In this document: in pieces, positions 1-64,000 of the stretch
How positions within the stretch are numbered: the stretch's first letter is position 1
Layout of the letters: every line of letters starts with the position of its first letter
Assembly: GCA_958296025.1 (NCBI GenBank)
Contig: OY282430.1
Span: 1,116,001 to 1,180,000 of the forward strand
Length of the DNA stretch: 64,000 nt
DNA from: an uncultured Pseudomonadales bacterium
GTDB taxonomy: Bacteria > Pseudomonadota > Gammaproteobacteria > Pseudomonadales > Azotimanducaceae
Direction of reading: 5' to 3'
Program-made: the position numbers and the translations under genes
The notes under the pieces: generated by a model
Seen by the model: the letters and a program-made list of their open reading frames with translations, nothing else
What the model was told of the DNA's origin: nothing
Databases searched by the model: none

Positions 1-61
1 TCACGTTGCTTCCTCCTGTTGCGAAGGCCAAATTATTGCAGATTGCGCGGGGCTTGGCCGA

Positions 62-736
62 ATGGACGCCGTCTTTTCTTGGCAACCCCTTGAGTTTGTG
101 GGCAGAATGCCGCCTTTGTGGGAAAGCGGGCCTAAATCGGTGGCGGGAGATACGGACCGGGAGTTGGTGCGGCGCGTGAAGGCCGGTGACCGGACCGCGT
201 TCGATGTCCTCTTCGCACGCTACCAGCACAAGATCTGCACCCTGATCGCCCGGCACCTCAGTGACCCGGCGGAAGCGGAGGATGTCGCTCAGGAGGCGTT
301 CGTCAAGGCGTTCCGCGCCCTGCCGAGGTTTCGCGGCGAAAGCTCCTTCTACACTTGGCTCTACCGAATTGCCATCAACGCCGCCCGCAACCATGCGCTG
401 GCGCAAAGCCGCCGCCCGCCATCCGCGGACATCGACGCCGAAGATGCCCAGCACTTGGATGGGGCGCAACGACTCGCCACTGCGGAGACCCCGGAGGCGG
501 TGGCGATGCGCGATGAGTTGGCCGCGGAAATCGATGGCGCCATCGCCGCCTTGCCGGATGATCTGCGCATTGCGCTGACCCTGCGTGAGTTTGAGGGATT
601 GAGCTATGAGCGAATTGCGGCGATCATGGAATGCCCCGTCGGCACAGTTCGCTCGCGCATCTTTCGTGCCCGGGCCGCCATAGATCAGCGCATTGCCCCT
701 TTGCTTGGCGGCGCCCGGAGCGCTGGTGATGGCTAA
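62..736 (+). CDS. rpoE: ECF RNA polymerase sigma factor RpoE/AlgU
   Basis: Extracytoplasmic-function sigma factor directing transcription of envelope-stress genes. Region 2 carries RYQHKICTLIARHL and SFYTWLYRIAINAARNH; region 4 carries LREFEGLSYERIAAIMECP followed by VGTVRSRIFRAR, both nearly matching E. coli RpoE. At 224 aa it is about 30 residues longer than E. coli RpoE (191 aa). ATG 107 and GTG 140 are in-frame starts that would remove most of the extra N-terminus, so the start is uncertain. It is the first gene of a rpoE-rseA-rseB-rseC-degQ cluster, as in Pseudomonas algU-mucABCD. Only 61 bases precede it in the window, so its promoter may lie outside. Function is secure from homology; the start is not. 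Confidence 0.95.
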   Translation: MDAVFSWQPLEFVGRMPPLWESGPKSVAGDTDRELVRRVKAGDRTAFDVLFARYQHKICTLIARHLSDPAEAEDVAQEAFVKAFRALPRFRGESSFYTWLYRIAINAARNHALAQSRRPPSADIDAEDAQHLDGAQRLATAETPEAVAMRDELAAEIDGAIAALPDDLRIALTLREFEGLSYERIAAIMECPVGTVRSRIFRARAAIDQRIAPLLGGARSAGDG

Positions 737-740
737 CTTG

Positions 741-770
741 GGAACTATTGGCCAAGAAAATTGGTCCATA
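741..770 (+). promoter_or_regulatory. possible sigma-E-type promoter between rpoE and rseA
   Basis: GGAACT at 741-746 resembles the sigma-E -35 core (GGAACTT). GTCCATA at 764-770 loosely resembles the -10 (TCTRA-like). The spacer is at the long end of the usual range. The site would give rseA its own stress-inducible transcript. It is a weak match by eye only. Confidence 0.25.
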
Positions 771-788
771 ACTTGTCGGATTTAAGTT

Positions 789-1331
789 ATGTCGGAACAG
801 TTGCGGGAAATTCTCTCCGCCGTCATGGACGGGGAGGCCAGCCAATTTGAGGCGCGTCGGGTGCTCGACGAACTGCGTCGGGATGCGCGGCTGCGGGCGG
901 ATTGGCAGCGCTTCAACCAGGTTTCCGCCTTGTTGCAAGGTGCGTCGGCGGGCGCTAGGCACCGTCTCGCTGACCGGGTTTGGCGGGACCTGCAGGACAG
1001 TTCGCCAACAGCGCCGACGGTTGCGGCGGCAGCGGCGTTTGGCGCGGCCCGTCCGCACACTTGGGGCCGATTGACGGCGGTGGCGGCGGCCTTGACAGCG
1101 GTCGGCCTGTTGCTTGGGGTGCAGTTCACGGATGTTGGGGAAGGGCAGCAGCCCGGGCCGGCACAAGCCGATGCGCCCTTGGCGGCCAGCCAGCAACCCG
1201 CAGCGGCTGAAGACTCGGAGGGAATGCACATCTACCTGATCGAGCACATGCAGCACAAGGCCGTCAACCATCCCGACGTGGCCGCCATGACCAAGTTAGT
1301 GGCCTTTGAGTTGGACGATGGCGGGCCCTGA
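789..1331 (+). CDS. rseA: anti-sigma-E factor RseA/MucA-like
   Basis: Inner-membrane anti-sigma factor that holds RpoE inactive until cut by a DegS-type protease and RseP. Residues 1-50 (start MSEQLREILSAVMDGEAS) form the anti-sigma domain: an acidic helix, then ARRVLDELRRDARLRADW. A single hydrophobic segment near residues 95-113 (TAVAAALTAVGLLLGVQF) is the membrane anchor. The periplasmic tail has YLIEHMQHKAVNHPDVAAM, close to the RseB-binding end of MucA-type proteins. It lies 52 bases after rpoE and before rseB. The gene for RseP, the site-2 protease expected to act on it, is also in this window. Confidence 0.88.
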   Translation: MSEQLREILSAVMDGEASQFEARRVLDELRRDARLRADWQRFNQVSALLQGASAGARHRLADRVWRDLQDSSPTAPTVAAAAAFGAARPHTWGRLTAVAAALTAVGLLLGVQFTDVGEGQQPGPAQADAPLAASQQPAAAEDSEGMHIYLIEHMQHKAVNHPDVAAMTKLVAFELDDGGP

Positions 1332-1385
1332 CCGCGTTGCACCTCGGCTGCATCGGCGCATTCGCCACTAGGAATTGATCCTGTC

Positions 1386-2441
1386 GTGGGGGCTTGGCGC
1401 TTAATTCGCTTCGCTTTTGGCGGCTCGCGCGGCGGTCCGCCGCATTCGGTGCGGCTGCGCTTCGCGGCGTGGCTGGTCGGCGTTTCGGCACCGGTTTGCT
1501 GCCTTGGCGCACCGGCTTGGTTCAACGAGATGAACCGCGCCTTCGCCGAACTGCACTACGACGGGGTGTTCACCTACTTCACCGGCCAGCATCTGGCTAC
1601 GTTGCGCATCGTCCACATGGTGGTGGACGGCGAGCACCAGGAGCGCTTGGTGCATCTGAACGGGCCGCCCCGGGAGGTCATCCGTCGCGGTGATGAGGTC
1701 ACCCAGGTGCTCCTGCCGAAAGACCGCTTCAAGGAGTTAAGCGGCGGCCTCGCTTCCGGCCCCTTGCTGCGCGCCTTTGTCCATCAATTGGACCGGCTTT
1801 CGGGCTATTACGCCATCACTAGCCTTGGTCCGGGACGCATCGCCGGCCGCCCTGTCCAAGGCATCGATCTGAGGGCCAAGGATGACGATCGCTTCGGCCA
1901 CCGCCTGTGGCTCGACCAAGAGCACCGGCTGTTGCTGCGCTCGGAGCTGCTCGACCAGAACGGCCATCGGCTGGAAGTGTTTCAGTTCGCGCAGATCACC
2001 ATCGGCGATGCGGTGGACCCCGCCAACTTGGTGCCGGGCCAGTACCAGGGCGCACAGGCGACCACGCGACGCCTGCCGTCGCCGCGGCCGGCCGCGGCCG
2101 TTCGGCGCAGCCGCAGTTGGCGGGTGGGTTGGATGCCGGCCGGATTTGCCATGGCGACGGCATACATGCGCCGGGCGCCGTTTGCCGATGGGCGGCGCAG
2201 CAAGGCCGTCAACGTGATGATGTACAGCGATGGCTTGGCGGCGTTTTCCGTTTTCGTTGAGGATATGCCCGCCTCCGGGGCCGTCGTTCAGGTTTCCAAG
2301 CTGGGCGCCACCGTCGCCCTGCGGGAGTCCGTGCCCGGCCCATCCGGGCGGCGCGTCTTGGTGACCTTGGTGGGAGAACTGCCGGAGGCCACGGCGCGGC
2401 GGATTGCCCGGTCCGTGCGCTATGCGCCGGAGGCGCAATAA
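1386..2441 (+). CDS. rseB: periplasmic sigma-E regulator RseB/MucB
   Basis: Periplasmic sensor that binds the RseA periplasmic domain and shields it from proteolysis; in known family members it responds to lipopolysaccharide or lipid signals. The 351-aa product has a basic N-terminus and a hydrophobic signal segment (residues ~23-42). The N-terminal RseB domain includes ELHYDGVFTYFTGQHLATLR and LVHLNGPPREVIRRGDEV. The C-terminal domain includes WRVGWMPAGFAMA and VNVMMYSDGLAAFSVFVED. The start is GTG 1386; no better start with a clear ribosome-binding site is visible. It sits between the anti-sigma factor and an rseC-like gene. Confidence 0.9.
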   Translation: MGAWRLIRFAFGGSRGGPPHSVRLRFAAWLVGVSAPVCCLGAPAWFNEMNRAFAELHYDGVFTYFTGQHLATLRIVHMVVDGEHQERLVHLNGPPREVIRRGDEVTQVLLPKDRFKELSGGLASGPLLRAFVHQLDRLSGYYAITSLGPGRIAGRPVQGIDLRAKDDDRFGHRLWLDQEHRLLLRSELLDQNGHRLEVFQFAQITIGDAVDPANLVPGQYQGAQATTRRLPSPRPAAAVRRSRSWRVGWMPAGFAMATAYMRRAPFADGRRSKAVNVMMYSDGLAAFSVFVEDMPASGAVVQVSKLGATVALRESVPGPSGRRVLVTLVGELPEATARRIARSVRYAPEAQ

Positions 2442-2532
2442 AACAACCGCTTGGCAGTATCGAATGGCGCATGAGCAAGGTCAGGCGCACGGGTTAAAAT
2501 TGGCCGATTTGTTCAGTTTCCAACCGGTTAAC

Positions 2533-2952
2533 ATGCTCCTTTGGGGGCGCTTCGGATCTGCATCGAACGGGTTGAACCCAGTGAAGGACGGGATGGTCTT
2601 GATGGTTTTTGCAGCAGCGCAGACGGCTTGGGTTGATGCGTCGGCGGCGCAGTCGCCGCCTTCCGGCTGCTTGGTCTGCCCCTTGGCGGGTCCCGCCGCG
2701 GCAGGCCCGCAGCCGGGGTTGGCTGCGGTGGCCTTGCTCTGCTTCGGGGCACCCTTAGCCTTGCTGCTGTTGGGCGCCGGTCTGACCGCCGCCTTCGCCC
2801 CAGAACAGCCTGGGCTGGCCTTATTGGGCCTCGTCTTTCTCCCCGGCTTGGGCTTGGCGGGGGGCTTGGGCGCCCGGCGGCGCATTGAATCCTGGCTGGC
2901 GCCGGAAATGGGGGCCAGCTCCAACATGGCTCAACAAGGAATCAGCAAGTGA
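2533..2952 (+). CDS. rseC: RseC/MucC-like membrane protein, reduced
   Basis: Called from position between rseB and degQ plus a matching topology. After a short N-terminal region with one CxxC (GCLVC), two hydrophobic segments follow (AAVALLCFGAPLALLLLGAG and ALLGLVFLPGLGLAGGLG), ending in a short basic tail. Canonical RseC has an N-terminal Cys cluster and two membrane helices and modulates sigma-E and the SoxR-reducing system. Here most of the Cys cluster is missing. ATG 2533 gives 139 aa; GTG 2581 gives 123 aa and starts closer to the conserved part. The stop overlaps the degQ start, implying coupling. Family assignment is moderate. Confidence 0.6.
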   Translation: MLLWGRFGSASNGLNPVKDGMVLMVFAAAQTAWVDASAAQSPPSGCLVCPLAGPAAAGPQPGLAAVALLCFGAPLALLLLGAGLTAAFAPEQPGLALLGLVFLPGLGLAGGLGARRRIESWLAPEMGASSNMAQQGISK

Positions 2953-4316
2953 AGGAAAAACTCCTATTGGCGGCCGGTGGCGTGCTGCTCAGCGTCGGGG
3001 CTTGGGCGGCGGAATTGCCGGACTTCACCGAATTGGTGGCGGAGAACTCCGAATCCGTCGTCAACATCAGCACGGTGCGGCGCATGAAGCGGGGGGAGCG
3101 CCAATGGCGGGACATTGAGGAGTTTTTCCGCGGTCTGCCGCGGCAAGGCCCCATCCCCTATCCGCGCCCCCGCTCCCTGGGCTCCGGCTTCATCATCAGC
3201 GAGGACGGCTACATTCTGACCAACAACCATGTGGTGGAGGACGCCGAGGAGATTCTGGTCCGCTTCAGCGACCGCCGCGAACTGGCCGCCGAACTGATCG
3301 GTGCGGACAGGCGCTCGGACTTGGCGGTGTTGAAGGTGGAGGCGGAAGATCTGCCCAAGGTGCGCTTGGGCAGATCTGAGGATCTGCAGGTGGGCGCTTG
3401 GGTGCTGGCCATCGGCTCGCCCTTCGGCTTCGACTATTCGGTGACGGCTGGCATCGTCAGCGCCAAGGGGCGCAGCCTGCCCACCGAGGAAAACGAGAAC
3501 TACGTCCCCTTCATCCAGACTGACGTGGCCATCAATCCCGGCAACTCCGGTGGTCCCCTGTTCAACCTAGATGGCGAAGTGGTGGGCATCAACTCGCAGA
3601 TCTACTCCAGGTCCGGCGGCTTCATGGGCGTCTCCTTCGCCATCCCCATAGACGTGGCGATGGAGGTGGCGGCTCAACTCAAGGCCAACGGGCGCGTCTC
3701 CCGGGGCTGGCTGGGGGTGGTCATTCAGGAGGTCAGCCGCGAGTTGGCCGAAAGTTTCGGCTTGGACCGTCCCCACGGCGCCCTCATCAGCGAGGTCTTG
3801 GCGGACAGCCCGGCGGAGCAGGGCGGCCTGCGCACCGGAGACATCATCACCGAGTTCAACGGCAACACCATCGACCGCTCCTTTGAACTGCCCCATCTGG
3901 TGGGCCGCACGGCGGCGGACTCCGCGGCCGAACTCGTCGTGATGCGGGATGGCAGGCGGCAGAAGCTGCAGGTTCAGATCGGCGAGTTGGCGGATGCGGA
4001 AGCCGGCGAAGCGCCGCGGCGGCGGGGCGGCGACGGGAAGCCCTCCGCCCTCGGCTTGGGGCTGGAGAATGTGCCGGATGCGGTGCTGGACCGCTTGAAC
4101 TTGGATGGCGGCGTACGAGTGGTGCAGGCGCAGGGCCCGGCGGCGGAGTCCGGCATCCGCGTCGGCGACATCATCACCCGGCTCAACAACCAGCCGGTAA
4201 AGGATCTCGACGGCTTCATGGCGATCGCTAGCTCCCTGCCCAAGGGCCGCCGCATCCCGGCGCTGATCGTGCGCGGCGACGTGCAGACCTTCGTGCCCTT
4301 GATCGTGCCGGAGTAG
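2949..4316 (+). CDS. degQ: periplasmic serine protease DegQ/MucD (HtrA family)
   Basis: Periplasmic protease/chaperone that degrades misfolded envelope proteins. A signal peptide (residues 1-20, ending AWA) precedes a trypsin-like domain with His94 (TNNHVVED), Asp124 (RRSDLAVLK) and Ser200 (NPGNSGGPL). Two PDZ domains follow (about 250-345 and 365-450). The position after rseC matches mucD of Pseudomonas. The start is GTG 2949, overlapping the rseC stop by 4 bases. Protein quality control is fitting at the end of a sigma-E cluster. The stop codon region doubles as the ribosome-binding site of lepA. Confidence 0.95.
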
Positions 4317-4323
4317 GGCGCTG
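4310..4323 (+). promoter_or_regulatory. ribosome-binding site and CTG start of lepA
   Basis: GGAG at 4310-4313 sits inside the last sense codons of degQ, followed after 7 bases by CTG at 4321-4323. In the lepA frame an in-frame TGA lies at 4300-4302, and there is no ATG, GTG or TTG between it and 4420. The next ATG (4420) would delete the GTP-binding P-loop. CTG is therefore the best-supported initiation codon. Confidence 0.7.
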
Positions 4324-6114
4324 GCCAGCCTCGACCACATCCGCAACTTCTCGATCATCGCCCACATCGATCACGGCAAATCGACCCTTTCCGACCGCCT
4401 GATTCAACTCTGCGGCGGCTTGAGCGGGCGGGACATGGCGGCCCAGGTGCTGGACTCCATGGACTTGGAGCGGGAGCGGGGCATCACCATCAAGGCGCAG
4501 TGCGTGACGCTTCAGCATGTCGCGGCCGATGGCCGCGTCCATCAGCTGAACTTCATCGACACGCCGGGGCATGTGGACTTCAGCTACGAGGTGTCGCGTT
4601 CCCTAGCCGCCTGCGAAGGCGCTTTGTTGGTGGTGGACGCCGCCCAGGGGGTGGAGGCGCAGTCGGTGGCCAATTGCTACACCGCCATTGAGCAGGGGCT
4701 GGAGGTGCTGCCGGTGCTGAATAAGATCGATCTGCCCCAAGCGGACCCGGCCGCCGCAGCCCGGGAGATCGAGGAGATCATCGGCCTGCCGGCCGACGAG
4801 GCCCTTTGCGTCAGCGCCAAGACCGGCGCCGGGGTGCCGGAGCTGCTCGAGACCTTGGTGCAGCGCATACCGCCGCCGCAAGGGGATGCCCAAGGGCCGC
4901 TGCAGGCGCTCATCATCGACTCCTGGTTCGACAATTACCTAGGCATCGTCTCCTTGGTGCGGGTGATGCACGGGCGGGTGGCCAAGGGCGACCGCATCAC
5001 CGTCAAATCCACGGGCCAGACGCATGTGGTGGATGAGGTGGGCTGCTTCACCCCGAAGCGGCAAGCCAAGGACGGGCTTAGCGCCGGGGAGGTGGGCTTC
5101 ATCGCCGCCGGCATCAAGGACATCCGCGGCGCCTCCGTGGGGGACACCATCGCCCCGGCCCGCCACGAGGCGGTGGCGCAGCTGCCGGGCTTCGCACCCG
5201 TGAAGCCACAGGTGTATGCCGGCCTGTTCCCGGTGGACTCCGGCCAGTTTGAGGACTTCCGTGATGCCTTGGCCAAGCTGGGCCTCAACGACGCCTCGCT
5301 GTTCCACGAACCGGAAACCTCCGACGCCTTAGGCTTAGGCTTCCGCTGCGGCTTTCTTGGCCTGCTGCACATGGAGATCGTGCAGGAGCGCTTGGAACGG
5401 GAATATGGTCTGAGCCTCATCAGCTCGGCGCCGACGGTGGTTTACGAGGTGGTGCGCCCGGACGGGTCCGTCATCCGGGTGGACAATCCCTCCCAACTGC
5501 CGGGTCAGTACGCCGAGATCCGCGAGCCCATCGCCGTCGCCACCATCCTCACGCCGGAAGAGTTCGTCGGCCCCGTCATCAGCCTGTGCGTGGAGCGGCG
5601 CGGGGTGCAGAAGAACATGCAATTTTCCTCCGGGCAGGTCTCCATGGTTTGGGAATTGCCGATGAACGAAGTGGTCATGGACTTTTTTGATAAACTCAAA
5701 TCCGTCAGCCGCGGCTTCGCCTCCTTGGACTATGGCTTCGACCGCTTCCAAGCGTCGAAGCTGGTCAGGCTGGACATGCTGATCAACGGTGAGCGGGTGG
5801 ATGCGCTGGCCACCATCACCCACAGGGACAATGCCCCGCGCTTGGGCCGCCAGTTAGCCGAGAAGATGAAGCAACTGATTCCGAGGCAGCTTTTCGACGT
5901 GGCCATCCAAGCCGCCATCGGCGGCCGGATCATCGCCCGGCAGACGGTCAAGGCGCTGCGCAAGGACGTCACCGCCAAGCTCTACGGCGGTGATGTCACC
6001 CGCAAGATGAAGCTCTTGGAGAAGCAGAAGGCCGGCAAGAAGCGCATGAAGCAGCTGGGCCGGGTGGAGATTCCCCAAGAGGCCTTTCTCGCCGCCCTGC
6101 AGTTGCAGCGCTGA
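4321..6114 (+). CDS. lepA: elongation factor 4 (LepA), translational GTPase
   Basis: Ribosome-associated translational GTPase. From CTG 4321 the product is 597 aa (E. coli 599), beginning [20 protein letters not shown], which contains the G1 P-loop. RGITIK is G2, DTPGHVD is G3 and NKIDLP is G4. EF-G-like domains III and V and the LepA-specific C-terminal domain ([20 protein letters not shown]) follow. Starting at ATG 4420 would lose G1 and 33 conserved residues, so a rare CTG start is inferred; an upstream sequencing error is the alternative. It begins 4 bases after the degQ stop, suggesting co-transcription. Confidence 0.95.
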
Positions 6115-6211
6115 GCGTTCCTGAACGTAGGAAAACGCAACCCATGAGCCCATCAGGCAGCCTTGCCGCGTCCGCTCTTCGGGCGGCGGCGCTGTCCGGC
6201 TAGAGCAACGC
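6115..6211 (+). other. lepA-lepB intergenic with stem-loop
   Basis: GCGTTCCT at 6115-6122 can pair with AGG and AACGC ending near 6140, forming an interrupted hairpin. No T-run follows, so it is not a standard terminator. The rest shows no recognisable gene. Confidence 0.3.
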
Positions 6212-6994
6212 ATGGACATCGACTTTCCCTTGGTGCTGACTTGGGCGGTGCTCATCAGCGGCGCCATTTGGCTGGTGGACAGCCTAGCCTTCAAGCGCCG
6301 CCGCTCGGCAAGGGCCGCCAAGGCGAAGCAGCCGGATAAGGACCCGATCATCGTGGACTACGCCCGCTCCTTCTTCCCGGTGCTGCTTTTGGTGCTGACG
6401 CTGCGCAGCTTTCTCGCCGAGCCTTACCAGATTCCTTCGGAATCCATGGTGCCGACCCTGGAGGTTGGGGACTTCATCCTAGTCAACAAGTACGCCTACG
6501 GCATGCGGCTACCGGTGCTGGGCACCAAGATCCTGGATGTGGGCGCCCCGGCCCGCGGGGACATCATGGTGTTCATTCCGCCGCATGACTCCCGCTACTT
6601 CATCAAGCGGGTCATCGGCCTGCCGGGGGACCACATCCTTTACCAAGACAAAGCCCTCTACATCAACGGCGAACGGGCCACCTACCAGTTCGTGCGGGAG
6701 TTTGACGACCATATTGGCGGCGCCGCGGTGCCGGTGCGGGAGTACCGGGAAGTCTTGGGGGACGCCAGCCACCCCACCTACCGCTATCCGGTCGAGGATC
6801 GCAACGGCGAGTGGCTAGTGCCGGACGCTGCCTACTTCGTCATGGGGGATAACCGCGACCGCAGCGACGACAGCCGCCGCTGGAAGTTTGTCTCCGAAGA
6901 CAAGATCGTCGGCCGGGCGGTGGCCATTTGGGTGCATAAGGACCCGGGCCTGCATCTGCCGACCTTCGCCCGCAACGGTTGGCTGACCTATTGA
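6212..6994 (+). CDS. lepB: signal peptidase I
   Basis: Inner-membrane leader peptidase that cleaves signal peptides of exported proteins. Two N-terminal hydrophobic segments (residues ~6-24 and ~54-70) precede the catalytic Ser78 in IPSESMVPTL and Lys132 in RYFIKRVIGLPGD. The late box VMGDNRDRSDDSRRW is typical of the S26 family. The length of 260 aa is shorter than E. coli LepB (324 aa). It sits between lepA and rnc, the conserved gammaproteobacterial order. Its products include maturation of the many exported proteins in this window. Confidence 0.95.
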   Translation: MDIDFPLVLTWAVLISGAIWLVDSLAFKRRRSARAAKAKQPDKDPIIVDYARSFFPVLLLVLTLRSFLAEPYQIPSESMVPTLEVGDFILVNKYAYGMRLPVLGTKILDVGAPARGDIMVFIPPHDSRYFIKRVIGLPGDHILYQDKALYINGERATYQFVREFDDHIGGAAVPVREYREVLGDASHPTYRYPVEDRNGEWLVPDAAYFVMGDNRDRSDDSRRWKFVSEDKIVGRAVAIWVHKDPGLHLPTFARNGWLTY

Positions 6995-7002
6995 ACGCGC
7001 CC

Positions 7003-7743
7003 ATGGCGGTGACGGCGGAATCCGAGCCCGCCCCGCAACCCGCCTCGCAGTTGGGCCGCGGCCTGCGCCTGGATGCGCTGCAGCGCAAACTGGGCTATGC
7101 GTTCGAGGATGTGAACCTGCTGGTGCGGGCGCTGACCCACAAGAGCGCTTCAGCCGGGCGCAGCAACGAACGGCTCGAATACCTCGGCGATGCGGTGCTC
7201 AGCTACGTCGTGGCGGCCCACTTGCATGAGGCCCTGGCGCAAGCGCCGGAAAGCGCCCTGACGCTGGGCCGCGCCGCCTTGGTCAAGGGCGGCGCCTTGG
7301 CGGAAATCGCCCAATCGCTGGGCTTGGGCGCACACTTGGCTGTCGGCGTGGGCGAGATGCGCTCCGCGGAGCATCTTAGCGCCTCCATTCTGGCCGATGC
7401 CTTGGAGGCCCTCATCGGCGCGGTGCATGAGGACGGCGGCATTGAGGCCGCTCGTGCCTTGGTGGTCCGTCTATGGAAAGAGCGATTGGCGGGTGCGCCG
7501 GCCGCCGCCAAGGACGCCAAGTCCGCCCTGCAGGAATTCGTGCAGGCGCGGGCGCTGCCCTTGCCGGCCTATGCAGTCGTCGAGCAAACCGGCCCCAAGC
7601 ACACCCCCCGCTTCGTGGTCGCCTGCGAGGTCGCCGCACTCCGCCTTCTGGCCACCGGAACGGCCGGCAGCCGCAAGCAGGCGGAGCAACGGGCGGCGGC
7701 GGCGGTGCTCAGCCAAGCCGGAGCGGCCGATGGATCCAGTTGA
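7003..7743 (+). CDS. rnc: ribonuclease III
   Basis: Double-strand-specific endoribonuclease for rRNA and mRNA processing. The RNase III signature NERLEYLGDAVLSYVVA and the second acidic site (SILADALEALIGAV) hold the metal-binding Glu/Asp residues. A C-terminal double-stranded-RNA-binding domain begins at ALQEFVQARALPLPAYAVVE. ATG 7003 is used; TTG 6991 overlaps the lepB stop (TTGA) and would add four residues, so either is possible. The 3' end overlaps era by 14 bases, continuing the tightly coupled lepB-rnc-era-recO series. Confidence 0.94.
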   Translation: MAVTAESEPAPQPASQLGRGLRLDALQRKLGYAFEDVNLLVRALTHKSASAGRSNERLEYLGDAVLSYVVAAHLHEALAQAPESALTLGRAALVKGGALAEIAQSLGLGAHLAVGVGEMRSAEHLSASILADALEALIGAVHEDGGIEAARALVVRLWKERLAGAPAAAKDAKSALQEFVQARALPLPAYAVVEQTGPKHTPRFVVACEVAALRLLATGTAGSRKQAEQRAAAAVLSQAGAADGSS

Positions 7744-8626
7744 GCGCTGCGGCCATGTGGCCATCGCCGGGCGGCCCAACGTGGGCAAGTCCACCCTGCT
7801 CAATCGGCTCTTGGGGCAAAAGCTCGCCATCACTTCGAGAAAGCCGCAGACCACTAGGCGCAACCTGCTCGGCATCGACACCGACGGGGCGCACCAAGCC
7901 ATCTACGTCGATACGCCGGGCATCCACGGCGGCCTGCACCGGGCCCTCAACCGAGCCATGGTGGGCAGCGCCAAGGCGGCCTTGGCACAGGTGGACCTGG
8001 TGGTGATGCTGCTGGACCGGGATCGGCTGGTACAGGGGGACAAAATAGTGCTGCGGGAGTTGCGCCGGGTGCGCAAGCCGGCCTTCGCCCTGATCAACAA
8101 GATCGACCTGCTGGCTGACAAGAGCCGCCTGCTGCCGACCATGGCCTGGTTGGGGGGAACCGGCCTGTTCGCTGAAATTCTGCCGACGTCGGCGCTGCGT
8201 GGCGAGGGGGTGGAGACCTTCCGCAGCTTGGTGTTTCGGTGCCTGCCGCCGGGGCCGCATCTGTTTCCGACGGATCAGCTCACCGATCAGAGCGAACGCT
8301 TTCTAAGCGCCGAGATCGTCCGCGAGAAGCTCATGCGGCGGCTTGGCGATGAACTGCCACATCGCACCGCGGTGGCCATTGAGGGGTTCAAGGAGGCGCC
8401 GGGGCTGGTCCATGTGCAGGCGCAGATCGTCGTCGAGAGCCCCGGTCAGAAGCGCATCGTCATCGGCAGGAGCGGCGCCAAGCTCAAATCCATGGCCCGG
8501 GAGGCGCGTCTGGACATGGAGCGGCTGTTGGGCCGTCGGGTGATGTTGGATGTGTGGGTTAAGGTGCGCTCCGGCTGGTCGAACAATCCGGCCAGCGTCG
8601 CGAAACTGGGCGTTGGCGCCTCGTGA
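7730..8626 (+). CDS. era: GTPase Era
   Basis: Essential GTPase that binds the 3' end of 16S rRNA during 30S assembly. G1 is GRPNVGKS (residues 14-21), switch/G2 lies in KPQTTRRN, G3 is DTPG and G4 is NKID. The C-terminal KH domain contains GQKRIVIGRSGAKLKSMARE. The length of 298 aa is normal (E. coli 301). The reading frame is open far upstream, but homology and an ATG place the start at 7730, inside the 3' end of rnc. The stop overlaps the recO start. Confidence 0.95.
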   Translation: MDPVERCGHVAIAGRPNVGKSTLLNRLLGQKLAITSRKPQTTRRNLLGIDTDGAHQAIYVDTPGIHGGLHRALNRAMVGSAKAALAQVDLVVMLLDRDRLVQGDKIVLRELRRVRKPAFALINKIDLLADKSRLLPTMAWLGGTGLFAEILPTSALRGEGVETFRSLVFRCLPPGPHLFPTDQLTDQSERFLSAEIVREKLMRRLGDELPHRTAVAIEGFKEAPGLVHVQAQIVVESPGQKRIVIGRSGAKLKSMAREARLDMERLLGRRVMLDVWVKVRSGWSNNPASVAKLGVGAS

Positions 8627-9393
8627 ACCGCATCCAGGATGAACGGGCCATCGTGCTGCACAGCCGGCCCTATCGAGAGTCCAGCCTCATCGTGCAGTTC
8701 CTCACCGAGGGGCACGGACGCATTGCCGCCGTCGCCAAGGGGGTGCGCGGGCGCAAGCGCGGCCACAGCCTGCACCCTTTTTACCAAGGCCTGCTGAGTT
8801 GCGCGGGACGCAGCGCCCTCGTCTCCCTGCACCGCTTCGACCTCGACGAGGGCCGCTGGTTCACCGGCAACGACATCGCTCTGGCCTCCTATGTGGCCGA
8901 ACTGGTCATGCGCCTGACCAAGGAGTGGGAGCCGTCGCCGCGGCTGTTCGCCGGCGTTGCCGAAGCCTTGGGCCAGTTGGCCGCAGATGGCTCGCCCGTC
9001 GCCGCACAGACCTGCCTGCGCCGCTTCGAGAAGCTCCTGCTGGAGGAGCTCGGCTACGGCTTGGACTTCGCTAGGGACGCCGGCACAGGCGCCGGCCTGG
9101 ATGCCACTGCTTGGTATCAGCTGGTGCCGGAGTCCGGTTTTGTCGCTGGCCCGCCGGGGGAGGGCTATTCCGGCGAAGCCTTGCTCGACATCGACCAAGG
9201 GTGTTTCGCAGCGCCGGCCGTGCGCAGGGCCGCCAAGGCCATCTTCCGCGGCTTGCTTGCCTCCCACCTTGGTCCCGCGCCCTTGCTGAGCCGCCGGCTG
9301 TACCGCCCGGCCAACGTCCATCGGCAAGCCGCTTGCCGCACAGGGCGGGAAGAGCCAATATCCGCCTCCAGCATTGCGGTCCCTGGTGAGTGA
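8623..9393 (+). CDS. recO: DNA repair protein RecO
   Basis: Recombination mediator of the RecFOR pathway that helps load RecA on SSB-coated single strands. The N-terminal OB-fold carries AIVLHSRPYRESSLIVQFLT and GRIAAVAKGVRGRK. The helical C-terminal domain shows FEKLLLEELGYGLDF. The start is GTG 8623, overlapping the era stop by 4 bases. In many relatives pdxJ follows recO; here relA follows instead, with its start overlapping the recO stop. Confidence 0.92.
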   Translation: MNRIQDERAIVLHSRPYRESSLIVQFLTEGHGRIAAVAKGVRGRKRGHSLHPFYQGLLSCAGRSALVSLHRFDLDEGRWFTGNDIALASYVAELVMRLTKEWEPSPRLFAGVAEALGQLAADGSPVAAQTCLRRFEKLLLEELGYGLDFARDAGTGAGLDATAWYQLVPESGFVAGPPGEGYSGEALLDIDQGCFAAPAVRRAAKAIFRGLLASHLGPAPLLSRRLYRPANVHRQAACRTGREEPISASSIAVPGE

Positions 9394-11381
9394 TGGCAAA
9401 GGGATCCAAGCGCGACCCATCCGGCGGGAAGGCGGACGCCAGGGTTGCCGAGTCCTGGGTTCGGGATTTGACGGAGCGCCATGGACGGCTTGACGGCCAG
9501 GAGGTGCGGGCCGCCGTGCGGCGGCTGTCGGACAGCTTTCCGCCGGCCTATCTCAGCACGGGCGTCGAACTGGCCACCTTGGTCGCCAGCCTGGAGCTGG
9601 ACACCACCTCCGTGGTGGCGGCACTGTTCTGTCGTCCTGCCCGGCACGGCGGCTTAGGAAACAGGAAACTTGCCCCCCTTATCGGCGCGGATGCGGCGCG
9701 GCTGGCGGCGACGGTCAACCACCTAGCGGACAGCAGCATTCTGGACCTCAGCAACTCCCGCCTGCTGGCCAGTGAAGCCGAGGATCAAACCGCCAACATC
9801 CGCCGCATGCTGGTGGCGGTCATCAACGACGGGCGGGTGGCGGCCCTGAAGTTGGCGGAACGGGTGGTGGCCTTGCGCTGGGCCAAGGCCAGCGCCGAGC
9901 AGCGCAAGGCGCGCATCGCCGCCGAAGCCCTGAAGGTGTTTGTCCCCCTAGCGGACCGGCTGGGCATCTGGCGGTTGAAGTGGGAACTGGAGGATTTGGC
10001 GTTCCGCTATCTGGAGCCGGACGCCTACCAGCGCATCGCCAAGCAGCTGGCCGGACGCCGCACCGAGCGGGAGGCGCGGGTGCATCGCGTGGTCGGCGCC
10101 CTGCGCAGCACCTTCGCGGCACAGGGCTTAGCGGCCGACATTCACGGGCGGGCTAAGCACATCTACAGCATTTGGCAGAAGATGCGGGCCAAGCACATTC
10201 CCTTGGACGAGGTTTACGACCTGCAGGCGGTGCGGGTCATCGTTACCGATGTGGGTGACTGCTACGTTGCGCTTGGCTTGGTTCACTCCCTGTGGCGCCA
10301 TGTGCCGCAGCAGTTCGACGACTACATTGCCTCCCCGAAGGAGAACGGCTACCGCTCCATCCACACGGCGGTCGTCACTGGCGACGGCACCCCCTGTGAA
10401 GTGCAGATCCGAACTAGGGAAATGCACCGCGAGGCGGAGCTGGGCGTTTGCGCCCATTGGTCCTACAAGGGGCTGTCTGAGGAACATGACGACTATGCCA
10501 AGAAGGTGGCTTGGCTGCGCCAAGCCATTGCGGTGCATGACCGGGAGGGGGGCGACCTAGCCGCCGAATTGATGGATGGAACCCGGGCGCGCCGGGTGTT
10601 CGTCCACACCCCCAAGGGCCATGTGCTGGACTTGGTGGCCGGCGCCACGCCAGTGGACTTCGCCTATCGGGTGCATACGGAGGTGGGGCACCGCTGCATC
10701 GGTGCCTTGGTCGATGGCCGGCCGGTGCCCCTCAACGCGCCCTTGCAGTCCGGGCAGCGGGTGCAGGTGCTGACCGGCCCGGCTGCCGCGCCGCAGCCGG
10801 CTTGGCTGGACGTGGATTTGGGCTACGTCAACAGCGCCCGGGCTAGGAGCAAGATACGCGCAAGACTTTGGCGGCAGGGGCCTAGGCGAATCGCCGCCGG
10901 CCGGGCGCTGCTGTTCAGCATGATCGACAGCCTCGCTCTGCCGCCGCCGGGCGCCGCCGCGCTGGCGGCCTTGGCTGCGGACTGCGGCTGCACAACTGCC
11001 GATGCGCTGCTGCAAGCCATCGGCGTCGGCCAGCTGGGCGGTTTGGAGGTCCTCGGCCGCTACCTGTGCGGCCAGGCGCCCAGCCCCCAGGTTGACCTGC
11101 TCGACGGTTCGCCTTCCCCGCCGAGTACACGCCAGCGCTTGCGCATAGTGGCCAAGGACCGGGACGGCCTGCTGCGCGACCTCACCTTGGTGCTAAGCCG
11201 CTTCGGATTGTCCATGGCGGCCGCCTCCGCTCATGTTGATGCGCAAAGCGGCGCGGCCTGGCTGGAAATGGAGCTGAAGGTCGAGGGGTTGAAAGAGTTG
11301 GCGCGTGTGATTCACCATATGCAGCAAGTGCCCGACGTGCGCCAAGCGCGCCGCGTGGCAGCTTGGGAGCGTCCATCGTGA
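9390..11381 (+). CDS. relA: (p)ppGpp synthetase RelA
   Basis: Ribosome-associated alarmone synthetase of the stringent response. The pseudo-hydrolase domain (residues ~30-180) lacks the HD metal motif ([16 protein letters not shown]). The synthetase domain carries [19 protein letters not shown]; the acidic E/QxDD signature distinguishes monofunctional RelA from SpoT (RxKD). TGS ([15 protein letters not shown]) and C-terminal ACT ([19 protein letters not shown]) domains follow. At 663 aa it is shorter than E. coli RelA (744). GTG 9390 and ATG 9393 are adjacent in-frame starts. Its stop overlaps the adk start. Confidence 0.93.
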
Positions 11382-12031
11382 AGGCAGTGCTGCTTGGCCC
11401 TCCAGGCGCCGGCAAAGGCACCCAAGCCCAGTTCATCTGCGCCAGCTTCGGCATCCCGCAGATTTCCACCGGCGACATGCTGCGGGCGGCGGTGAAGGCC
11501 GGCACGCCCTTGGGTCGCCAGGCGCAGCAGGTCATGGACAGTGGCGCCTTGGTTTCCGACGACATCATCATCGCCTTGGTGCGGGAGCGCATCGCCGCCC
11601 CAGACTGCCAAGCCGGCTTCCTGTTCGACGGCTTTCCCCGCACCATCCCCCAGGCCGAGGCCTTGGAGGCCGCCGCGACGGAGATCGACGCGGTGGTCGA
11701 GATTGGCGTCCCCGACGCCGAGATCGTCAAACGCATGAGCGGACGGCGTGTGCATCCCGGCAGTGGGCGGGTTTACCATGTGCTTTACAATGCGCCAACT
11801 GTCGCCGGTTTGGATGACCTGACCGGTGAGCCGCTGATTCAACGCGCCGATGACCAAGAGGCCACCGTCCGTGAACGCTTGGCGGTCTATCGGCGTCAGA
11901 CCGAGCCGCTGATCGCCTTTTATCGAGAGCAGGCACAGCGCGGCGGATTGCACTATTTGGCCGTTGACGGGTCACAGGATGTTGAGGCGGTGCAGCAGGA
12001 TCTAGCCGCCGGCTTGGCGCAGCTGCGCTGA
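11378..12031 (+). CDS. adk: adenylate kinase
   Basis: Converts AMP and ATP to two ADP. The start GTG 11378 overlaps the relA stop and gives [20 protein letters not shown] with the P-loop. AMP-binding ([11 protein letters not shown]), the second signature [14 protein letters not shown] and a LID region with [17 protein letters not shown] follow. The LID lacks zinc-binding Cys residues, as usual for proteobacteria. The length of 217 aa is typical. An upstream TTG (11363) is in frame but would disturb the conserved N-terminus. Coupling to relA is an unusual neighbourhood. Confidence 0.95.
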
Positions 12032-12044
12032 GCGTCGCAGGCGC

Positions 12045-13253
12045 CTAGATCAGTCCCCAGAATGGCAAGACCTCCACCGGCCTGCCCGACCGCAGATCTC
12101 CCGCCGCCTTGGGGATGCGAATCAGGCAGTTGGCTGTGGCGAAGGCGCTCATGCGGTTGGAGCTCTGATCGCCCGTGGTACAGACCTGCGCCACGCCCGC
12201 CACATGGCTGGCGACGCCGCGTTGATACTCCTCCCGGCCCGGTTTGTGGCGAATGGGCGACCGCAGTTCGCAGATCAGGCTGAACGGCGGTTGCGAGTCC
12301 ATGCCGCACAGGGCTTCAATGGCCGGCTTGGCCAACAGGAGATAGGTGACGATGCTGGAGGCCGGGTTGCCCGGCAGGCCCAGCAGCAAGGCGCCGCCCA
12401 CCCGCCCGAAGGCGACTGGCTTGCCGGGCTTGAGGTTGAGCCGCCAGAAGTCCAATTTGCCCAAGCTCTCCACCGCGCTCTTCACCAAGTCCGCCTCGCC
12501 CACAGAGACGCCGCCGCTGGTGAGGATCAGCCGGCATTGGTCCCCCACCCGTCCGAGGGCCTTGGCAATGGTGGTGGCATCGTCGGGCAAAACGCCGAGG
12601 TTGGCCGCATCGACCGGCAGTTGCTGCAGCAAGGCGGCGATGGCGTAGCGATTGGAGTCATAGATGTTGCCGTAGCGCAACGGCTTGCCCGGCTGTTGAA
12701 GCTCGTCGCCGCTGGAGAACAGAGCGATGCGCGGGCGGGCGTAAACCTTGGCTTCGGGGACGCCGGCGGCGGCCAAGGTGCCGATGTCGAAGGCGTTGAG
12801 CCGCCGGCCGCGCTTGGCCAGCACATCGCCGCGGCTCAGATCCTGGGCTGGCGGGCGCACATTGTCCGCCCGATTGGGTGTGCTGCCGATGCGCAGCGTT
12901 CCACCGGCTAGGCTGCAATCCTCCTGAACCACCACGGTGTCGCAGTCGGCCGGCAAGGCGGCGCCGGTGGTGATGCGCACCGCCTCGCCGTGCGCCACCG
13001 TGCCGGCGTGCGGGTGCCCGGCCAAGCTGGCGCCGACGATGCGCAGTTCACGCACACCGGGGCGCCAGCGAATGGCGTAGCCATCCATGGCGGAGGCGGG
13101 AAAGGGCGGCAGGTCGGTGCGGGCGATGCAGTCTTCGGCGGCCACCCGGCCCAGGGCCTTATGCACGTTTACCCGTTCGGTTTCGCTGGGCGCCGGCACT
13201 GCGGCGAGAATGCGCTGCAGCGCCTCATCAAGGTCCAAGGGCGGTGCTAACAT
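12045..13253 (-). CDS. moeA: molybdopterin molybdenumtransferase MoeA
   Basis: Inserts molybdate into adenylated molybdopterin to complete molybdenum cofactor. Residues ~1-45 show VNVHKALGRVAAEDCIARTD, and the substrate loop is FPASAMDGYAIRW. The catalytic MoaB/MogA-like domain has LILTSGGVSVGEADLVKSAV and LLLGLPGNPASSIVTYLLL. The length of 402 aa is normal (E. coli 411). It converges on adk with a 13-base gap, and its start codon lies only 6 bases from the divergent tsaB start. No other molybdenum cofactor gene is in the window. Confidence 0.93.
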   Translation of the reverse strand: MLAPPLDLDEALQRILAAVPAPSETERVNVHKALGRVAAEDCIARTDLPPFPASAMDGYAIRWRPGVRELRIVGASLAGHPHAGTVAHGEAVRITTGAALPADCDTVVVQEDCSLAGGTLRIGSTPNRADNVRPPAQDLSRGDVLAKRGRRLNAFDIGTLAAAGVPEAKVYARPRIALFSSGDELQQPGKPLRYGNIYDSNRYAIAALLQQLPVDAANLGVLPDDATTIAKALGRVGDQCRLILTSGGVSVGEADLVKSAVESLGKLDFWRLNLKPGKPVAFGRVGGALLLGLPGNPASSIVTYLLLAKPAIEALCGMDSQPPFSLICELRSPIRHKPGREEYQRGVASHVAGVAQVCTTGDQSSNRMSAFATANCLIRIPKAAGDLRSGRPVEVLPFWGLI

Positions 13254-13259
13254 GGCGGC

Positions 13260-14111
13260 ATGACCTGCATCCTAGGCATAGAAACCGGGCGGGGAGCCTG
13301 TTCCGCGGCCTTGTATGTGAATGGAACCCTCCACGAGGATACCCACTTTCCCAACCGCGGGGAATCCGCACCAAACAGCGGGAATTCACCCAGCGGCCCT
13401 CCTCCTAAGCGCTTGGATCAAAGTGCCGCCGGGGTTTCCGGTCGGCGGGAAACGGCAGCAAGGCGTCAGGACTCACCCGGTGAACGCCCGCGCGTTGGTC
13501 TGCACGGACAGCTTGCCGCAAACAGGGCGCCGGCGCACAACGAACAAATCTTGGGCCTGGTCGATGCGGTGTTCGCCGCCGCTGGGCGGTCTTCGCAACA
13601 GCTGGATGCGGCCGCTTTCGGCTGTGGCCCGGGCTCATTTACCGGTATTCGCTTGGCCGCCTCCGTCGCCCAAGCGGTGGCCTTGGCCGCCGGCGCTCAG
13701 GTCGTGCCCATCTCCTCCACTCTGGCCTTGGCCGTTGGCGCTATCGAGAAACTGCACCTCGATCAAGGGGTGGTGGTGGGCATTCGCTCCCGCCGGGAGG
13801 CTTTTTACTTGGCCAGCTTCGCCACTGGCGACGGGCGACCACGGCCCCGACAACCCGATCAGTTGCTGGACGCCTGCCCGGATTGGGCGGCGTTTTCCGA
13901 CGGTTGGCCCTTGGTCGGCGACCGGCCGCCCTGGTTGCCCGCCGCCGCCGCACACTTTGAACTGACGGTGGGTGCGGGGCTGATCGCTCGGTTGGGGGCA
14001 GCGGCGTTCGCCGCCGGCAGGGGGCTGGTGCCGGAACTCGGCTTGCCCACCTACGTCAACGGAGACACGCCTTGGCGCCCTGCTGTCTGTAAGCGGCATG
14101 ACGAGGGTTGA
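13260..14111 (+). CDS. tsaB: tRNA t6A synthesis protein TsaB with internal insertion
   Basis: Partner of TsaD/TsaE in making N6-threonylcarbamoyladenosine at tRNA position 37. The ASKHA-fold start CILGIETGRGACSAALYVNG and the core FGCGPGSFTGIRLAASVAQA are clear. Between residue ~33 and the conserved HNEQILGLVDAVF lies about 58 extra residues (rich in S, G, P, R, A), absent from normal TsaB proteins, which run straight through. The frame stays open, so the product (283 aa versus about 230) may fold with an exposed loop. The start is ATG, 6 bases from the divergent moeA start, with no clear ribosome-binding site. Confidence 0.88.
   Translation: MTCILGIETGRGACSAALYVNGTLHEDTHFPNRGESAPNSGNSPSGPPPKRLDQSAAGVSGRRETAARRQDSPGERPRVGLHGQLAANRAPAHNEQILGLVDAVFAAAGRSSQQLDAAAFGCGPGSFTGIRLAASVAQAVALAAGAQVVPISSTLALAVGAIEKLHLDQGVVVGIRSRREAFYLASFATGDGRPRPRQPDQLLDACPDWAAFSDGWPLVGDRPPWLPAAAAHFELTVGAGLIARLGAAAFAAGRGLVPELGLPTYVNGDTPWRPAVCKRHDEG
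13359..13532. repeat. in-frame insertion element candidate inside tsaB
   Basis: This 174-bp stretch encodes the non-homologous segment of TsaB. Its ends carry an imperfect direct repeat: CCGCACCAAACAG at 13366-13378 and CCGCAAACAGG at 13516-13526. A hairpin is possible at 13462-13488: GGCGT pairs with ACGCC, and TCACC with GGTGA. In-frame palindromic-element insertions are known in other bacteria (for example Rickettsia RPE). Identity to any named element is not claimed. Confidence 0.5.
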
Positions 14112-14832
14112 CGGAAGCGGTCGTTCAGCGGACGGTAAGGGAGCTGCCGGAGCAGAGCGCCCCGTGCTTTACCATCGCGTCCCGGCGGAACGTTATGAGG
14201 AGGTCTTCGTTCTGCGCTATGCGGACCGCCCGCCGCAGCTTCCCGGTTACCACCTCTATTATGACGAGTGCGGCATGGCGTTGATGGGCGCCGAAGCGCC
14301 GCGAGGCTTCCGTTTGCAATTGCAGCGCGTGACGGCGCGGGCCCGCCAGTCCTTGCTGCTGGCCCGGGCCTGCGCCGCTGGGCGGCGGCCGGCGGTGGCC
14401 GACCTGATGGCCGGATGGGGTACGGACGGCCTGTGCCTGGCCCTGAAGGGCTGCACTGTCGCCTTGGTGGAGCGTTCGCCCTTGATATGGGCCCTTTTGG
14501 ATGAATTTGTGCGGCGCCACGGGCTGTCGGCGTCGGTTCTGCTCGGCGACGCCGGCGCTTGGTGCCGAACCCATCCCAAGGCAGTTGAGGTGGCCTATCT
14601 GGATCCGATGTACCCGCCCCGGCGCAAGGCCGCCTTGCCGCAGCGCTCCATGCAGCACCTGCGCACCCTCGCTTGGGCGGATCGCTCGGAGTTGGCGCAA
14701 CGCATTGAGCAGGCTAGGGCGGCGGCGCGGCAGCGGGTGGTGGTCAAACGCCGGGCGGCTGCGCCGGCGGTTGCCAAACCCAGTTGGCAAGTGCATGGCC
14801 GGCAGGTGCGTTTCGATGTTTATCGGGTCTAG
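14098..14832 (+). CDS. rsmJ: 16S rRNA (guanine1516-N2)-methyltransferase RsmJ
   Basis: SAM-dependent methyltransferase of small-subunit rRNA. The SAM-binding loop is DLMAGWGTDGLCLALKG, followed by VALVERSPLIWALLDEF. The family-specific catalytic motif VAYLDPMYPPRRKAALPQ corresponds to the DPMFPxxxKSAL motif of E. coli RsmJ. The length of 244 aa matches the family (E. coli 250). The start ATG 14098 overlaps the tsaB 3' end by 14 bases, so the two are probably co-translated. It is the last gene before the LRR island. Confidence 0.9.
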   Translation: MTRVDGSGRSADGKGAAGAERPVLYHRVPAERYEEVFVLRYADRPPQLPGYHLYYDECGMALMGAEAPRGFRLQLQRVTARARQSLLLARACAAGRRPAVADLMAGWGTDGLCLALKGCTVALVERSPLIWALLDEFVRRHGLSASVLLGDAGAWCRTHPKAVEVAYLDPMYPPRRKAALPQRSMQHLRTLAWADRSELAQRIEQARAAARQRVVVKRRAAAPAVAKPSWQVHGRQVRFDVYRV

Positions 14833-15076
14833 ACCTAAAAAACGCTCTGAAACCCGCTTGGCGTCTAGGTTCCCTGCTTTCGGCGGACGCCTCGCTAGCC
14901 CATTCACTGACACCAAAAGGCGGCATCAAGCCGCCTGAACCCCCACCATATCTCCATTGTTAAACCATAGGCGGCGAATATTTAACTCAAGCCGATTAGG
15001 GCCACTAAGCCCAAGACAGCCAGCACCGCCAAGGTCCGGGAAGGGTTGGGGCGCTTGGCGGCAAGGAAAGCATGGG
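14833..15076. other. intergenic between rsmJ and the first LRR gene
   Basis: About 240 bases between convergent genes. It holds the minus-strand terminator at 14914-14936. On the minus strand, in a frame other than that of the LRR gene, it also encodes a hydrophobic stretch (SRTLAVLAVLGLVALIGLS) ending at a stop at 14982-14984. That stretch lacks a start codon of its own. Nothing else is recognised. Confidence 0.5.
14914..14936 (-). terminator. rho-independent terminator of the minus-strand LRR gene
   Basis: AGGCGGC (14918-14924), a 5-base loop and GCCGCCT (14930-14936) form a perfect 7-bp stem. Read on the minus strand the stem is followed by TTTTGG. It lies about 140 bases after the LRR stop at 15077. 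Confidence 0.7.
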
Positions 15077-17701
15077 CTAGTCCGCTGTCGAAACGCCCTC
15101 AATCGAAAGGTTTGTTACATGGCCTGTGGCCGCCCTTAGCAGGCTTGCGCCCACAACGGATTGCCCGGCGGTTATGAACAATCGCCACTTGCCGCCGCCG
15201 TCGCCAAGCGTTCCCGTCAAGCCCTGTGCGCCATCTTCAAGGTCAAGCGCCGACAGGGTGCGGGATTCCCCGGCGGCCAGCGTCAAGGTCACCGGGCCGG
15301 CGGCGTTGCCCCTGTCGTCAACGCCTTCAATGCTCACGCTCTCGGCGCCGTCTCCGGCGTTCACAAGGCGCAGACTGCTAACGCTTTGGGCATTGCTGCC
15401 GGGGTTGAAGGTGTGCGCCACAAGCCGCCCCTGGCCATCCCTTGGCAGGGTTTCGTTCATTGCCGTTAGGAAGCCGTCGCCGGTGCGGACAAAGGCAATT
15501 ATCCTAACATTCAAGGCGCTTTCAATGTCCAAACGCCAATCGCCTTGAACCGGCAGCCCTATGCCCGTTGCAATGCCCTTGTTCGCGTTTCCGTTCTCAA
15601 GGTCGCCGGAATTGAAGTGAAGGGCTTGATTCGCGCCCAACTGAATTTCAATCGGTTCGGCGGCGTTTCCGCCGTCGTCAAAGGCGAGTACGCGAACGCT
15701 GCCGGATTCGTCGAATTCGTTGATGATGCGAACGAAACCCTGCCGCATTGAATCAGAGGCGGATATCATCAAAGGCACGGCGGCGGCAGTTGCCGAAACG
15801 CCCTCAATCGAAAGGTTGGTCACATGGCCCGTGGCCGCCTCAAGCAGGCTTGCGCCCACAACGGATTGCCCTGCGGTTATGAACAACCGCCATTTGCCCG
15901 CGCCGTCGCCAAGGGTTCCGGCCAAGCCTTGTGCGTTTCCTGTCTCAAGGTCAAGCGCCGACAGGGTGCGGGCTTCCCCGGCGGCCAGCGTCAAGGTCAC
16001 CGGGCCGGCGGTGTTCCCTTGGTCGTCAACGCCTTGAATGCTCACGCCCTCGGCGCCGTCTCCGGCGTTCGCAAGGCGCAGACTGCTAACGCTTTGGTCA
16101 TTGCTTCCCGGGTTGAAAGTGTGCGCCGCAAGTCGCCCTTGGCCGTCCCTTGGCAGCGTTTCATTCATTGCCGTTAGGAACCCGTCGCCGGTGCGGACAA
16201 AGGCAATTATCCTAACATTCAAGGCGCTTTCAATGTCCAAACGCCAGTCGCCTTGAACCGGCAGCCCTATGCCCGTTGCAATGCCCTTGTTCGCGTTTCC
16301 GTTCTCAAGGTCGCCGGAATTGAAGTGAAGGGCTTGATTCGCGCCCAACTGAATTTCAATCGGTTCGGCGGCGGTTCCGCCGTCGTCAAAGGCGAGTACG
16401 CGAACGCTGCCGGATTCGTCGGATTCGTTGATGATGCGAACGAAACCCTGCCGCATTGAATCAGAGGCGGATATCATCAAAGGCACGGCGGCCGCAAGGC
16501 GCTTTGTTTGTCCCGGCGCTGCGGTTTGCCCGCCCAAATAAAACTCAACTCCACTGGGAAGCCCTGCGAACAATGGGTCATCCTCGGTCAACCCCACAAG
16601 GTGGTTGTCGTTCAAGTAAAGCGTTTGCAGGCTGGTCAGGCCGTCGAACACGCCTTCCGGCAACTCCGCCAACTGGTTTTTATCCAACCCAAGCCTTTGC
16701 AGGCTGGTCAGGCCGGCGAACAACCCCTCCGGCAACTCCGCCAACTGGTTGCGGTGCAACCAAAGCGTTTGCAGGCTGGTCAGGCCGTCGAACACGCCTT
16801 CCGGCAACTCCGCCAACTGGTTCACTTGCAACAGAAGCGATTGCAGGCTGGTCAGGCCGGCGAACAACCCCTCCGGCAACTCCGCCAACTGGTTGTGGGT
16901 CAAGTAAAGCGTTTGCAGGCTGGTCAGGCCGGCGAACACGCCTTCCGGCAACTCCGCCAACTGGTTCACTTGCAACCCAAGATATTGCAGGCTGGTCAGT
17001 CCGGCGAACAAGCCCTCCGGCAACGTCGCCAACTGGTTGAAGCCCAGCCAAAGCGTTTGCAGGCTGGTCAGGCCGGCGAACAAGCCCTCCGGCAACTCCG
17101 CCAACTGGTTGTTGTTCAAGTAAAGCTCTTGCAGGCTGGTCAGGCCGGTGAACAACCCCTCGGGCAACGCCGCCAACTGGTTCCCTTCCAAGAAAAGCCC
17201 CTGCAGGCTGGTCAGTCCGTCGAACAACCCCTCCGGCAACTCCGCCAACTGGTTGCTGCCCAAGGTAAGATATTGCAGGCTGGTCAGTCCGTCGAACAAC
17301 CCCTCCGGCAACTCCGCCAACTGGTTCGCTTCCAACCCAAGCGATTGCAGGCTGGTCAGTCCGTCGAACAAGCCCTCCGGCAACTCCGCCAACTGGTTGC
17401 CGGACAACCCAAGCAATTGCAGGCTGGTCAGGCCGGCGAAGTCACCGTTCGCCAAAGCGGTCAGACCTTGGTTGTACAAGACAAGGTTGCCCGATAAGCC
17501 CGACAATGAAGCGTTCGGCACTGTGGCGCAATTGGAATGCGAAACCGCAGTTAGGATTGCATCGCGCACGGCGGCCGTCCGCCCGCAAATGTCTGTGGTC
17601 TGCGCTTGGCCCAAAGCAGGCAGCATGGCTGCGGCAAGCATGATGGTCAGCAGCCTTCCCATGCAACCGCGGACGCGATTGCAAGCAGCAAATTCACTCA
17701 T
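15077..17701 (-). CDS. secreted leucine-rich-repeat protein A
   Basis: Exported protein of unknown target. ATG 17701 follows GGGGGA at good spacing; ATG 17662 (MGRLLTIMLAAAMLPALGQA) is an alternative placing the signal peptide at the start. The signal peptide is followed by a Cys-containing cap (DICGRTAAVRDAILTAV...NC). Eleven 24-residue repeats of type NQLAELPEGLFDGLTSLQ then follow, with a closing NHLVGLTEDDPLFAGLP unit. Only the residues around LxLxx vary between repeats. Two ~210-aa C-terminal units follow (VPLMISASDSMRQGFVRI...), almost identical to each other and to those of the divergent neighbour. CAA, GAA and TTG codons look more frequent than in flanking housekeeping genes, suggesting transfer. 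Protein binding or adhesion is an inference from LRR structure. Confidence 0.85.
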   Translation of the reverse strand: MSEFAACNRVRGCMGRLLTIMLAAAMLPALGQAQTTDICGRTAAVRDAILTAVSHSNCATVPNASLSGLSGNLVLYNQGLTALANGDFAGLTSLQLLGLSGNQLAELPEGLFDGLTSLQSLGLEANQLAELPEGLFDGLTSLQYLTLGSNQLAELPEGLFDGLTSLQGLFLEGNQLAALPEGLFTGLTSLQELYLNNNQLAELPEGLFAGLTSLQTLWLGFNQLATLPEGLFAGLTSLQYLGLQVNQLAELPEGVFAGLTSLQTLYLTHNQLAELPEGLFAGLTSLQSLLLQVNQLAELPEGVFDGLTSLQTLWLHRNQLAELPEGLFAGLTSLQRLGLDKNQLAELPEGVFDGLTSLQTLYLNDNHLVGLTEDDPLFAGLPSGVEFYLGGQTAAPGQTKRLAAAVPLMISASDSMRQGFVRIINESDESGSVRVLAFDDGGTAAEPIEIQLGANQALHFNSGDLENGNANKGIATGIGLPVQGDWRLDIESALNVRIIAFVRTGDGFLTAMNETLPRDGQGRLAAHTFNPGSNDQSVSSLRLANAGDGAEGVSIQGVDDQGNTAGPVTLTLAAGEARTLSALDLETGNAQGLAGTLGDGAGKWRLFITAGQSVVGASLLEAATGHVTNLSIEGVSATAAAVPLMISASDSMRQGFVRIINEFDESGSVRVLAFDDGGNAAEPIEIQLGANQALHFNSGDLENGNANKGIATGIGLPVQGDWRLDIESALNVRIIAFVRTGDGFLTAMNETLPRDGQGRLVAHTFNPGSNAQSVSSLRLVNAGDGAESVSIEGVDDRGNAAGPVTLTLAAGESRTLSALDLEDGAQGLTGTLGDGGGKWRLFITAGQSVVGASLLRAATGHVTNLSIEGVSTAD
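15080..16488 (-). repeat. tandem C-terminal units of LRR protein A
   Basis: Two near-identical ~700-bp units, about 15080-15780 and 15785-16488, encode the same ~210-aa domain. Both begin VPLMISASDSMRQGF and end with VTNLSIEGVS. Long exact nucleotide matches are visible by eye, for example around GGCGGATATCATCAAAGGCA at the unit starts. The same units occur twice in inverted orientation at about 19760-21160. Confidence 0.85.
16560..17440 (-). repeat. 72-bp LRR-coding repeat array in protein A
   Basis: A tandem array of 72-bp units encodes NQLAELPEGLFDGLTSLQ-type LRRs. Most of each unit is nearly identical. A block of roughly 15-20 bases per unit, coding the residues around LxLxx of the predicted beta strand, differs from copy to copy. 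Confidence 0.85.
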
Positions 17702-17727
17702 TAGATCCCCCTGCTGCGATTCGCTTT

Positions 17728-17744
17728 CCCGGCATGAAGCCGGG
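17728..17744 (-). promoter_or_regulatory. 5' UTR hairpin of LRR gene A
   Basis: CCCGGC and GCCGGG with a 5-base loop form a perfect 6-bp stem. It lies 27-43 bases upstream of ATG 17701 and about 12 bases upstream of its GGGGGA ribosome-binding site. It could affect translation or message stability. Confidence 0.5.
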
Positions 17745-17794
17745 CCGTTGAAGCAATGCACAAGTGATTGTGATTCCTGCCTATTCACCTTGTC

Positions 17795-17810
17795 GGGGTA
17801 GCTACTCCCC
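17795..17810. promoter_or_regulatory. 16-bp near-palindrome upstream of LRR gene A
   Basis: GGGGTAGCTACTCCCC is symmetric around the palindrome GTAGCTAC. It lies between the predicted promoter and the coding start, so it could be an operator or a transcript hairpin. No regulator is identified. Confidence 0.35.
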
Positions 17811-17878
17811 GGCAATTGGTCGGCTGTTGTATTCAGCAAGCAACCCGACACGGGCACTTGCACACTGCTTCAATGGCG

Positions 17879-17908
17879 ACTGTAACCAACTCGCCCGGCA
17901 GTAGTCAA
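17879..17908 (-). promoter_or_regulatory. predicted sigma-70 promoter of LRR gene A
   Basis: Read on the minus strand: TTGACT (-35, 17903-17908), 18-base spacer, TACAGT (-10, 17879-17884). Matches to consensus are 5/6 and 4/6. It would give a 5' UTR of about 170 bases. Confidence 0.5.
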
Positions 17909-18140
17909 CCCCCAATCATCCTGCCCACTAGCGGCCACAAAGCGCCCAGATTCGCCCTTGGGCGCGTCTAGGCGCATTCAGGGCCATAGGGTTGCCTTCG
18001 GTTCACTGCGCCCTAGCCGCCCAAGGCGCTTGCGGCCCTTCGCCCATTTTTCCTTCATGGTTTCTCCCGTCTATTTCCAGTGTTTGGCAAGCCCTAGACA
18101 ATTAAGGTTACGCACCTTTAGCGCCAAGGGAAGGGACACC

Positions 18141-21100
18141 GTGAAAAAGGCAGCCATCATCATGCTTGCCGCGGCCATGCTGCCAGCTTTGAGTTATGCG
18201 CAAACCGTCAACATTTGCGACCGAACGCCGCAGGTGCGCGGTGCCATCATGCGATGGGTTGGCGCGGAAGACTGCGCCGCCGTGGATTCCGAAAGTCTGG
18301 CCGGCGTAGCGCACCTGGACTTGGCGGGGCAAGGCTTGACAAGTTTGCGGGCTGACGACTTCGCCGGCCTGACCAGCCTGCAATCGCTTGATTTAGGGCT
18401 TGGTTCACAGATTGGTCTGCATGACTTCTTATTCAACTACTTGACGACCTTGCCGGAAGGCATTTTCGACGGCCTGACCAGCCTGGAATTTCTTGACTTG
18501 GACAACAACCAGTTGACGGCGTTGCCGGAAGGCGTTTTCGACGGCCTGACCAGCCTGCAAGACCTTCGATTGAGCGCCAACGACTTGACGACCTTGCCGG
18601 ATGGCATTTTCAACGGCCTGACCAGCCTGCAAGACCTTAGCTTTTCATTCAACTACTTGACGACCTTGCCGGAAGGCGCGTTTGACGGCCTGACCAGCCT
18701 GCGATCTCTTTTCTTTTCATACAACGAGTTTACGACCTTGCCGGAGGGCGTGTTCGACGGCCTGACCAGCCTGCAATCCCTTGGCTTTAATAGCAACGGC
18801 TTGACGACCTTGCCGGAAGGCGTGTTCGACGGCCTGACCAGCCTGCAAAGGCTTGACTTTTCACACAACGACTTGACGACCTTGCCGGAGGGCGCGTTTG
18901 ACGGCCTGACCAGCCTGCAAAGGCTTGACTTTTCACACAACGACTTGACGACCTTGCCGGAGGGCGCGTTTGACGGCCTGACCAGCCTGCAAAGGCTTGA
19001 CTTTTCACACAACGACTTGACGACCTTGCCGGAGGGCGCGTTCGACGGCCTGACCAGCCTGCAAGAGCTCTACTTGCAGAGAAACCAGTTGGCGGCGTTG
19101 CCGGAAGGCGTTTTCGACGGCCTGACCAGCCTGCAATCGCTTGACTTGCGCGAAAACCACCTTGTGGGATTGACCGAAAATGACCCGTTGTTTGCCGGGC
19201 TTCCTAGCGAAGTTGAATTGCAGTTGGGCGGGCAAGCAGCTATCCTATCCGTCTGCGATAGGACGCCGCAAGTGCGCGACGCCATCATGCAAGAGGCTGA
19301 GGCCGACGATTGCGCCGCCGTGAGTTCCCACGACGTGTTTCGCCTTTCTTTGTCCGGCAGCCAGTTGACGACCTTACGCACCGGCGACTTCGACGGCCTG
19401 ACCAGCCTGCAAAGTCTTTACTTGCACGAAAACCAGTTGACGACCTTGCCGGAAGGCGTGTTCGACGGCCTGACCAGCCTGCAAGAGATTGTCTTGCGCG
19501 AAAACCAGTTGACGACCTTGCCGGAAGGCGTGTTCGACGGCCTGACCAGCCTGGAAATACTTTCTTTGAGCGGCAACCGGTTGACGACCTTGCCGGAAGG
19601 CATTTTCGACGGCCTGACCAGCCTGCAATGGCTTTACTTGGCCGGCAACCACCTTGTGGGATTGACCGAAAATGACCCGTTGTTCGACGGCCTGACCAGC
19701 CTGCAAGAGCTTGATTTGGGCGGGCAAACCGAAGCGCCGGAAACAACGCGCCTAGCCGCCGCCGTGCCTTTGATGATATCCGCCTCTGATTCAATGCGGC
19801 AGGGTTTCGTTCGCGTCATCAACGAATCCGACGAATCCGGCGGCGTTCGCATACTCGCCTTTGACGACGGCGGAAACGCCGCTGAACCGATTGAAGTTCA
19901 GTTGGGCGCGAATCAAGCCATTCACTTCAACGCCGGCGACCTTGAGAACGGAAACGCGAACAAGGGCATTGCAACGGGCATAGGGCCGCCGGTTCAAGGC
20001 GACTGGCGTTTGGACGTTGAAAGCGCCTTGAATGTTAGGATAATTGCCTTTGTCCGCACCGGCGACGGGTTCCTAACGGCAATGAACGAAAACCTGCCAA
20101 GGGATGGCCAGGGGCGGCTTGTGGCGCACACCTTCAACCCAGGAAGCAATGCCCAAAGCGTTAGCAGTCTGCGCCTTGTGAACGCCGGAGACGGCGCCGA
20201 GAGCGTGGGCATTGAAGGCGTTGACGACAGGGGCAACGCCGCCGGCCCGGTGACCTTGACGCTGGCCGCCGGCGAAGCCCGCACCCTGTCGGCGCTTGAC
20301 CTTGAAGATGGAACGCAAGGCTTGGCCGGAACCCTTGGCGACGGCGCGGGCAAATGGCGATTGTTCATAACCGCCGGGCAATCCGTTGTGGGCGCAAGCC
20401 TGCTTGAGGCGGCCACGGGCCATGTGACCAACCTTTCGATTGAGGGCGTTTCGGCAACTGCCGCCGCCGTGCCTTTGATGATATCCGCCTCTGATTCAAT
20501 GCGGCAGGGTTTCGTTCGCATCATCAACGAATCCAACCAATCCGGCAGCGTTCGCATTCTCGCGTTTGACGACGGCGGAACCGTCGCCAACCCTGTTGAA
20601 ATTCAGTTGGGCGCGAACCAAGCCCTTCACTTTAATTCCAACGACCTTGAGAACGGCAACGCGGCCAAGGGCATCAACGCAGGCATAGGAAGCCCGGTTC
20701 AAGGCGATTGGCGTTTGGACACTGAAACCGCTTTGGACGTTCGGGTGCTTGCCTTTGTCCGCACCGGCGACGGCTTCCTAACGGCAATGAACGAAACCCT
20801 GCCAAGGGATGGCCAGGGGCGGCTTGTGGCGCACACCTTCAACCCCGGCAGCAATGACCAAAGCGTTAGCAGCCTGCGCCTTGTGAACGCCGGAGACAGC
20901 GCCGAGAGCGTGGGCATTGAAGGCGTTGACGACAGGGGCAACGCCGCCGGCCCGGTGACCTTGACGCTGGCCGCCGGCGAAGCCCGCACCCTGTCGGCGC
21001 TTGACCTTGAAGATGGAACGCAAGGCTTGACCGGAACCCTTGGCGACGGCGCGGGCAAATGGCGATTGTTCATAACCGCCGGGCAATCCGTTGTGGGCGC

Positions 21101-21167
21101 AAGCCTGCTAAGGGCGGCCACAGGCCATGTGACCAACCTTTCGACGGCGGGCGTTACAACGGACTAG
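18141..21167 (+). CDS. secreted leucine-rich-repeat protein B with two LRR blocks
   Basis: Paralogue of the divergent LRR protein; 1008 aa from GTG 18141, which follows AAGGGAAGGGA. The frame is open upstream, but the signal peptide KKAAIIMLAAAMLPALSYA starts here. Cap ICDRTPQVRGAIMRW...DCAAV is followed by about ten LTTLPEGVFDGLTSLQ repeats and the closing NHLVGLTENDPLFAGLP. A second cap (VCDRTPQVRDAIM...DDCAAV, near 19246-19330) begins a shorter second LRR block. Two ~210-aa C-terminal units (19760-21160) match those of protein A. Three consecutive 72-bp repeats at 18849-19064 are essentially identical. Function unknown; extracellular recognition is inferred from the fold. Confidence 0.85.
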   Translation: MKKAAIIMLAAAMLPALSYAQTVNICDRTPQVRGAIMRWVGAEDCAAVDSESLAGVAHLDLAGQGLTSLRADDFAGLTSLQSLDLGLGSQIGLHDFLFNYLTTLPEGIFDGLTSLEFLDLDNNQLTALPEGVFDGLTSLQDLRLSANDLTTLPDGIFNGLTSLQDLSFSFNYLTTLPEGAFDGLTSLRSLFFSYNEFTTLPEGVFDGLTSLQSLGFNSNGLTTLPEGVFDGLTSLQRLDFSHNDLTTLPEGAFDGLTSLQRLDFSHNDLTTLPEGAFDGLTSLQRLDFSHNDLTTLPEGAFDGLTSLQELYLQRNQLAALPEGVFDGLTSLQSLDLRENHLVGLTENDPLFAGLPSEVELQLGGQAAILSVCDRTPQVRDAIMQEAEADDCAAVSSHDVFRLSLSGSQLTTLRTGDFDGLTSLQSLYLHENQLTTLPEGVFDGLTSLQEIVLRENQLTTLPEGVFDGLTSLEILSLSGNRLTTLPEGIFDGLTSLQWLYLAGNHLVGLTENDPLFDGLTSLQELDLGGQTEAPETTRLAAAVPLMISASDSMRQGFVRVINESDESGGVRILAFDDGGNAAEPIEVQLGANQAIHFNAGDLENGNANKGIATGIGPPVQGDWRLDVESALNVRIIAFVRTGDGFLTAMNENLPRDGQGRLVAHTFNPGSNAQSVSSLRLVNAGDGAESVGIEGVDDRGNAAGPVTLTLAAGEARTLSALDLEDGTQGLAGTLGDGAGKWRLFITAGQSVVGASLLEAATGHVTNLSIEGVSATAAAVPLMISASDSMRQGFVRIINESNQSGSVRILAFDDGGTVANPVEIQLGANQALHFNSNDLENGNAAKGINAGIGSPVQGDWRLDTETALDVRVLAFVRTGDGFLTAMNETLPRDGQGRLVAHTFNPGSNDQSVSSLRLVNAGDSAESVGIEGVDDRGNAAGPVTLTLAAGEARTLSALDLEDGTQGLTGTLGDGAGKWRLFITAGQSVVGASLLRAATGHVTNLSTAGVTTD
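18849..19064 (+). repeat. three near-identical 72-bp LRR repeats
   Basis: Copies start at 18849, 18921 and 18993 with AGGCTTGACTTTTCACACAA. The first two are identical and the third differs only near its end (TTCGACGG for TTTGACGG). Each encodes one LRR with the face residues RLDFSHN. This indicates very recent tandem duplication. Confidence 0.9.
19760..21160 (+). repeat. tandem C-terminal units of LRR protein B, inverted relative to those of A
   Basis: Two ~700-bp units (about 19760-20455 and 20466-21160) each encode VPLMISASDSMRQGF...GHVTNLS. They are nearly identical to each other and to the units at 15080-16488 on the opposite strand. The island therefore carries long inverted repeats around the N-terminal halves of both genes. 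Confidence 0.85.
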
Positions 21168-21283
21168 CCCTTGCAGGCCTAGCCTTGCCTTGTAGCCAAG
21201 GGCTGCTAGGGCGCGTTGTGGGCTTGCCTTGCGCCCTTCGCCATGATTCACCAGTTCGCCTTCGCCAATTCCGAAGGGGAACC

Positions 21284-21885
21284 ATGAGAAGCCTTTTGAC
21301 CATCATGCTGGCCGCGGCCATGCTGCCGGCTTTGAGTTATGCGCAGACCGTCAACATTTGCGACAGAACGCCGCAGGTGCGGGACCGCATCATGCAAAGG
21401 GTTGGCGCGGATGATTGCGCCGCCGTGGATGCCCACGGATGGCCGACGTGAGCAATTTGGATTTCAGATACAGCCCCATTAAGACCTTGCAGGTCGGCGA
21501 CTTCGACGGCCTGACCGGATTGCAAAGGCTTTCCTTGCGGGGCACCCGGTTGACGACATTGCCGGAAGGCGTGTTCGACAGCCTGACCTACTACATGGCA
21601 TATCTGCGGTTGAACGACAACCACTTGACCGCCTTGCCGGAAGGCGTGTTCGACAGCCTGACCAACTTGGAATATCTCAACTTGACCGGCAACTACCTTG
21701 TGGGGTTGACCCGGAACGACCCATTGTTCGCCGGGCTTCCCAATGGAGTTGACTTGCAATTGGGCGGGCAAACCGAAGTCAATGCCGGCTTGAAGCCGTG
21801 GATGTTGTATGAAGGGTTTAGACTTGGGCAAGAGAAACGCGACAACGCCGGAAGTGACCAAGGCCCTAGGCCGCCTTCGCATTAG
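21284..21885 (+). pseudogene. frameshifted, truncated third LRR gene
   Basis: ATG 21284 follows AAGGGGAACC and encodes the same signal peptide and cap as its neighbours (SLLTIMLAAAMLPALSYAQ; ICDRTPQVRDRIMQRVGADD). That frame stops at 21449-21451 soon after DDCAAVDAHG. The LRR part continues in another frame (from about 21440: ADVSNLDFRYSPIKTLQVGD, then LPEGVFDSLT repeats and YLVGLTRNDPLFAGLP) to 21885. The two parts fit with a single-base frameshift around 21430-21450. There are only a few repeats and no C-terminal unit. It could be a sequencing error, but the truncation favours decay. Confidence 0.75.
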
Positions 21886-21912
21886 GAAGCCGCCCTCCGC
21901 CGCGCCTGCAGC

Positions 21913-23856
21913 TCAGCCGCGCAGGACCGCATAGCGGAACTCGTCGTCCATCAGACGGTTGGCGTTGCGCAGGGTTTCATGGACAAGGCTCCCGCAGCTG
22001 AGCCGCCCGTCCGCCCCCTCGGTCACCGCCCGGTCGCTGATGAGCTTGCCGACAAATTCATCGAATAGGGTTTGATCGAAAAACTCCGGCGCGTTGATGC
22101 CGTGCAGTCGGGCCATCTTGTGGGCGATGCGACGGCTTTGCGTCCTGAGTTCGGCGCAGCTGGGGGCCGGTCGCCGGGTCAGCAGGCTCAGCACGATGTA
22201 TTGGCGCTCCAAGGATTGGCGGATGAGGCCGGCCAGCAGATGCAGGCGGCAACGGGCTGGGCTATCGGCCGGCGGAGGCTTTAGCCGCCGGTCTTCGCCT
22301 TGGCGGATCAAGCCGCACTCGAGCAGATGGCCGGTCCAGCGTTTGATGTCGCCAAGCGAGAACGTCGCATGCAACTCCCAGGCGGTGTAGGGATAAACCG
22401 CCGCCGCCATGCGCTCCAGGCTTGCGGCGCTGACGGGCCGCTGACGGGCATCGATGAGAAAGGCGATCAGGGCCGGCAAGGCCAGCACATGGGCGTTGTT
22501 GTTGCGATACCAAGTCAGCAGCACAGCGGCGTCCGGTTCTGCGGCCAGGACTTCGCCGAACGCCTCCCTTTCCCGCGCCAGAAAGCCAAGGCGCACTGCG
22601 TAGTCGATGATCTCGGCACCACCCTTCTCGGTGATCCGGTATTGATGATGGGCGGCGTCACGACGCAGCAGGTCCAGGCAGCAATCGATCTGCTCGGCCA
22701 GCCGGTTCGCCTCCATGGCCGGACGCGGTGCGCATAGCAGGGTCATGGCTGCCATGTTGATCGGGTTGACCGTGGCCGCGGCGTTCACCCGTTCGAGAAT
22801 CTCCCGCCCCAGGGCTTGGGCTTCGTCTCCGTCGCCGGTCCGTTGCGCCTGCCAGGCATCCAGATGCAGGGGCTGGCCGAAGTTCACATCGACCCGGCCA
22901 AAGCGTTGCCGGATGAGCCGGAAGCCGCCCAGAATTTGCCGCAGGGATTCGCGGCGCTTGTGCGCCCCGCGCATTTCATCGACGTAGGTTGACGCCTCCA
23001 TCAGCTTCTCAAAGCCTAGGTAAACCGGCACAAAGGCGATGGGTCGGGCTAGGCCCCGGCGCGCATGGGCCAAGCTCATCTTCAACAGGCCGAAGCGGGC
23101 CGGCAGCAGGCGCCCGCTGCGGCTGCGTCCGCCTTCGGGAAAGAACTCGACGCAGTGCCCGCGCCGGTACACCTCGTAGAGGTACTCGGAGAGCACGGCG
23201 GCGTACAGCGCATCTCCGCGGAAGCTGCGGCGTATGAAGAAGGCCCCGCAACGCCGCAGCAGGCCGCTGACCAGAGGCAGGTTCAGGTTGTCGCCGGCGG
23301 CGATGTGGGGAATCATCAGACCGCGGTTGAACAGCAGCAGGGAGATGAGCAGATAGTCCATGTGGCTGCGGTGAGAGGGGACGTAAACCAGGGTGTGCGT
23401 CTCGGCAAGGCCGATGACCCGCTCCAAGCCGTGTACGCGCAGGCGTTCATAGATGCGGTTGAAGAAGGTCGTCAGCAGCCGGGCTAGGATGAGGACAGTG
23501 GGGTAGGACATGTCGGCGGCGATTTCCAGCGTCACCTTCCGGGCTTGGCCTTGCAAGCGTACACGCGCCGCCGCTTCCTCCCGTTGCGGTCCGCTTCCTT
23601 GCCGGGGAGACCTTTCCGCCCCGTGACTAGGCGCCCGATCCCTACGCCTGATCAGCCGGCCGACGCTGTGCAAGCCAAATGCCCCCGGCCAAGCCTTGGC
23701 CTTGGCGACTGCGCCGGCGGCCCGCCGTTCGACCAGCGCCTCCTCAATGGCGGCCTGCACGGCGGCGCTGTTCACCACGCGATCCACCAAGGCGCCCGTG
23801 CGCTTCGCTGCCGGGGTGGTCGGCGCGGGCTGTGCTACATTCGCCCACCATCGCAT
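21913..23856 (-). CDS. plsB: glycerol-3-phosphate acyltransferase PlsB, short form
   Basis: First acylation step of phospholipid synthesis, at the inner membrane. Acyltransferase box I is VPSHRSHMDYLLISLLLF (His162-x4-Asp167). Later boxes are GAFFIRRSFRGDALY, VEFFPEGGRSRSGRLL and IAFVPVYLGFEKLMEASTY. C-terminal HGINAPEFFDQTLFDEFV is typical of PlsB. At 647 aa it lacks about 160 residues compared with E. coli PlsB (807), all from the N-terminus; homology starts around the ALVDRVVNSAAVQAAIEEAL region. The annotated ATG 23856 lies 36 bases from the divergent TPR gene, and a later start is possible. Confidence 0.9.
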   Translation of the reverse strand: MRWWANVAQPAPTTPAAKRTGALVDRVVNSAAVQAAIEEALVERRAAGAVAKAKAWPGAFGLHSVGRLIRRRDRAPSHGAERSPRQGSGPQREEAAARVRLQGQARKVTLEIAADMSYPTVLILARLLTTFFNRIYERLRVHGLERVIGLAETHTLVYVPSHRSHMDYLLISLLLFNRGLMIPHIAAGDNLNLPLVSGLLRRCGAFFIRRSFRGDALYAAVLSEYLYEVYRRGHCVEFFPEGGRSRSGRLLPARFGLLKMSLAHARRGLARPIAFVPVYLGFEKLMEASTYVDEMRGAHKRRESLRQILGGFRLIRQRFGRVDVNFGQPLHLDAWQAQRTGDGDEAQALGREILERVNAAATVNPINMAAMTLLCAPRPAMEANRLAEQIDCCLDLLRRDAAHHQYRITEKGGAEIIDYAVRLGFLAREREAFGEVLAAEPDAAVLLTWYRNNNAHVLALPALIAFLIDARQRPVSAASLERMAAAVYPYTAWELHATFSLGDIKRWTGHLLECGLIRQGEDRRLKPPPADSPARCRLHLLAGLIRQSLERQYIVLSLLTRRPAPSCAELRTQSRRIAHKMARLHGINAPEFFDQTLFDEFVGKLISDRAVTEGADGRLSCGSLVHETLRNANRLMDDEFRYAVLRG

Positions 23857-23892
23857 CCCGCACCCTCTCCACTTGACTGAGCGTGGCGAATC

Positions 23893-25860
23893 ATGGCCGA
23901 GCTAGGGGGCGTCCGCAAGGCTTTTGCCGACGCCGAGGCGCTGCTGCGCGGGCGGCAGCCGCATTTGGCCATCCGGCAACTTCGGGCAATCCTCCGCGAG
24001 CATCCTAGGGAGGTGAATTCGCTGCGGTTGCTCGGCTCGATTCGGCTGGCGCAAGGCGATGCGCTCGCCGCCATCGAGCATTTGCGCCTAGCCGTCGCAC
24101 AGGCGCCGGACTTCGCCCAAGCGAACCTGGATCTAGCCCGGGCCTATCGTCGCGACGGGCAAGTTGACCAAGCGGTGACCTGCTTGCAGGCGTTCTGCGC
24201 CAAGGCCTCCGGCCACAGCGAGGCTTGGCGGCTACTCGGCGACGCCTTGTTGGAGCGGGGCGACATGCTGGCCGGCCAAGACGCCCTGCGCCGGGCTGCC
24301 GCCGCCGACCCGCACCGGCGGGAAGTGGCGGCGGCACTCAGGCACCTGCGCCGAGGCCACCGCCAAGCCGCGGAAGAGACCTTCCGCGGCATCCTCAAAC
24401 GGCGTCCCGACCATGTGGCGGCCTTGGTCGGCTTGGCCAACATCGCCCTGGATGCCGGTGCCGTGGAGGATGCCGAGCGGCTGCTGCGCTACGCTCTGAA
24501 AATCGCGCCCAACGAGGACACGGTGTGGCGGGGGTTGGCGCGGGTGCATTCGGAGCGGGCCGACTACAACGGCGCGGAAGCGGCCGCCGAACGCGCCTTG
24601 GCCTTGGCGCCGGAAAACCCCGATTGCTGGACCATGCTCGGCACCGTGCAAGCTTGGGGCCTGCGCCCGGAAAGGGCCAAGGAATCCTTCGAGAGGGCCC
24701 TCTCCATCAAGCCGAACAGCCCCCGGGTGGCTCTTTCCCTCGGTCATGTGCTGAAGACCCTGGGCGAACGGCGGGCCTGCGGGCGGGCCTATCGTCGCGC
24801 CGTCGAGTTGGACCCGGATCTAGGTGAAGCTTGGTGGAGCCTCGCCGACCTGAAGACCTATGCGTTCAGCGACGATGAAATCCGCCGCATGGAGGCTGGC
24901 GTTGCGCGCGGCGACGGCGGTCTGGCGCAGCAGGCCGCGTTTCGCTTCGCCTTGGGCAAGGCGTTGGAGGATCGGGGAAACTGGGACGATGCCTTCCGCC
25001 ACTACGCCGCTGGCAACGGCGCCAAGCATGCGGCGGAGCCCTTCGACAGCGCCGCCCTGACGGAGCGCCGCCGCCGCATGGAGGCCCTATGCACAGCGGA
25101 GTTCCTAGCCGCCCAAACACCGCCGGGGCCGGCCGCCGTCAAGCCGATCTTCGTGGTCGGCCTGCCGCGTTCCGGCTCCACCCTGATCGAGCAGATTCTC
25201 GCCAGCCATTCCGCCGTGCAGGGCACCATGGAACTGCCGCAGGTGCAGACCTATACCCGGGAATTGGAGGCGAAGGGCGGCTATCCCGAGGCGCTGGCGG
25301 CGATGTCGCCGGCCGACCTGCAGGCCCTGGGCGAGCGCTACCTGCGCGAAACCAAGCCCTACCGGGGGGATGCGCATTGGTTCATCGACAAGATGCCGAA
25401 CAACTTCCTGCATATCGGCTTGATCCACGCCATGCTGCCGGGGGCCATCTTCATCGACATTCGCCGCCATCCCCTGGATTGCTGCTGCTCGCTGTTCAAG
25501 CAGAACTTCGCTAGGGGACAGACCTTCAGCTACGATCTGAAGGCGCTGGGCACCTATTACCGGGACTACTTGGAGATGATGCGCCATTGGCGGGCGGTGC
25601 TGCCCGGCCGGGTGCTTTGCGTGCCATACGAATCTGTGGTGCAGGACACCGAAGCCCAAGTACGGGGTTTGCTGAGCCACTGCGGGCTGCCCTTTGAGGA
25701 GGCCTGCCTGCGCTTCCACGAAACCAAGCGGGCGGTGCGCACCGCCAGCGCCGAACAGGTGCGCCAACCCATCAACCGCCGAGGCATCGACAGCTGGCGC
25801 CGCTTCGAGAAGCATTTGGCGCCCTTGCAGCAGGCGCTTGGCTGGGCGCTGAACAGCTGA
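23893..25860 (+). CDS. TPR-repeat protein fused to a sulfotransferase domain
   Basis: 655 aa. Residues ~5-390 are tetratricopeptide repeats (for example LRLLGSIRLAQGDALAAIEH and ALVGLANIALDAGAVEDAER). Residues ~415-650 are a PAPS-dependent sulfotransferase. It has a 5'-phosphosulfate loop FVVGLPRSGSTLIEQILASH, a 3'-phosphate motif FIDIRRHPLDCCCSLFKQNF and a late SWRRFEKHLAPL. Family members transfer sulfate from PAPS to proteins, glycans or small molecules, with the TPR part probably selecting the partner. The substrate is unknown. No signal peptide, so cytoplasmic. It stands alone, divergent from plsB and convergent with gspD. Confidence 0.85.
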   Translation: MAELGGVRKAFADAEALLRGRQPHLAIRQLRAILREHPREVNSLRLLGSIRLAQGDALAAIEHLRLAVAQAPDFAQANLDLARAYRRDGQVDQAVTCLQAFCAKASGHSEAWRLLGDALLERGDMLAGQDALRRAAAADPHRREVAAALRHLRRGHRQAAEETFRGILKRRPDHVAALVGLANIALDAGAVEDAERLLRYALKIAPNEDTVWRGLARVHSERADYNGAEAAAERALALAPENPDCWTMLGTVQAWGLRPERAKESFERALSIKPNSPRVALSLGHVLKTLGERRACGRAYRRAVELDPDLGEAWWSLADLKTYAFSDDEIRRMEAGVARGDGGLAQQAAFRFALGKALEDRGNWDDAFRHYAAGNGAKHAAEPFDSAALTERRRRMEALCTAEFLAAQTPPGPAAVKPIFVVGLPRSGSTLIEQILASHSAVQGTMELPQVQTYTRELEAKGGYPEALAAMSPADLQALGERYLRETKPYRGDAHWFIDKMPNNFLHIGLIHAMLPGAIFIDIRRHPLDCCCSLFKQNFARGQTFSYDLKALGTYYRDYLEMMRHWRAVLPGRVLCVPYESVVQDTEAQVRGLLSHCGLPFEEACLRFHETKRAVRTASAEQVRQPINRRGIDSWRRFEKHLAPLQQALGWALNS

Positions 25861-25945
25861 ACGATGTAGGCCGTCCTATCTAGTAGCAGCCATCCTCCCG
25901 AATCTTGCGGAGTTCGAGGGTTGGACAAGAGGCGGAGATGACCGC

Positions 25946-27904
25946 TCAATCGCTGCCGTTCGCCCTTTGCTTGCCGTCGAACAACCCCTCCAGGTGTTGC
26001 TCGACGGGGCTGGTGATCTCCACTTCCCAGATATCCCGGTACTTGCGCTCCGCCGACGCCTTCAGGTCGTTCGGGGTCTTGATCACCGTGGGACGCAGGA
26101 ACACCAGCAGGTTGGTCTTGCGGCGGTCGTTCGAGGTGCTGCGGAACAGGAAGCCGAGGCCGGGGATGTCGCCGAGTAGGGGCACCTTCTTGTTGTTCTT
26201 GGTCAGGTTGTCCTGAATAAGGCCGCCGAGCACGATGATCTGCTGGTCTTCCGCCACGATGGTGGTGGTGATCTGGCGTTGCGAGGTCACCACGTCGGCG
26301 AAGGAGGTGCTGCCGATTGCGGTTTCCACCACATTGCTGATCTCCTGGTCCACCTCCATGCGCACCGAGGTGCCGTCGTGGATGTGCGGCGTGACCTTGA
26401 GGGTCAGGCCCACGTCCTCGCGCTGCACCGTGGTGAACGGGTTGTTGATGCCTGCGCCGGTGTCCGTGGTGTAGCTGCCGGAACGGAAGGGCACCCGTTG
26501 GCCGACCACGATGGTGGCCTCCTGATTGTCTAGGGCCATGATGCTGGGGGTGGACAGTAGGTTGGCGTTGCGGTCCGTGGCCAGGGCGGTGACGATGGCG
26601 CCAAAGGAGATGCCGTCCATGTCCACCCGGGCGGCGGCCAAGGTGGGGCGGGAGACCCTGGCCAAGCCGGCCAGAACATCCGGGGTGATGGTTTCGCCAT
26701 CGGTGTTGGAACCTCCGGCGATGTTCAGCAGCAGGTTGGAGATCACGCCATCCAAGGTGGTGCTGGCCAAGGGCGTTGTCTGGCCTCGGCGATCGACCAC
26801 GGCCGTCTCCACGCCGATGTCGCGCCGGTCGCGCAGCTGGATCTCAACCACCGCCGCTTCGATGAGCACTTGGGTGCGACGCACGTCCAGCTGCTCCAGC
26901 AAGTCCTGCAGTTCGCTCATGGGCCCGGGGTCGGCCCGCACGACGATGGCGTTGAGGGACTCGTCCGCCTGTATCACGGTCTCGCGCACGCCGCTTTCCT
27001 CGCCGCCGGTGGTGCGGTTCAGGATGTTGCCGAGGAGGTCCGCCACTTTCACAGCGTCGGCGTGCCTAAGGTAGAACACCTTGGCGTCCCCGACGGAGGT
27101 GGCCGGCTGGTCCAGCTTCTCCACCAGCTTGAGGATTTCCGCCGCCGGGCGCGGCTTGCCGCGCACGATCAGGCTGTTGTTGCGCTCGTTGGCGATCAGT
27201 TGGATGCGTTGCGGGCCGCTGGCGCCTTGGCCGATCTGCTCCGGCGCCAGTTTCTCCAGCAGGGCCACCACGGTCCCCACCCAAGCCTCCTGCAGCGGCA
27301 CCACGAGGATTTCGTTTTCGTCGGCCACGTCGATCTGCTCAATCATGCGGGCGAGGCGCACGATGTTGTTGGCGTGGTCGCTGATGATGACCACGTTCGG
27401 CTGCACCACGGCGGCGATGTGGCCGTACTGAGGAATCAGCGGGCGCAGGATCTTGACCAGTTCCGTGGATTCCACGTTTTGCGCGGCGATGACCTGGGTG
27501 ACCAGCTCCTCCGGCGCGATCTGCGTCAGCCCCCCCTTCGGGCCTGGACCTTGCTTGCCGGTGGCCGTGGTTTGGATGCGGACGATCTCCCCGGACGGGC
27601 TGGCCGTGAAGTTATGCACCCGCAACACGGAGAGGAACAGGGCATAGACCGCCTCGGCGTCCATGGGCGTGTTGGACACCACCGTCACTTGGCCTTTCAA
27701 GCGCGGATCGACGACAAAGGTTCGCCCAGTGATCTCGGAGACCTGAGAGACGAACTCATGAATGTCCGCGTTCCTGATGTTGATGATCCAAGCATCCTGG
27801 CCTGCTTGGGCACTGCCGGTGGCTAGCAGTGCGCACAGGAGGCCGGCGCAACGCCGCCGGAAACCGGCGGGCAGGCGAAACGTGGCTGGGGACGCCCGGC
27901 TCAT
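25946..27904 (-). CDS. gspD: type II secretion outer-membrane secretin GspD
   Basis: Forms the outer-membrane channel of the type II secretion system. A signal peptide covers residues 1-34 (ending GSAQA). Domain N0 (WIINIRNADIHEFVSQVSEI), N1-N3 repeats, and the secretin core follow, with VPLLGDIPGLGFLFRST and a C-terminal LLVFLRPTVIKTPND. The length of 652 aa is typical. ATG 27904 follows GAGGAG at about 10 bases. It lies downstream of gspC and gspN in the same direction. GspE-M are not in the window and must be encoded elsewhere if the system works. Confidence 0.94.
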   Translation of the reverse strand: MSRASPATFRLPAGFRRRCAGLLCALLATGSAQAGQDAWIINIRNADIHEFVSQVSEITGRTFVVDPRLKGQVTVVSNTPMDAEAVYALFLSVLRVHNFTASPSGEIVRIQTTATGKQGPGPKGGLTQIAPEELVTQVIAAQNVESTELVKILRPLIPQYGHIAAVVQPNVVIISDHANNIVRLARMIEQIDVADENEILVVPLQEAWVGTVVALLEKLAPEQIGQGASGPQRIQLIANERNNSLIVRGKPRPAAEILKLVEKLDQPATSVGDAKVFYLRHADAVKVADLLGNILNRTTGGEESGVRETVIQADESLNAIVVRADPGPMSELQDLLEQLDVRRTQVLIEAAVVEIQLRDRRDIGVETAVVDRRGQTTPLASTTLDGVISNLLLNIAGGSNTDGETITPDVLAGLARVSRPTLAAARVDMDGISFGAIVTALATDRNANLLSTPSIMALDNQEATIVVGQRVPFRSGSYTTDTGAGINNPFTTVQREDVGLTLKVTPHIHDGTSVRMEVDQEISNVVETAIGSTSFADVVTSQRQITTTIVAEDQQIIVLGGLIQDNLTKNNKKVPLLGDIPGLGFLFRSTSNDRRKTNLLVFLRPTVIKTPNDLKASAERKYRDIWEVEITSPVEQHLEGLFDGKQRANGSD

Positions 27905-28024
27905 GCGGTCAATGCTCCTCGGTCAGGAAGGCGGTGGACCTTGCCGGGCGTTGGAGCTTCTGCTCGGTGGCCTTGGCAGGCAGGACGCCGGGCGCGGGAT
28001 GTCTGCGTGCGACGGCATTTTTGG

Positions 28025-28942
28025 CTAGGGATTAACGGAGGCGGTCAGAAAGAAGCGGCGTTCGTTCCGCTGCACCTCGATGCGGACCTCCCCGTCGGCG
28101 AGCAGGTCAGCCAAGGCCAGTTGGTCGGCGTTGACATCCCCAAGCGGGCGGCCGTTTACGGACAGGATCAGGTCACCGGGCTGCAGGCCGGCTTGGCTGA
28201 GGTAGGGCAGGTCGCCGAGGTCGCCCACCCGGTAGCCGCCGCCGACCGCCTCCACGTCAAGCGCCTCGAGCACTTCTTCGGGCACCTCCTGCAAGCGCTC
28301 CCGATAGGCGGCGACGAAATCCCGGGCCTTCTTCGGCGCTGGCTTGACCGGCGCCGCTTGGGCTCGTTGAGGCGCTTCGGCCTTGGTGCGCCGAACCTGG
28401 CCTTGTGGAACCTTCGCCGTGCGGAATGCCTTGAGCTTGGGGAAGCGCAGCAATTCCCGGGCGCCGGAGCGTAGCAGCACCACATGATCGGCATGCACGG
28501 AGTCCAAGGTGGCTCGGCCGGGCAGCCGATCGCCAACCTTGTAGAGTTTGCCGGCCTTGTTGCTCTCGGCGACGACGGCAGCGGAAACGGCCGGGGAGTC
28601 GGCATCCGCATCGGCCACGAAAACGGCCAGCAGCTTCAGCGGCAGGCGGGTCTCCACGGTGGCCTCTTCCACCACCGGCTTGGTTGCCTCGGCCGTTGCG
28701 TCGCCGAACAGGTTGGCGGCGGAGATGGCCGGCAAATCCACTAGGGCGGCCTTGGGTTGCGCCCTCGGGGCGCTGACCGCCGGGCTCGGCGAGGCGTTCG
28801 CCTTGGCGATGGCCGGATCGCGCAGGAAGAACAGCACCGCGGTGGCCAGGGTGTAGGCGATGCCGACCACTAGCAGCCAGTGGACCGGCGCCGCCGCCTT
28901 GGCAACCAAGGCGCGCAAGGTCTGCACGTTCAAGGCTGGCAT
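28025..28942 (-). CDS. gspC: type II secretion inner-membrane protein GspC
   Basis: Connects the inner-membrane platform to the secretin. One membrane segment (residues ~17-39, PVHWLLVVGIAYTLATAVLF) precedes a homology region (AANLFGD... LPLKLLAVFVAD) and GKLYKVGDRLPGRATLDSVH. A C-terminal PDZ domain (VGDLGDLPYLSQAGLQPGDL, LSVNGRPLGDVNADQLALAD) completes it. The length of 305 aa is normal. GGAGGACCTG precedes ATG 28942. A 120-base gap without a convincing gene separates it from gspD. Confidence 0.9.
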   Translation of the reverse strand: MPALNVQTLRALVAKAAAPVHWLLVVGIAYTLATAVLFFLRDPAIAKANASPSPAVSAPRAQPKAALVDLPAISAANLFGDATAEATKPVVEEATVETRLPLKLLAVFVADADADSPAVSAAVVAESNKAGKLYKVGDRLPGRATLDSVHADHVVLLRSGARELLRFPKLKAFRTAKVPQGQVRRTKAEAPQRAQAAPVKPAPKKARDFVAAYRERLQEVPEEVLEALDVEAVGGGYRVGDLGDLPYLSQAGLQPGDLILSVNGRPLGDVNADQLALADLLADGEVRIEVQRNERRFFLTASVNP

Positions 28943-29048
28943 CAGGTCCTCCGCTTGTCTTCAACCCGGGTTTGGGCAGACGCCGGAGCCAGGCGCCGCG
29001 CCGCCGGCCCGGCGTTGCCCGGTTTGAAGCACTGCGTCCGTGAATTCC

Positions 29049-29783
29049 TCAAAACAGCTGTTCCTCCAAGGTGATGACCAGCTCGTCGTCCGCCGCCTGT
29101 CCCGGCCAAGGTGCGTCCACCAATTGCAACAGGCGCTTGGTGACCCCGATCTTCAGCCAACCGTCGATGGCTTCGACTTCGATGAGGGGCCATTCCCCAT
29201 CCTCGGTCACCACCCGTGCCAAGACGCTAGGCACCGCCGCGCCGACGGTTGCGGATTGTACACGCGCCAGCAGCGGCGGCAGCGCCGCGGAGCGTTTTGT
29301 TCCGCCTGATCGATAGTACACCGGGCCGCCGCTCCATTGGATGTCTCCGTCGGCGTTTTCAAGCTGGTTGTTAGCGAAGGCTACGGTCACTAGGTCGAGT
29401 TGCATCCAGCCGCTTAGATGCAGGCCGTGGGTGACCAGCCAAGGATTGAGCATGCCGGCGTCGAAGCTGCCCTCCGCCGCCAGCGTCGTTCGCCTCCACC
29501 CGGCGGCCACCCGCCCATGCAGGTGCGTGTTCTCGTCGTAGAGCCGGAGATGAAAGGCGGCGGTGCCGGCGGGAACGCCGGCCCAGTCGAAGTACCACTC
29601 CACGGTGCCGAGGTCCACACTGCCCCAGTGCAGGTCGCCGACGCCGTTCCAGACGGTGCCGCTGGCCTGGGTCAGCGACGGGCCGCCCAGCTGCGCCAGA
29701 GGGATGCTAAGCAGGCTGGCCGGCGCTAGGGCCGCGCAGAAGAGGACGAAGACCAGCAGGCCCACCAGAACGTATTTGCTCAT
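29049..29783 (-). CDS. gspN: type II secretion protein GspN
   Basis: Accessory inner-membrane/periplasmic component of some type II systems. 244 aa from ATG 29783: one N-terminal membrane segment (YVLVGLLVFVLFCAALAPAS), then a periplasmic domain beginning LAQLGGPSLTQASGTVWNGV, which resembles the start of the GspN family. The frame is open further upstream, but homology starts here. It lies between dapE and gspC on the same strand, 73 bases after the dapE stop. The ribosome-binding site is weak. Confidence 0.78.
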   Translation of the reverse strand: MSKYVLVGLLVFVLFCAALAPASLLSIPLAQLGGPSLTQASGTVWNGVGDLHWGSVDLGTVEWYFDWAGVPAGTAAFHLRLYDENTHLHGRVAAGWRRTTLAAEGSFDAGMLNPWLVTHGLHLSGWMQLDLVTVAFANNQLENADGDIQWSGGPVYYRSGGTKRSAALPPLLARVQSATVGAAVPSVLARVVTEDGEWPLIEVEAIDGWLKIGVTKRLLQLVDAPWPGQAADDELVITLEEQLF

Positions 29784-29856
29784 GGCGCAGCAAAAGGGGC
29801 TAAGCGTCGTCTCGGGCCTAAGGGCGCGGGCCGCATAACCAACCCTCCTTGCCCCA

Positions 29857-31062
29857 TCATTGGTTCGGCCGGTCTGAATTCGAGAACAAGAGGGACAGTA
29901 TGCGCCCATACAGCCGAGGCAGGCGTTCCAGATCTGCCAAGGCGATGCACTCGTCCATTTTATGGATGGTCGCGTTGACCGGCCCCAGTTCGACCAGTTC
30001 GCAGCCCAGCGGGGCGATGAAGCGGCCATCGGACGTGCCGCCGCCGGTGGACAGCCGGCAGGTGACGCCAAGCTCCTCGGTCACGGCCTTTTGCACGGCC
30101 TGGGTCAGCCGGCCCGGCGGCGTCAGGAAGGGTTCGCCGGCGAGGCGCCAAGCTAAGTCGCCGTCCAGTCCGTGCTTCCGCACCAGCGCGGCGATTTGCG
30201 CCTTGAGGCCGGCCGCAGTCTGCTCGGTGTTGTAGCGGATGTTGAAGTCCAGCTTGAGGCGGCCGGGAATGACGTTGCTGGTGCCCAGGCCGGCGGCGAT
30301 GTCGGACATTTGCAGGCTGGTCGGCGGATAGTGGGCGTTGCCGCGGTCGAAGGTCCGCTCCGCCAACGCCTTCAGGAAGGGTGCCGCCAAGTGGATGGGG
30401 TTGCGGGCCGCTTCTGGGTAGGCCACATGCCCCTGCGTCCCCCGAACGGTCAGGATGCCGTTCAGGGAGCCCCGGCGTCCGTGGCGCAGGGCGTCCCCCA
30501 ACTGCCGGCTGGAGGAGGGTTCGCCGACGATGCAATAATCCAAGGCGATGTGCTCCCGGCGCAGATGTTCGACGATGCGTTTGGTGCCGAACTCGGCTTC
30601 TCCCTCTTCGTCGCTGGTCACGAGGAAGGCCAAGCGGCCGACAGGTTGCGGATGGGCGGCCAGAAACCCTTCCACCGCCACCAGCATGGCGGCCAAGCTG
30701 GATTTCATGTCGGCGGCGCCCCTTCCGTAGAGGAACCCATCGCGCAAGGTCGGTTCAAACGGCGGGGAACGCCATGCGGCTGGGTCACCGGGCGGCACCA
30801 CGTCGGTGTGCCCGGCGAAGGCGACGCAGGGCGGACCCTCGCCGAACTCCGCGTAGAAGTTGCGCACCCCGTGGCTGTCCAAGGGCGTTATGCGGAAGCC
30901 CAGCCGCCGCAGCCGGGCTGTCAGCAAGTCCTGGCAGCCGGCGTCCTCGGGCGTCACCGATGGGCGGCGGATCAGCGCCTTGGTGAAGTTCAATAGGTCG
31001 CCGCCCGGCGCACCGGCGGCGGTGGTCGATGCCTCGTCCTGCACGGCGCGCCTATCTCGCAT
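29857..31062 (-). CDS. dapE: succinyl-diaminopimelate desuccinylase
   Basis: Zinc aminopeptidase-like enzyme hydrolysing N-succinyl-LL-2,6-diaminopimelate in lysine and peptidoglycan synthesis. Metal ligands are visible in VAFAGHTDVVPPGD and FLYGRGAADMKSSLAAMLVA, and the catalytic Glu in VTSDEEGEAEFGTKRI. The chosen ATG 31062 gives 401 aa; GTG 31044 is a later alternative. E. coli DapE has 375 aa. AAGGG lies directly against ATG 31062, too close for a normal ribosome-binding site, and a stem-loop precedes it. It follows dapD on the same strand, so the pathway steps are grouped. Confidence 0.92.
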   Translation of the reverse strand: MRDRRAVQDEASTTAAGAPGGDLLNFTKALIRRPSVTPEDAGCQDLLTARLRRLGFRITPLDSHGVRNFYAEFGEGPPCVAFAGHTDVVPPGDPAAWRSPPFEPTLRDGFLYGRGAADMKSSLAAMLVAVEGFLAAHPQPVGRLAFLVTSDEEGEAEFGTKRIVEHLRREHIALDYCIVGEPSSSRQLGDALRHGRRGSLNGILTVRGTQGHVAYPEAARNPIHLAAPFLKALAERTFDRGNAHYPPTSLQMSDIAAGLGTSNVIPGRLKLDFNIRYNTEQTAAGLKAQIAALVRKHGLDGDLAWRLAGEPFLTPPGRLTQAVQKAVTEELGVTCRLSTGGGTSDGRFIAPLGCELVELGPVNATIHKMDECIALADLERLPRLYGRILSLLFSNSDRPNQ

Positions 31063-31070
31063 CCCTTGCC

Positions 31071-31140
31071 GAAGACCCTGCGATGCACAAGAAACCGGGT
31101 GCGTGTATGGGTCCGGCGCACCTTCCGCCCCTGGGTCTTC
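31071..31140 (-). promoter_or_regulatory. nested stem-loop in the dapE leader
   Basis: An outer stem pairs GAAGACCC (31071-31078) with GGGTCTTC (31133-31140). An inner stem pairs GGTGCG (31098-31103) with CGCACC (31117-31122). On the minus strand the outer stem closes 8 bases before dapE ATG 31062. It lies in the 155-base dapD-dapE gap, so it may tune dapE translation. No T-run is present. Confidence 0.45.
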
Positions 31141-31217
31141 CGATACAGCAGAAATTCGCCGCGGCCAATGGTGTGGCGTCGCTGTCCAGTGATCTGTTGC
31201 AACAGACTGGCGGCGCC

Positions 31218-32228
31218 TCAATTGTGGGCATGAAGCTGCTCGTTCAAGGCGATGGCGCGGGGGTTCACCCGGCATTGCACCTCACCGGTTGCGCTGTGGC
31301 GAATGAACAGCAGGTCGCAGCGGTTGGCCAGTTCCCGGGCCTTCACCGTGCCGGTGCGCTTGCCCCGTTCGTCGATGAGCGCCACCTTGGTGCTGGCCGT
31401 GACGTACAACCCCGCTTCAATGGTGCAGCGGTCCCCCAATGGGATGCCCGTGCCGGCGTTGGCGCCGATCAGGCATTGGCGGCCGATGCTGATCTTGATC
31501 TCGCCGCCGCCGGACAGGGTGCCCATGGTGCTGGCGGCGCCGCCAAGGTCTGAGTCTTCCCCCAGGATGACCCCTTGGGAAATGCGCCCCTCCACCATGT
31601 TGGGGCCGAGGGCGGCGGCGTTGAAGTTGACCGCCCCGGCCGCCATCACCGTGGTGCCTGCACCCAGGTAGGCGCCCAGACGAATGCGGTTGGAGTCCGC
31701 CAGACGCACGCCGCTGGGCACTATGTAGTCGGCCATCTTCGGAAACTTGTCCACCGCCAGCACCGCAAAGTGGCGGCCTTCGATGCGCGCCCGCAACTGC
31801 TTGGCGGCAAGTTCCTCCACCGCTACCGCGCCGGCCGTGGTCCAGGCGACGGTGGGCAGATGGGCGAAGATGCCGTCCAGGTTCAGGGTGTTGGGCAGCA
31901 TCAGGCGGTGCGACAGCAGATGCAGCTTCAGAAAGGCTTCCGGCGTGGAGGCGACGGGTGCGTCCGCCGCCAACAGCACTGCCGCCAAGGGCCGGTCCGC
32001 CTCCAGCAGGGGGGCGATGTCCGGCTGCTGGGCCAGCACGAAGCCGCGCACCGCTTCGGGCGCCAGCATCGCCGTGCCGGCTTGGAACTGGGCGCCGATG
32101 GCGGCGGCCAAATCCGCTTCCGGCGCTTTCACCGGCGCTGGAAAAAAACAGTCGATGCAGGCGCCCTGTTGATCGAGCGTGGGCAGGCCAAGGGCGAATG
32201 CGAATACGGACAAGGGCGGCTCCTGCAA
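31218..32228 (-). CDS. dapD: tetrahydrodipicolinate N-succinyltransferase DapD
   Basis: Transfers succinyl from succinyl-CoA to tetrahydrodipicolinate in lysine/diaminopimelate synthesis. The 336-aa product is the longer form found in Pseudomonas and actinobacteria rather than the 274-aa E. coli form. The left-handed beta-helix hexapeptide region runs from RIRLGAYLGAGTTVMAAGAV through GPNMVEGRISQGVILGEDSD to GRQCLIGANAGTGIPLGDRC. It lies between glnD (upstream) and dapE (downstream) on the minus strand. Confidence 0.93.
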   Translation of the reverse strand: MQEPPLSVFAFALGLPTLDQQGACIDCFFPAPVKAPEADLAAAIGAQFQAGTAMLAPEAVRGFVLAQQPDIAPLLEADRPLAAVLLAADAPVASTPEAFLKLHLLSHRLMLPNTLNLDGIFAHLPTVAWTTAGAVAVEELAAKQLRARIEGRHFAVLAVDKFPKMADYIVPSGVRLADSNRIRLGAYLGAGTTVMAAGAVNFNAAALGPNMVEGRISQGVILGEDSDLGGAASTMGTLSGGGEIKISIGRQCLIGANAGTGIPLGDRCTIEAGLYVTASTKVALIDERGKRTGTVKARELANRCDLLFIRHSATGEVQCRVNPRAIALNEQLHAHN

Positions 32229-32251
32229 AGAACGCGATGAACCGCCCCAGT

Positions 32252-32371
32252 CTAACCCACATCCTTGCCGCCATCCCCTTCCAGATGGTCCAGCGCGAAC
32301 CGCAGCCTCGCCAAGTCGGGCAAAAGTTCGACGTCATCCCAGGAAAACGGTAGATGACGCCCCTGGCGGGG
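32252..32371 (-). other. in-frame open tail after the glnD stop
   Basis: Directly after the glnD TAG (32372-32374) the same frame stays open for 39 codons to a second TAG (32252-32254). It includes the well-formed stretch WDDVELLPDLARLRFALDHL. No ATG or GTG start exists; a TTG lies inside that stretch. It may be a gene remnant, and resembles the beginning of some transposase N-termini by memory only. A readthrough extension is less likely. Confidence 0.35.
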
Positions 32372-34975
32372 CTAGCCGGCGGGGCTGTCCAGCGCTTGGC
32401 GCAGGGCGTTCTCCAATTGATAGACGGCTTCCGGGTCGGTGATGGGTTGGCCGGAGCGGGTCTGCACAAGGAACAGGTCCTCCACCCGTTCGCCCAGGGT
32501 GGTGATGCGGGCGGCCAGCACGGCTAGGTTCAGTTCGTGGAACAGCAGGCCGATGCGGGCCAGCAGCCCGGGCCGGTCGGTGCTATGCACGGTCAGGATG
32601 GAGTGGGCCTGCCCTTGGCGATGGCTGAGGCGCACCTCGCTGGGGCGGTGCAGTTGCCGGTGCTGGCGTGGCCAACGCTGCCGTCCCAAGGGTTTGACCT
32701 CGGCTTGGCTGACCGCCTTGGCTAGATGCTTGATGATGGGCTGCCGGTCGCCGCGCAGCGGCTGTCGCTGCGGGTCCAGAACGACGAAACTGTTGAAGCA
32801 CTGGCCGTTGGCGGCGGTGTGGATGCGGGCGTCGTGGATGGAAAGGCGCAGTTGGCTGATGGCGATGACCGATGCGGCGAACAGATTGGGCTTGTCCAAG
32901 GCGTGGATGAAGATCTCCGTCGCGCCCTCGGCGACGCTTTCGCTGACGAGGTTCTTCAACAGGATCAACGGCCCTTCCCTTGGGTCGTGGCCGGCCACGG
33001 CGGCGGCCGTTTCCGCCGCGTCCTTGGGCTGGCGGCGCAGCAGGAAGCCGTCGCCCATCAGCTCCCAAGCCATTTCCGCTTGGCTGGAGGACAGGCCCAA
33101 AGCCGTGGCCTCCTCGGTGGCCCGCTCGCGCCGTGCGCGCACCGTGGCCTGCCGGTCCACGGGGGACTCCAGGCCCTGGCGCAGCAGTTTGCGGGTGTTG
33201 AAGTACAGCTGGCTCAGCAGGGTGGCCCGCCAGCTGTTCCAAAGGCTGGGGTTGGTGGCGGTGATGTCCGCCACGGTTAGCGCGTACAGGTAGTCCAGGC
33301 GCCGTTCGGACTTCACCCGCTTGGCGAAGCTCAACACCACCTCCGGGTCATGGATGTCCTGCCGTTGCGCGGTGCTGGACATCACCAAATGATCCGCCAC
33401 CAGCCACTCCACCAACGCCACGTCGTCTTCGCTTAAGCCCAAGCGACGACAGAAGCGCACGGCGAATTGAGCGCCCATCTCGGAGTGGTCGCCGCCGCGG
33501 CCCTTGCCAATGTCGTGGTACAGCCCGGCTAGGTAGAGCAGTTCGATCTTGGGGATGGACTTGACGCACAGATGGGCCACCGGAAACTGCTCCGCCCGCG
33601 CCCGGTAGCGGAACAGGCGCATGTTGCGGATCACCATCATGGTGTGGGCGTCAACGGTGTAGATGTGGAACAGGTCATGCTGCATCCGCCCGACCACTTG
33701 GCCGAACTCCGGGATGTAGCGCCCCAGGATGCCGTAGCGCCGCATCCGCGTCAGCTGGGTGACTAGGGTGTGGGGCGCTTTCAGCAGCTCCAGGAAGCGT
33801 TGATTGTTGGCCGGGTCTTGGCGGAATGCCTCGTCGATGAGGCCAAGGTTGTGGCGCATCAGACGGATGGTGCCGGCCCGCACCCCGGAGATGTCGCGTC
33901 GGTGGGCGAGGATGACGAACATTTCCAATAGGGCGTTGGGGGTGTCGGCGAACACCTGTTCGTGAACGGCCTCAATGGATTGGTTGTTGATCTGGAAGCG
34001 CTCGTTGATCCGCTCCAAGGAAGGCCGCGCCGAAGAGAAAGACTCCTCCAGGGACTGCAGCACGATGTCGTTGACCTCGCGCAGGGCCAGCACCCGGCGG
34101 TAGTATTCCTGCATGAAGCGCTCCACGCCTAGGCGGGCGGCGGTGTCAGCATAGCCGAGGCTTCGGGCGAGGGTGCGTTGGTGCTCGAACTGCAGGCGGT
34201 CGTCCTTGCGCCCAGCCACTAGGTGCAGGCCGTAGCGCACCCACCAGAGGTAGCGGCGCCCTTCCACCAGCCACTCCCATTCCTGTGCCGTGAGGATGCC
34301 TTGGCGCTTAAGCTCCGTCGGGTCCGCCGTGCCGTACCTGCGCTTGCACACCCACAGGGCGGTTTGCAGGTCGCGCAGGCCGCCCGGAGACTCGCGCACA
34401 TTCGGCTCCAGGTCGTACTCCACGTCCTCGAAACGCTTGTGCCGCGCCTGCTGTTCGGCCCGTTTGGCGCGGAAGAAGCGGTCTGCCGGCCAAGTGCGCG
34501 GATGCGCAACGAACCGCTCGAACTTGTCCAGCAGCCGGCGCAGGACCGGCCCTTGCGGTTGGCTCAGCAGGCGGCAGTCCAGAATGGCGGTGGCCGCAGT
34601 GAGGTCGTCCTTTACGACCATCTTGCATTCCCGCAGGGAGCGGACGCTGTGGCCGATGTCGATGTTGAGATCGAACAGCAGGCGCACGAAGGGTTCGATC
34701 TCGCGCCGGTCCTTGGCTGGGTTGTCGGCCAGTATCAGAAGGTCGATATCGGAACCTGGATGCAGCTCCCGCCGCCCGTAGCCGCCCACGGCGTAGAGCG
34801 CCAAGCGCTCTTGGGCGGCGGCGCTGAACGACTGGCGCCAAAGCTCCCGCAGCAGGCTGTCGAAGAAGGCCACCCGGTCGGCGACGATGCCTTCAATGGG
34901 TGCCCTGGACCAATAGCGGGCGGCGAGGGCGTCGTTCTCGGCGCCGATGCGCCGACGCAATTTCTGGAGGTTCAA
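32372..34975 (-). CDS. glnD: bifunctional [protein-PII] uridylyltransferase/uridylyl-removing enzyme
   Basis: Nitrogen sensor that uridylylates PII proteins when glutamine is low and removes the group when it is high. The nucleotidyltransferase site is VGGYGRRELHPGSDIDLLIL. The HD hydrolase site is LAGLYHDIGKGRGGDHSEMG. Two C-terminal ACT domains bind glutamine (for example ILTVHSTDRPGLLARIGLLF). TTG 34975 overlaps the map stop (TTGA) with AGGG just upstream, giving 867 aa (E. coli 890). Longer starts run into map and lack homology. The gene order map-glnD-dapD is the same as in E. coli. Confidence 0.94.
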   Translation of the reverse strand: MNLQKLRRRIGAENDALAARYWSRAPIEGIVADRVAFFDSLLRELWRQSFSAAAQERLALYAVGGYGRRELHPGSDIDLLILADNPAKDRREIEPFVRLLFDLNIDIGHSVRSLRECKMVVKDDLTAATAILDCRLLSQPQGPVLRRLLDKFERFVAHPRTWPADRFFRAKRAEQQARHKRFEDVEYDLEPNVRESPGGLRDLQTALWVCKRRYGTADPTELKRQGILTAQEWEWLVEGRRYLWWVRYGLHLVAGRKDDRLQFEHQRTLARSLGYADTAARLGVERFMQEYYRRVLALREVNDIVLQSLEESFSSARPSLERINERFQINNQSIEAVHEQVFADTPNALLEMFVILAHRRDISGVRAGTIRLMRHNLGLIDEAFRQDPANNQRFLELLKAPHTLVTQLTRMRRYGILGRYIPEFGQVVGRMQHDLFHIYTVDAHTMMVIRNMRLFRYRARAEQFPVAHLCVKSIPKIELLYLAGLYHDIGKGRGGDHSEMGAQFAVRFCRRLGLSEDDVALVEWLVADHLVMSSTAQRQDIHDPEVVLSFAKRVKSERRLDYLYALTVADITATNPSLWNSWRATLLSQLYFNTRKLLRQGLESPVDRQATVRARRERATEEATALGLSSSQAEMAWELMGDGFLLRRQPKDAAETAAAVAGHDPREGPLILLKNLVSESVAEGATEIFIHALDKPNLFAASVIAISQLRLSIHDARIHTAANGQCFNSFVVLDPQRQPLRGDRQPIIKHLAKAVSQAEVKPLGRQRWPRQHRQLHRPSEVRLSHRQGQAHSILTVHSTDRPGLLARIGLLFHELNLAVLAARITTLGERVEDLFLVQTRSGQPITDPEAVYQLENALRQALDSPAG

Positions 34976-35793
34976 GACCCTGTGCCGACAGCCCGTTGCG
35001 GTAGCGCCAAGGCCTCCTCCGCACGCAGGGTCAGCACCTCGGCACCGGTTTCGGTGACCAGGATGGTGTGCTCCCATTGGGCGGACAGCTTGTGGTCCTT
35101 GGTCACCACCGTCCACTTGTCCGGCAGGATGCGCACATGCCGCCGGCCGGCGTTGAGCATGGGCTCCACGGTGAAGGTCATGCCCTGCTCGATCTTGGTG
35201 CCGGTGCCGGGGCGGCCAAAATGCAGCACCTGCGGCTCGTCATGGAAGATCTTGCCGATGCCGTGGCCGCCGAACTCATGCACCACGGAGAAGCGGTTGG
35301 CCCTGGCGTGGGTCTCGATGGCGTGGCCGATGTCCCCAAGGGTGGCGTCGGGGCGAACGGCGGCGATGCCCAAGTAGAGGCACTCCTGCGTCACCCGCAC
35401 CAAGCGTTCGGCCAGTACGCTAGGCTTGCCGAGCAGGAACATCTTGCTGGTGTCCCCATGGTAGCCCTCCTTGATGACGGTGACGTCGATGTTCAGGATG
35501 TCGCCGTTCTTTAGGGTCTTCTTCGGCGAAGGAATGCCGTGGCAGACCACTTGGTTCACGGAGGTGCAGATGGAGCGGGGGAAGGGCGGCGCCTCGGGGC
35601 TGTTGCGATAGTTCAGCGGCGCCGGGATGCAGTCGATCTCGTTGACGATGTAGCGGTGGCAGATGCGGTCCAACTGCTCCGTGGTTACGCCCGGCTTGAC
35701 GTATTGGCCGATCATGTCGAGCACATTGGCGGCTAAACGCCCGGCTTGGCGCATGCCGTCGATGTCGGTTTGGCTGGCAACTTTGGCGGACAT
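34972..35793 (-). CDS. map: methionine aminopeptidase type I
   Basis: Removes the initiator methionine from nascent proteins. Metal-binding residues are in ILNIDVTVIKEGYHGDTSKM, VVHEFGGHGIGKIFHDEPQV and TFTVEPMLNAGRRH, ending in HTILVTETGAEVLT. ATG 35793 follows AAGGGGGCC; upstream codons in the same frame show no homology. 273 aa, close to E. coli (264). It is divergent from rpsB, as in E. coli, and its stop overlaps the glnD start. Confidence 0.95.
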   Translation of the reverse strand: MSAKVASQTDIDGMRQAGRLAANVLDMIGQYVKPGVTTEQLDRICHRYIVNEIDCIPAPLNYRNSPEAPPFPRSICTSVNQVVCHGIPSPKKTLKNGDILNIDVTVIKEGYHGDTSKMFLLGKPSVLAERLVRVTQECLYLGIAAVRPDATLGDIGHAIETHARANRFSVVHEFGGHGIGKIFHDEPQVLHFGRPGTGTKIEQGMTFTVEPMLNAGRRHVRILPDKWTVVTKDHKLSAQWEHTILVTETGAEVLTLRAEEALALPQRAVGTGS

Positions 35794-35812
35794 GGCCCCC
35801 TTATGGTATAAA
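35783..35812 (+). promoter_or_regulatory. predicted rpsB promoter
   Basis: TTGGCG (35783-35788), 18-base spacer, TATAAA (35807-35812). The -35 lies inside the first codons of divergent map. Transcription from here gives a leader of about 200 bases before rpsB. Confidence 0.55.
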
Positions 35813-35818
35813 CGCCGC

Positions 35819-36019
35819 CGCTTTGGGGCAACGCCGGCCTTTGGCGGCCCCGGGCGGTAAGGAAACGAAAAAACGCACGCAGTCCGTTGCGGATCCACGG
35901 GTGCCGGCGGCGCTTGCGGGGCGTTGGGCCAAGCTGCGGCTTGGTTGCCAGCGTCCCGCCGGCCATGCAAGCCGGTCTGGATTTACGGGGCTGCGGAGGC
36001 TTAACCCGGAGACCAAGAC
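35819..36019 (+). promoter_or_regulatory. long rpsB leader
   Basis: About 200 bases of untranslated leader with several GC-rich pairing segments, for example GCCGGCC near 35832 and CCCGCCGGCC near 35955. It ends in GGAG (36008-36011) before TTG 36020. In gammaproteobacteria the rpsB leader binds ribosomal protein S2 for autoregulation. That role is inferred from position; a conserved fold was not verified. Confidence 0.4.
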
Positions 36020-36793
36020 TTGAACATCAACATGCGCGACATGTTGGCCGCAGGCGTACACTTCGGCCATCAAACCCGTTATTGGAACCCGAAGATGGCG
36101 CCCTACATCTTTGGTGCCAGGAACAAAATCCACATCGTCAACTTGGAGAAGACCGTGCCTGCCTTCGAGCGGGCCCTAGCCGAAATCCGCAGCATGGCGG
36201 CGGTCGGCAAGAAGATCCTGTTCGTTGGCACCAAGCGGGCGGCGGCCAAGGTCATCCGCGAGCAGGCGATGCGGGTGGACATGCCCTTCATCGACCAGCG
36301 CTGGCTGGGCGGCATGCTGACCAACTACAAGACCATCCGGCAGTCCATCAAGCGGCTGAAGGATCTGGAGCAGCAGGACGCCTTGGGCGCCCTCGCTAAG
36401 CTGACCAAGAAGGAGCAGCTGACCAAGCACCGCCTGATGGCCAAGCTGGAGCGCAGCCTAGGCGGCATCAAGGACATGGGCGGCCTGCCGGACGCCTTGT
36501 TCGTCATCGACGTGCAGCATGAGCGCATCGCCGTCACCGAGGCCAACAAGCTGGGCATACCCGTGTTCGCCGTGGTGGACACCAACAGCGACCCGCAAGG
36601 GGTGGACCACGTCATTCCCGGCAACGACGACGCCATTCGCGCCATTCGCCTCTATGTAACCGCCGTGGCGGACGCCGTTCAGGCGGGGCGGGAACAGGTG
36701 GCCGCATCCGCCAGCCCGGAGGAATTCGTCGAAATCGAAGAAAGGGAGGCGTCGCCCGGCGCCTTCGTCGGCACCCCTGCGGGAGGGCTCTAG
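36020..36793 (+). CDS. rpsB: 30S ribosomal protein S2
   Basis: Small-subunit ribosomal protein. It starts at TTG 36020, 8 bases after GGAG, giving [20 protein letters not shown], which aligns in length with E. coli S2 before MRDML. ATG 36032 would remove four residues. Signature sequences [20 protein letters not shown] and [20 protein letters not shown] are present. 257 aa. It begins the rpsB-tsf-pyrH-frr group, 2 bases before tsf. Confidence 0.97.
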
Positions 36794-36795
36794 CC

Positions 36796-37707
36796 ATGTC
36801 GATAACCGCCAAGCAAGTGAAGGCCCTGCGCGAGCGCACCGGCCTAGGAATGATGGACTGCAAGGCGGCCTTGGAGGCGGTGGACGGCGACTTGGAAGCC
36901 GCCATCGACGAACTGCGCAAGAAAAGCGCCTTGAAGGCGGCTAAGAAGTCTGGGCGCACCGCAGCGCAAGGGCTTTTGGGCCTCAAGGCGGCGGCCGATG
37001 GTAAACGCGCCGCCTTGGTTGAGGTCAACATCGAGACGGACTTCGCCGCCCGCAATCCCAAGTTCATCGCCTTCGTCGATGAGGTCGCAACCGCCGCCTT
37101 GCAGACCGGCGAGAGCGCCGCAGGCTTGGCCGCCGCCTTCGCCGCGATGCGGGAGGCCTTGGTGCAGGAAATCGGCGAGAACATCCGCATTCGACGGGTG
37201 GCGTTCTTGGCCGCGGCGGACGGCGCCGTCGGCGCCTACCTGCACAACGACCGGCGCAAGGGCGCCTTGGTGGAGCTTTCCGTTGGGGATGCGGAACTGG
37301 GTCGGGATCTGGCCATGCACGTCACCGCCCATGACCCGACGCCCTTGGTGGTGCGCTCGGAGGACCTTGATGAGGCCACCGTCGCCAAGGAAAAGGAGAT
37401 CATCGCCGCCCGCACCGCCGCCGACGTCGCCGCCGAGCAGGTGCGCACTGGCAAGGCCAAGCCGCCCATCGTGGTGGAGAAGATGACGGAGGGGCGGCTG
37501 CGCAAGTTCTTCGCCGAGGTCAGCCTGATCGATCAGGCCTTCGTCAAGGATCCGCAGCTGAAAGTGGGCAAGCTCTTGCAGGGCAAGGGCGCTGAGGTGC
37601 GCCGCTTTGCCAAGCTGGAGGTGGGGGACGGCATTGCAGTGCCGGAGGAGGACTTCGCCGCCGAAGTGGCCGCCCAGGCCGCAGCCGCCGGGCAAGGGGC
37701 CGGCTAA
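36796..37707 (+). CDS. tsf: elongation factor Ts
   Basis: Guanine-nucleotide exchange factor for EF-Tu. The N-terminal UBA-like domain contains VKALRERTGLGMMDCKAALE. The core has LVEVNIETDFAARNPKFIAF, with the TDF motif that displaces the EF-Tu magnesium. The C-terminal part EKMTEGRLRKFFAEVSLIDQ is typical. 303 aa versus 283 in E. coli. It follows rpsB by 2 bases and is followed by the pyrH TTG start 1 base after its stop. Confidence 0.96.
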   Translation: MSITAKQVKALRERTGLGMMDCKAALEAVDGDLEAAIDELRKKSALKAAKKSGRTAAQGLLGLKAAADGKRAALVEVNIETDFAARNPKFIAFVDEVATAALQTGESAAGLAAAFAAMREALVQEIGENIRIRRVAFLAAADGAVGAYLHNDRRKGALVELSVGDAELGRDLAMHVTAHDPTPLVVRSEDLDEATVAKEKEIIAARTAADVAAEQVRTGKAKPPIVVEKMTEGRLRKFFAEVSLIDQAFVKDPQLKVGKLLQGKGAEVRRFAKLEVGDGIAVPEEDFAAEVAAQAAAAGQGAG

Positions 37708-37708
37708 A

Positions 37709-38422
37709 TTGCCAAGGCTGCTGCTGAAGCTGTCCGGGGAGGCCTTGGCCGGGGGGCAAGGTTCCGGCATTGACGTGGCGGTGCTCGGCCGCCTGTGCCG
37801 GGAGATCGGCGCAGCGGTGGAATTGGGCGCGGAAATCGCCATCGTCTGCGGCGGCGGCAATCTATTCCGCGGCGCCGGCTTGGCCGAGGTCGGCATGGAC
37901 CGGGTGGTGGCGGATCAGATGGGCATGTTGGCCACCTGCATGAACAGCCTCGCCATCGGTGATGGCCTCGCTAGGGCCGGGGTGCCGGCCCGCATCCGCG
38001 CCATGCTGCCCATGGATGGGGTGCTGCCCGCCTACAGCCCGGCCGAGGCCCGGGGTGCCTTGGCCGACGGTGCGGTGGTGGTCGTCGCCGGCGGCACCGG
38101 CAACCCCTTCTTCACCACGGACACGGCGGCCTGCCTGCGCGGGGCGGAACTGCAGGCGGACTGCGTGCTTAAGGCCACCAAGGTGGATGGCGTCTATACG
38201 GCGGATCCGTTGCAGGACCCGGCCGCCCAACGATTGGACGCCCTCACCTTCGACGAGGTGCTGGCCCGAAATCTCGCCGTCATGGATCTCACCGCCATCT
38301 GCCTGTGCCGGGACCAGGACCTGCCGGTGCTGGTGTTCGACCTCAACGCCCCCGGCGCATTGACCAAAATCGTCAAGGGGGAGAAGATTGGCACTAGGAT
38401 TGCAAAGCGCACGGCGGCCTAG
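37709..38422 (+). CDS. pyrH: UMP kinase
   Basis: Phosphorylates UMP to UDP. It starts at TTG 37709, 9 bases after AAGGGG, giving PRLLLKLSGEALAGGQG. The frame is open upstream inside tsf, but that part has no homology and no better start. Key motifs are IVCGGGNLFRGAGLAEVGMD, GMLATCMNSLAIGDGLARAG, AGTGNPFFTTDTAACLRG (with GGTGN here) and CVLKATKVDGVYTADP. 237 aa, E. coli 241. Essential gene with a TTG start. Confidence 0.94.
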   Translation: MPRLLLKLSGEALAGGQGSGIDVAVLGRLCREIGAAVELGAEIAIVCGGGNLFRGAGLAEVGMDRVVADQMGMLATCMNSLAIGDGLARAGVPARIRAMLPMDGVLPAYSPAEARGALADGAVVVVAGGTGNPFFTTDTAACLRGAELQADCVLKATKVDGVYTADPLQDPAAQRLDALTFDEVLARNLAVMDLTAICLCRDQDLPVLVFDLNAPGALTKIVKGEKIGTRIAKRTAA

Positions 38423-38447
38423 AACCTGCGCGAACCCATGCGGACCC

Positions 38448-39005
38448 ATGATTGACGAAATTGCAGCCGACGCAGACGAGCGGATGGGCAAGACCTTGGA
38501 CGCCATGCAGTCCGCCTTCGCCCGCATCCGTAGCGGACGCGCCCACCCCAGCCTGCTGGACAGCATCACCGTTCCCTACTACGGCAGCGACGCGCCCCTG
38601 AACCAGGTGGCTAGCGTACGCGTGGAGGACGCCCGTACCCTGGTGGTGGCCCCTTGGGAGAAGAGCCTGATCCCGGAAGTCGAAAAGGCCCTGCTGAGGA
38701 GCGACCTGGGCCTAAACCCCTCATCGTCCCAAGATGTCGTCCATGTCCCTCTGCCGGCCCTCACGGAAGAGAGCCGCCGGGATCTCGCCCGCCAAGCCCG
38801 CCAGGAGGCGGAGGCGGCGCGCATCGCCATCCGCAACATTCGCCGCGACGCCATCGCCGACATCCGCGAACTGGTGAGGGAAAAGGAGGTGGCCAAGGAC
38901 GACGGCCGCCGCGCCGAGGAAAAAATGCAGGCCATCACGGACCGGCGCGTAAAGAAGGTCGATCAAGCCTTGGCCACCAAAGAAGCGGATCTGATGGAGG
39001 TGTGA
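38448..39005 (+). CDS. frr: ribosome recycling factor
   Basis: Splits post-termination ribosomes together with EF-G. ATG 38448 gives 185 aa, exactly the E. coli length. Conserved stretches are IRSGRAHPSLLDSITVPYYG, PLNQVASVRVEDARTLVVAP and EESRRDLARQARQEAEAARI. The last gene of the translation group; 148 bases of non-coding sequence separate it from uppS. In E. coli dxr follows frr; here it does not. Confidence 0.95.
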   Translation: MIDEIAADADERMGKTLDAMQSAFARIRSGRAHPSLLDSITVPYYGSDAPLNQVASVRVEDARTLVVAPWEKSLIPEVEKALLRSDLGLNPSSSQDVVHVPLPALTEESRRDLARQARQEAEAARIAIRNIRRDAIADIRELVREKEVAKDDGRRAEEKMQAITDRRVKKVDQALATKEADLMEV

Positions 39006-39153
39006 ATGATCCGCCAAGGGGATAGTATGAATCCTGAGTTCCGCCAGACCAATGGGCATGTACAAGTCGTCAAGCGAACGCCGGCTTGGCGGCACGCCGG
39101 TCAATTCCTTGGGTCATGGGCGCCATCGGCTGTGTGTGGGGTGACTGACGCGG

Positions 39154-39891
39154 ATGTCGGAATCGTCTCTTAACGCTGTGCAGGCCATGCCGGCGGCCCT
39201 GCCGCTGCATGTCGCCATCATCATGGACGGCAACCATCGCTGGGCCAGGCACCGCCACCTGCCCGGCGCCGCCGGGCATCGCGCCGGGGCCAAGAACGTG
39301 CGCACCATCGCCGAGGCCTGCGCCGACCACGGTGTGCAGTGCCTGACGCTGTTCGCCTTCAGCACCGAGAACTGGCGGCGCCCCAAGCGCGAGGTGAGCT
39401 TGCTGCTGGATCTGATGCGCAACGTGTTGGAGAAGGACTTGGAGGATCTGCACAAGCGGGACGTGCGCCTGAACATCGTCGGCGACCGCAGCCGCTTCCC
39501 CTCCGACCTGCAGATGCAGATGAACCGTGCGGAGACCCTCACCCGCGCCAACGACGGCCTGACCCTCAACATCGCCGCCAACTACGGCGGCCGTTGGGAC
39601 ATCACCGAAGCCGCCCGCGCCGCCGCCCGCGCCGCCGCCGAAGGCCGCCTCGACCCAGAGGACCTCGACGAGGCCGCCTTCGCCGCCCACCTCTCCCTCG
39701 GCGCCCTGCCGCCCCCGGATCTCTGCATCCGCACCGGCGGCGACCAGCGCATCAGCAACTTCCTGCTCTGGGACTTCGCCTACACGGAACTCTACTTCAC
39801 CGAAGCCTTTTGGCCGGACTTCGACGAAGCCTGCCTATACGACGCCTTCGCCGCCTTTGAGGACCGCAAACGGCGCTTTGGCTGTCGGTGA
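39154..39891 (+). CDS. uppS: undecaprenyl diphosphate synthase
   Basis: Cis-prenyltransferase making the C55 lipid carrier for peptidoglycan and O-antigen. The catalytic Asp25 lies in VAIIMDGNHRWARHRHLPGA. FSTENWRRPKREVSLLLDLM and the C-terminal LCIRTGGDQRISNFLLWDFA are family signatures. 245 aa. Between residues ~146 and ~185 the sequence is unusually Ala/Arg-rich. Its stop overlaps the first possible cdsA start. Confidence 0.95.
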   Translation: MSESSLNAVQAMPAALPLHVAIIMDGNHRWARHRHLPGAAGHRAGAKNVRTIAEACADHGVQCLTLFAFSTENWRRPKREVSLLLDLMRNVLEKDLEDLHKRDVRLNIVGDRSRFPSDLQMQMNRAETLTRANDGLTLNIAANYGGRWDITEAARAAARAAAEGRLDPEDLDEAAFAAHLSLGALPPPDLCIRTGGDQRISNFLLWDFAYTELYFTEAFWPDFDEACLYDAFAAFEDRKRRFGCR

Positions 39892-40727
39892 GGAGCCCGT
39901 TGGGCCCCCAGTGCGCCGCTGAACGGCTTGGCGGAATGCTCAAAAATCGCGTTGCCACCGGAGTTTGCCTAGCCTTGGCGGCGGCGGCCGGCATCTATTG
40001 GTTGCCGGCGCCTTGGCTGGCCGCTGTCTTCGCCCTAGTCGCTGGATTGGCGGCTTGGGAATGGGCTGGATGCATTGGCTTGGGGACGGCTTGGCGGCGG
40101 CTACTTTATGTCGGGCTGGCTGGGGTCGCCTTGGCGGTGGCCTACGGCAGCGCGATGGTGCGGGGTTGGGCGCCTTGGGTTGGGCTGGCTGTTTGGGCCG
40201 GCGCCATTGCCGCCATCTTGGCGTATCCCGCCGGCCGGAGGTTGTGGCGGCGGCAGTGGGTTCTGGCCGCTTTGGGCATTGCGGTCATTGGCTGCGCATG
40301 GACCGGCGCCTTGGTCGTTCGCGGGCAGGCGCAGGGGGCGCATTGGCTGATTTGGCTGTTCCTGTTAGTGGCCTTGGCGGATGTGGGGGCCTACTTTTCC
40401 GGCAGGGCTTGGGGGCGGCGCAAGTTGGCGCCGGCCCTCAGTCCCGGCAAGACTTGGGAGGGGGTGGCCGGCGGTGCCGCGCTGAGCGCCTTGGTTGGCG
40501 GCGGCGCCTTGGTCCCTTGGGGAAGGTTGGATTGGTTTTGGGTGGGCGCGACGCTGCTTTTGATTGCCGTTGGCGTGTTTGGAGACCTGCTGGAAAGCCT
40601 GCTCAAGCGCGAAGCCGGCGTCAAGGATTCCGGCGCCTTGTTGCCGGGGCACGGCGGCGTTCTCGACCGTATTGATTCGGCATTGGCGGCGCTGCCTGTC
40701 TTCGCGCTGCTGCTGTTGGCGGCTTGA
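39888..40727 (+). CDS. cdsA: phosphatidate cytidylyltransferase
   Basis: Makes CDP-diacylglycerol from phosphatidate and CTP in the inner membrane. The C-terminal signature SLLKREAGVKDSGALLPGHG continues with GVLDRID. Multiple hydrophobic segments are present, with conserved DVGAYFSGRAWGRRKLAPAL and SPGKTWEGVAGG. GTG 39888 overlaps the uppS stop and gives 279 aa; ATG 39936 (LKNRVATGVCLAL) gives 263 aa and matches the usual N-terminus better. It precedes rseP with a 107-base gap. Confidence 0.92.
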   Translation: MRSPLGPQCAAERLGGMLKNRVATGVCLALAAAAGIYWLPAPWLAAVFALVAGLAAWEWAGCIGLGTAWRRLLYVGLAGVALAVAYGSAMVRGWAPWVGLAVWAGAIAAILAYPAGRRLWRRQWVLAALGIAVIGCAWTGALVVRGQAQGAHWLIWLFLLVALADVGAYFSGRAWGRRKLAPALSPGKTWEGVAGGAALSALVGGGALVPWGRLDWFWVGATLLLIAVGVFGDLLESLLKREAGVKDSGALLPGHGGVLDRIDSALAALPVFALLLLAA

Positions 40728-40834
40728 TGGCGCCATCCGCTGGCCAAGCGTTTGCAACCGCCTGCGTCTTGCCGCCATAGGCGCAGAGGCGGGAATGGTT
40801 TAACATCCGTTCGGTTTTTGGGCGACGGGCTGTC

Positions 40835-42163
40835 ATGCTGACCTATCCATTGATGTTCATCATCACCTTGGGGGTGTTGGTGACCTTCCACGAATACGGC
40901 CACTATGTGGTGGCGCGTTGGTCCCGGGTGCGCATCCTCAAGTTCTCCGTGGGCTTCGGCAAAGCGCTGTGGTCGCGCAAGGACAAGCGCGGCACTGAGT
41001 GGGCTGTCGCCGCCATCCCCTTGGGCGGCTATGTGCGGATGCTCGATGAGCGGGACCCACAGCAGAAGGGCTTGCAGCCTGGCCCGGAGGACGTCAGCTT
41101 CAATCAACTCAGCGTTTGGTGGCGCATGGCCATCGCCTTGGCCGGCCCCGCCGCCAACTTTGTGCTGGCCGCCGTCGCCTTTGCGCTGTTGGCGGGGTTT
41201 GGGCAGGTCAGCCTGCCGCCCATGGTCGGCAAGGCGGAGCGGCCCGGTCCGGCGCAGATGGCCGGCTTGAAGAACTATCAACGGATCGTTTCGGTAGATG
41301 GCAAGGCAGTTAACAGCTGGCAGGAGGTGGGGCTGGCCTTGGCGGAGCATCTAGGCGACACCTCGGTCATCCGCATCGGGTCACGCACCCCCGGCGCACA
41401 AGGGGAGGACATCATCGAAGTGCCGGTGACCAACTGGCTGAGCGACGCCGTGGATCCGAACATCCTGGAGGCCCTCGGCCTGAAGCCCAGCCCCTTGGCG
41501 GTGATCGGCACGGTGATGGAGGGCCAAGCCGCGGCTCGGGCCGGCCTGCGCCCTTGGGACCGGGTGACGGCCATCGACGAGGTGCCGGTTGAGACTTGGG
41601 GCGATCTGGTCGATGCCGTTCAGGCCGCCCCCGAAACGCCCATGCAGTGGACCTTCATGCGCGGTGAGGTGCAGCTGCAGGCGCGCGTGACGCCCCAAGC
41701 GCGGGTCGCCGATGATGGCGAGGAGTTCGGTTGGGTTGGCGTCGGTGTGCCGGTGGTGGAGGTGCGCCACGGCCCCATCGCCGCGGTTCGTCACGGCGTT
41801 ATCGAAACCATCGACACCTCGGCCCTAATGTTGGACCACTTGGTCAAACTGGCCTTGGGCCAGCTGTCGGTGCGCAATCTCGGTGGGCCGGTCACCATCG
41901 CCAAAGTGGCCGGGGATTCCTTCCAAGTTGGCTTGGGCGCCTATCTGAGTGCGCTCGGCCTGCTCAGCATCTCCTTGGCGCTGATTAACCTGCTGCCCAT
42001 TCCATTGCTGGATGGCGGTCATGTGCTGTTCTGCCTGGCGGAGATCGTTTTCCGGCGTCCCGTGCCGCTGCGGGTGCAGGCGGTGGGCACTTCCTTGGGC
42101 ATCGTCCTGCTTGGCGGCCTCATGGCGCTGGTGTTCGTGAACGACTTTCTGCGGTTTTTCTAA
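40835..42163 (+). CDS. rseP: RIP zinc protease RseP (site-2 protease)
   Basis: Inner-membrane metalloprotease that cleaves RseA within the membrane, releasing sigma-E. The active site HEYGH (His19, Glu20, His23) is in a first membrane segment, and the third ligand is in NLLPIPLLDGGHVLFCLAEI. Two PDZ domains lie between (about residues 125-215 and 220-305). 442 aa. Its stop overlaps bamA (TAATG). Its presumed substrate RseA is encoded at 789-1331. Confidence 0.95.
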   Translation: MLTYPLMFIITLGVLVTFHEYGHYVVARWSRVRILKFSVGFGKALWSRKDKRGTEWAVAAIPLGGYVRMLDERDPQQKGLQPGPEDVSFNQLSVWWRMAIALAGPAANFVLAAVAFALLAGFGQVSLPPMVGKAERPGPAQMAGLKNYQRIVSVDGKAVNSWQEVGLALAEHLGDTSVIRIGSRTPGAQGEDIIEVPVTNWLSDAVDPNILEALGLKPSPLAVIGTVMEGQAAARAGLRPWDRVTAIDEVPVETWGDLVDAVQAAPETPMQWTFMRGEVQLQARVTPQARVADDGEEFGWVGVGVPVVEVRHGPIAAVRHGVIETIDTSALMLDHLVKLALGQLSVRNLGGPVTIAKVAGDSFQVGLGAYLSALGLLSISLALINLLPIPLLDGGHVLFCLAEIVFRRPVPLRVQAVGTSLGIVLLGGLMALVFVNDFLRFF

Positions 42164-44601
42164 TGCATCCCTGTATTTTCCCGGTTGCGAAAGCGCGGCC
42201 GGCAGCCATGAACAAGCGTTCGTCCACCGTGCCGGCTCGGCGGCGCTTCTGGCGTTCCGCCTTAACCGTCGCCTTGCTCTGGCTATCGATGCCGCCCGCC
42301 GCGGCCGACACCTTCACCATAGCGGACATTCGCCTGCAGGGCCTGCAGCGGGTGTCCGCCGGCACGGTGTTCAACACCCTGCCGGTGAAGGTGGGGGATG
42401 CGCTGGACGAGGTGGCGGTGCGCCAGCTGATCCGCCTGCTCTTCGCCACCGGCTACTTTGACGACATCCGCATGGCCCGGGACGGCGATGCGCTGGTGGT
42501 GACCGTGGTGGAGCGTCCGGCCATTGAGTCCATCGAACTCGACGGCAACAAGGCCATCAAGACGGAGGCGTTGCTCGATGGCCTGTCCGAGCAGGGCCTG
42601 AGCGAAGGGGAAATCTTCAAGCAGGCCACCCTGGAGCGGGTGGGCATGGAATTGGAGCGCCAATACGTCGCCCAAGGGCGCTACGGCGCCGCCATCGACA
42701 CTGAGGTGGAGGAGCTGCCGCGCAACCGGGTGGCGATCAGCATCGACATTGAGGAGGGCAAGACCTCCGGCATCCGCCATATCAACATCGTCGGCACCGA
42801 GGCGTTTTCCGAGGAGGCGCTGCTCGATGAGATGGAGCTCAGCCATCCCACCCTGTTCTCGTTCTTTCGCAACAATGACAAGTACAGCCGGGAGAAGCTG
42901 TCCGGTGACTTGGAGAAGCTGGAGTCCTATTACAAGGACCGCGGCTATGTCGAGTTCGATATCTCCTCCACGCAGGTGAGCGTCACCCCAGACAAGCGGC
43001 AGGTCTATATCTCCATGAACGTCGCCGAGGGGGACAAGTACGTCGTCGATGAGGTCAACGTCCTCGGCGAACTGAACGATGTGAAGGTCGAGAATCTGCG
43101 GGCGCTGGTCGTGGTCACCTCCGGCCAAGTGTTCTCCCAAGCCTTGGTGACGGCCACGGAGGATCGCTTGGAGGGTGCCTTGGGCAACGCCGGCTACACC
43201 TTCGCTTCGGCCGGTGGGGTGCCTCGGGTCAGCGAGGACGGCACTGTGGACGTGGATTTCGTGATCGACGCCGGCAAGCGCGCCTATGTGCGCCGCATCA
43301 ACTTCACCGGCAACCGCGTCACTCAGGATGAGGTGCTGCGCCGGGAGATGCGGCAGATGGAGGGTGGTTGGGCTTCCACGGCACAGGTCGAACTGTCTAA
43401 GCTGCGCCTGGAGCGCTTGGGCTACTTTCGCGAGGTGAACGTGGAGACGCCGGCGGTGCCCGGCACGGACGATCAGGTGGATGTGGCGTTCAGCGTCGAG
43501 GAGCAGCCCTCCGGCAGCATTTCCGCCACCTTGGGCTACAGCCAGGGTTGGGGGCTGGTGTTGGGCGCCAACTACCGGGAGAACAACGTCTTCGGCACCG
43601 GCAACAGCTTAGGCGTGGGCCTTTCCGTGTCCGGCTACCAGAAGTCCGCCAGCTTCAATTTCTTCGACCCTTACTACACCTTGGACGGCATCAGCCGCGG
43701 TTTCAACGTATATTTCCGGCGCTTGGACTTCGACGAGCGCAACATCGCCCGCTACAGCACGGACGCCGTAGGCGCCGGCGTCACGTTCGGCTTCCCCATC
43801 GGTGAAACCCAGCGGATCAACTTCGGTGGCACCTTGGAGCAGACCAGCCTGACCGAGGGCCGCTTCCCCGCCCAGGAGATCTCCGCGTTCCTGGACGACA
43901 ACGGCGATGACTTCCTGAATTTCAAGCTCAGCTTGGGTTGGCAGTCCTCCACCCTCAACCGCGGCCTGTTCCCGACACGAGGCCGCGCCCAGTCCCTTGG
44001 GCTTGAGGCGTCCGTTCCCGGCAGCAGTCTGGAGTTCTGGAAGATCATCTACCGCGGCGAGCAATACTTCCCCTTCATCGGCGGCCTCGCCCTGCGCCTG
44101 CGCGGCGAAGTGGGCTACGGGGGCGGCTACGGCGGCACCCAGGATCTGCCCTTCTACGAGCACTTCTTCGCCGGCGGCTTCGGCTCCATTCGCGGTTTCG
44201 AGCAATCCACCTTGGGGCCGCGCACCACCAATCCCGTTGTGGATAGGGACGGCAACGCACTGCCGGCCAATTACCTGCGCCCGGAAGGGGACCCTTTCGG
44301 CGGCAACCTGTTGGTGGAGGCGTCGTTGGAGCTCATCCTGACCCTGCCCTTCGTAGAGGAGAACCGGCAGTTCCGCCCGGTGCTGTTCGTGGATGCCGGC
44401 AACGTCTTCAACACCAATTGCCCGCAGGTGAGCGTCAATTGCTTCGGCTTCGGCTTCGACGAGTTCCGCTACTCCGCCGGCTTCGGCATCACCTGGCTGA
44501 CCGGCATGGGGCCGATGACCTTCGGCATCGCCAAGCCCTTTAACGCTAAGGATATCGACGAGACGGAGCAGTTCCAGTTTGAGTTGGGACGCACGTTCTG
44601 A
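42163..44601 (+). CDS. bamA: outer-membrane protein assembly factor BamA
   Basis: Core of the BAM complex that inserts beta-barrel proteins in the outer membrane. After a signal segment, the first POTRA domain begins ADTFTIADIRLQGLQRVSAG; five POTRA repeats reach about residue 430. The beta-barrel follows, with FFAGGFGSIRGFEQSTLGPR holding the conserved VRGF/Y-type loop. It ends in the aromatic FQFELGRTF. ATG 42163 overlaps the rseP stop; ATG 42208 (NKRSSTVPARRRF) is a plausible alternative with a shorter signal. 812 aa. Confidence 0.95.
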   Translation: MHPCIFPVAKARPAAMNKRSSTVPARRRFWRSALTVALLWLSMPPAAADTFTIADIRLQGLQRVSAGTVFNTLPVKVGDALDEVAVRQLIRLLFATGYFDDIRMARDGDALVVTVVERPAIESIELDGNKAIKTEALLDGLSEQGLSEGEIFKQATLERVGMELERQYVAQGRYGAAIDTEVEELPRNRVAISIDIEEGKTSGIRHINIVGTEAFSEEALLDEMELSHPTLFSFFRNNDKYSREKLSGDLEKLESYYKDRGYVEFDISSTQVSVTPDKRQVYISMNVAEGDKYVVDEVNVLGELNDVKVENLRALVVVTSGQVFSQALVTATEDRLEGALGNAGYTFASAGGVPRVSEDGTVDVDFVIDAGKRAYVRRINFTGNRVTQDEVLRREMRQMEGGWASTAQVELSKLRLERLGYFREVNVETPAVPGTDDQVDVAFSVEEQPSGSISATLGYSQGWGLVLGANYRENNVFGTGNSLGVGLSVSGYQKSASFNFFDPYYTLDGISRGFNVYFRRLDFDERNIARYSTDAVGAGVTFGFPIGETQRINFGGTLEQTSLTEGRFPAQEISAFLDDNGDDFLNFKLSLGWQSSTLNRGLFPTRGRAQSLGLEASVPGSSLEFWKIIYRGEQYFPFIGGLALRLRGEVGYGGGYGGTQDLPFYEHFFAGGFGSIRGFEQSTLGPRTTNPVVDRDGNALPANYLRPEGDPFGGNLLVEASLELILTLPFVEENRQFRPVLFVDAGNVFNTNCPQVSVNCFGFGFDEFRYSAGFGITWLTGMGPMTFGIAKPFNAKDIDETEQFQFELGRTF

Positions 44602-44654
44602 TGTAGAATGCGGGAGATGTTGATCTTGTGCCCTGCCGGCAAGGAGTTTTTTTC

Positions 44655-45179
44655 GTGACTAAAAGATTTGCTCAATTGGCCCTGTTCGGGCTTTGCCTCG
44701 GTGCCGCCGTCCTCGCCTCGGCGGAGCTGAAAATCGCCGTTTTAGACACGCAGAGGGCTTTGGTGTCCAGTGAGGAGGCCAAGGCCCTGCTGAAGCAGGC
44801 GCAAGCCGATCTCAAGAAGGAGGAGGACGAGGTGAACACTCTCGGCGAGGAAATTCAGCAGCTGCAGGAGAGGCTGCAAACCGACGGCGAGGTTATGGGC
44901 CCCACGGAGCGGCGCCGGGTCGAGAAGGGCATTGAGGACAAGCGGCTGGACTATCAGTTCAAAGTCAACAAGCTGCAGAAGGCCTTGGAGGACCGGCGCC
45001 AGGACTTGCTGCAGGTGATGGTGCCGAAGGTGGACGCGGTGCTCAAGGACCTTATCGAACTGGAAGGCTACGACCTCATCCTGGAGCGCGCCAACTTGCG
45101 CTACGTCAACACCAAGCACGACATCACCCGCCGGGTCACCGAAAAGCTCAACCAAAAGCGTGATGCCTCCAGTTCGTGA
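44655..45179 (+). CDS. skp: periplasmic chaperone Skp/OmpH
   Basis: Holdase that carries unfolded outer-membrane proteins to BAM. GTG 44655 follows AAGGAG at 8 bases, giving 174 aa. The signal peptide is about residues 1-23 (ending VLASA), then the mature LKIAVLDTQRALVSSEEAKA. A long charged coiled-coil region (residues ~40-115) forms the tentacles. The C-terminal YDLILERANLRYVN is typical. It lies between bamA and lpxD, the conserved order, and its stop overlaps lpxD. Confidence 0.92.
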   Translation: MTKRFAQLALFGLCLGAAVLASAELKIAVLDTQRALVSSEEAKALLKQAQADLKKEEDEVNTLGEEIQQLQERLQTDGEVMGPTERRRVEKGIEDKRLDYQFKVNKLQKALEDRRQDLLQVMVPKVDAVLKDLIELEGYDLILERANLRYVNTKHDITRRVTEKLNQKRDASSS

Positions 45180-46249
45180 GTAGTCTCCAGGCCACCCGGT
45201 CCCTAAGCCTCGGCGAACTGGCCGGGCGGGTGGGGGGCGCGGTGGTTGGGGACGCCGGCGCGACCATTTCCGGCCTCGGCGCCTTGCGGACCGCCAAACC
45301 CGGCCAGATCACCCATCTCTCCAACCCGGCCTACCGGCGCTGCTTGGCGGTCACCCAGGCCTCCGCCGTGATCCTGCGGCGTCAGGACGTATCCCTATGC
45401 CCCACCAACGCCTTGGTGGTGGCGGATCCCTATTTGGCCTTCGCCCAGGCCTCGCGCTTGTGGGAGTGCTCACCGGCCCTGAATGAGGGGATACACCCAG
45501 ACGCCTGGCTGGACCCCGCCGCCGAGGTCAATGCCGGCGCCCGCATCGGCCCGGGCGCGGTGGTGGGGGCGGGAACGGTGGTCGGCGCAGATGTGCGCAT
45601 TCACGCCAACGCCGTCATCGGCGCCCGCTGCCGACTGGACCGGGGCGTGCGCATCATGGCCAACGCCGTGCTCTATGACGATGTCAGAGTGGGTGCCGGT
45701 TCCATCATCCATGCCGGGGCGGTGATTGGGGCGGACGGCTTCGGCTACGCCCGGGACGGGGAGGGCGCCTTGGTCGCCATCGCCCAGCTGGGCGGCGTCC
45801 GCATCGGCCGTGACGTCAGCATCGGCGCCGCCACCAGCATCGATCGGGGCACCATTGAGGACACGGTGATCGAAGACGGGGTCAAGATTGACAACCAAGT
45901 GCAGATCGGCCACAACTGCCGCATCGGCCGGAACACGGTTATTTGCGGCTGCGTCGGCATCGTCGGCAGCACCGAGATCGGTGCCGGCTGCGTGCTGGCC
46001 GGCATGGTCGGCGTCGGCGGTGACGGGCCCATCCGCATCTGCGCTGGGGTCACCGTCAGCGGCTGCACCCATGTGTCCGGCTCCATCCACCGGCCGGGGG
46101 TCTATTCCGGCGGCGTCATCCACAATTCCAGCACGGCTTGGAAGCGCAACGCCCTGCGCTTCCAAAGGCTGGACGAACTAGCCCGCCGGGTCGGTCGGCT
46201 GGAAAAGCGTCTAAATGAGCAGGAGGCCATTGCGCCATCGCGCAAGTAA
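45176..46249 (+). CDS. lpxD: UDP-3-O-acylglucosamine N-acyltransferase LpxD
   Basis: Third step of lipid A synthesis: adds the N-linked hydroxyacyl chain. The N-terminal uridine-binding domain (to ~residue 100) has SGLGALRTAKPGQITHLSNP. The left-handed beta-helix runs ~105-320 with repeated I/V-G-x(4) hexapeptides. DGVKIDNQVQIGHNCRIG carries the catalytic His. GTG 45176 overlaps the skp stop. 357 aa (E. coli 341). fabZ, which normally follows, lies about 9.7 kb away beyond an inserted operon. Confidence 0.95.
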   Translation: MSSLQATRSLSLGELAGRVGGAVVGDAGATISGLGALRTAKPGQITHLSNPAYRRCLAVTQASAVILRRQDVSLCPTNALVVADPYLAFAQASRLWECSPALNEGIHPDAWLDPAAEVNAGARIGPGAVVGAGTVVGADVRIHANAVIGARCRLDRGVRIMANAVLYDDVRVGAGSIIHAGAVIGADGFGYARDGEGALVAIAQLGGVRIGRDVSIGAATSIDRGTIEDTVIEDGVKIDNQVQIGHNCRIGRNTVICGCVGIVGSTEIGAGCVLAGMVGVGGDGPIRICAGVTVSGCTHVSGSIHRPGVYSGGVIHNSSTAWKRNALRFQRLDELARRVGRLEKRLNEQEAIAPSRK

Positions 46250-46323
46250 CCGCCCCCATTCAACCCATAGGCGCAACGCTCCCGTCGCGGCGCGCACAGG
46301 CGGCCCTTGACGAAGCCGGCCGG

Positions 46324-47769
46324 TCAGCGCTGGTCGAGGACCACCGCGCCGCCTTGAATGACCATGCTCAGGTTCTGCAGGGCGCCAAGGTCCTGCAAGG
46401 GGTCCCCTTGCAGAACGATCATGTCCGCCACGTTGCCCACTTCAAGGGTGCCCACATCCTCCAGCATCAGCAGCGCTTGGGCGGCATCCTTGGTCGCCGC
46501 CCGCAGCACCTCGGCGTTGCTTAGCCCCAAGCCGGCCAGCGCCGCGATGGTCGTGCGCAAGACTTTGTCCGCTGGAAAGCCGGGCAGGTCGGAGCCGAGC
46601 ACCGGCTTGGCGCCGAACGCCGTCATGGACTGGATGTTGCCCTTGGTGAGGTTGAATTCCGCAAGGTCCTCCTCGCTGGGTTCGCCGAAGGTCTCCGCCA
46701 TGATTTCGGGGGTGCCGAGGGTGACGGCCACGGCCAGCCCCTTGCGCCCGGCGGTGCCGAGCAAATCGCCGCCGCTGTCCGCGCTGATGCCCGGCGGATG
46801 GACGAAGCCGTCAACGCCCCACTCCACCAGTTGATTCACGTCCTTAGCGTCCATGGCGTGGACCAGCGCCGGCAGGCCAATGCGGTTGGCTTCGTCGATG
46901 ATGGCTTCGGTCACTTCCGGGGAAAGCTTGGGGCCGTCCGGCTCGACGTAGGTGATTTTCAACTGATCGACGCCGCTCTGTGCATAAGTGCGCACCCAGG
47001 CCCGGGCTGCGTCGGCCTCGTCCACCTCCACGGCGACATGCTTGGCGCAGTACTCCCGGCCCTCGCAAATGCCGACGTTGGCGAGCAGGTCCGCCACCGG
47101 AGCGATGGCGGCGCACAGCATGCTGCCGCTGCAAATGCCGACGGCGGGGTGGCCGTCCGGCGCCGTGAAGATGCCGCCGGACACGAGGATGCGTGGGCCT
47201 TGCAGGTCGCCGCTCTTCTGCCGTTCGCGCACGTCTATGATTTGCGGCCAAAAGTCCCCGGGGCTCATGATGGTGGTGAAGCCGTGCCGCAGCAGCTCCG
47301 CCAGCTTCTCGCGCATCCGCGTATCCACATACTCGGCGTACTCGGCGTCGGACTTGGGGAAGTACATGCCCATGCCCTCAAAGTCGAAGGACAGGTGTAC
47401 ATGGGTGTCCACCAGACCGGGCATCAGGAAGGCCCCCGCAAGGTCGATGTGGTTGCTTGCCGCGGGCGCGGTTGCTGGGCCGGCAAGTGCCGCTGCACCA
47501 GACGAAGGCTCCTGCCCTGCGGCGTCTTGCTGGGCCGGCCCGCCAAGCAAGGCGTCTCCTGTGGCGTGGATGGCCGCTATGCGGCCGTTTGCAACGACGA
47601 TCGACGATACCGGAACCGCGAAGTCTTGGGTGCCGTCAAACAGCCGGGCGTTGTTGAGCACCAAACTGTCGGCGGCCAAGCCCGCCGACCAGCCTAACAG
47701 CGCGAGGGTCAGCCCGATGATTGAGCTCAAGGGCGGCTTGGGATTTCGCTTCAGTAGTTCTTTCGGCAT
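46324..47769 (-). CDS. exported metal-dependent amidohydrolase
   Basis: Imidazolonepropionase-like amidohydrolase, 481 aa from ATG 47769. A signal peptide spans residues ~14-33 (IIGLTLALLGWSAGLAA). Metal ligands: DTHVH (His123, His125), LKITYVEP (possible carboxylated Lys), LVHAMD, FVHPP and GSDLPG (Asp). The N- and C-terminal sandwich strands are DSLVLNNARLFDGT and GNVADMIVLQGDPL. About 35 Ala/Gly-rich residues (72-106) are inserted before the metal site. It is the last gene of a minus-strand operon with a TonB receptor and three exported hydrolase-like proteins. Substrate unknown; cyclic amides or dipeptide-like compounds are typical of the family. Confidence 0.85.
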   Translation of the reverse strand: MPKELLKRNPKPPLSSIIGLTLALLGWSAGLAADSLVLNNARLFDGTQDFAVPVSSIVVANGRIAAIHATGDALLGGPAQQDAAGQEPSSGAAALAGPATAPAASNHIDLAGAFLMPGLVDTHVHLSFDFEGMGMYFPKSDAEYAEYVDTRMREKLAELLRHGFTTIMSPGDFWPQIIDVRERQKSGDLQGPRILVSGGIFTAPDGHPAVGICSGSMLCAAIAPVADLLANVGICEGREYCAKHVAVEVDEADAARAWVRTYAQSGVDQLKITYVEPDGPKLSPEVTEAIIDEANRIGLPALVHAMDAKDVNQLVEWGVDGFVHPPGISADSGGDLLGTAGRKGLAVAVTLGTPEIMAETFGEPSEEDLAEFNLTKGNIQSMTAFGAKPVLGSDLPGFPADKVLRTTIAALAGLGLSNAEVLRAATKDAAQALLMLEDVGTLEVGNVADMIVLQGDPLQDLGALQNLSMVIQGGAVVLDQR

Positions 47770-47773
47770 TGGA

Positions 47774-47950
47774 TTAGCCCTCAGTTGTGGGGAGTTGGTT
47801 CGCAAGTACGTCTTCGCCGAGCAGCATGATCAGCCAGCGTGCGCCTCTGCCGTCTATGAGCCGTGCGTTCCTGATGACCAGATCGGCCGACGCCGCCAGC
47901 GGCGAGGCCAACAGGATGAGGCCTGCCGATAGATATGTTTTTCGCCGCAT
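47774..47950 (-). pseudogene. amidohydrolase N-terminal remnant or small exported peptide
   Basis: A 58-codon ORF starts at ATG 47950 with GAGGGG just upstream. It encodes a signal peptide (TYLSAGLILLASPLAASA) followed by DLVIRNARLIDGRG, the standard first strand of exported amidohydrolases. It then ends after 22 unrelated residues. It stops 4 bases before the intact amidohydrolase. It looks like a deleted second copy. The preserved start and coupling leave open a role as a coupled leader peptide. Confidence 0.55.
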
Positions 47951-48079
47951 TTCCCCTCTTTGCCTAGCCGCTGCTCGGCCGGCGCGAGTCTCTTGCGCCC
48001 GCACATTGGGGGGGCTTGTTGGGCAACCGTCCGCCAGTCGAGTTTGGGGCAACGTCTCTTTGAATGCACGGGTCGCGCA

Positions 48080-48520
48080 CTAGCGCGGCTGCAGGCGGAA
48101 AACGCCGCCTTCCGCGACGAAGCTCAGGCCGTCAACCGGGTCCTCCTGGTACTTTTCGACGTAGGCGTCAACCACCCTGCGCCGCTCGTCGGCGTCATCG
48201 ACCTCAACCGCCGCAAGGGAATAGACGGCGTCGCCCATGCGTACGCGGACATTGCCGTCCGCCCGGATGTAGCTGATCCAATTCTTCCCCTCCGGGTCCC
48301 CGGCAACGTACAGCGCCGGGCCAACGCCCACCGCCCAGACGTTGACCGAGTAAGGGTCGGCTGGACGAACTTCAAGCTGAATGGAGTCTGGTACGCCATC
48401 CCAAGCGGTCGGCGCGGCCATGTTTTGGCCGGAAAGGGCACCGCCGGCGAAGGGGCCGATCGGGTCTGCGCAGCCGAACAGCGCCAAAACGCCGACGGCC
48501 AGTACTGTGCGTGTATGCAT
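48080..48520 (-). CDS. small lipoprotein, split-barrel-like
   Basis: 146 aa from ATG 48520, preceded by GAGGAG. A lipobox (ALFGC) ends the signal peptide. The mature part has NWISYIRADGNVRVRMGDAV and YSLAAVEVDDADERRRVVDA, resembling the core of small flavin/deazaflavin split-barrel proteins (nitroreductase-like, DUF2255-type). No other family is recognised. It lies between the TonB receptor and the amidohydrolase remnant on the same strand. Membrane attachment is supported; catalytic activity is not shown. Confidence 0.6.
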   Translation of the reverse strand: MHTRTVLAVGVLALFGCADPIGPFAGGALSGQNMAAPTAWDGVPDSIQLEVRPADPYSVNVWAVGVGPALYVAGDPEGKNWISYIRADGNVRVRMGDAVYSLAAVEVDDADERRRVVDAYVEKYQEDPVDGLSFVAEGGVFRLQPR

Positions 48521-48534
48521 GTGCTTGAAACTCC

Positions 48535-50880
48535 TCATTCCCAAGTGCGGGAAACGGTGAGGCCGTAGCTGACTGGCTGTGCCAAGCCGCCGGCCGTGTA
48601 GGTCGATCCCTCCGGGTCAATGCCGAACAAGGTGTTGAACACGAAGCCCTCCAAGGCGCCGCCGATCTGGAAGTTCAGCTCCTGCTCATTGGTGAGGTTC
48701 TTGCCCCAGACGGAGATGCGCCAGTTGTTGATGCTGTAGGAGACGTCGGCGTTCAGCTTGGCGTAATCCGTCAGCGGGGTGACGCCGATCTCGGCCGCTT
48801 CGTCCTGGCCGAAGGTCTTTTCGGAGCGGTAGGACCAGTTCAGGGCGAAAGCCAGCTCCCCTTGGCCAACGGCCACGGCGTACATGAGGTCCAGGTTGAC
48901 GGCGTGCTTGGGCGTCTGCTCAATGCGGTTGCCGCTTAAGTCATCCTCGCCGCTCACCAATTCGTCATAGACCGCATCGGTCAACGAGTAGCTCAGGCTG
49001 GCGGTCAGGTTTTGCGAGAGCAGCGCCGTCGCCTCCATCTCCAAGCCCTTGATGGTGGCCTTGCCGGCGTTCTGCTGCGAGGTGAACGGGAACCCGGCCT
49101 CGTTAACGGTGATGACGCCGGTCACCAAGTCCGTGTAGTCCGTGTAGTAACCGGTGAGGTTGAGCTGGGCGCGATTCTCCCAGAAGCGCGTCTTCACGCC
49201 GAGCTCGTAGTTGAGCGCGTACTCCGGGTCGTAGCCGCGCACCGCCGCCTCGGGGTTGGTGTCCGCGGCGAAGCCGCCGGAGTTGTAGCCCCGGGCGATG
49301 GAGGCATATACAAAGAAGCTGTCGAAGCCGCCCCAGTCCTCCAAGGTGATGTCGTAGGTGGCCTTCGGGGTGAAGGCGGTCCAGGAACCCTTGTAGGTGA
49401 CGTCGTAGGGCTGCAACGCAAAGGGGTTGAAGATGCCGTAGTCCCCATAGGCAAAGGAGCGTCCCTTGCGCTTGTCCTTGGTCCAGCGCATCCCAACGGT
49501 CAGGTTGGAGATGTCGTTCAGCGCCCAGCCGAGTTGCCCGAACGCGGCGAAGCTGTTGGTATCGACGTCGGCCCCGCCGGAGGTGTTGAAGCCGACCGGC
49601 TGGTTGGGCGAATCCGCCGGCGCCAGCAGGGTGTTGGCGGCGCCCGGCGGGCAGCGGCCGAACATTTCGCAATTGGCGTTGAACAGGGCGACGTTCGACA
49701 TCGGATGCCATTGCGCCACGACATTGTTCAATTCATAGCGCTCGACGTCCAAGTAGTACAGGCCCGTCGTGTAGGTGAGACGATCCGTCTGCCCGCTCAG
49801 GCGCAGTTCCTGGGAGAAGGTCGTGTCCTCTGGATAGCGATTGAACAGAATGTACACCTCCGGGGCGCCGGTCGCCGCTTGATCCGGCCCCACCGCCTTG
49901 CTGTCGTTGGTGTGCCAAGCGGTGATTGAGGTGACGGTGGAGTTGGCCAGCCAGTCGGTGTCCCACTCCAGGCGCAACGTCGCGCCGTAGGCTTCCCGGT
50001 CGGTGCCGCCGTCGAAGGAGTTGGTGACCTTGTCGTCCTCGCCCACCAAGGTGTTGGGAATTAGATTGGGAACGTTGGAGCCTTCCAGAACGAAAAACGG
50101 AATGCCGCCCGAGTTGTCCTTCATGTAGCTGAAGGTCAGGTTGGCCTCCAGGCCGGCGTCGGCAAAGTAGCGCAGCTTGCTGCGCACCGACCATTGGTCG
50201 ATGTCGCCCATGTCGTTGCCGGTGGTGAGGTTGTCGGCCCAGCCGTCGACGTTCTCCGTCTTGACGGCCACGGAGCCGAACAGATTGTCCGCCAACGGGC
50301 CGCTGACCTTGCCTTTGAAGATCATCTGGTTCCAGCGGCCGTAAGTGAACTCCAAGGCGCCATCGGAGTTCTCGTCCGGCTTCTCGGTGACCACGTTGAT
50401 GGCCCCGCCCACCACGTTGCGCCCGAACAGGGTGCCTTGCGGGCCGCGCAGCACCTCGATGCGCTCCACGTCGAACAGATCCACGCCCATGTCCGAGCCG
50501 GCGTAGAACACCTCGTCGATAAACAGGGAAACGCCGCTGTCCTCGCCGGCGGTGCTGCCGCCGCCGTTGCCGCGAATGAAAAGCCCCGGGTCGGTGCGAT
50601 CCACCGTCTCGAACGCAAAGCCGACGACGCGGTTGCCCATTTCCTGAATGCCGTCGATGCCGTAGTCTTCCAAATACTGGCCGTCCAAGGCGGTGACCGA
50701 GATGGGCGTGGTTTGCAGGTTGGTCTCCCGCTTCTCGGCAGTGACGATGATCTCCTCAAGGCCGTAGCCTCCGGGCGCCGAATCGTCCTGCGCCCAAGCC
50801 GAAGCCGCAACAAGCACGGCGCAAGCGCCCAGCGCCCTCGGCAGCAGATGTTGCAAAGCCAGTCTTTCCTTCCTGTTCAT
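48535..50880 (-). CDS. TonB-dependent outer-membrane receptor
   Basis: Energy-coupled outer-membrane importer, 781 aa from ATG 50880, which follows AAGGAGAG at good spacing. The signal peptide ends ASAWA. The mature start has GLEEIIVTAEKRETNLQTTP (TonB-box region). The plug contains VERIEVLRGPQGTLFGRNVV followed by GGAINVVTEKP. The barrel ends with YGLTVSRTWE. It is 40 bases downstream of three exported hydrolase-like genes, suggesting uptake of their product. The ligand is unknown; nothing specifically indicates a siderophore or sugar. Confidence 0.92.
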   Translation of the reverse strand: MNRKERLALQHLLPRALGACAVLVAASAWAQDDSAPGGYGLEEIIVTAEKRETNLQTTPISVTALDGQYLEDYGIDGIQEMGNRVVGFAFETVDRTDPGLFIRGNGGGSTAGEDSGVSLFIDEVFYAGSDMGVDLFDVERIEVLRGPQGTLFGRNVVGGAINVVTEKPDENSDGALEFTYGRWNQMIFKGKVSGPLADNLFGSVAVKTENVDGWADNLTTGNDMGDIDQWSVRSKLRYFADAGLEANLTFSYMKDNSGGIPFFVLEGSNVPNLIPNTLVGEDDKVTNSFDGGTDREAYGATLRLEWDTDWLANSTVTSITAWHTNDSKAVGPDQAATGAPEVYILFNRYPEDTTFSQELRLSGQTDRLTYTTGLYYLDVERYELNNVVAQWHPMSNVALFNANCEMFGRCPPGAANTLLAPADSPNQPVGFNTSGGADVDTNSFAAFGQLGWALNDISNLTVGMRWTKDKRKGRSFAYGDYGIFNPFALQPYDVTYKGSWTAFTPKATYDITLEDWGGFDSFFVYASIARGYNSGGFAADTNPEAAVRGYDPEYALNYELGVKTRFWENRAQLNLTGYYTDYTDLVTGVITVNEAGFPFTSQQNAGKATIKGLEMEATALLSQNLTASLSYSLTDAVYDELVSGEDDLSGNRIEQTPKHAVNLDLMYAVAVGQGELAFALNWSYRSEKTFGQDEAAEIGVTPLTDYAKLNADVSYSINNWRISVWGKNLTNEQELNFQIGGALEGFVFNTLFGIDPEGSTYTAGGLAQPVSYGLTVSRTWE

Positions 50881-50920
50881 TGTCCGTCTCTCCTTGGGGG
50901 TTCTCAAAAGTCTTTGGCGC

Positions 50921-52429
50921 TCAACCGTTCTCCGCCAAAGGCGGGGATTCGGCATCCGCCGAGCTAGGCTGCCGCCTCTGCAAGCCCATCGACTCCACGG
51001 CCACCGCGGCGGCCTTGCCGAAGGCGTAGGAATTGCAGTGATGCGACTGCTCCATGTGCCAGCGCCGATTCGCCGCTGGCTCGATGCGGTTGAAGATTTG
51101 CATGAAATGGCCGAGCAGGGAGAACTCGTCTCCCGGCTCGAAGGCGGTCTGCCCCATGTAGGTGGCGGTGGCGCCGCCCACGTCCACCAAAAGGTCAACG
51201 CGGTGGTCGAAGTTCCAGTCCACATCCTGCATCAGGCCGTAGCTGCTGTTGTCGAAGTCCGCGTAGCGCTCCGTGCCCGGTTCGCCGATGTCGCAGGCGT
51301 TGGCCGCATGCATGTGGTTGACGGCGGACTCGTACAGGCGGCTGGCGAACTCGAACTCGCCGTTGGCGATGACGCCGGGCAGCTTGCAGAAGTTGCCCTC
51401 GCCGCCGCATTCCTCGTCGGTGGCGCAGGCGCTGGTGCCATCGGCGGCGCAGAAGCCCCGTTCGTAGGTGGTGGGCAGGTTGCAGGCGCGATGCACGTCC
51501 CAGAAGAAGGGGCCGCCGGTGAAGGATTGGTAGTCGATGATGTCGTCCAGGCCGTGGAACAGCACTGGCCCGATGATGGCGTTGGTGCCCATGCTGCAGG
51601 CCATGGTGCCGAAGGCGGGTTCGCCGACCATCTCCTCGTGAATCCACGCCATGATGGCGGCGACGCGGCGCGTGGTCGCGCGGATGTTGGAGCCTTCGGG
51701 TTGGGTGCGGGTCAGAAAGCCCCAGCCTTCGGATTCGCCGGATTCGGGGTCCAAGGAGAAGCGGAAGCCGTCCGCCCAGCGCACCATCGCCGTGCGCACC
51801 TCGGCGCGCTGCTCGAGATCCTTGGCGGTAAGCACGGACCACTGGGTGCCGCCGCCGCCATCCTGCAGGTAAATCAACGGGGCGTCCCGATAGCCATCGT
51901 CCGACCAGGACAGGTAACCGCCCATCTGGTCCGCAACGAAGGCCAGCATCGGCTTGGGCCGCTCCGGGTCGCGCCCATGCGTCACCACCATCTCCAGCTC
52001 AGGGCTTTGCGCTCCTTCCGGACCTTCGCCGCCCGAGGACAGCACTTCGCCCGTTTCCGGGTCAATGGCCTCCAGGGGAACCGGCCCCGAGCCGAAGTTC
52101 CGGGTGGGGACGGCACATTGCGCATAGTCGGCGCAGACCTCCTTGCAGCTGTAGCGCACCCAGTAGTCCGGCATCCAGCCGCCCGGCGCGGTGACCGGTT
52201 CGCCTTGCTCGACATTGAAGGCGGAGGACGGGTCCATCGGGTCCGGAATGGCGCAGATCTGCACCAAGCCCTTTAAGGGAGAGGTGGCCGGCGGCGCATC
52301 GGCGACGGTGGCTTCCGACGCCGGCGCCTCGGGCGCTTGGCCGTCGCAGGCCGCCAGCAGCCCCAACAGCGCCAAGGGCAGCGCCTTAAGGCACCATCTT
52401 GTTTGAGCTTTGAATCCATATTCAATCAT
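50921..52429 (-). CDS. exported alpha/beta-hydrolase-like lipoprotein, paralogue 1
   Basis: 502 aa from ATG 52429 (GGAGAG upstream). Lipobox LLAAC (Cys28). A Cys-rich N-terminal motif (YSCKEVCADYAQC) leads to LAFVADQMGGYLSWSDDGY and a GGGG turn (191-194). A nucleophile-elbow-like GTMACSMGTNAI follows (Ser279), then Cys-rich CATDEECGGEGNFC. The end has VDLLVDVGG and WHMEQSHHC, candidates for acid and His. I do not recognise a named family; the Ser-His-Asp assignment is inferred from the elbow and from conservation in the three paralogues. The start overlaps the stop of paralogue 2 by 8 bases. Confidence 0.75.
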   Translation of the reverse strand: MIEYGFKAQTRWCLKALPLALLGLLAACDGQAPEAPASEATVADAPPATSPLKGLVQICAIPDPMDPSSAFNVEQGEPVTAPGGWMPDYWVRYSCKEVCADYAQCAVPTRNFGSGPVPLEAIDPETGEVLSSGGEGPEGAQSPELEMVVTHGRDPERPKPMLAFVADQMGGYLSWSDDGYRDAPLIYLQDGGGGTQWSVLTAKDLEQRAEVRTAMVRWADGFRFSLDPESGESEGWGFLTRTQPEGSNIRATTRRVAAIMAWIHEEMVGEPAFGTMACSMGTNAIIGPVLFHGLDDIIDYQSFTGGPFFWDVHRACNLPTTYERGFCAADGTSACATDEECGGEGNFCKLPGVIANGEFEFASRLYESAVNHMHAANACDIGEPGTERYADFDNSSYGLMQDVDWNFDHRVDLLVDVGGATATYMGQTAFEPGDEFSLLGHFMQIFNRIEPAANRRWHMEQSHHCNSYAFGKAAAVAVESMGLQRRQPSSADAESPPLAENG

Positions 52430-53768
52430 TGCGTCTCTCCAGACCATAGCGTTTTTTGGCGGCCGCTGGACGCAGGCGGGGCTTCAGCCCCATGCCTTCA
52501 ACAGCGATCCTCACCGCATCGCCATTGTCGAACGCCCGGCAGTGGTGGGAGTCGCCGAAGGCGTGCCAGCGGCGGTTCTCCGACGGTTCAATCCGATTGT
52601 ATATCTGCATGAAGTGGCCGAGCAACGCCGCTTCATCGCCGCCTTCCAGTTCCCCGTCGATGGGGAAACCGCCCACATCGACCACGAAGTCCGTCCGGTG
52701 GTCGATGCGCCAGTCCGCCCCGGCGCGGAAGCCGAAGCTGCCTTCGTCAAAGGCCGGTTCGCGGGGCGCATCGGGATTGGCCGACGATTGCAGTATCTGA
52801 CAGTTTTGGGTGGCGTAAACATGGTTGATGACCGACTCGTACAGCCATTCCTCGCCTTGCTCGATGGACTTGGGATAGCGGCAAAAACTGTTGTTGTCCA
52901 CATCCGCACCTGGACAATCCACATCGTTGGCGCAGCGGGTGACGCCGTCCAGGCTGCAATAACCGTGGTCATAGGCGCCCACCCCGCAGGCGCGGTTGAT
53001 GTCCCAGAAGAACGGGCCGCCGGTGACCAGTTGGTAGTCGATGGCGTCGTCCAGCCCGTCCCAAACCACGGGGCCGAAAATGGCGTTGGTGCCCATGCTG
53101 CACGACATGGTGCCAAACGGCTGGTCCGCCGCTAGGTTGGCCTGCACCCAAGCCAGCAGCGCCGCCACCCTGGAGACCATCTTGGGGATGCTGGAAGGCG
53201 CCGCCGAGGTGCGCGTCAGGTAGCCCCAGCCCTCCCAACCGGGGGGCCAGGGGATGTCGAAGACGAAGCCGTCCTGCCAGTCCGCCATGACGGTGCGCAC
53301 CTGCGCCTTGTGCTCTAGAAAATCCGCCGTGCCGGTGGGGAAGTAGGAACCGCCGCCGCCGTGCTGAATGAACATCAGCGGTTCGGACTCAAAGCCGTCG
53401 GCGGTCCAAGCCAAATGCCCGCCCATGCCGTCCACCACAAAGGCTAGGGATGGCTTGGACAGGCTGGGCTGGCGAAAGTGGCGGAGTTCCTGCCCGCTGT
53501 TGCGCTGCACCGCCGGCGCCGTGCATTGCCGCCAGTCTGCGCAGACTTGGCGGCAGGCGTAGCGCACCCAATAGTCGCCGTGCTCATTCGGTTCGCCCTT
53601 GGTGACCGCAAAGGCGGAGGAAGGTGCCTGCGGATCGGCAACTTCGCAAATCTGGATGCGCTGGGCCAGCGCATCAAGGGAAGCCGCGCCGCCCGTGCTC
53701 GCCGCCAACAGGGACGCCGCCGCTGCGAGCCACCTTGAGAAGCTGGCCAGCCGGGTCAAAACTTCCAA
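52422..53768 (-). CDS. exported alpha/beta-hydrolase-like protein, paralogue 2
   Basis: 448 aa from TTG 53768, chosen because AGGAGG lies 7 bases upstream; ATG 53789 would add seven residues but lacks such a site. The signal peptide is about residues 10-29 (FSRWLAAAASLLAASTGGAA), without a lipobox Cys. It shares with its neighbours YWVRYACRQVCADWRQC, FVVDGMGGHLAWTADG, the GGGG turn, GTMSCSMGTNAIFGP (Ser224) and the C-terminal GDSHHC. An internal Cys-rich loop differs in spacing from the others. It lies between paralogues 1 and 3, all one direction. Predicted periplasmic or secreted; substrate unknown. Confidence 0.75.
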   Translation of the reverse strand: MEVLTRLASFSRWLAAAASLLAASTGGAASLDALAQRIQICEVADPQAPSSAFAVTKGEPNEHGDYWVRYACRQVCADWRQCTAPAVQRNSGQELRHFRQPSLSKPSLAFVVDGMGGHLAWTADGFESEPLMFIQHGGGGSYFPTGTADFLEHKAQVRTVMADWQDGFVFDIPWPPGWEGWGYLTRTSAAPSSIPKMVSRVAALLAWVQANLAADQPFGTMSCSMGTNAIFGPVVWDGLDDAIDYQLVTGGPFFWDINRACGVGAYDHGYCSLDGVTRCANDVDCPGADVDNNSFCRYPKSIEQGEEWLYESVINHVYATQNCQILQSSANPDAPREPAFDEGSFGFRAGADWRIDHRTDFVVDVGGFPIDGELEGGDEAALLGHFMQIYNRIEPSENRRWHAFGDSHHCRAFDNGDAVRIAVEGMGLKPRLRPAAAKKRYGLERRND

Positions 53769-53797
53769 GCGCAGTCCTCCTCTTTGCATCAGCGCCA

Positions 53798-55153
53798 CTA
53801 GCGCCTCTCCAACTCCATGCCGTCGATGACCAGCCCGATGCTCCAGCCCTTGTCGAAGGATTGGCAGTGGTAGGAGTTGTGGAAGGCTGTCCAATGCCGA
53901 TTTCTGGCTGGGCGGATGGCGTTGAAGATGGGGAAGAAGTGGCCCATTTGGGAATAGGAGTCGTCCCGTTCCCCATCAAGCTCGTTCTTGCCGCCCAAGT
54001 CCACCACCAAGTCGATCTCGTGGTCCACCTCCCAATCGCCCTCGGTGAAGGCCATGCTGTTCGCATCAAAGGGCGGATAGGGTTCCGCGTTGTTCTCAAC
54101 ATCCAAAATGTGGCAGGCGTCCGTGGCCAGCGGGTGGTTGGCGAACGCCTCGTAGAGAAACTCGTCCCCCGAACCCATGACGCTGGTGAAGTCGCAGTAG
54201 TTGCCTTGGCCGCCGCATTGGCCGTTTTCGGTGCAGCGGGTCACGCCGTCGTTGGCGCAGTAGCCCAGATCGTATTGGCGGCGCCCGCAGCCGGCGTTGA
54301 TGTCCCAGAGGAAGGGGCCGCCAGTCAGCAACTGATAGTCGATGATTTTGTCCAATCCGTACCAATAGACCGGGCCGAAGGTGGCGTTGCTGCCCAGGCT
54401 GCAGGCCGCGGTGCCGAACATGCCGCCGCCGGTTAGGTGCTCGTGGGTCCAGGCGATGACGGCCGCCATGCGCCGCGTGAGCTTTTTATGGCCGGCCGGC
54501 GCTTCTCCGGGCCTGGTCAGCCAACCCCAGCCTTCGTCGCCCGTGATGTAGGTGGTGGAGATCACGAAGCCGTCCGCCCAGGCGGACATCGCCGTGCGCA
54601 CGTTGGTTTGCGCCTCCAGCATGTCGGCGACCTGGGGCAGGTAGTCGGTGCCGCCGCCGCCGGATTGCAGGAAGATGGTCTTGTCGTCCTCGGCGCCATC
54701 GGTGCTGAACGCCAAGTGGCCGCCCATGCCGTCCACCACAAAGGCGATTTGCCGCTTGGGCAGGCCGGTTTGGCGGCTGTGCTCAATGACTAGGCCGCTC
54801 CTCGGATCATAGGCGTCCGCCGTGCATTGGCGCCAATCCGCGCAGGCTTGGGCGCAGGCGTAGCGAACCCAATAGTCGCCGTCTTCGTTCGGTTCGCCTC
54901 GTTCGACCGCAAAGGCCGACCCTGGATCCGTTGGTTCGGGAATTTCGCAGACCTGCAGCAAGCCGGCCAGTTCCGCTGGGCTAAGGGCGGCGCCGGTTGC
55001 AGGCGCCTCGATGGCGGCGCTCTCGGCCGGAGCTTCGGCGGCTGCCGAGGTCCCCTTCCCGGCGCTCGGCTGCTCCGCGGTGCAAGCCGGCAGCAGGAAA
55101 ATCCATAAGGCCCCGACAATGGCCTTTCCCACAACTGAACCCCTTATCGTCAT
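53798..55153 (-). CDS. exported alpha/beta-hydrolase-like lipoprotein, paralogue 3
   Basis: 451 aa from ATG 55153 (GGGGAAG upstream). Lipobox LLPAC (Cys24) with an Ala-rich linker after it. Core motifs match the paralogues: YWVRYACAQACADWRQC, FVVDGMGGHLAFSTDG, GGGG, GTAACSLGSNATFGP, CTENGQCGGQGNYC, IDLVVDLGG and a C-terminal HNSYHC. Here the elbow has Leu and Ser where the others have Met and Thr. It is the first gene of the operon, directly downstream of the promoter at 55204-55231. Divergence among the three suggests different substrates or sites of action. Confidence 0.75.
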   Translation of the reverse strand: MTIRGSVVGKAIVGALWIFLLPACTAEQPSAGKGTSAAAEAPAESAAIEAPATGAALSPAELAGLLQVCEIPEPTDPGSAFAVERGEPNEDGDYWVRYACAQACADWRQCTADAYDPRSGLVIEHSRQTGLPKRQIAFVVDGMGGHLAFSTDGAEDDKTIFLQSGGGGTDYLPQVADMLEAQTNVRTAMSAWADGFVISTTYITGDEGWGWLTRPGEAPAGHKKLTRRMAAVIAWTHEHLTGGGMFGTAACSLGSNATFGPVYWYGLDKIIDYQLLTGGPFLWDINAGCGRRQYDLGYCANDGVTRCTENGQCGGQGNYCDFTSVMGSGDEFLYEAFANHPLATDACHILDVENNAEPYPPFDANSMAFTEGDWEVDHEIDLVVDLGGKNELDGERDDSYSQMGHFFPIFNAIRPARNRHWTAFHNSYHCQSFDKGWSIGLVIDGMELERR

Positions 55154-55193
55154 CGTTCTTCCCCGGAAGTCCTCCATAGACCCCAATATATTG

Positions 55194-55215
55194 CTGTGTC
55201 AGTAAAATATCACAG
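55194..55215. promoter_or_regulatory. operator-like inverted repeat over the hydrolase promoter
   Basis: CTGTG (55194-55198) and CACAG (55211-55215) flank a 12-base A/T-rich centre that contains the -10 box of the minus-strand promoter. A protein bound here would block that promoter. The spacing does not fit a CRP site. Confidence 0.4.
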
Positions 55216-55231
55216 TCGATTGGATTGTCAA
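55204..55231 (-). promoter_or_regulatory. sigma-70 promoter of the hydrolase/TonB operon
   Basis: On the minus strand: TTGACA (-35, 55226-55231, perfect), 16-base spacer, TATTTT (-10, 55204-55209). It is about 50 bases upstream of ATG 55153. It is one of the few AT-rich spots in the region. Confidence 0.65.
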
Positions 55232-55253
55232 CACCCGACCGCCACTCTATCTT
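55225..55253 (+). promoter_or_regulatory. sigma-70 promoter of bolA
   Basis: TTGTCA (55225-55230), 17-base spacer, TATCTT (55248-55253). Its -35 shares five of six bases with the -35 of the divergent minus-strand promoter. Predicted start is about 55 bases before ATG 55314. Confidence 0.55.
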
Positions 55254-55313
55254 GTTCTGGAAAGTCCGCGGCGGCATCGCCGCCGACGCAGGTTCCAAGG
55301 AGGTTTGGCAGGC

Positions 55314-55661
55314 ATGTCCGTCGCTGCAAGCATAGAGCGCAAACTGGTCCAAGGGTTGGATTTGATGCACCTTGAGGTCATCAACGAGAGTGGCAACCAT
55401 AATGTTCCGCCGGGTGCCGAATCGCACTTCAAGGTGGTGGTCGTGGCCGACGAATTCGACGGCGAACGCCTGCTCGCTCGGCATCGGCGCATCAATGCCC
55501 TGCTTGCGGAGGAACTGGCCGGGGACGTTCACGCCTTGGCCATTCACGCCTACACGGCGGAGGAATGGCGGCGGCGCTTTGGCGCGACGCCGCTGTCGCC
55601 ACCGTGCTTGGGCGGGGAAAAGCGCGCATTGACGCCGGGGACTTCCTCGCCGAGGCGCTGA
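55314..55661 (+). CDS. bolA: BolA family protein
   Basis: Small morphology/stress regulator of the BolA class, whose members bind monothiol glutaredoxins and Fe-S clusters. ATG 55314 follows AAGGAGG at 9 bases; 115 aa (E. coli 105). Conserved parts: LEVINESGNHNVPPGAESHF, KVVVVADEFDGERLLARHR and HALAIHAYTAEEW, then SPPCLGG. The invariant His of RHR and the C-terminal HA motif are present. It stands alone between the inserted operon and fabZ, with a promoter back-to-back with that operon. Confidence 0.93.
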   Translation: MSVAASIERKLVQGLDLMHLEVINESGNHNVPPGAESHFKVVVVADEFDGERLLARHRRINALLAEELAGDVHALAIHAYTAEEWRRRFGATPLSPPCLGGEKRALTPGTSSPRR

Positions 55662-55922
55662 AGCGTCTCGCCGCTCCGATAGTGTTAACAGGACACTAGC
55701 GCTCCATCCGTCCCGCAACGTTCTTTCGATGTGGTATCGTTCCCCACGGGCCAAGTGGGAGCGACGCCTGCGCATCTCCTTGAGTTTCGTCCAGAACCAA
55801 GGTGGGCATGCCGTCCGGCCTTCGCCCATCCGAGGGCGTTGCCCTAGCGCGTTGAATCTAGGTTGAGCTTTAGCTGTTCGGGACTTTCGTTTTCTGGCGA
55901 GGCGCGGCAACGGAGGCGGATC
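55662..55922. other. bolA-fabZ intergenic
   Basis: 261 bases. A small inverted repeat, TAGTGT (55680-55685) and ACACTA (55693-55698), lies 19 bases after the bolA stop, without a T-run. A minus-strand frame is open through the region but has no homology that I recognise. The last bases hold the fabZ ribosome-binding site (GGAGG near 55912). Confidence 0.4.
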
Positions 55923-56369
55923 ATGGAAAACATCGAACTGGGACTGAGCGACCTCTTTGACTACCTGCCCCACCGGCCTCCCTTTTTGCTGATTGACCGG
56001 GTGACGGCGCTGCAGCCGGGCGAGCGCATAGAGGGCTACAAGAACCTCACCATCAACGAGCCCTTCTTCGCCGGGCACTTCCCCGGCCATCCTGTCATGC
56101 CCGGGGTGTTGATGGTGGAGGCCATGGCGCAGTTGTCCGGTGTGCTGGCCATGGCCACTAGGGAGCAGGACGTGCATGACGCCATCTACTACTTGGCCGG
56201 GGTGGACAACGCCCGCTTCAAGCGGCCCGTGGCGCCGGGGGACCGGCTGGACATGCACAGCCAAATCCTGGTGGACCGCCAGCGACTGATGAAGTTCTTC
56301 TGCCGGGGGCAGGTGGACGACGGCCTTGCCTGCGAGGCCGAAATTCTATGCGTGGCCCGCAAGCTTTAG
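55923..56369 (+). CDS. fabZ: 3-hydroxyacyl-ACP dehydratase FabZ
   Basis: Dehydrates hydroxyacyl-ACP in fatty-acid elongation and competes with LpxA for hydroxyacyl-ACP. Hot-dog fold with active-site His in [20 protein letters not shown] and Glu in [27 protein letters not shown] near the N-terminus is typical. ATG 55923 follows GGAGG at 6 bases; 148 aa. It is separated from lpxD by the inserted operon but keeps its usual partner lpxA 43 bases downstream. Confidence 0.95.
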
Positions 56370-56412
56370 CCGCCTGCGCCCCGCAGCAGGGCCCTTCCCC
56401 AGCAGCGCCGCC

Positions 56413-57201
56413 GTGATCGACGCCCGTGCCATCATCGACCCGTCCGCCCGGCTGGGGAACGATGTGCAGGTCGGCCCTTGGTCCATCATTGGCGCGGATG
56501 TGGAGGTCGGCGACGGCTGCGTCATCAGTTCCCATGTGGTGCTCAAGGGGCCCACTCGCCTGGGCCGGGGCAACTGCATCTATCAGTTCGCCACCATCGG
56601 CGAAGGCACCCCGGCTTTGGCTTACAAGGACGAACCCACCCGCCTGGAGATCGGCGACGGCAACATCTTCCGGGAGGGGGTCACCGTGCATCGCGGCACG
56701 GTGCAGGACAAGGGCGTCACCCGGGTGGGCAGCCACGGGCTGTTCATGGCTTACGTTCACATCGGTCATGACTGCACTGTTGGCGACCACGTCATTATGG
56801 CCAACAACGCCTCGGTGTCCGGCCATTGCGTGGTGGGGGACCATGCCAACTTCGGCGGCTATGTCGGCGTGCCCCAATATCGTGTCATCGGCGCGCACAC
56901 CCACATGGCCGGCATGAGCTTGGTGCTCAAGGACGTGCCGGCCTTCGTCACCGTCACCGGCAATCCAGCAGTGGCCGTGGGCATCAACGCCGAAGGAATG
57001 CGCCGCCAAGGGTTCAGCCAGGCGTTGATCGGCCTGCTGCGCAAGGCCTACAAGACCCTCTACCGCTGCGGGCTGACCGTGGAGGAGGCTTGCGAGCGCT
57101 TGTCGGCGGAGCATCCGCAATGCCCGGAAATCGCCCTGTTGGTGAACTCGGTGATGCAATCCGAAAACGGCGTCATCCGGCCCCGGCCGCAGCGTCAGTA
57201 G
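56413..57201 (+). CDS. lpxA: UDP-N-acetylglucosamine acyltransferase LpxA
   Basis: First step of lipid A synthesis. GTG 56413 gives VIDARAIIDPSARLGNDVQV and 262 aa (E. coli 262). The hexapeptide beta-helix includes NCIYQFATIGEGTPALAYKD, EPTRLEIGDGNIFREGVTVH and the catalytic His in AYVHIGHDCTVGDHVIMANN. The helical C-terminus starts MRRQGFSQALIGLLRKAYKT. In-frame codons upstream lack homology. lpxB, which follows in E. coli, is absent here; a methyltransferase gene follows instead. Confidence 0.95.
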   Translation: MIDARAIIDPSARLGNDVQVGPWSIIGADVEVGDGCVISSHVVLKGPTRLGRGNCIYQFATIGEGTPALAYKDEPTRLEIGDGNIFREGVTVHRGTVQDKGVTRVGSHGLFMAYVHIGHDCTVGDHVIMANNASVSGHCVVGDHANFGGYVGVPQYRVIGAHTHMAGMSLVLKDVPAFVTVTGNPAVAVGINAEGMRRQGFSQALIGLLRKAYKTLYRCGLTVEEACERLSAEHPQCPEIALLVNSVMQSENGVIRPRPQRQ

Positions 57202-57209
57202 CCGCCGCC

Positions 57210-57989
57210 ATGCCTAAACGCATTCTGTTTAGTGCCCCAATGGGCAGTCAACAGGCCAAGGAAACCGGTGCGCCGGAAGCAAGGGTCGGTGACGGCATCG
57301 GCGCCGGCAACGCCGGCTGGACCTTTGCCGGGGACGTCGCCAAATTCTTCTCCGCCCATGTGCGCCGCTCCGTGCCCCTCTACGAAGAGGGCCATGAACT
57401 GATCTGCCGGGTCTCCGATTACTTCGTGCATGAGGACTCCCTAGTCTATGAACTCGGCGTCAGCACCGGCGCCCTGTTGGGCCGCTTGGCGGAGCGCCAC
57501 GGCGACAAGCGGGGCGTCCGCTTCGTCGGCGTGGACCGGGAGGCGGCCATGCTGGAGCAGGCCCGCCGGGAACTGGGCGAGCGCCCCGGCCTGGCTTTGC
57601 AGTGCGCTGACATCAACCTTTTCGACTACGAGCCGGCCGACCTCATCGTCGCCTACTACACGGTGCAGTTCGTGCCGCCGCGCATCCGCCAGGATCTCAT
57701 CGACCGCATTTTCCAAACGCTGAATTGGGGCGGCGCCTTCATCCTGTTCGAGAAGGTGCGCGCCCCGGACGCCCGCTTTCAGGACATCGCCACCGGCATC
57801 CATACGGACTTCAAGCTGCAGAACGGCTTCGACGCCGAGGAGATCCTCAACAAGGCGCGCAGCCTCAAGGGGGTGCTGGAACCCTTCTCCACCCAAGGCA
57901 ACCTGGACCTTCTGGCCCGGGCCGGCTTCCTGGACGTGATGACGATCATGAAGCACATCCCCGTCGAGGGCTTTTTGGCGATCAAGTGA
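57210..57989 (+). CDS. CmoA-like SAM-dependent methyltransferase
   Basis: 259 aa from ATG 57210. The start KRILFSAPMG and WTFAGDVAKFFSAHVRRSVP resemble CmoA (carboxy-SAM synthase, tRNA wobble-uridine modification). The SAM loop is VYELGVSTGALLGRLAE, then GVDREAAMLEQARREL, and a CmoA-like VAYYTVQFVPPRIRQDLIDR. About 20 residues are inserted between SAP and WTF, and the C-terminus diverges, so it may be a CmoA paralogue with another role. No CmoB is nearby. It follows lpxA by 8 bases. Confidence 0.65.
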   Translation: MPKRILFSAPMGSQQAKETGAPEARVGDGIGAGNAGWTFAGDVAKFFSAHVRRSVPLYEEGHELICRVSDYFVHEDSLVYELGVSTGALLGRLAERHGDKRGVRFVGVDREAAMLEQARRELGERPGLALQCADINLFDYEPADLIVAYYTVQFVPPRIRQDLIDRIFQTLNWGGAFILFEKVRAPDARFQDIATGIHTDFKLQNGFDAEEILNKARSLKGVLEPFSTQGNLDLLARAGFLDVMTIMKHIPVEGFLAIK

Positions 57990-58101
57990 CTTGGCGGGCC
58001 GGCCCATCAAGCCGCCCGGCGTCCGGCATGGGCCAGGACACTAGGTTGCCAAGGGCTTCTCAGCGCCACGAGAAATCGGTATTCTGCGCTCCCTTATCGG
58101 G

Positions 58102-58178
58102 GCCGGAATAGCTCAGTTAGGTAGAGCGGCTGATTCGTAATCAGTAGGTCCGCAGTTCGAATCTGCGTTCCGGCACCA
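58102..58178 (+). tRNA. tRNA-Thr (anticodon CGU)
   Basis: A 77-base cloverleaf: acceptor GCCGGAA pairs with TTCCGGC, followed by discriminator A and encoded CCA. D-arm GCTCAGTTAGGTAGAGC, anticodon stem-loop CTGATTCGTAATCAG with anticodon CGT, and T-arm CGCAGTTCGAATCTGCG. It reads ACG codons, common in this GC-rich genome. No integrase or att-like repeat was seen beside it. Confidence 0.95.
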
Positions 58179-58208
58179 AATGCCCGTGGGTCGAATGTGC
58201 GCCCAACG

Positions 58209-58229
58209 CAATCCCAGTGAGCGGGATTG
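58209..58229 (+). terminator. stem-loop after tRNA-Thr
   Basis: CAATCCC and GGGATTG with a 7-base loop form a perfect 7-bp stem 30 bases after the tRNA. No T-run follows, so it may act in 3' processing or weak termination. Confidence 0.4.
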
Positions 58230-58343
58230 TCCCGGCCGAACGAACGCATGAATTGGCTATGCCGTCCCTGCCGGTTAAGGGGTGGCTTGGCCGATGCAGG
58301 GTGCAAGGCCGGCATTCCGCCCTCCGCTGGTTTGCGTTGCCGC

Positions 58344-59240
58344 CTAGCCGGATTTGCCGGACAGGGTGAAGCGCATGGACAAATCCAAGGGCCGCACATT
58401 CTTGGTCAGGGCGCCTAAGGAAATATAGTCCACCCCCGTTTGGGCCACCGTGCGGATGCGTTCTTCGCCGATGCCCCCGGACGCCTCCAGCTTGGCGCGG
58501 CCCCTTGCCAACGCCACGGCCTCGCGGATTTCCGCGATGGGGAAATTGTCCAGCAGGATATGAACGGCCCCGGCATCTAGCGCCTCTTGCAGCTCCGGCA
58601 GGGACTCCACCTCCACTTCAACGGTCATGCCATCGCCTCGGCGCCGGGCTTGGCGGACAGCCTCGCCGATGGGGCCGGCGGCGGCGATGTGGTTCTCCTT
58701 GATGAGATAGGCGTCGAACAGGCCGAGGCGGTGGTTGCGGCCGCCGCCGCAGCGCACGGCGTACTTCTGCGCCAAGCGCAGCCCGGGGATGGTCTTGCGG
58801 GTGTCCAGCAGTTGGCAGGCGGTGCCCTTGACCAGGTCCAGGAAGCGCCGGGTTTGCGTGGCGGTGGCACAAAGCAGCTGCGCGAAGTTCAGCACCGTCC
58901 GTTCCGCCGTTAGGATCGCCCTAGCTTGGCCGTGCAACTCGAACAGCGCCTGCCCGGCGCGGATGTCGTCGCCGTCCGCCACGTTCCAGGCAACGGCAAT
59001 GCCTCCGTCAAAGCGCCTAGCGACCTCATCCACCCAAGGCCGGCCGCAGAATACGCCGTCGTCGCGGCTGATGACCAGGCCGCGGCCGGCGGTCGTCGGG
59101 GAGATCAATGCCGCAGTGACGTCACCGCTGCCAACGTCTTCGGCAAGGGCCGCAGTCACGGAAGCGACGATGCTGGCCGGCAATTCCGGTGTCGTCGAAT
59201 CTTGGGTTTCGGGGCGCAGGGCCGTTCCTCGTTCAGTCAT
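58344..59240 (-). CDS. nadC: nicotinate-nucleotide pyrophosphorylase (carboxylating)
   Basis: Converts quinolinate and PRPP to nicotinate mononucleotide in NAD synthesis. ATG 59240 follows AAGGGCG; 298 aa. Signatures: ALAEDVGSGDVTAALI, ILTAERTVLNFAQLLCATAT, LLDTRKTIPGLRLAQKYAVR, GGGRNHRLGLFDAYLIKENH and DYISLGALTKNVRPLDLSMR. It is divergent from ampD, the same arrangement as in E. coli and Pseudomonas. Other NAD-synthesis genes are not in the window. Confidence 0.95.
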   Translation of the reverse strand: MTERGTALRPETQDSTTPELPASIVASVTAALAEDVGSGDVTAALISPTTAGRGLVISRDDGVFCGRPWVDEVARRFDGGIAVAWNVADGDDIRAGQALFELHGQARAILTAERTVLNFAQLLCATATQTRRFLDLVKGTACQLLDTRKTIPGLRLAQKYAVRCGGGRNHRLGLFDAYLIKENHIAAAGPIGEAVRQARRRGDGMTVEVEVESLPELQEALDAGAVHILLDNFPIAEIREAVALARGRAKLEASGGIGEERIRTVAQTGVDYISLGALTKNVRPLDLSMRFTLSGKSG

Positions 59241-59299
59241 TGGTCGCCCTTCCAGTCTGCGGCTTCCCCGCTGGCGGTTTCCTGTCGCGGGGTTGGTCA

Positions 59300-59340
59300 C
59301 AGGCAGCACTTCGTCATGCGCTTTCGCCGAGGGCTGCCTG
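59300..59340. promoter_or_regulatory. 8-bp inverted repeat in the nadC-ampD gap
   Basis: CAGGCAGC (59300-59307) and GCTGCCTG (59333-59340) are perfect inverted copies separated by 25 bases, in the 153-base divergent region. It could be an operator or a long-loop hairpin. Function unknown. Confidence 0.3.
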
Positions 59341-59393
59341 GGCCAAGCGCTTTTGGTGATTGCTGGGTTTGCTTATGCGAAGATGATTGTACC

Positions 59394-59969
59394 GTGCGCA
59401 TCGATTCCGACCATTGGCTGACTGAGACGCGACGGCTGGCCTCGCCCAATTGCGACGCCCGCCCTCGGCCGGGGGAGCTCAGCCTGATCGTCCTGCACGG
59501 CATCTCCCTGCCGCCGGGGGAGTTCGGCAGCGACTTGATCGATCGGCTGTTCACCAACCAATTGCGGCCGGACCCCGATGGCTCCCTGGCGGACTTGGCC
59601 GAACTGCGCGTTTCCAGCCACATCCTGATCGACCGCCGAGGGCACTGCACCCAATACGTTCCCTTCGACCAACGGGCTTGGCACGCCGGCCGCTCACTTT
59701 GGTGCGGCCGCCCCAATTGCAACGACTACGCCATCGGCGTGGAGTTGGAGGGCGTGGATGACCGCCCCTACGCGGAAGCCCAGTACCAACAGCTCATCCC
59801 CCTGCTGCGCACCCTTTTGGCGACCTATCCGGGCCTGTCGCCGGAAGCCGTCGTCGGCCACCAGGAAGTGGCGCCGGGGCGCAAGACGGACCCCGGTCCG
59901 GCCTTCGACTGGCGGCGGGTGCTGCTGGCGCTTGCAGGTTGGCGGCGGCAACGCCGGGGCCTCAATTAG
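59394..59969 (+). CDS. ampD: 1,6-anhydro-N-acetylmuramyl-L-alanine amidase AmpD
   Basis: Cytoplasmic zinc amidase that cleaves anhydromuropeptides in cell-wall recycling. GTG 59394 gives 191 aa (E. coli 183). Zinc ligand His35 lies in LIVLHGISLPPGEFGSD; RAWHAGRSLWCGRPNCNDYA and VGHQEVAPGRKTDPGPAFDW hold the others. No signal peptide, in agreement with cytoplasmic AmpD. Long open frame upstream is not homologous. In many species AmpD loss derepresses ampC; no ampR/ampC is seen here. Confidence 0.93.
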   Translation: MRIDSDHWLTETRRLASPNCDARPRPGELSLIVLHGISLPPGEFGSDLIDRLFTNQLRPDPDGSLADLAELRVSSHILIDRRGHCTQYVPFDQRAWHAGRSLWCGRPNCNDYAIGVELEGVDDRPYAEAQYQQLIPLLRTLLATYPGLSPEAVVGHQEVAPGRKTDPGPAFDWRRVLLALAGWRRQRRGLN

Positions 59970-60047
59970 GCTAAAATCCCCCTCCGTTTGCCGGTTTTGA
60001 GGTGGCCCCGCTGAACATGATCAACCCAATTGCCGAGGGATGGCCGC

Positions 60048-62720
60048 ATGGCGGCTGCTAGGGTTGTCGCCGACCTTGACCAGGACGAAACCCGGGAGTG
60101 GTTGGACTCCTTGGAGTTCGTCCTGAAGCACCAAGGGGTGGATCGCGCCAACTTCCTATTGGAGCGCCTGTCCGCCCGGATGACCCAGACTGGCGCTCGC
60201 CTGCCGTACACCATCACCACCCCCTACCGCAACACCATCCCATCCAGCCAGGAATCCTTCATGCCGGGGGATTTGTTCATGGAGCGGCGCATTCGCTCCC
60301 TGATCCGTTGGAATGCCTTGGCGATGGTGGTGCGCACCAACCGGCGGGAGGGGGACTTGGGCGGCCACATCTCCAGCTTCGCCTCCTCCGCCACGCTCTA
60401 TGACATCGGCTTCAACTACTTCTTCCGCGGCTGCGCCGACGACCGGGATGGCCGACCGACCGGCGATTTGGTCTATTTCCAAGGGCACGCCTCGCCTGGC
60501 ATCTACGCACGCTCCTTTCTGGAGGGGCGGCTGACGGAGCGGCAGCTGGACGGTTTCCGCCGAGAAGTGGACAGCTGCGGGCTGTCCTCCTATCCGCACC
60601 CTTGGCTGATGCCGGACTATTGGCAGTTCCCCACGGTCAGCATGGGCTTGGGGCCGCTGCAGGCCATCTATCAAGCGCACATCATGAAGTATCTGGACAG
60701 CCGCGGCCTAGTGCATATGGGCAACCGCAAGGTGTGGGCCTTCGTTGGCGACGGCGAATGCGATGAGCCGGAGTCCCTGGGCGCCCTGTCCTTAGCCGGG
60801 CGGGAGCGGCTGGACAACCTGATCTTCGTGGTCAACTGCAATCTGCAAAGGCTGGACGGCCCGGTGCGCGGCAACGGCAAGATCATTCAGGAGCTGGAGG
60901 GCCACTTCCGCGGCGCCGGCTGGAACGTCATCAAGGTGGTCTGGGGGCGGCTGTGGGACCCGTTGCTCGCCAAGGACGAACTGGGCCTGCTGCAGCAGTG
61001 CATGGACGAAACCGTCGATGGCGAGTACCAGAACTTCAAGGCCAAGGGCGGCGCCTATGTGCGGGAGCGCTTCTTTGGGAAGCATGAAGCCTTGCGGAAG
61101 ATGGTGGAGAACCTCACCGACGAGGACATCTACCGTCTTAACCGGGGCGGCCATGACCCATTCAAGGTCTATGCCGCCTACCACGCCGCCGTCCACCACA
61201 AGGGCGAGCCGACCGTCATTCTGGCCAAGACCGTCAAGGGCTACGGCATGGGGGACTTCGGCGAGTCGGAGAACGACACCCATCAGGTCAAAAAGCTGGA
61301 CCTAGCCGGCCTCAAACACTTCCGGGACCGCTTCGACATCCCCCTCGCCGACGCCGAACTCGAGAAAGTGCCCTTCTACCGCCCTAAGGACGACGCGCCG
61401 GAGATCATCTACTTAAAGGAGCGCCGCAAGAACTTGGGCGGCTTCATGCCGAAGCGCAGCGAGGCCAAGGAGGCTTTGGCCGTGCCGGGGCTGGACGCCT
61501 TTGCGGCGCAGTTGCGGGGCACCGGCGAACGGCCCAACTCCACCACCATGCAGTTCGTGCGCCTGTTGTCGGCCTTGGTGCGCAACAAGGAGATTGGCCC
61601 GCGCATCGTGCCCATCGTCCCGGACGAGGCCCGCACCTTCGGCATGGAGGGCATGTTCCGGCAGCTCGGCATCTATTCTTCGAAGGGCCAGTTGTACGAA
61701 CCGGAAGACGCGGGGGAGATCGCCGCTTATCGGGAGAAGAAGGACGGCCAGGTGCTGGAGGAGGGCATCAACGAAGCCGGTGCCTTCTCCGCTTGGCTTT
61801 CCGCCGCCACCTCCTACAGCACCCATCGCTTCACCCTGATCCCCTTCTACATCTACTACTCCATGTTCGGCTTTCAGCGCATCGGCGATTTGGCCTGGGC
61901 CGCCGGGGACATGCAGGCGCGGGGCTTCCTGCTGGGCGGCACTTCCGGGCGCACCACCCTCAACGGCGAAGGCCTGCAGCACCAGGACGGCCACAGCCAT
62001 GTGCTGGCCTCCACCATCCCCAACTGCATTTCCTACGACCCCTGCTACGCCTACGAACTGGCGGTGATCGTCCAGGACGGGCTGCGGCGCATGTTCACCG
62101 AGCGGGAACACATCTTTTACTACATCACCCTGATGAACGAGAACTATCCGCAGCCGCCCATGCCGGAGGGGGTGGAGGCCGGCATCCTCAAGGGCGCCTA
62201 TCGCCTGCAAGTGGCGGACGGGAGTGGTGCGATCAAGGTGCGCCTGTTGGGCAGCGGCGCCATATTGCGGGAGGTGCTGGCCGCCGCGGAGCTGCTCAAG
62301 GAATGGGAGGTGGCGGCGGAGGTCTATAGCGTCACCAGCTACAACGAGTTGGCGCGGGAGATGCGCGACGTCGCCCGCTGGAGCCTGCTGCATCCCGACG
62401 AGCCGCCCAAGCGCAGCTATGTGGCTGAACTGTTCGCCGGCGATGTCCCGGTCGTCGCCGCCAGCGACTATCAAAAATCCTTGGCCGAGCAGATTCGCGG
62501 GGACTTGACGGCCCCCTACGTCGTGCTGGGCACCGACGGCTTTGGCCGCAGCGACACCCGAGCGGAACTGCGCGGTTTCTTTGAAGTGGACCGCCGCTTC
62601 GTCGCCCTGTCCGCCTTGTCCGCCTTGGCGAGGGCGCAGAAGATGCCGGTGGAGGTGGTGCGCCAAGCCCGGGACGCCTTCGGCATCAGCCCAGACAAGC
62701 CCAATCCGCGGCTGGCTTAG
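60048..62720 (+). CDS. aceE: pyruvate dehydrogenase E1 component, homodimeric type
   Basis: Thiamine-diphosphate-dependent decarboxylase of the pyruvate dehydrogenase complex. ATG 60048 follows GAGGGA at 7 bases; 890 aa (E. coli 887). Conserved parts: YRNTIPSSQESFMPGDLFME, GDLVYFQGHASPGIYARSFL, the ThDP motif VWAFVGDGECDEPESLGALS and RARDAF-like C-terminus (RQARDAFGISPDKPNPRLA). TAAAAT at 59972 may be a -10 box. aceF follows 5 bases after the stop, the normal order. No pdhR lies upstream; ampD does. Confidence 0.96.
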   Translation: MAAARVVADLDQDETREWLDSLEFVLKHQGVDRANFLLERLSARMTQTGARLPYTITTPYRNTIPSSQESFMPGDLFMERRIRSLIRWNALAMVVRTNRREGDLGGHISSFASSATLYDIGFNYFFRGCADDRDGRPTGDLVYFQGHASPGIYARSFLEGRLTERQLDGFRREVDSCGLSSYPHPWLMPDYWQFPTVSMGLGPLQAIYQAHIMKYLDSRGLVHMGNRKVWAFVGDGECDEPESLGALSLAGRERLDNLIFVVNCNLQRLDGPVRGNGKIIQELEGHFRGAGWNVIKVVWGRLWDPLLAKDELGLLQQCMDETVDGEYQNFKAKGGAYVRERFFGKHEALRKMVENLTDEDIYRLNRGGHDPFKVYAAYHAAVHHKGEPTVILAKTVKGYGMGDFGESENDTHQVKKLDLAGLKHFRDRFDIPLADAELEKVPFYRPKDDAPEIIYLKERRKNLGGFMPKRSEAKEALAVPGLDAFAAQLRGTGERPNSTTMQFVRLLSALVRNKEIGPRIVPIVPDEARTFGMEGMFRQLGIYSSKGQLYEPEDAGEIAAYREKKDGQVLEEGINEAGAFSAWLSAATSYSTHRFTLIPFYIYYSMFGFQRIGDLAWAAGDMQARGFLLGGTSGRTTLNGEGLQHQDGHSHVLASTIPNCISYDPCYAYELAVIVQDGLRRMFTEREHIFYYITLMNENYPQPPMPEGVEAGILKGAYRLQVADGSGAIKVRLLGSGAILREVLAAAELLKEWEVAAEVYSVTSYNELAREMRDVARWSLLHPDEPPKRSYVAELFAGDVPVVAASDYQKSLAEQIRGDLTAPYVVLGTDGFGRSDTRAELRGFFEVDRRFVALSALSALARAQKMPVEVVRQARDAFGISPDKPNPRLA

Positions 62721-62725
62721 TTGGG

Positions 62726-64000
62726 ATGCCGCAAGCCATGAAGGAGGAGGTCCGCATCCCGGACATTGGCGACGCCGATGAGGTCTATGTCATCGAGTTG
62801 TGCGTGGCGCCGGGGGATGCGGTTGGCCCGGACGACGCCCTCGTCGTCATCGAGTCGGATAAGGCGTCTATGGAGGTGCCGGCCGGCGTTGGCGGCGTGG
62901 TCGATGCCTTGCTGGTGGCGGTTGACGACACGGTGGTGGAGGGGCAGGCCATCGCCCGCATTGACACTGGCCAGAAAGCAGGGGACGCCGAGGCCGATGC
63001 GGCGGAGTCAACAGCCGAGATTGCTGCCGAAGAGGAGCGGGCATCCGCCGCTAACGCGGCTCAAGGCGAACGTGCAGCCGATGCTGTCAAGGCCGGAAAC
63101 GAAGCTGCTGCCGGCCTGAGCGCCGTCCAAGCGGAAACGGCGACCTCTTCGCAAGCGGTTCCGGTTTCAGCGTCTGCTTCCAAACCGCCGGCAAGGACGT
63201 CAGCAGGACGGTCCTCGCAAAGCACAGGCCCCAAGCCCTCCAGCATGCCGGTTGCAGGAGAAGCATTGCCGCATTCACAGTTGGCGCCGCCATCCGCTGC
63301 CGCCCAACCCACTTCCTTGGAAGCGGCGGGAAGCCCTGGCGCAAGGGTTTACGCCGGCCCCGCCACTCGGCGCTTGGCTAGGGAGCTTGGGGTGCCGCTC
63401 ACCGAGGTCACCGGCAGCGGCGCCAGAGGCCGCATTCTCAAGGACGACGTCAAGCGCTACGTCAAGGGACGGCTGACCGCACCCAGCCGCGACGGTGGCC
63501 TGCCGACTTTGCCGGAGGTTGATTTCGCTAGATTTGGGGAGATCGAGGTGGCCCCCCTGTCCCGAATCCGCGCCGCCGGCGCCCAAAACCTGCACCGAAG
63601 TTGGCTGAACCTGCCCCATGTCACCCAGCACGACGAGGCGGACGCGACCGCATTGGAAGCCCTGCGCACCGCCCTCAAAGGCGAGGCCGCCGAGCGGCAG
63701 GTCTCCTTGTCGCCGCTGCCCTTCATCGTCAAGGCCTGCTGCTTGGCCTTGCAGGCGTTTCCCACCTGCAACGCCTCCTTGGACGGGGCAGCGGCCAACA
63801 CCATCTTGAAGCGCTACTACAACATCGGCATCGCCGTGGACACCGATCAGGGGCTGGTGGTGCCCGTGATCAAAGGTGTCGAAGGCAAGGGCGTTTGGGA
63901 GTTGGCGGCGGAAATCGCCGACTTGGCCGCCAAGGCCCGCAGCCAGCGGCTGCCCATGAACGCCATGCAGGGCGGCACCTTCAGCGTCTCCAGCCTCGGC
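62726..64000 (+). CDS. aceF: dihydrolipoyllysine acetyltransferase (PDH E2), partial
   Basis: E2 core of the pyruvate dehydrogenase complex; the frame runs off the window after 425 codons. One lipoyl domain is visible, with Lys46 in IESDKASMEV. A ~120-residue Ala/Ser/Glu-rich linker follows. The E3-binding domain is TRRLARELGVPLTEVTGSGA then RGRILKDDVKRYV. The acyltransferase domain starts near LSRIRAAGAQNLHRSWLNLP and HVTQHDEADATALEALR. E. coli AceF has three lipoyl domains; here one. ATG 62726 and ATG 62738 are both possible starts. Confidence 0.94.
   Translation, partial: MPQAMKEEVRIPDIGDADEVYVIELCVAPGDAVGPDDALVVIESDKASMEVPAGVGGVVDALLVAVDDTVVEGQAIARIDTGQKAGDAEADAAESTAEIAAEEERASAANAAQGERAADAVKAGNEAAAGLSAVQAETATSSQAVPVSASASKPPARTSAGRSSQSTGPKPSSMPVAGEALPHSQLAPPSAAAQPTSLEAAGSPGARVYAGPATRRLARELGVPLTEVTGSGARGRILKDDVKRYVKGRLTAPSRDGGLPTLPEVDFARFGEIEVAPLSRIRAAGAQNLHRSWLNLPHVTQHDEADATALEALRTALKGEAAERQVSLSPLPFIVKACCLALQAFPTCNASLDGAAANTILKRYYNIGIAVDTDQGLVVPVIKGVEGKGVWELAAEIADLAAKARSQRLPMNAMQGGTFSVSSLG

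Follow-up and report, generated by a model that had tools for sequence, protein, structure and literature searches.

How can tandem repeat units be held nearly identical, down to their DNA, and still differ so strongly at a few fixed codons? The question is raised by a group of leucine-rich repeat (LRR) genes in an uncultured Pseudomonadales bacterium. The window analysed here is a stretch of 64,000 nucleotides, positions 1116001-1180000 of a 3.9 Mb genome assembled as one contig, and the three LRR genes lie at 15077-21885 of this window: A on the minus strand, B divergent from it on the plus strand, and a frameshifted remnant, C. The features are, in window positions:

15077..17704, minus strand: LRR protein A, ~875 aa from an ATG at 17704 (the mechanical open reading frame runs to 17863)
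16625..17416, minus strand: A array of 11 complete 72-bp LRR units, with variable codons 1, 3, 5 and 6 in each unit
15080..16500, minus strand: C-terminal half of A, a ~235-aa segment in two near-identical copies, with two ASRT-like beta-sandwich domains per copy
18141..21167, plus strand: LRR protein B, 1008 aa from a GTG at 18141 (the mechanical open reading frame runs from 17958)
18489..19136, plus strand: B LRR block 1, 9 complete units; units 7-9 of B are identical in residues
19413..19628, plus strand: B LRR block 2, 3 complete units
19749..21164, plus strand: C-terminal half of B, in long inverted repeats at DNA level with the corresponding half of A
21284..21885, plus strand: C, remnant of a third copy, in which one frame (to 21451) encodes the signal peptide and N-cap and another the LRRs

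Protein A is composed of a signal peptide, a Cys-bearing N-cap, the 11 complete LRR units with end units, and four beta-sandwich domains; B shares this architecture but has two LRR blocks, and C lacks the beta-sandwich half. Both A and B probably start inside their mechanical open reading frames. With Pfam LRR_8 scores of 299.5 (A), 317.6 (B) and 58.9 bits (C) against a cut-off of 27, these are typical LRR proteins. An AlphaFold model of the LRR half of A folds as a horseshoe (pLDDT 91.9), the best structural matches of which are ordinary LRR horseshoes: Leptospira LIC10831, LRRTM2, LGR4 and designed LRRs. Further LRR genes elsewhere in the genome include the paralogue P1 (1716180-1719926) and P2. 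The C-terminal halves of A and B supply an inverted repeat of 845 nt at 93% identity (window 15087-15931 vs 20316-21160), an arrangement that would in principle permit inversion or conversion of the intervening segment.

The original prediction held that the 24-residue unit is nearly fixed, also at the DNA level, over more than twenty copies, and that the residues of the concave strand differ in almost every copy of A. Both statements are borne out by the 23 complete units (11 in A and 12 in B). Seventeen residues (2, 4, 7-10, 12-15, 17 and 19-24) are invariant across the units of A and three (11, 16 and 18) vary only mildly; strong variation in the aligned units of A is confined to residues 1, 3, 5 and 6, with amino-acid entropies of 2.4-3.1 bits, and the four-residue combination is distinct in 11/11 units. 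B is looser: residue 8 varies too, residue 4 is Leu or Phe, and ten distinct combinations are found among 12 units. Mean DNA identity between units is 84% in A and 80% in B; whole-unit amino-acid identity is 79% and 71%, and the framework of A taken alone reaches 93%. The four variable positions correspond to the exposed x of the xLxLxxN motif. In the model of A, where unit 1 starts at residue 66, the strands coincide with unit residues 1-3 in 11/11 units (strands 66-68, 90-92 and so on), and all four variable residues map to the predicted concave strand.

We counted synonymous and replacement differences between units, setting codons 1, 3, 5 and 6 against the remaining, framework codons. Replacement diversity at the four variable codons is 0.720 in A, 0.695 in B and 0.617 in P1, and silent diversity in the framework is 0.139, 0.119 and 0.070, respectively. 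The ratio of the former to the latter is thus 5.2 in A (bootstrap 4.1-7.0), 5.8 in B (3.9-10.2) and 8.8 in P1 (5.6-20.0), all intervals excluding 1, so that the unit-to-unit comparison yields a 5-9 fold excess of replacement over silent change at concave positions, the lack of which would have spoken against the original prediction. Codons 2, 4 and 7, which lie between the variable ones, have silent diversities of only 0.088 (A), 0.092 (B) and 0.000 (P1).

For these four positions, 36 older LRR units from other genomes yield a ratio of 1.04. A comparably homogeneous array of 23-residue LRRs from another proteobacterium (G451, locus L094), with a framework replacement diversity of 0.11, gives 1.31, and its silent diversity in the codons between the variable ones is 0.52. 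Homogeneity alone therefore does not yield the pattern, and since both the older arrays and the G451 array give ratios around 1, the excess of replacement in A, B and P1 is supported. When all arrays of at least six units in the fetched loci were surveyed, high ratios were found only in this genome, with one exception; single arrays of related genomes lie at 0.88-1.62. The exception, an LRR array from a groundwater metagenome (L026), has a ratio of 3.2 and internal stop codons.

To gauge how far the variable codons have moved, we simulated codon evolution on a star tree scaled to the silent divergence of the framework. Under neutrality the variable codons of A reach 0.118 (maximum 0.263) against 0.72 observed, and the neutral expectation across A, B and P1 is 0.06-0.12 against 0.62-0.72. 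An omega of about 50 for A and B, and of 20-50 for P1, is needed to reproduce the observations; random codons give 0.74, and the variable codons of A and B are thus about as different as random ones. The C-terminal halves provide a second yardstick: silent differences there amount to 0.10-0.21 for the A-B pair and 0.19-0.27 for A-P1, and replacement differences to 0.04-0.13. This low silent divergence outside the LRRs makes the genes young by a second measure.

We thus propose, with a probability of roughly 0.6, that A and B are secreted adhesins or recognition proteins diversified by unit duplication and extreme diversifying selection. The LRR arrays would have expanded recently through duplication of units and of genes within one species; selection would then hold the framework constant while repeatedly fixing new amino acids at the four concave residues of each unit, and the binding surface offered to a variable partner would consequently differ from protein to protein. 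Candidate partners for this surface may be a host glycan or receptor, a competing bacterium or a phage. Such a pattern is indicative, as in immune receptors, of very strong selection for novelty in binding specificity. The original prediction had offered diversifying selection as one of two causes: the replacement excess at the concave codons is there, and we infer that selection rather than mutation produced it. We prefer selection because a mutator blind to bases would be expected to strike the silent positions of the 18-base segment as well, and a filter on amino acids would not. The third base of codon 1 is G in 27/32 units of A and P1 while its first two bases are mixed, and codons 2, 4 and 7 are silent-site constant: the filter is one that sees amino acids, not bases.

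Several points weigh against the selection reading: (i), an apparent omega of 20-50 greatly exceeds what is usually estimated for positive selection and may be inflated by another factor; (ii), both silent yardsticks could be understated if the paralogues convert one another; (iii), all the evidence comes from one assembled genome; and (iv), the three identical units of B, in which unit duplication is directly visible, are evidence that new units can persist undiversified.

The second of these points leads to concerted evolution, a possible but distinctly less probable explanation. Recombination between units and genes would homogenise the framework while selection keeps old concave residues, so that the variable codons would be older than framework silent sites suggest, with a moderate true omega. 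Identical codon alleles do turn up in different settings and in more than one gene (A and P1 have TCC-GGC; A, P1 and P2 have GGC-AGC), sharing of the codon 5-codon 6 pair between genes is seen 11 times where 5.5 are expected (p 0.014, without correction for the 12 tests made), and the 845-nt inverted repeats of A and B, at 93%, favour such exchange as well. However, the variable codons show almost no linkage across 49 distinct units from the four genes, most codon pairs being at linkage equilibrium and the adjacent codon 5-codon 6 pair forming the one notable excess between genes, and the non-LRR half dates similarly. Moreover, codons 2, 4 and 7 lie no more than three bases from variable codons and their silent sites are as constant as the rest, which makes conversion tracts short enough to spare these neighbours implausible. 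The module shuffling and gene conversion that the original prediction had put forward as the alternative to selection accordingly find little support, and shuffling of modules in blocks was judged improbable because most variable codon pairs are unlinked, with marginal exceptions.

It is tempting to speculate further that bacteria have here an equivalent of adaptive-type receptors, in the form of LRR arrays at the surface whose concave codons are rewritten so rapidly, by selection or by a hypothetical codon-precise mechanism, that strains or even single hosts differ in repertoire on a constant framework. We consider this unlikely. A search for strain variants in viral contigs returned only distant LRRs.

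Ordinary relaxed constraint is very unlikely. In this explanation exposed LRR positions simply drift, and purifying selection on protein and codons holds the framework; variation at exposed x positions is indeed common to all LRR families, and the older arrays compared above show it too. But neutral drift at the measured silent divergence produces 0.06-0.12 rather than 0.62-0.72, and the homogeneous array of G451 has a ratio of 1.3. As for codon preference, the Leu at residue 2 is CTT in 11/11 units of A and 21/21 of P1, yet CTT makes up 5% of the Leu codons in six neighbouring genes; a codon that is rare there and fixed here means that preference does not explain the silent constancy, and it was discarded as its source.

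Least probable of all is a dedicated mechanism (a diversity-generating retroelement, a deaminase or VLR-like cassette copying) that rewrites concave codons, since the changes are not limited to A but affect all four bases, and leave silent positions alone, even if near-random variable codons in A and B (0.72 vs 0.74) beside nearly untouched intervening ones are what it would produce. A diversity-generating retroelement was rejected on the pattern of the changes, which are not adenine-directed, and on a search for RVT_1 reverse transcriptases, which found none in this genome and was positive in three control genomes. The unit core, allowing up to three mismatches, occurs in 57 copies in the genome, all of them within A, B, P1 or P2; there is therefore no donor library in this assembly, and with no orphan units in the genome a VLR-like cassette library was set aside.

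Returning to the selection reading, where would such proteins act? The signal peptide and N-cap are followed by the LRR horseshoe and by four ASRT-like domains that probably hold the protein in a glycan layer of the cell surface or matrix. Each ~235-aa copy in the C-terminal half comprises two beta-sandwich domains of ~115 residues (model pLDDT 89.9), whose closest folds are Thermotoga TM1070 and Anabaena ASRT (1nc7 and 2ii9, Z ~10 over 87-103 residues; the next unrelated row has 6.5). The modelled domains have the ASRT topology of the beta-sandwich. Sequence support is weak: Pfam ASRT scores 17.5 bits, under its cut-off of 25, DUF5719 scores 26.4 of 26.2 bits on the C-terminal half, and no sequence relatives were found among solved structures up to E 1. 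A comparison with PHROGs gave nothing convincing. Secreted members of the ASRT/ASRAH superfamily are predicted to bind sugars (PMC2739507). The likeness to that superfamily is the fold of the C-terminal domains; A and B differ from it by four tandem domains fused to LRRs and by the sub-cut-off Pfam score. We suggest that the C-terminal half is a surface or matrix anchor. Membership in the Slr4 S-layer family was considered and dropped, Pfam matches being weak in 10/14 relatives and none exceeding the cut-off in 9 genomes. The C-terminal half recurs across many genes of the genus, often without LRRs, and protein A has 26 matches in this genome. Another locus (L081) carries three near-identical tandem genes (2614-5208, 10720-13305 and 14488-16818) that share this four-domain beta-sandwich array; behind it lies a region in which a subtilase-like GHTSGAT motif was read by eye.

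Among known systems, the closest evolutionary analogue would be the high-internal-conservation repeats of fungal NLRs, although we claim membership of A and B neither in that family nor in the VLRs. In Podospora HET-E/HNWD proteins, and in ANK and TPR relatives, diversifying selection acts on the binding surface, at four residues per WD repeat (PMC4986451). Both cases combine near-identical tandem repeats, a few residues per repeat diversified at an interface and changes in array length, and A, B and P1 display the same excess of replacement at interface positions. Fungal NLRs, however, are intracellular NOD proteins with WD, ANK or TPR repeats and without LRRs, whereas A and B are secreted bacterial LRR proteins with no Pfam match to a NOD-type nucleotide-binding domain; their whole-unit identities (79% and 71%) are below the >85% of fungal-type repeats; and the fungal case rests on allele data and concerted evolution via exchange between genes, whereas A and B are known from one genome with little evidence of exchange.

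The variable residues of lamprey and hagfish VLRs sit in the xLxLxxN strand. A VLR germline gene is filled in from LRR cassettes that flank it, and VLR repertoires vary among cells or individuals. The resemblance to lamprey VLRs originally predicted extends to the typical 24-residue LRR scaffold (the VLRA structure 2o6q is matched at E 2e-41) and to the hypervariable concave strand on a constant framework, but not to the mechanism: A and B are germline bacterial genes without a cassette library in the assembly or an RVT_1 reverse transcriptase in the genome, and have a different N-cap and a beta-sandwich C-terminal half. Leptospira LIC10831 and LIC11098 (Z 34.5 and 34.0) and the Listeria internalins (InlF, Z 31.6) share the LRR fold and a signal peptide; A and B differ from these surface proteins by the C-terminal domain and by scores under the NCBIfam curated cut-offs of the internalin, XopL/XopAC, SlrP and LIC_11051 families, the best being 158.8 of 1000 bits. 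Highly repetitive prokaryotic WD40 proteins, which have a different fold, are likewise young bacterial repeat arrays of low silent divergence (PMC5587647); the terms variable and positive selection are absent from the main text of that study.

Should the excess hold in population data, the diversifying selection on these bacterial secreted LRR receptors would rank among the strongest site-specific cases known. A lineage that is probably animal-associated would then carry, on a single scaffold, a naturally occurring library of LRR faces, in which the ways symbionts recognise variable partners or evade them could be tested, and which would parallel VLRs and fungal NLR repeats by convergence. The bacterium is marine and, judging from its relatives, probably sponge-associated.

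Close LRR relatives are rare: counting this genome, they occur in 3/391 genomes of the order at E 1e-40 and in 4/398 of the phylum at 1e-25. In two congeners (G005 and G006) rsmJ adjoins plsB with no LRR genes between them, and the island is therefore either lineage-specific or was lost in both. The plsB-like open reading frame of the window is 647 aa long, against ~870 aa in G005 and G006, and directly upstream of it lies a TPR-sulfotransferase-like open reading frame that the congeners lack at this place (window 21913-23856 and 23893-25860). Elsewhere in the genome, LRR matches were also seen in giant open frames of 3778 to 11836 codons (G000:C1:2904004, 2102705, 2361839, 2329831, 3188879 and 2345020).
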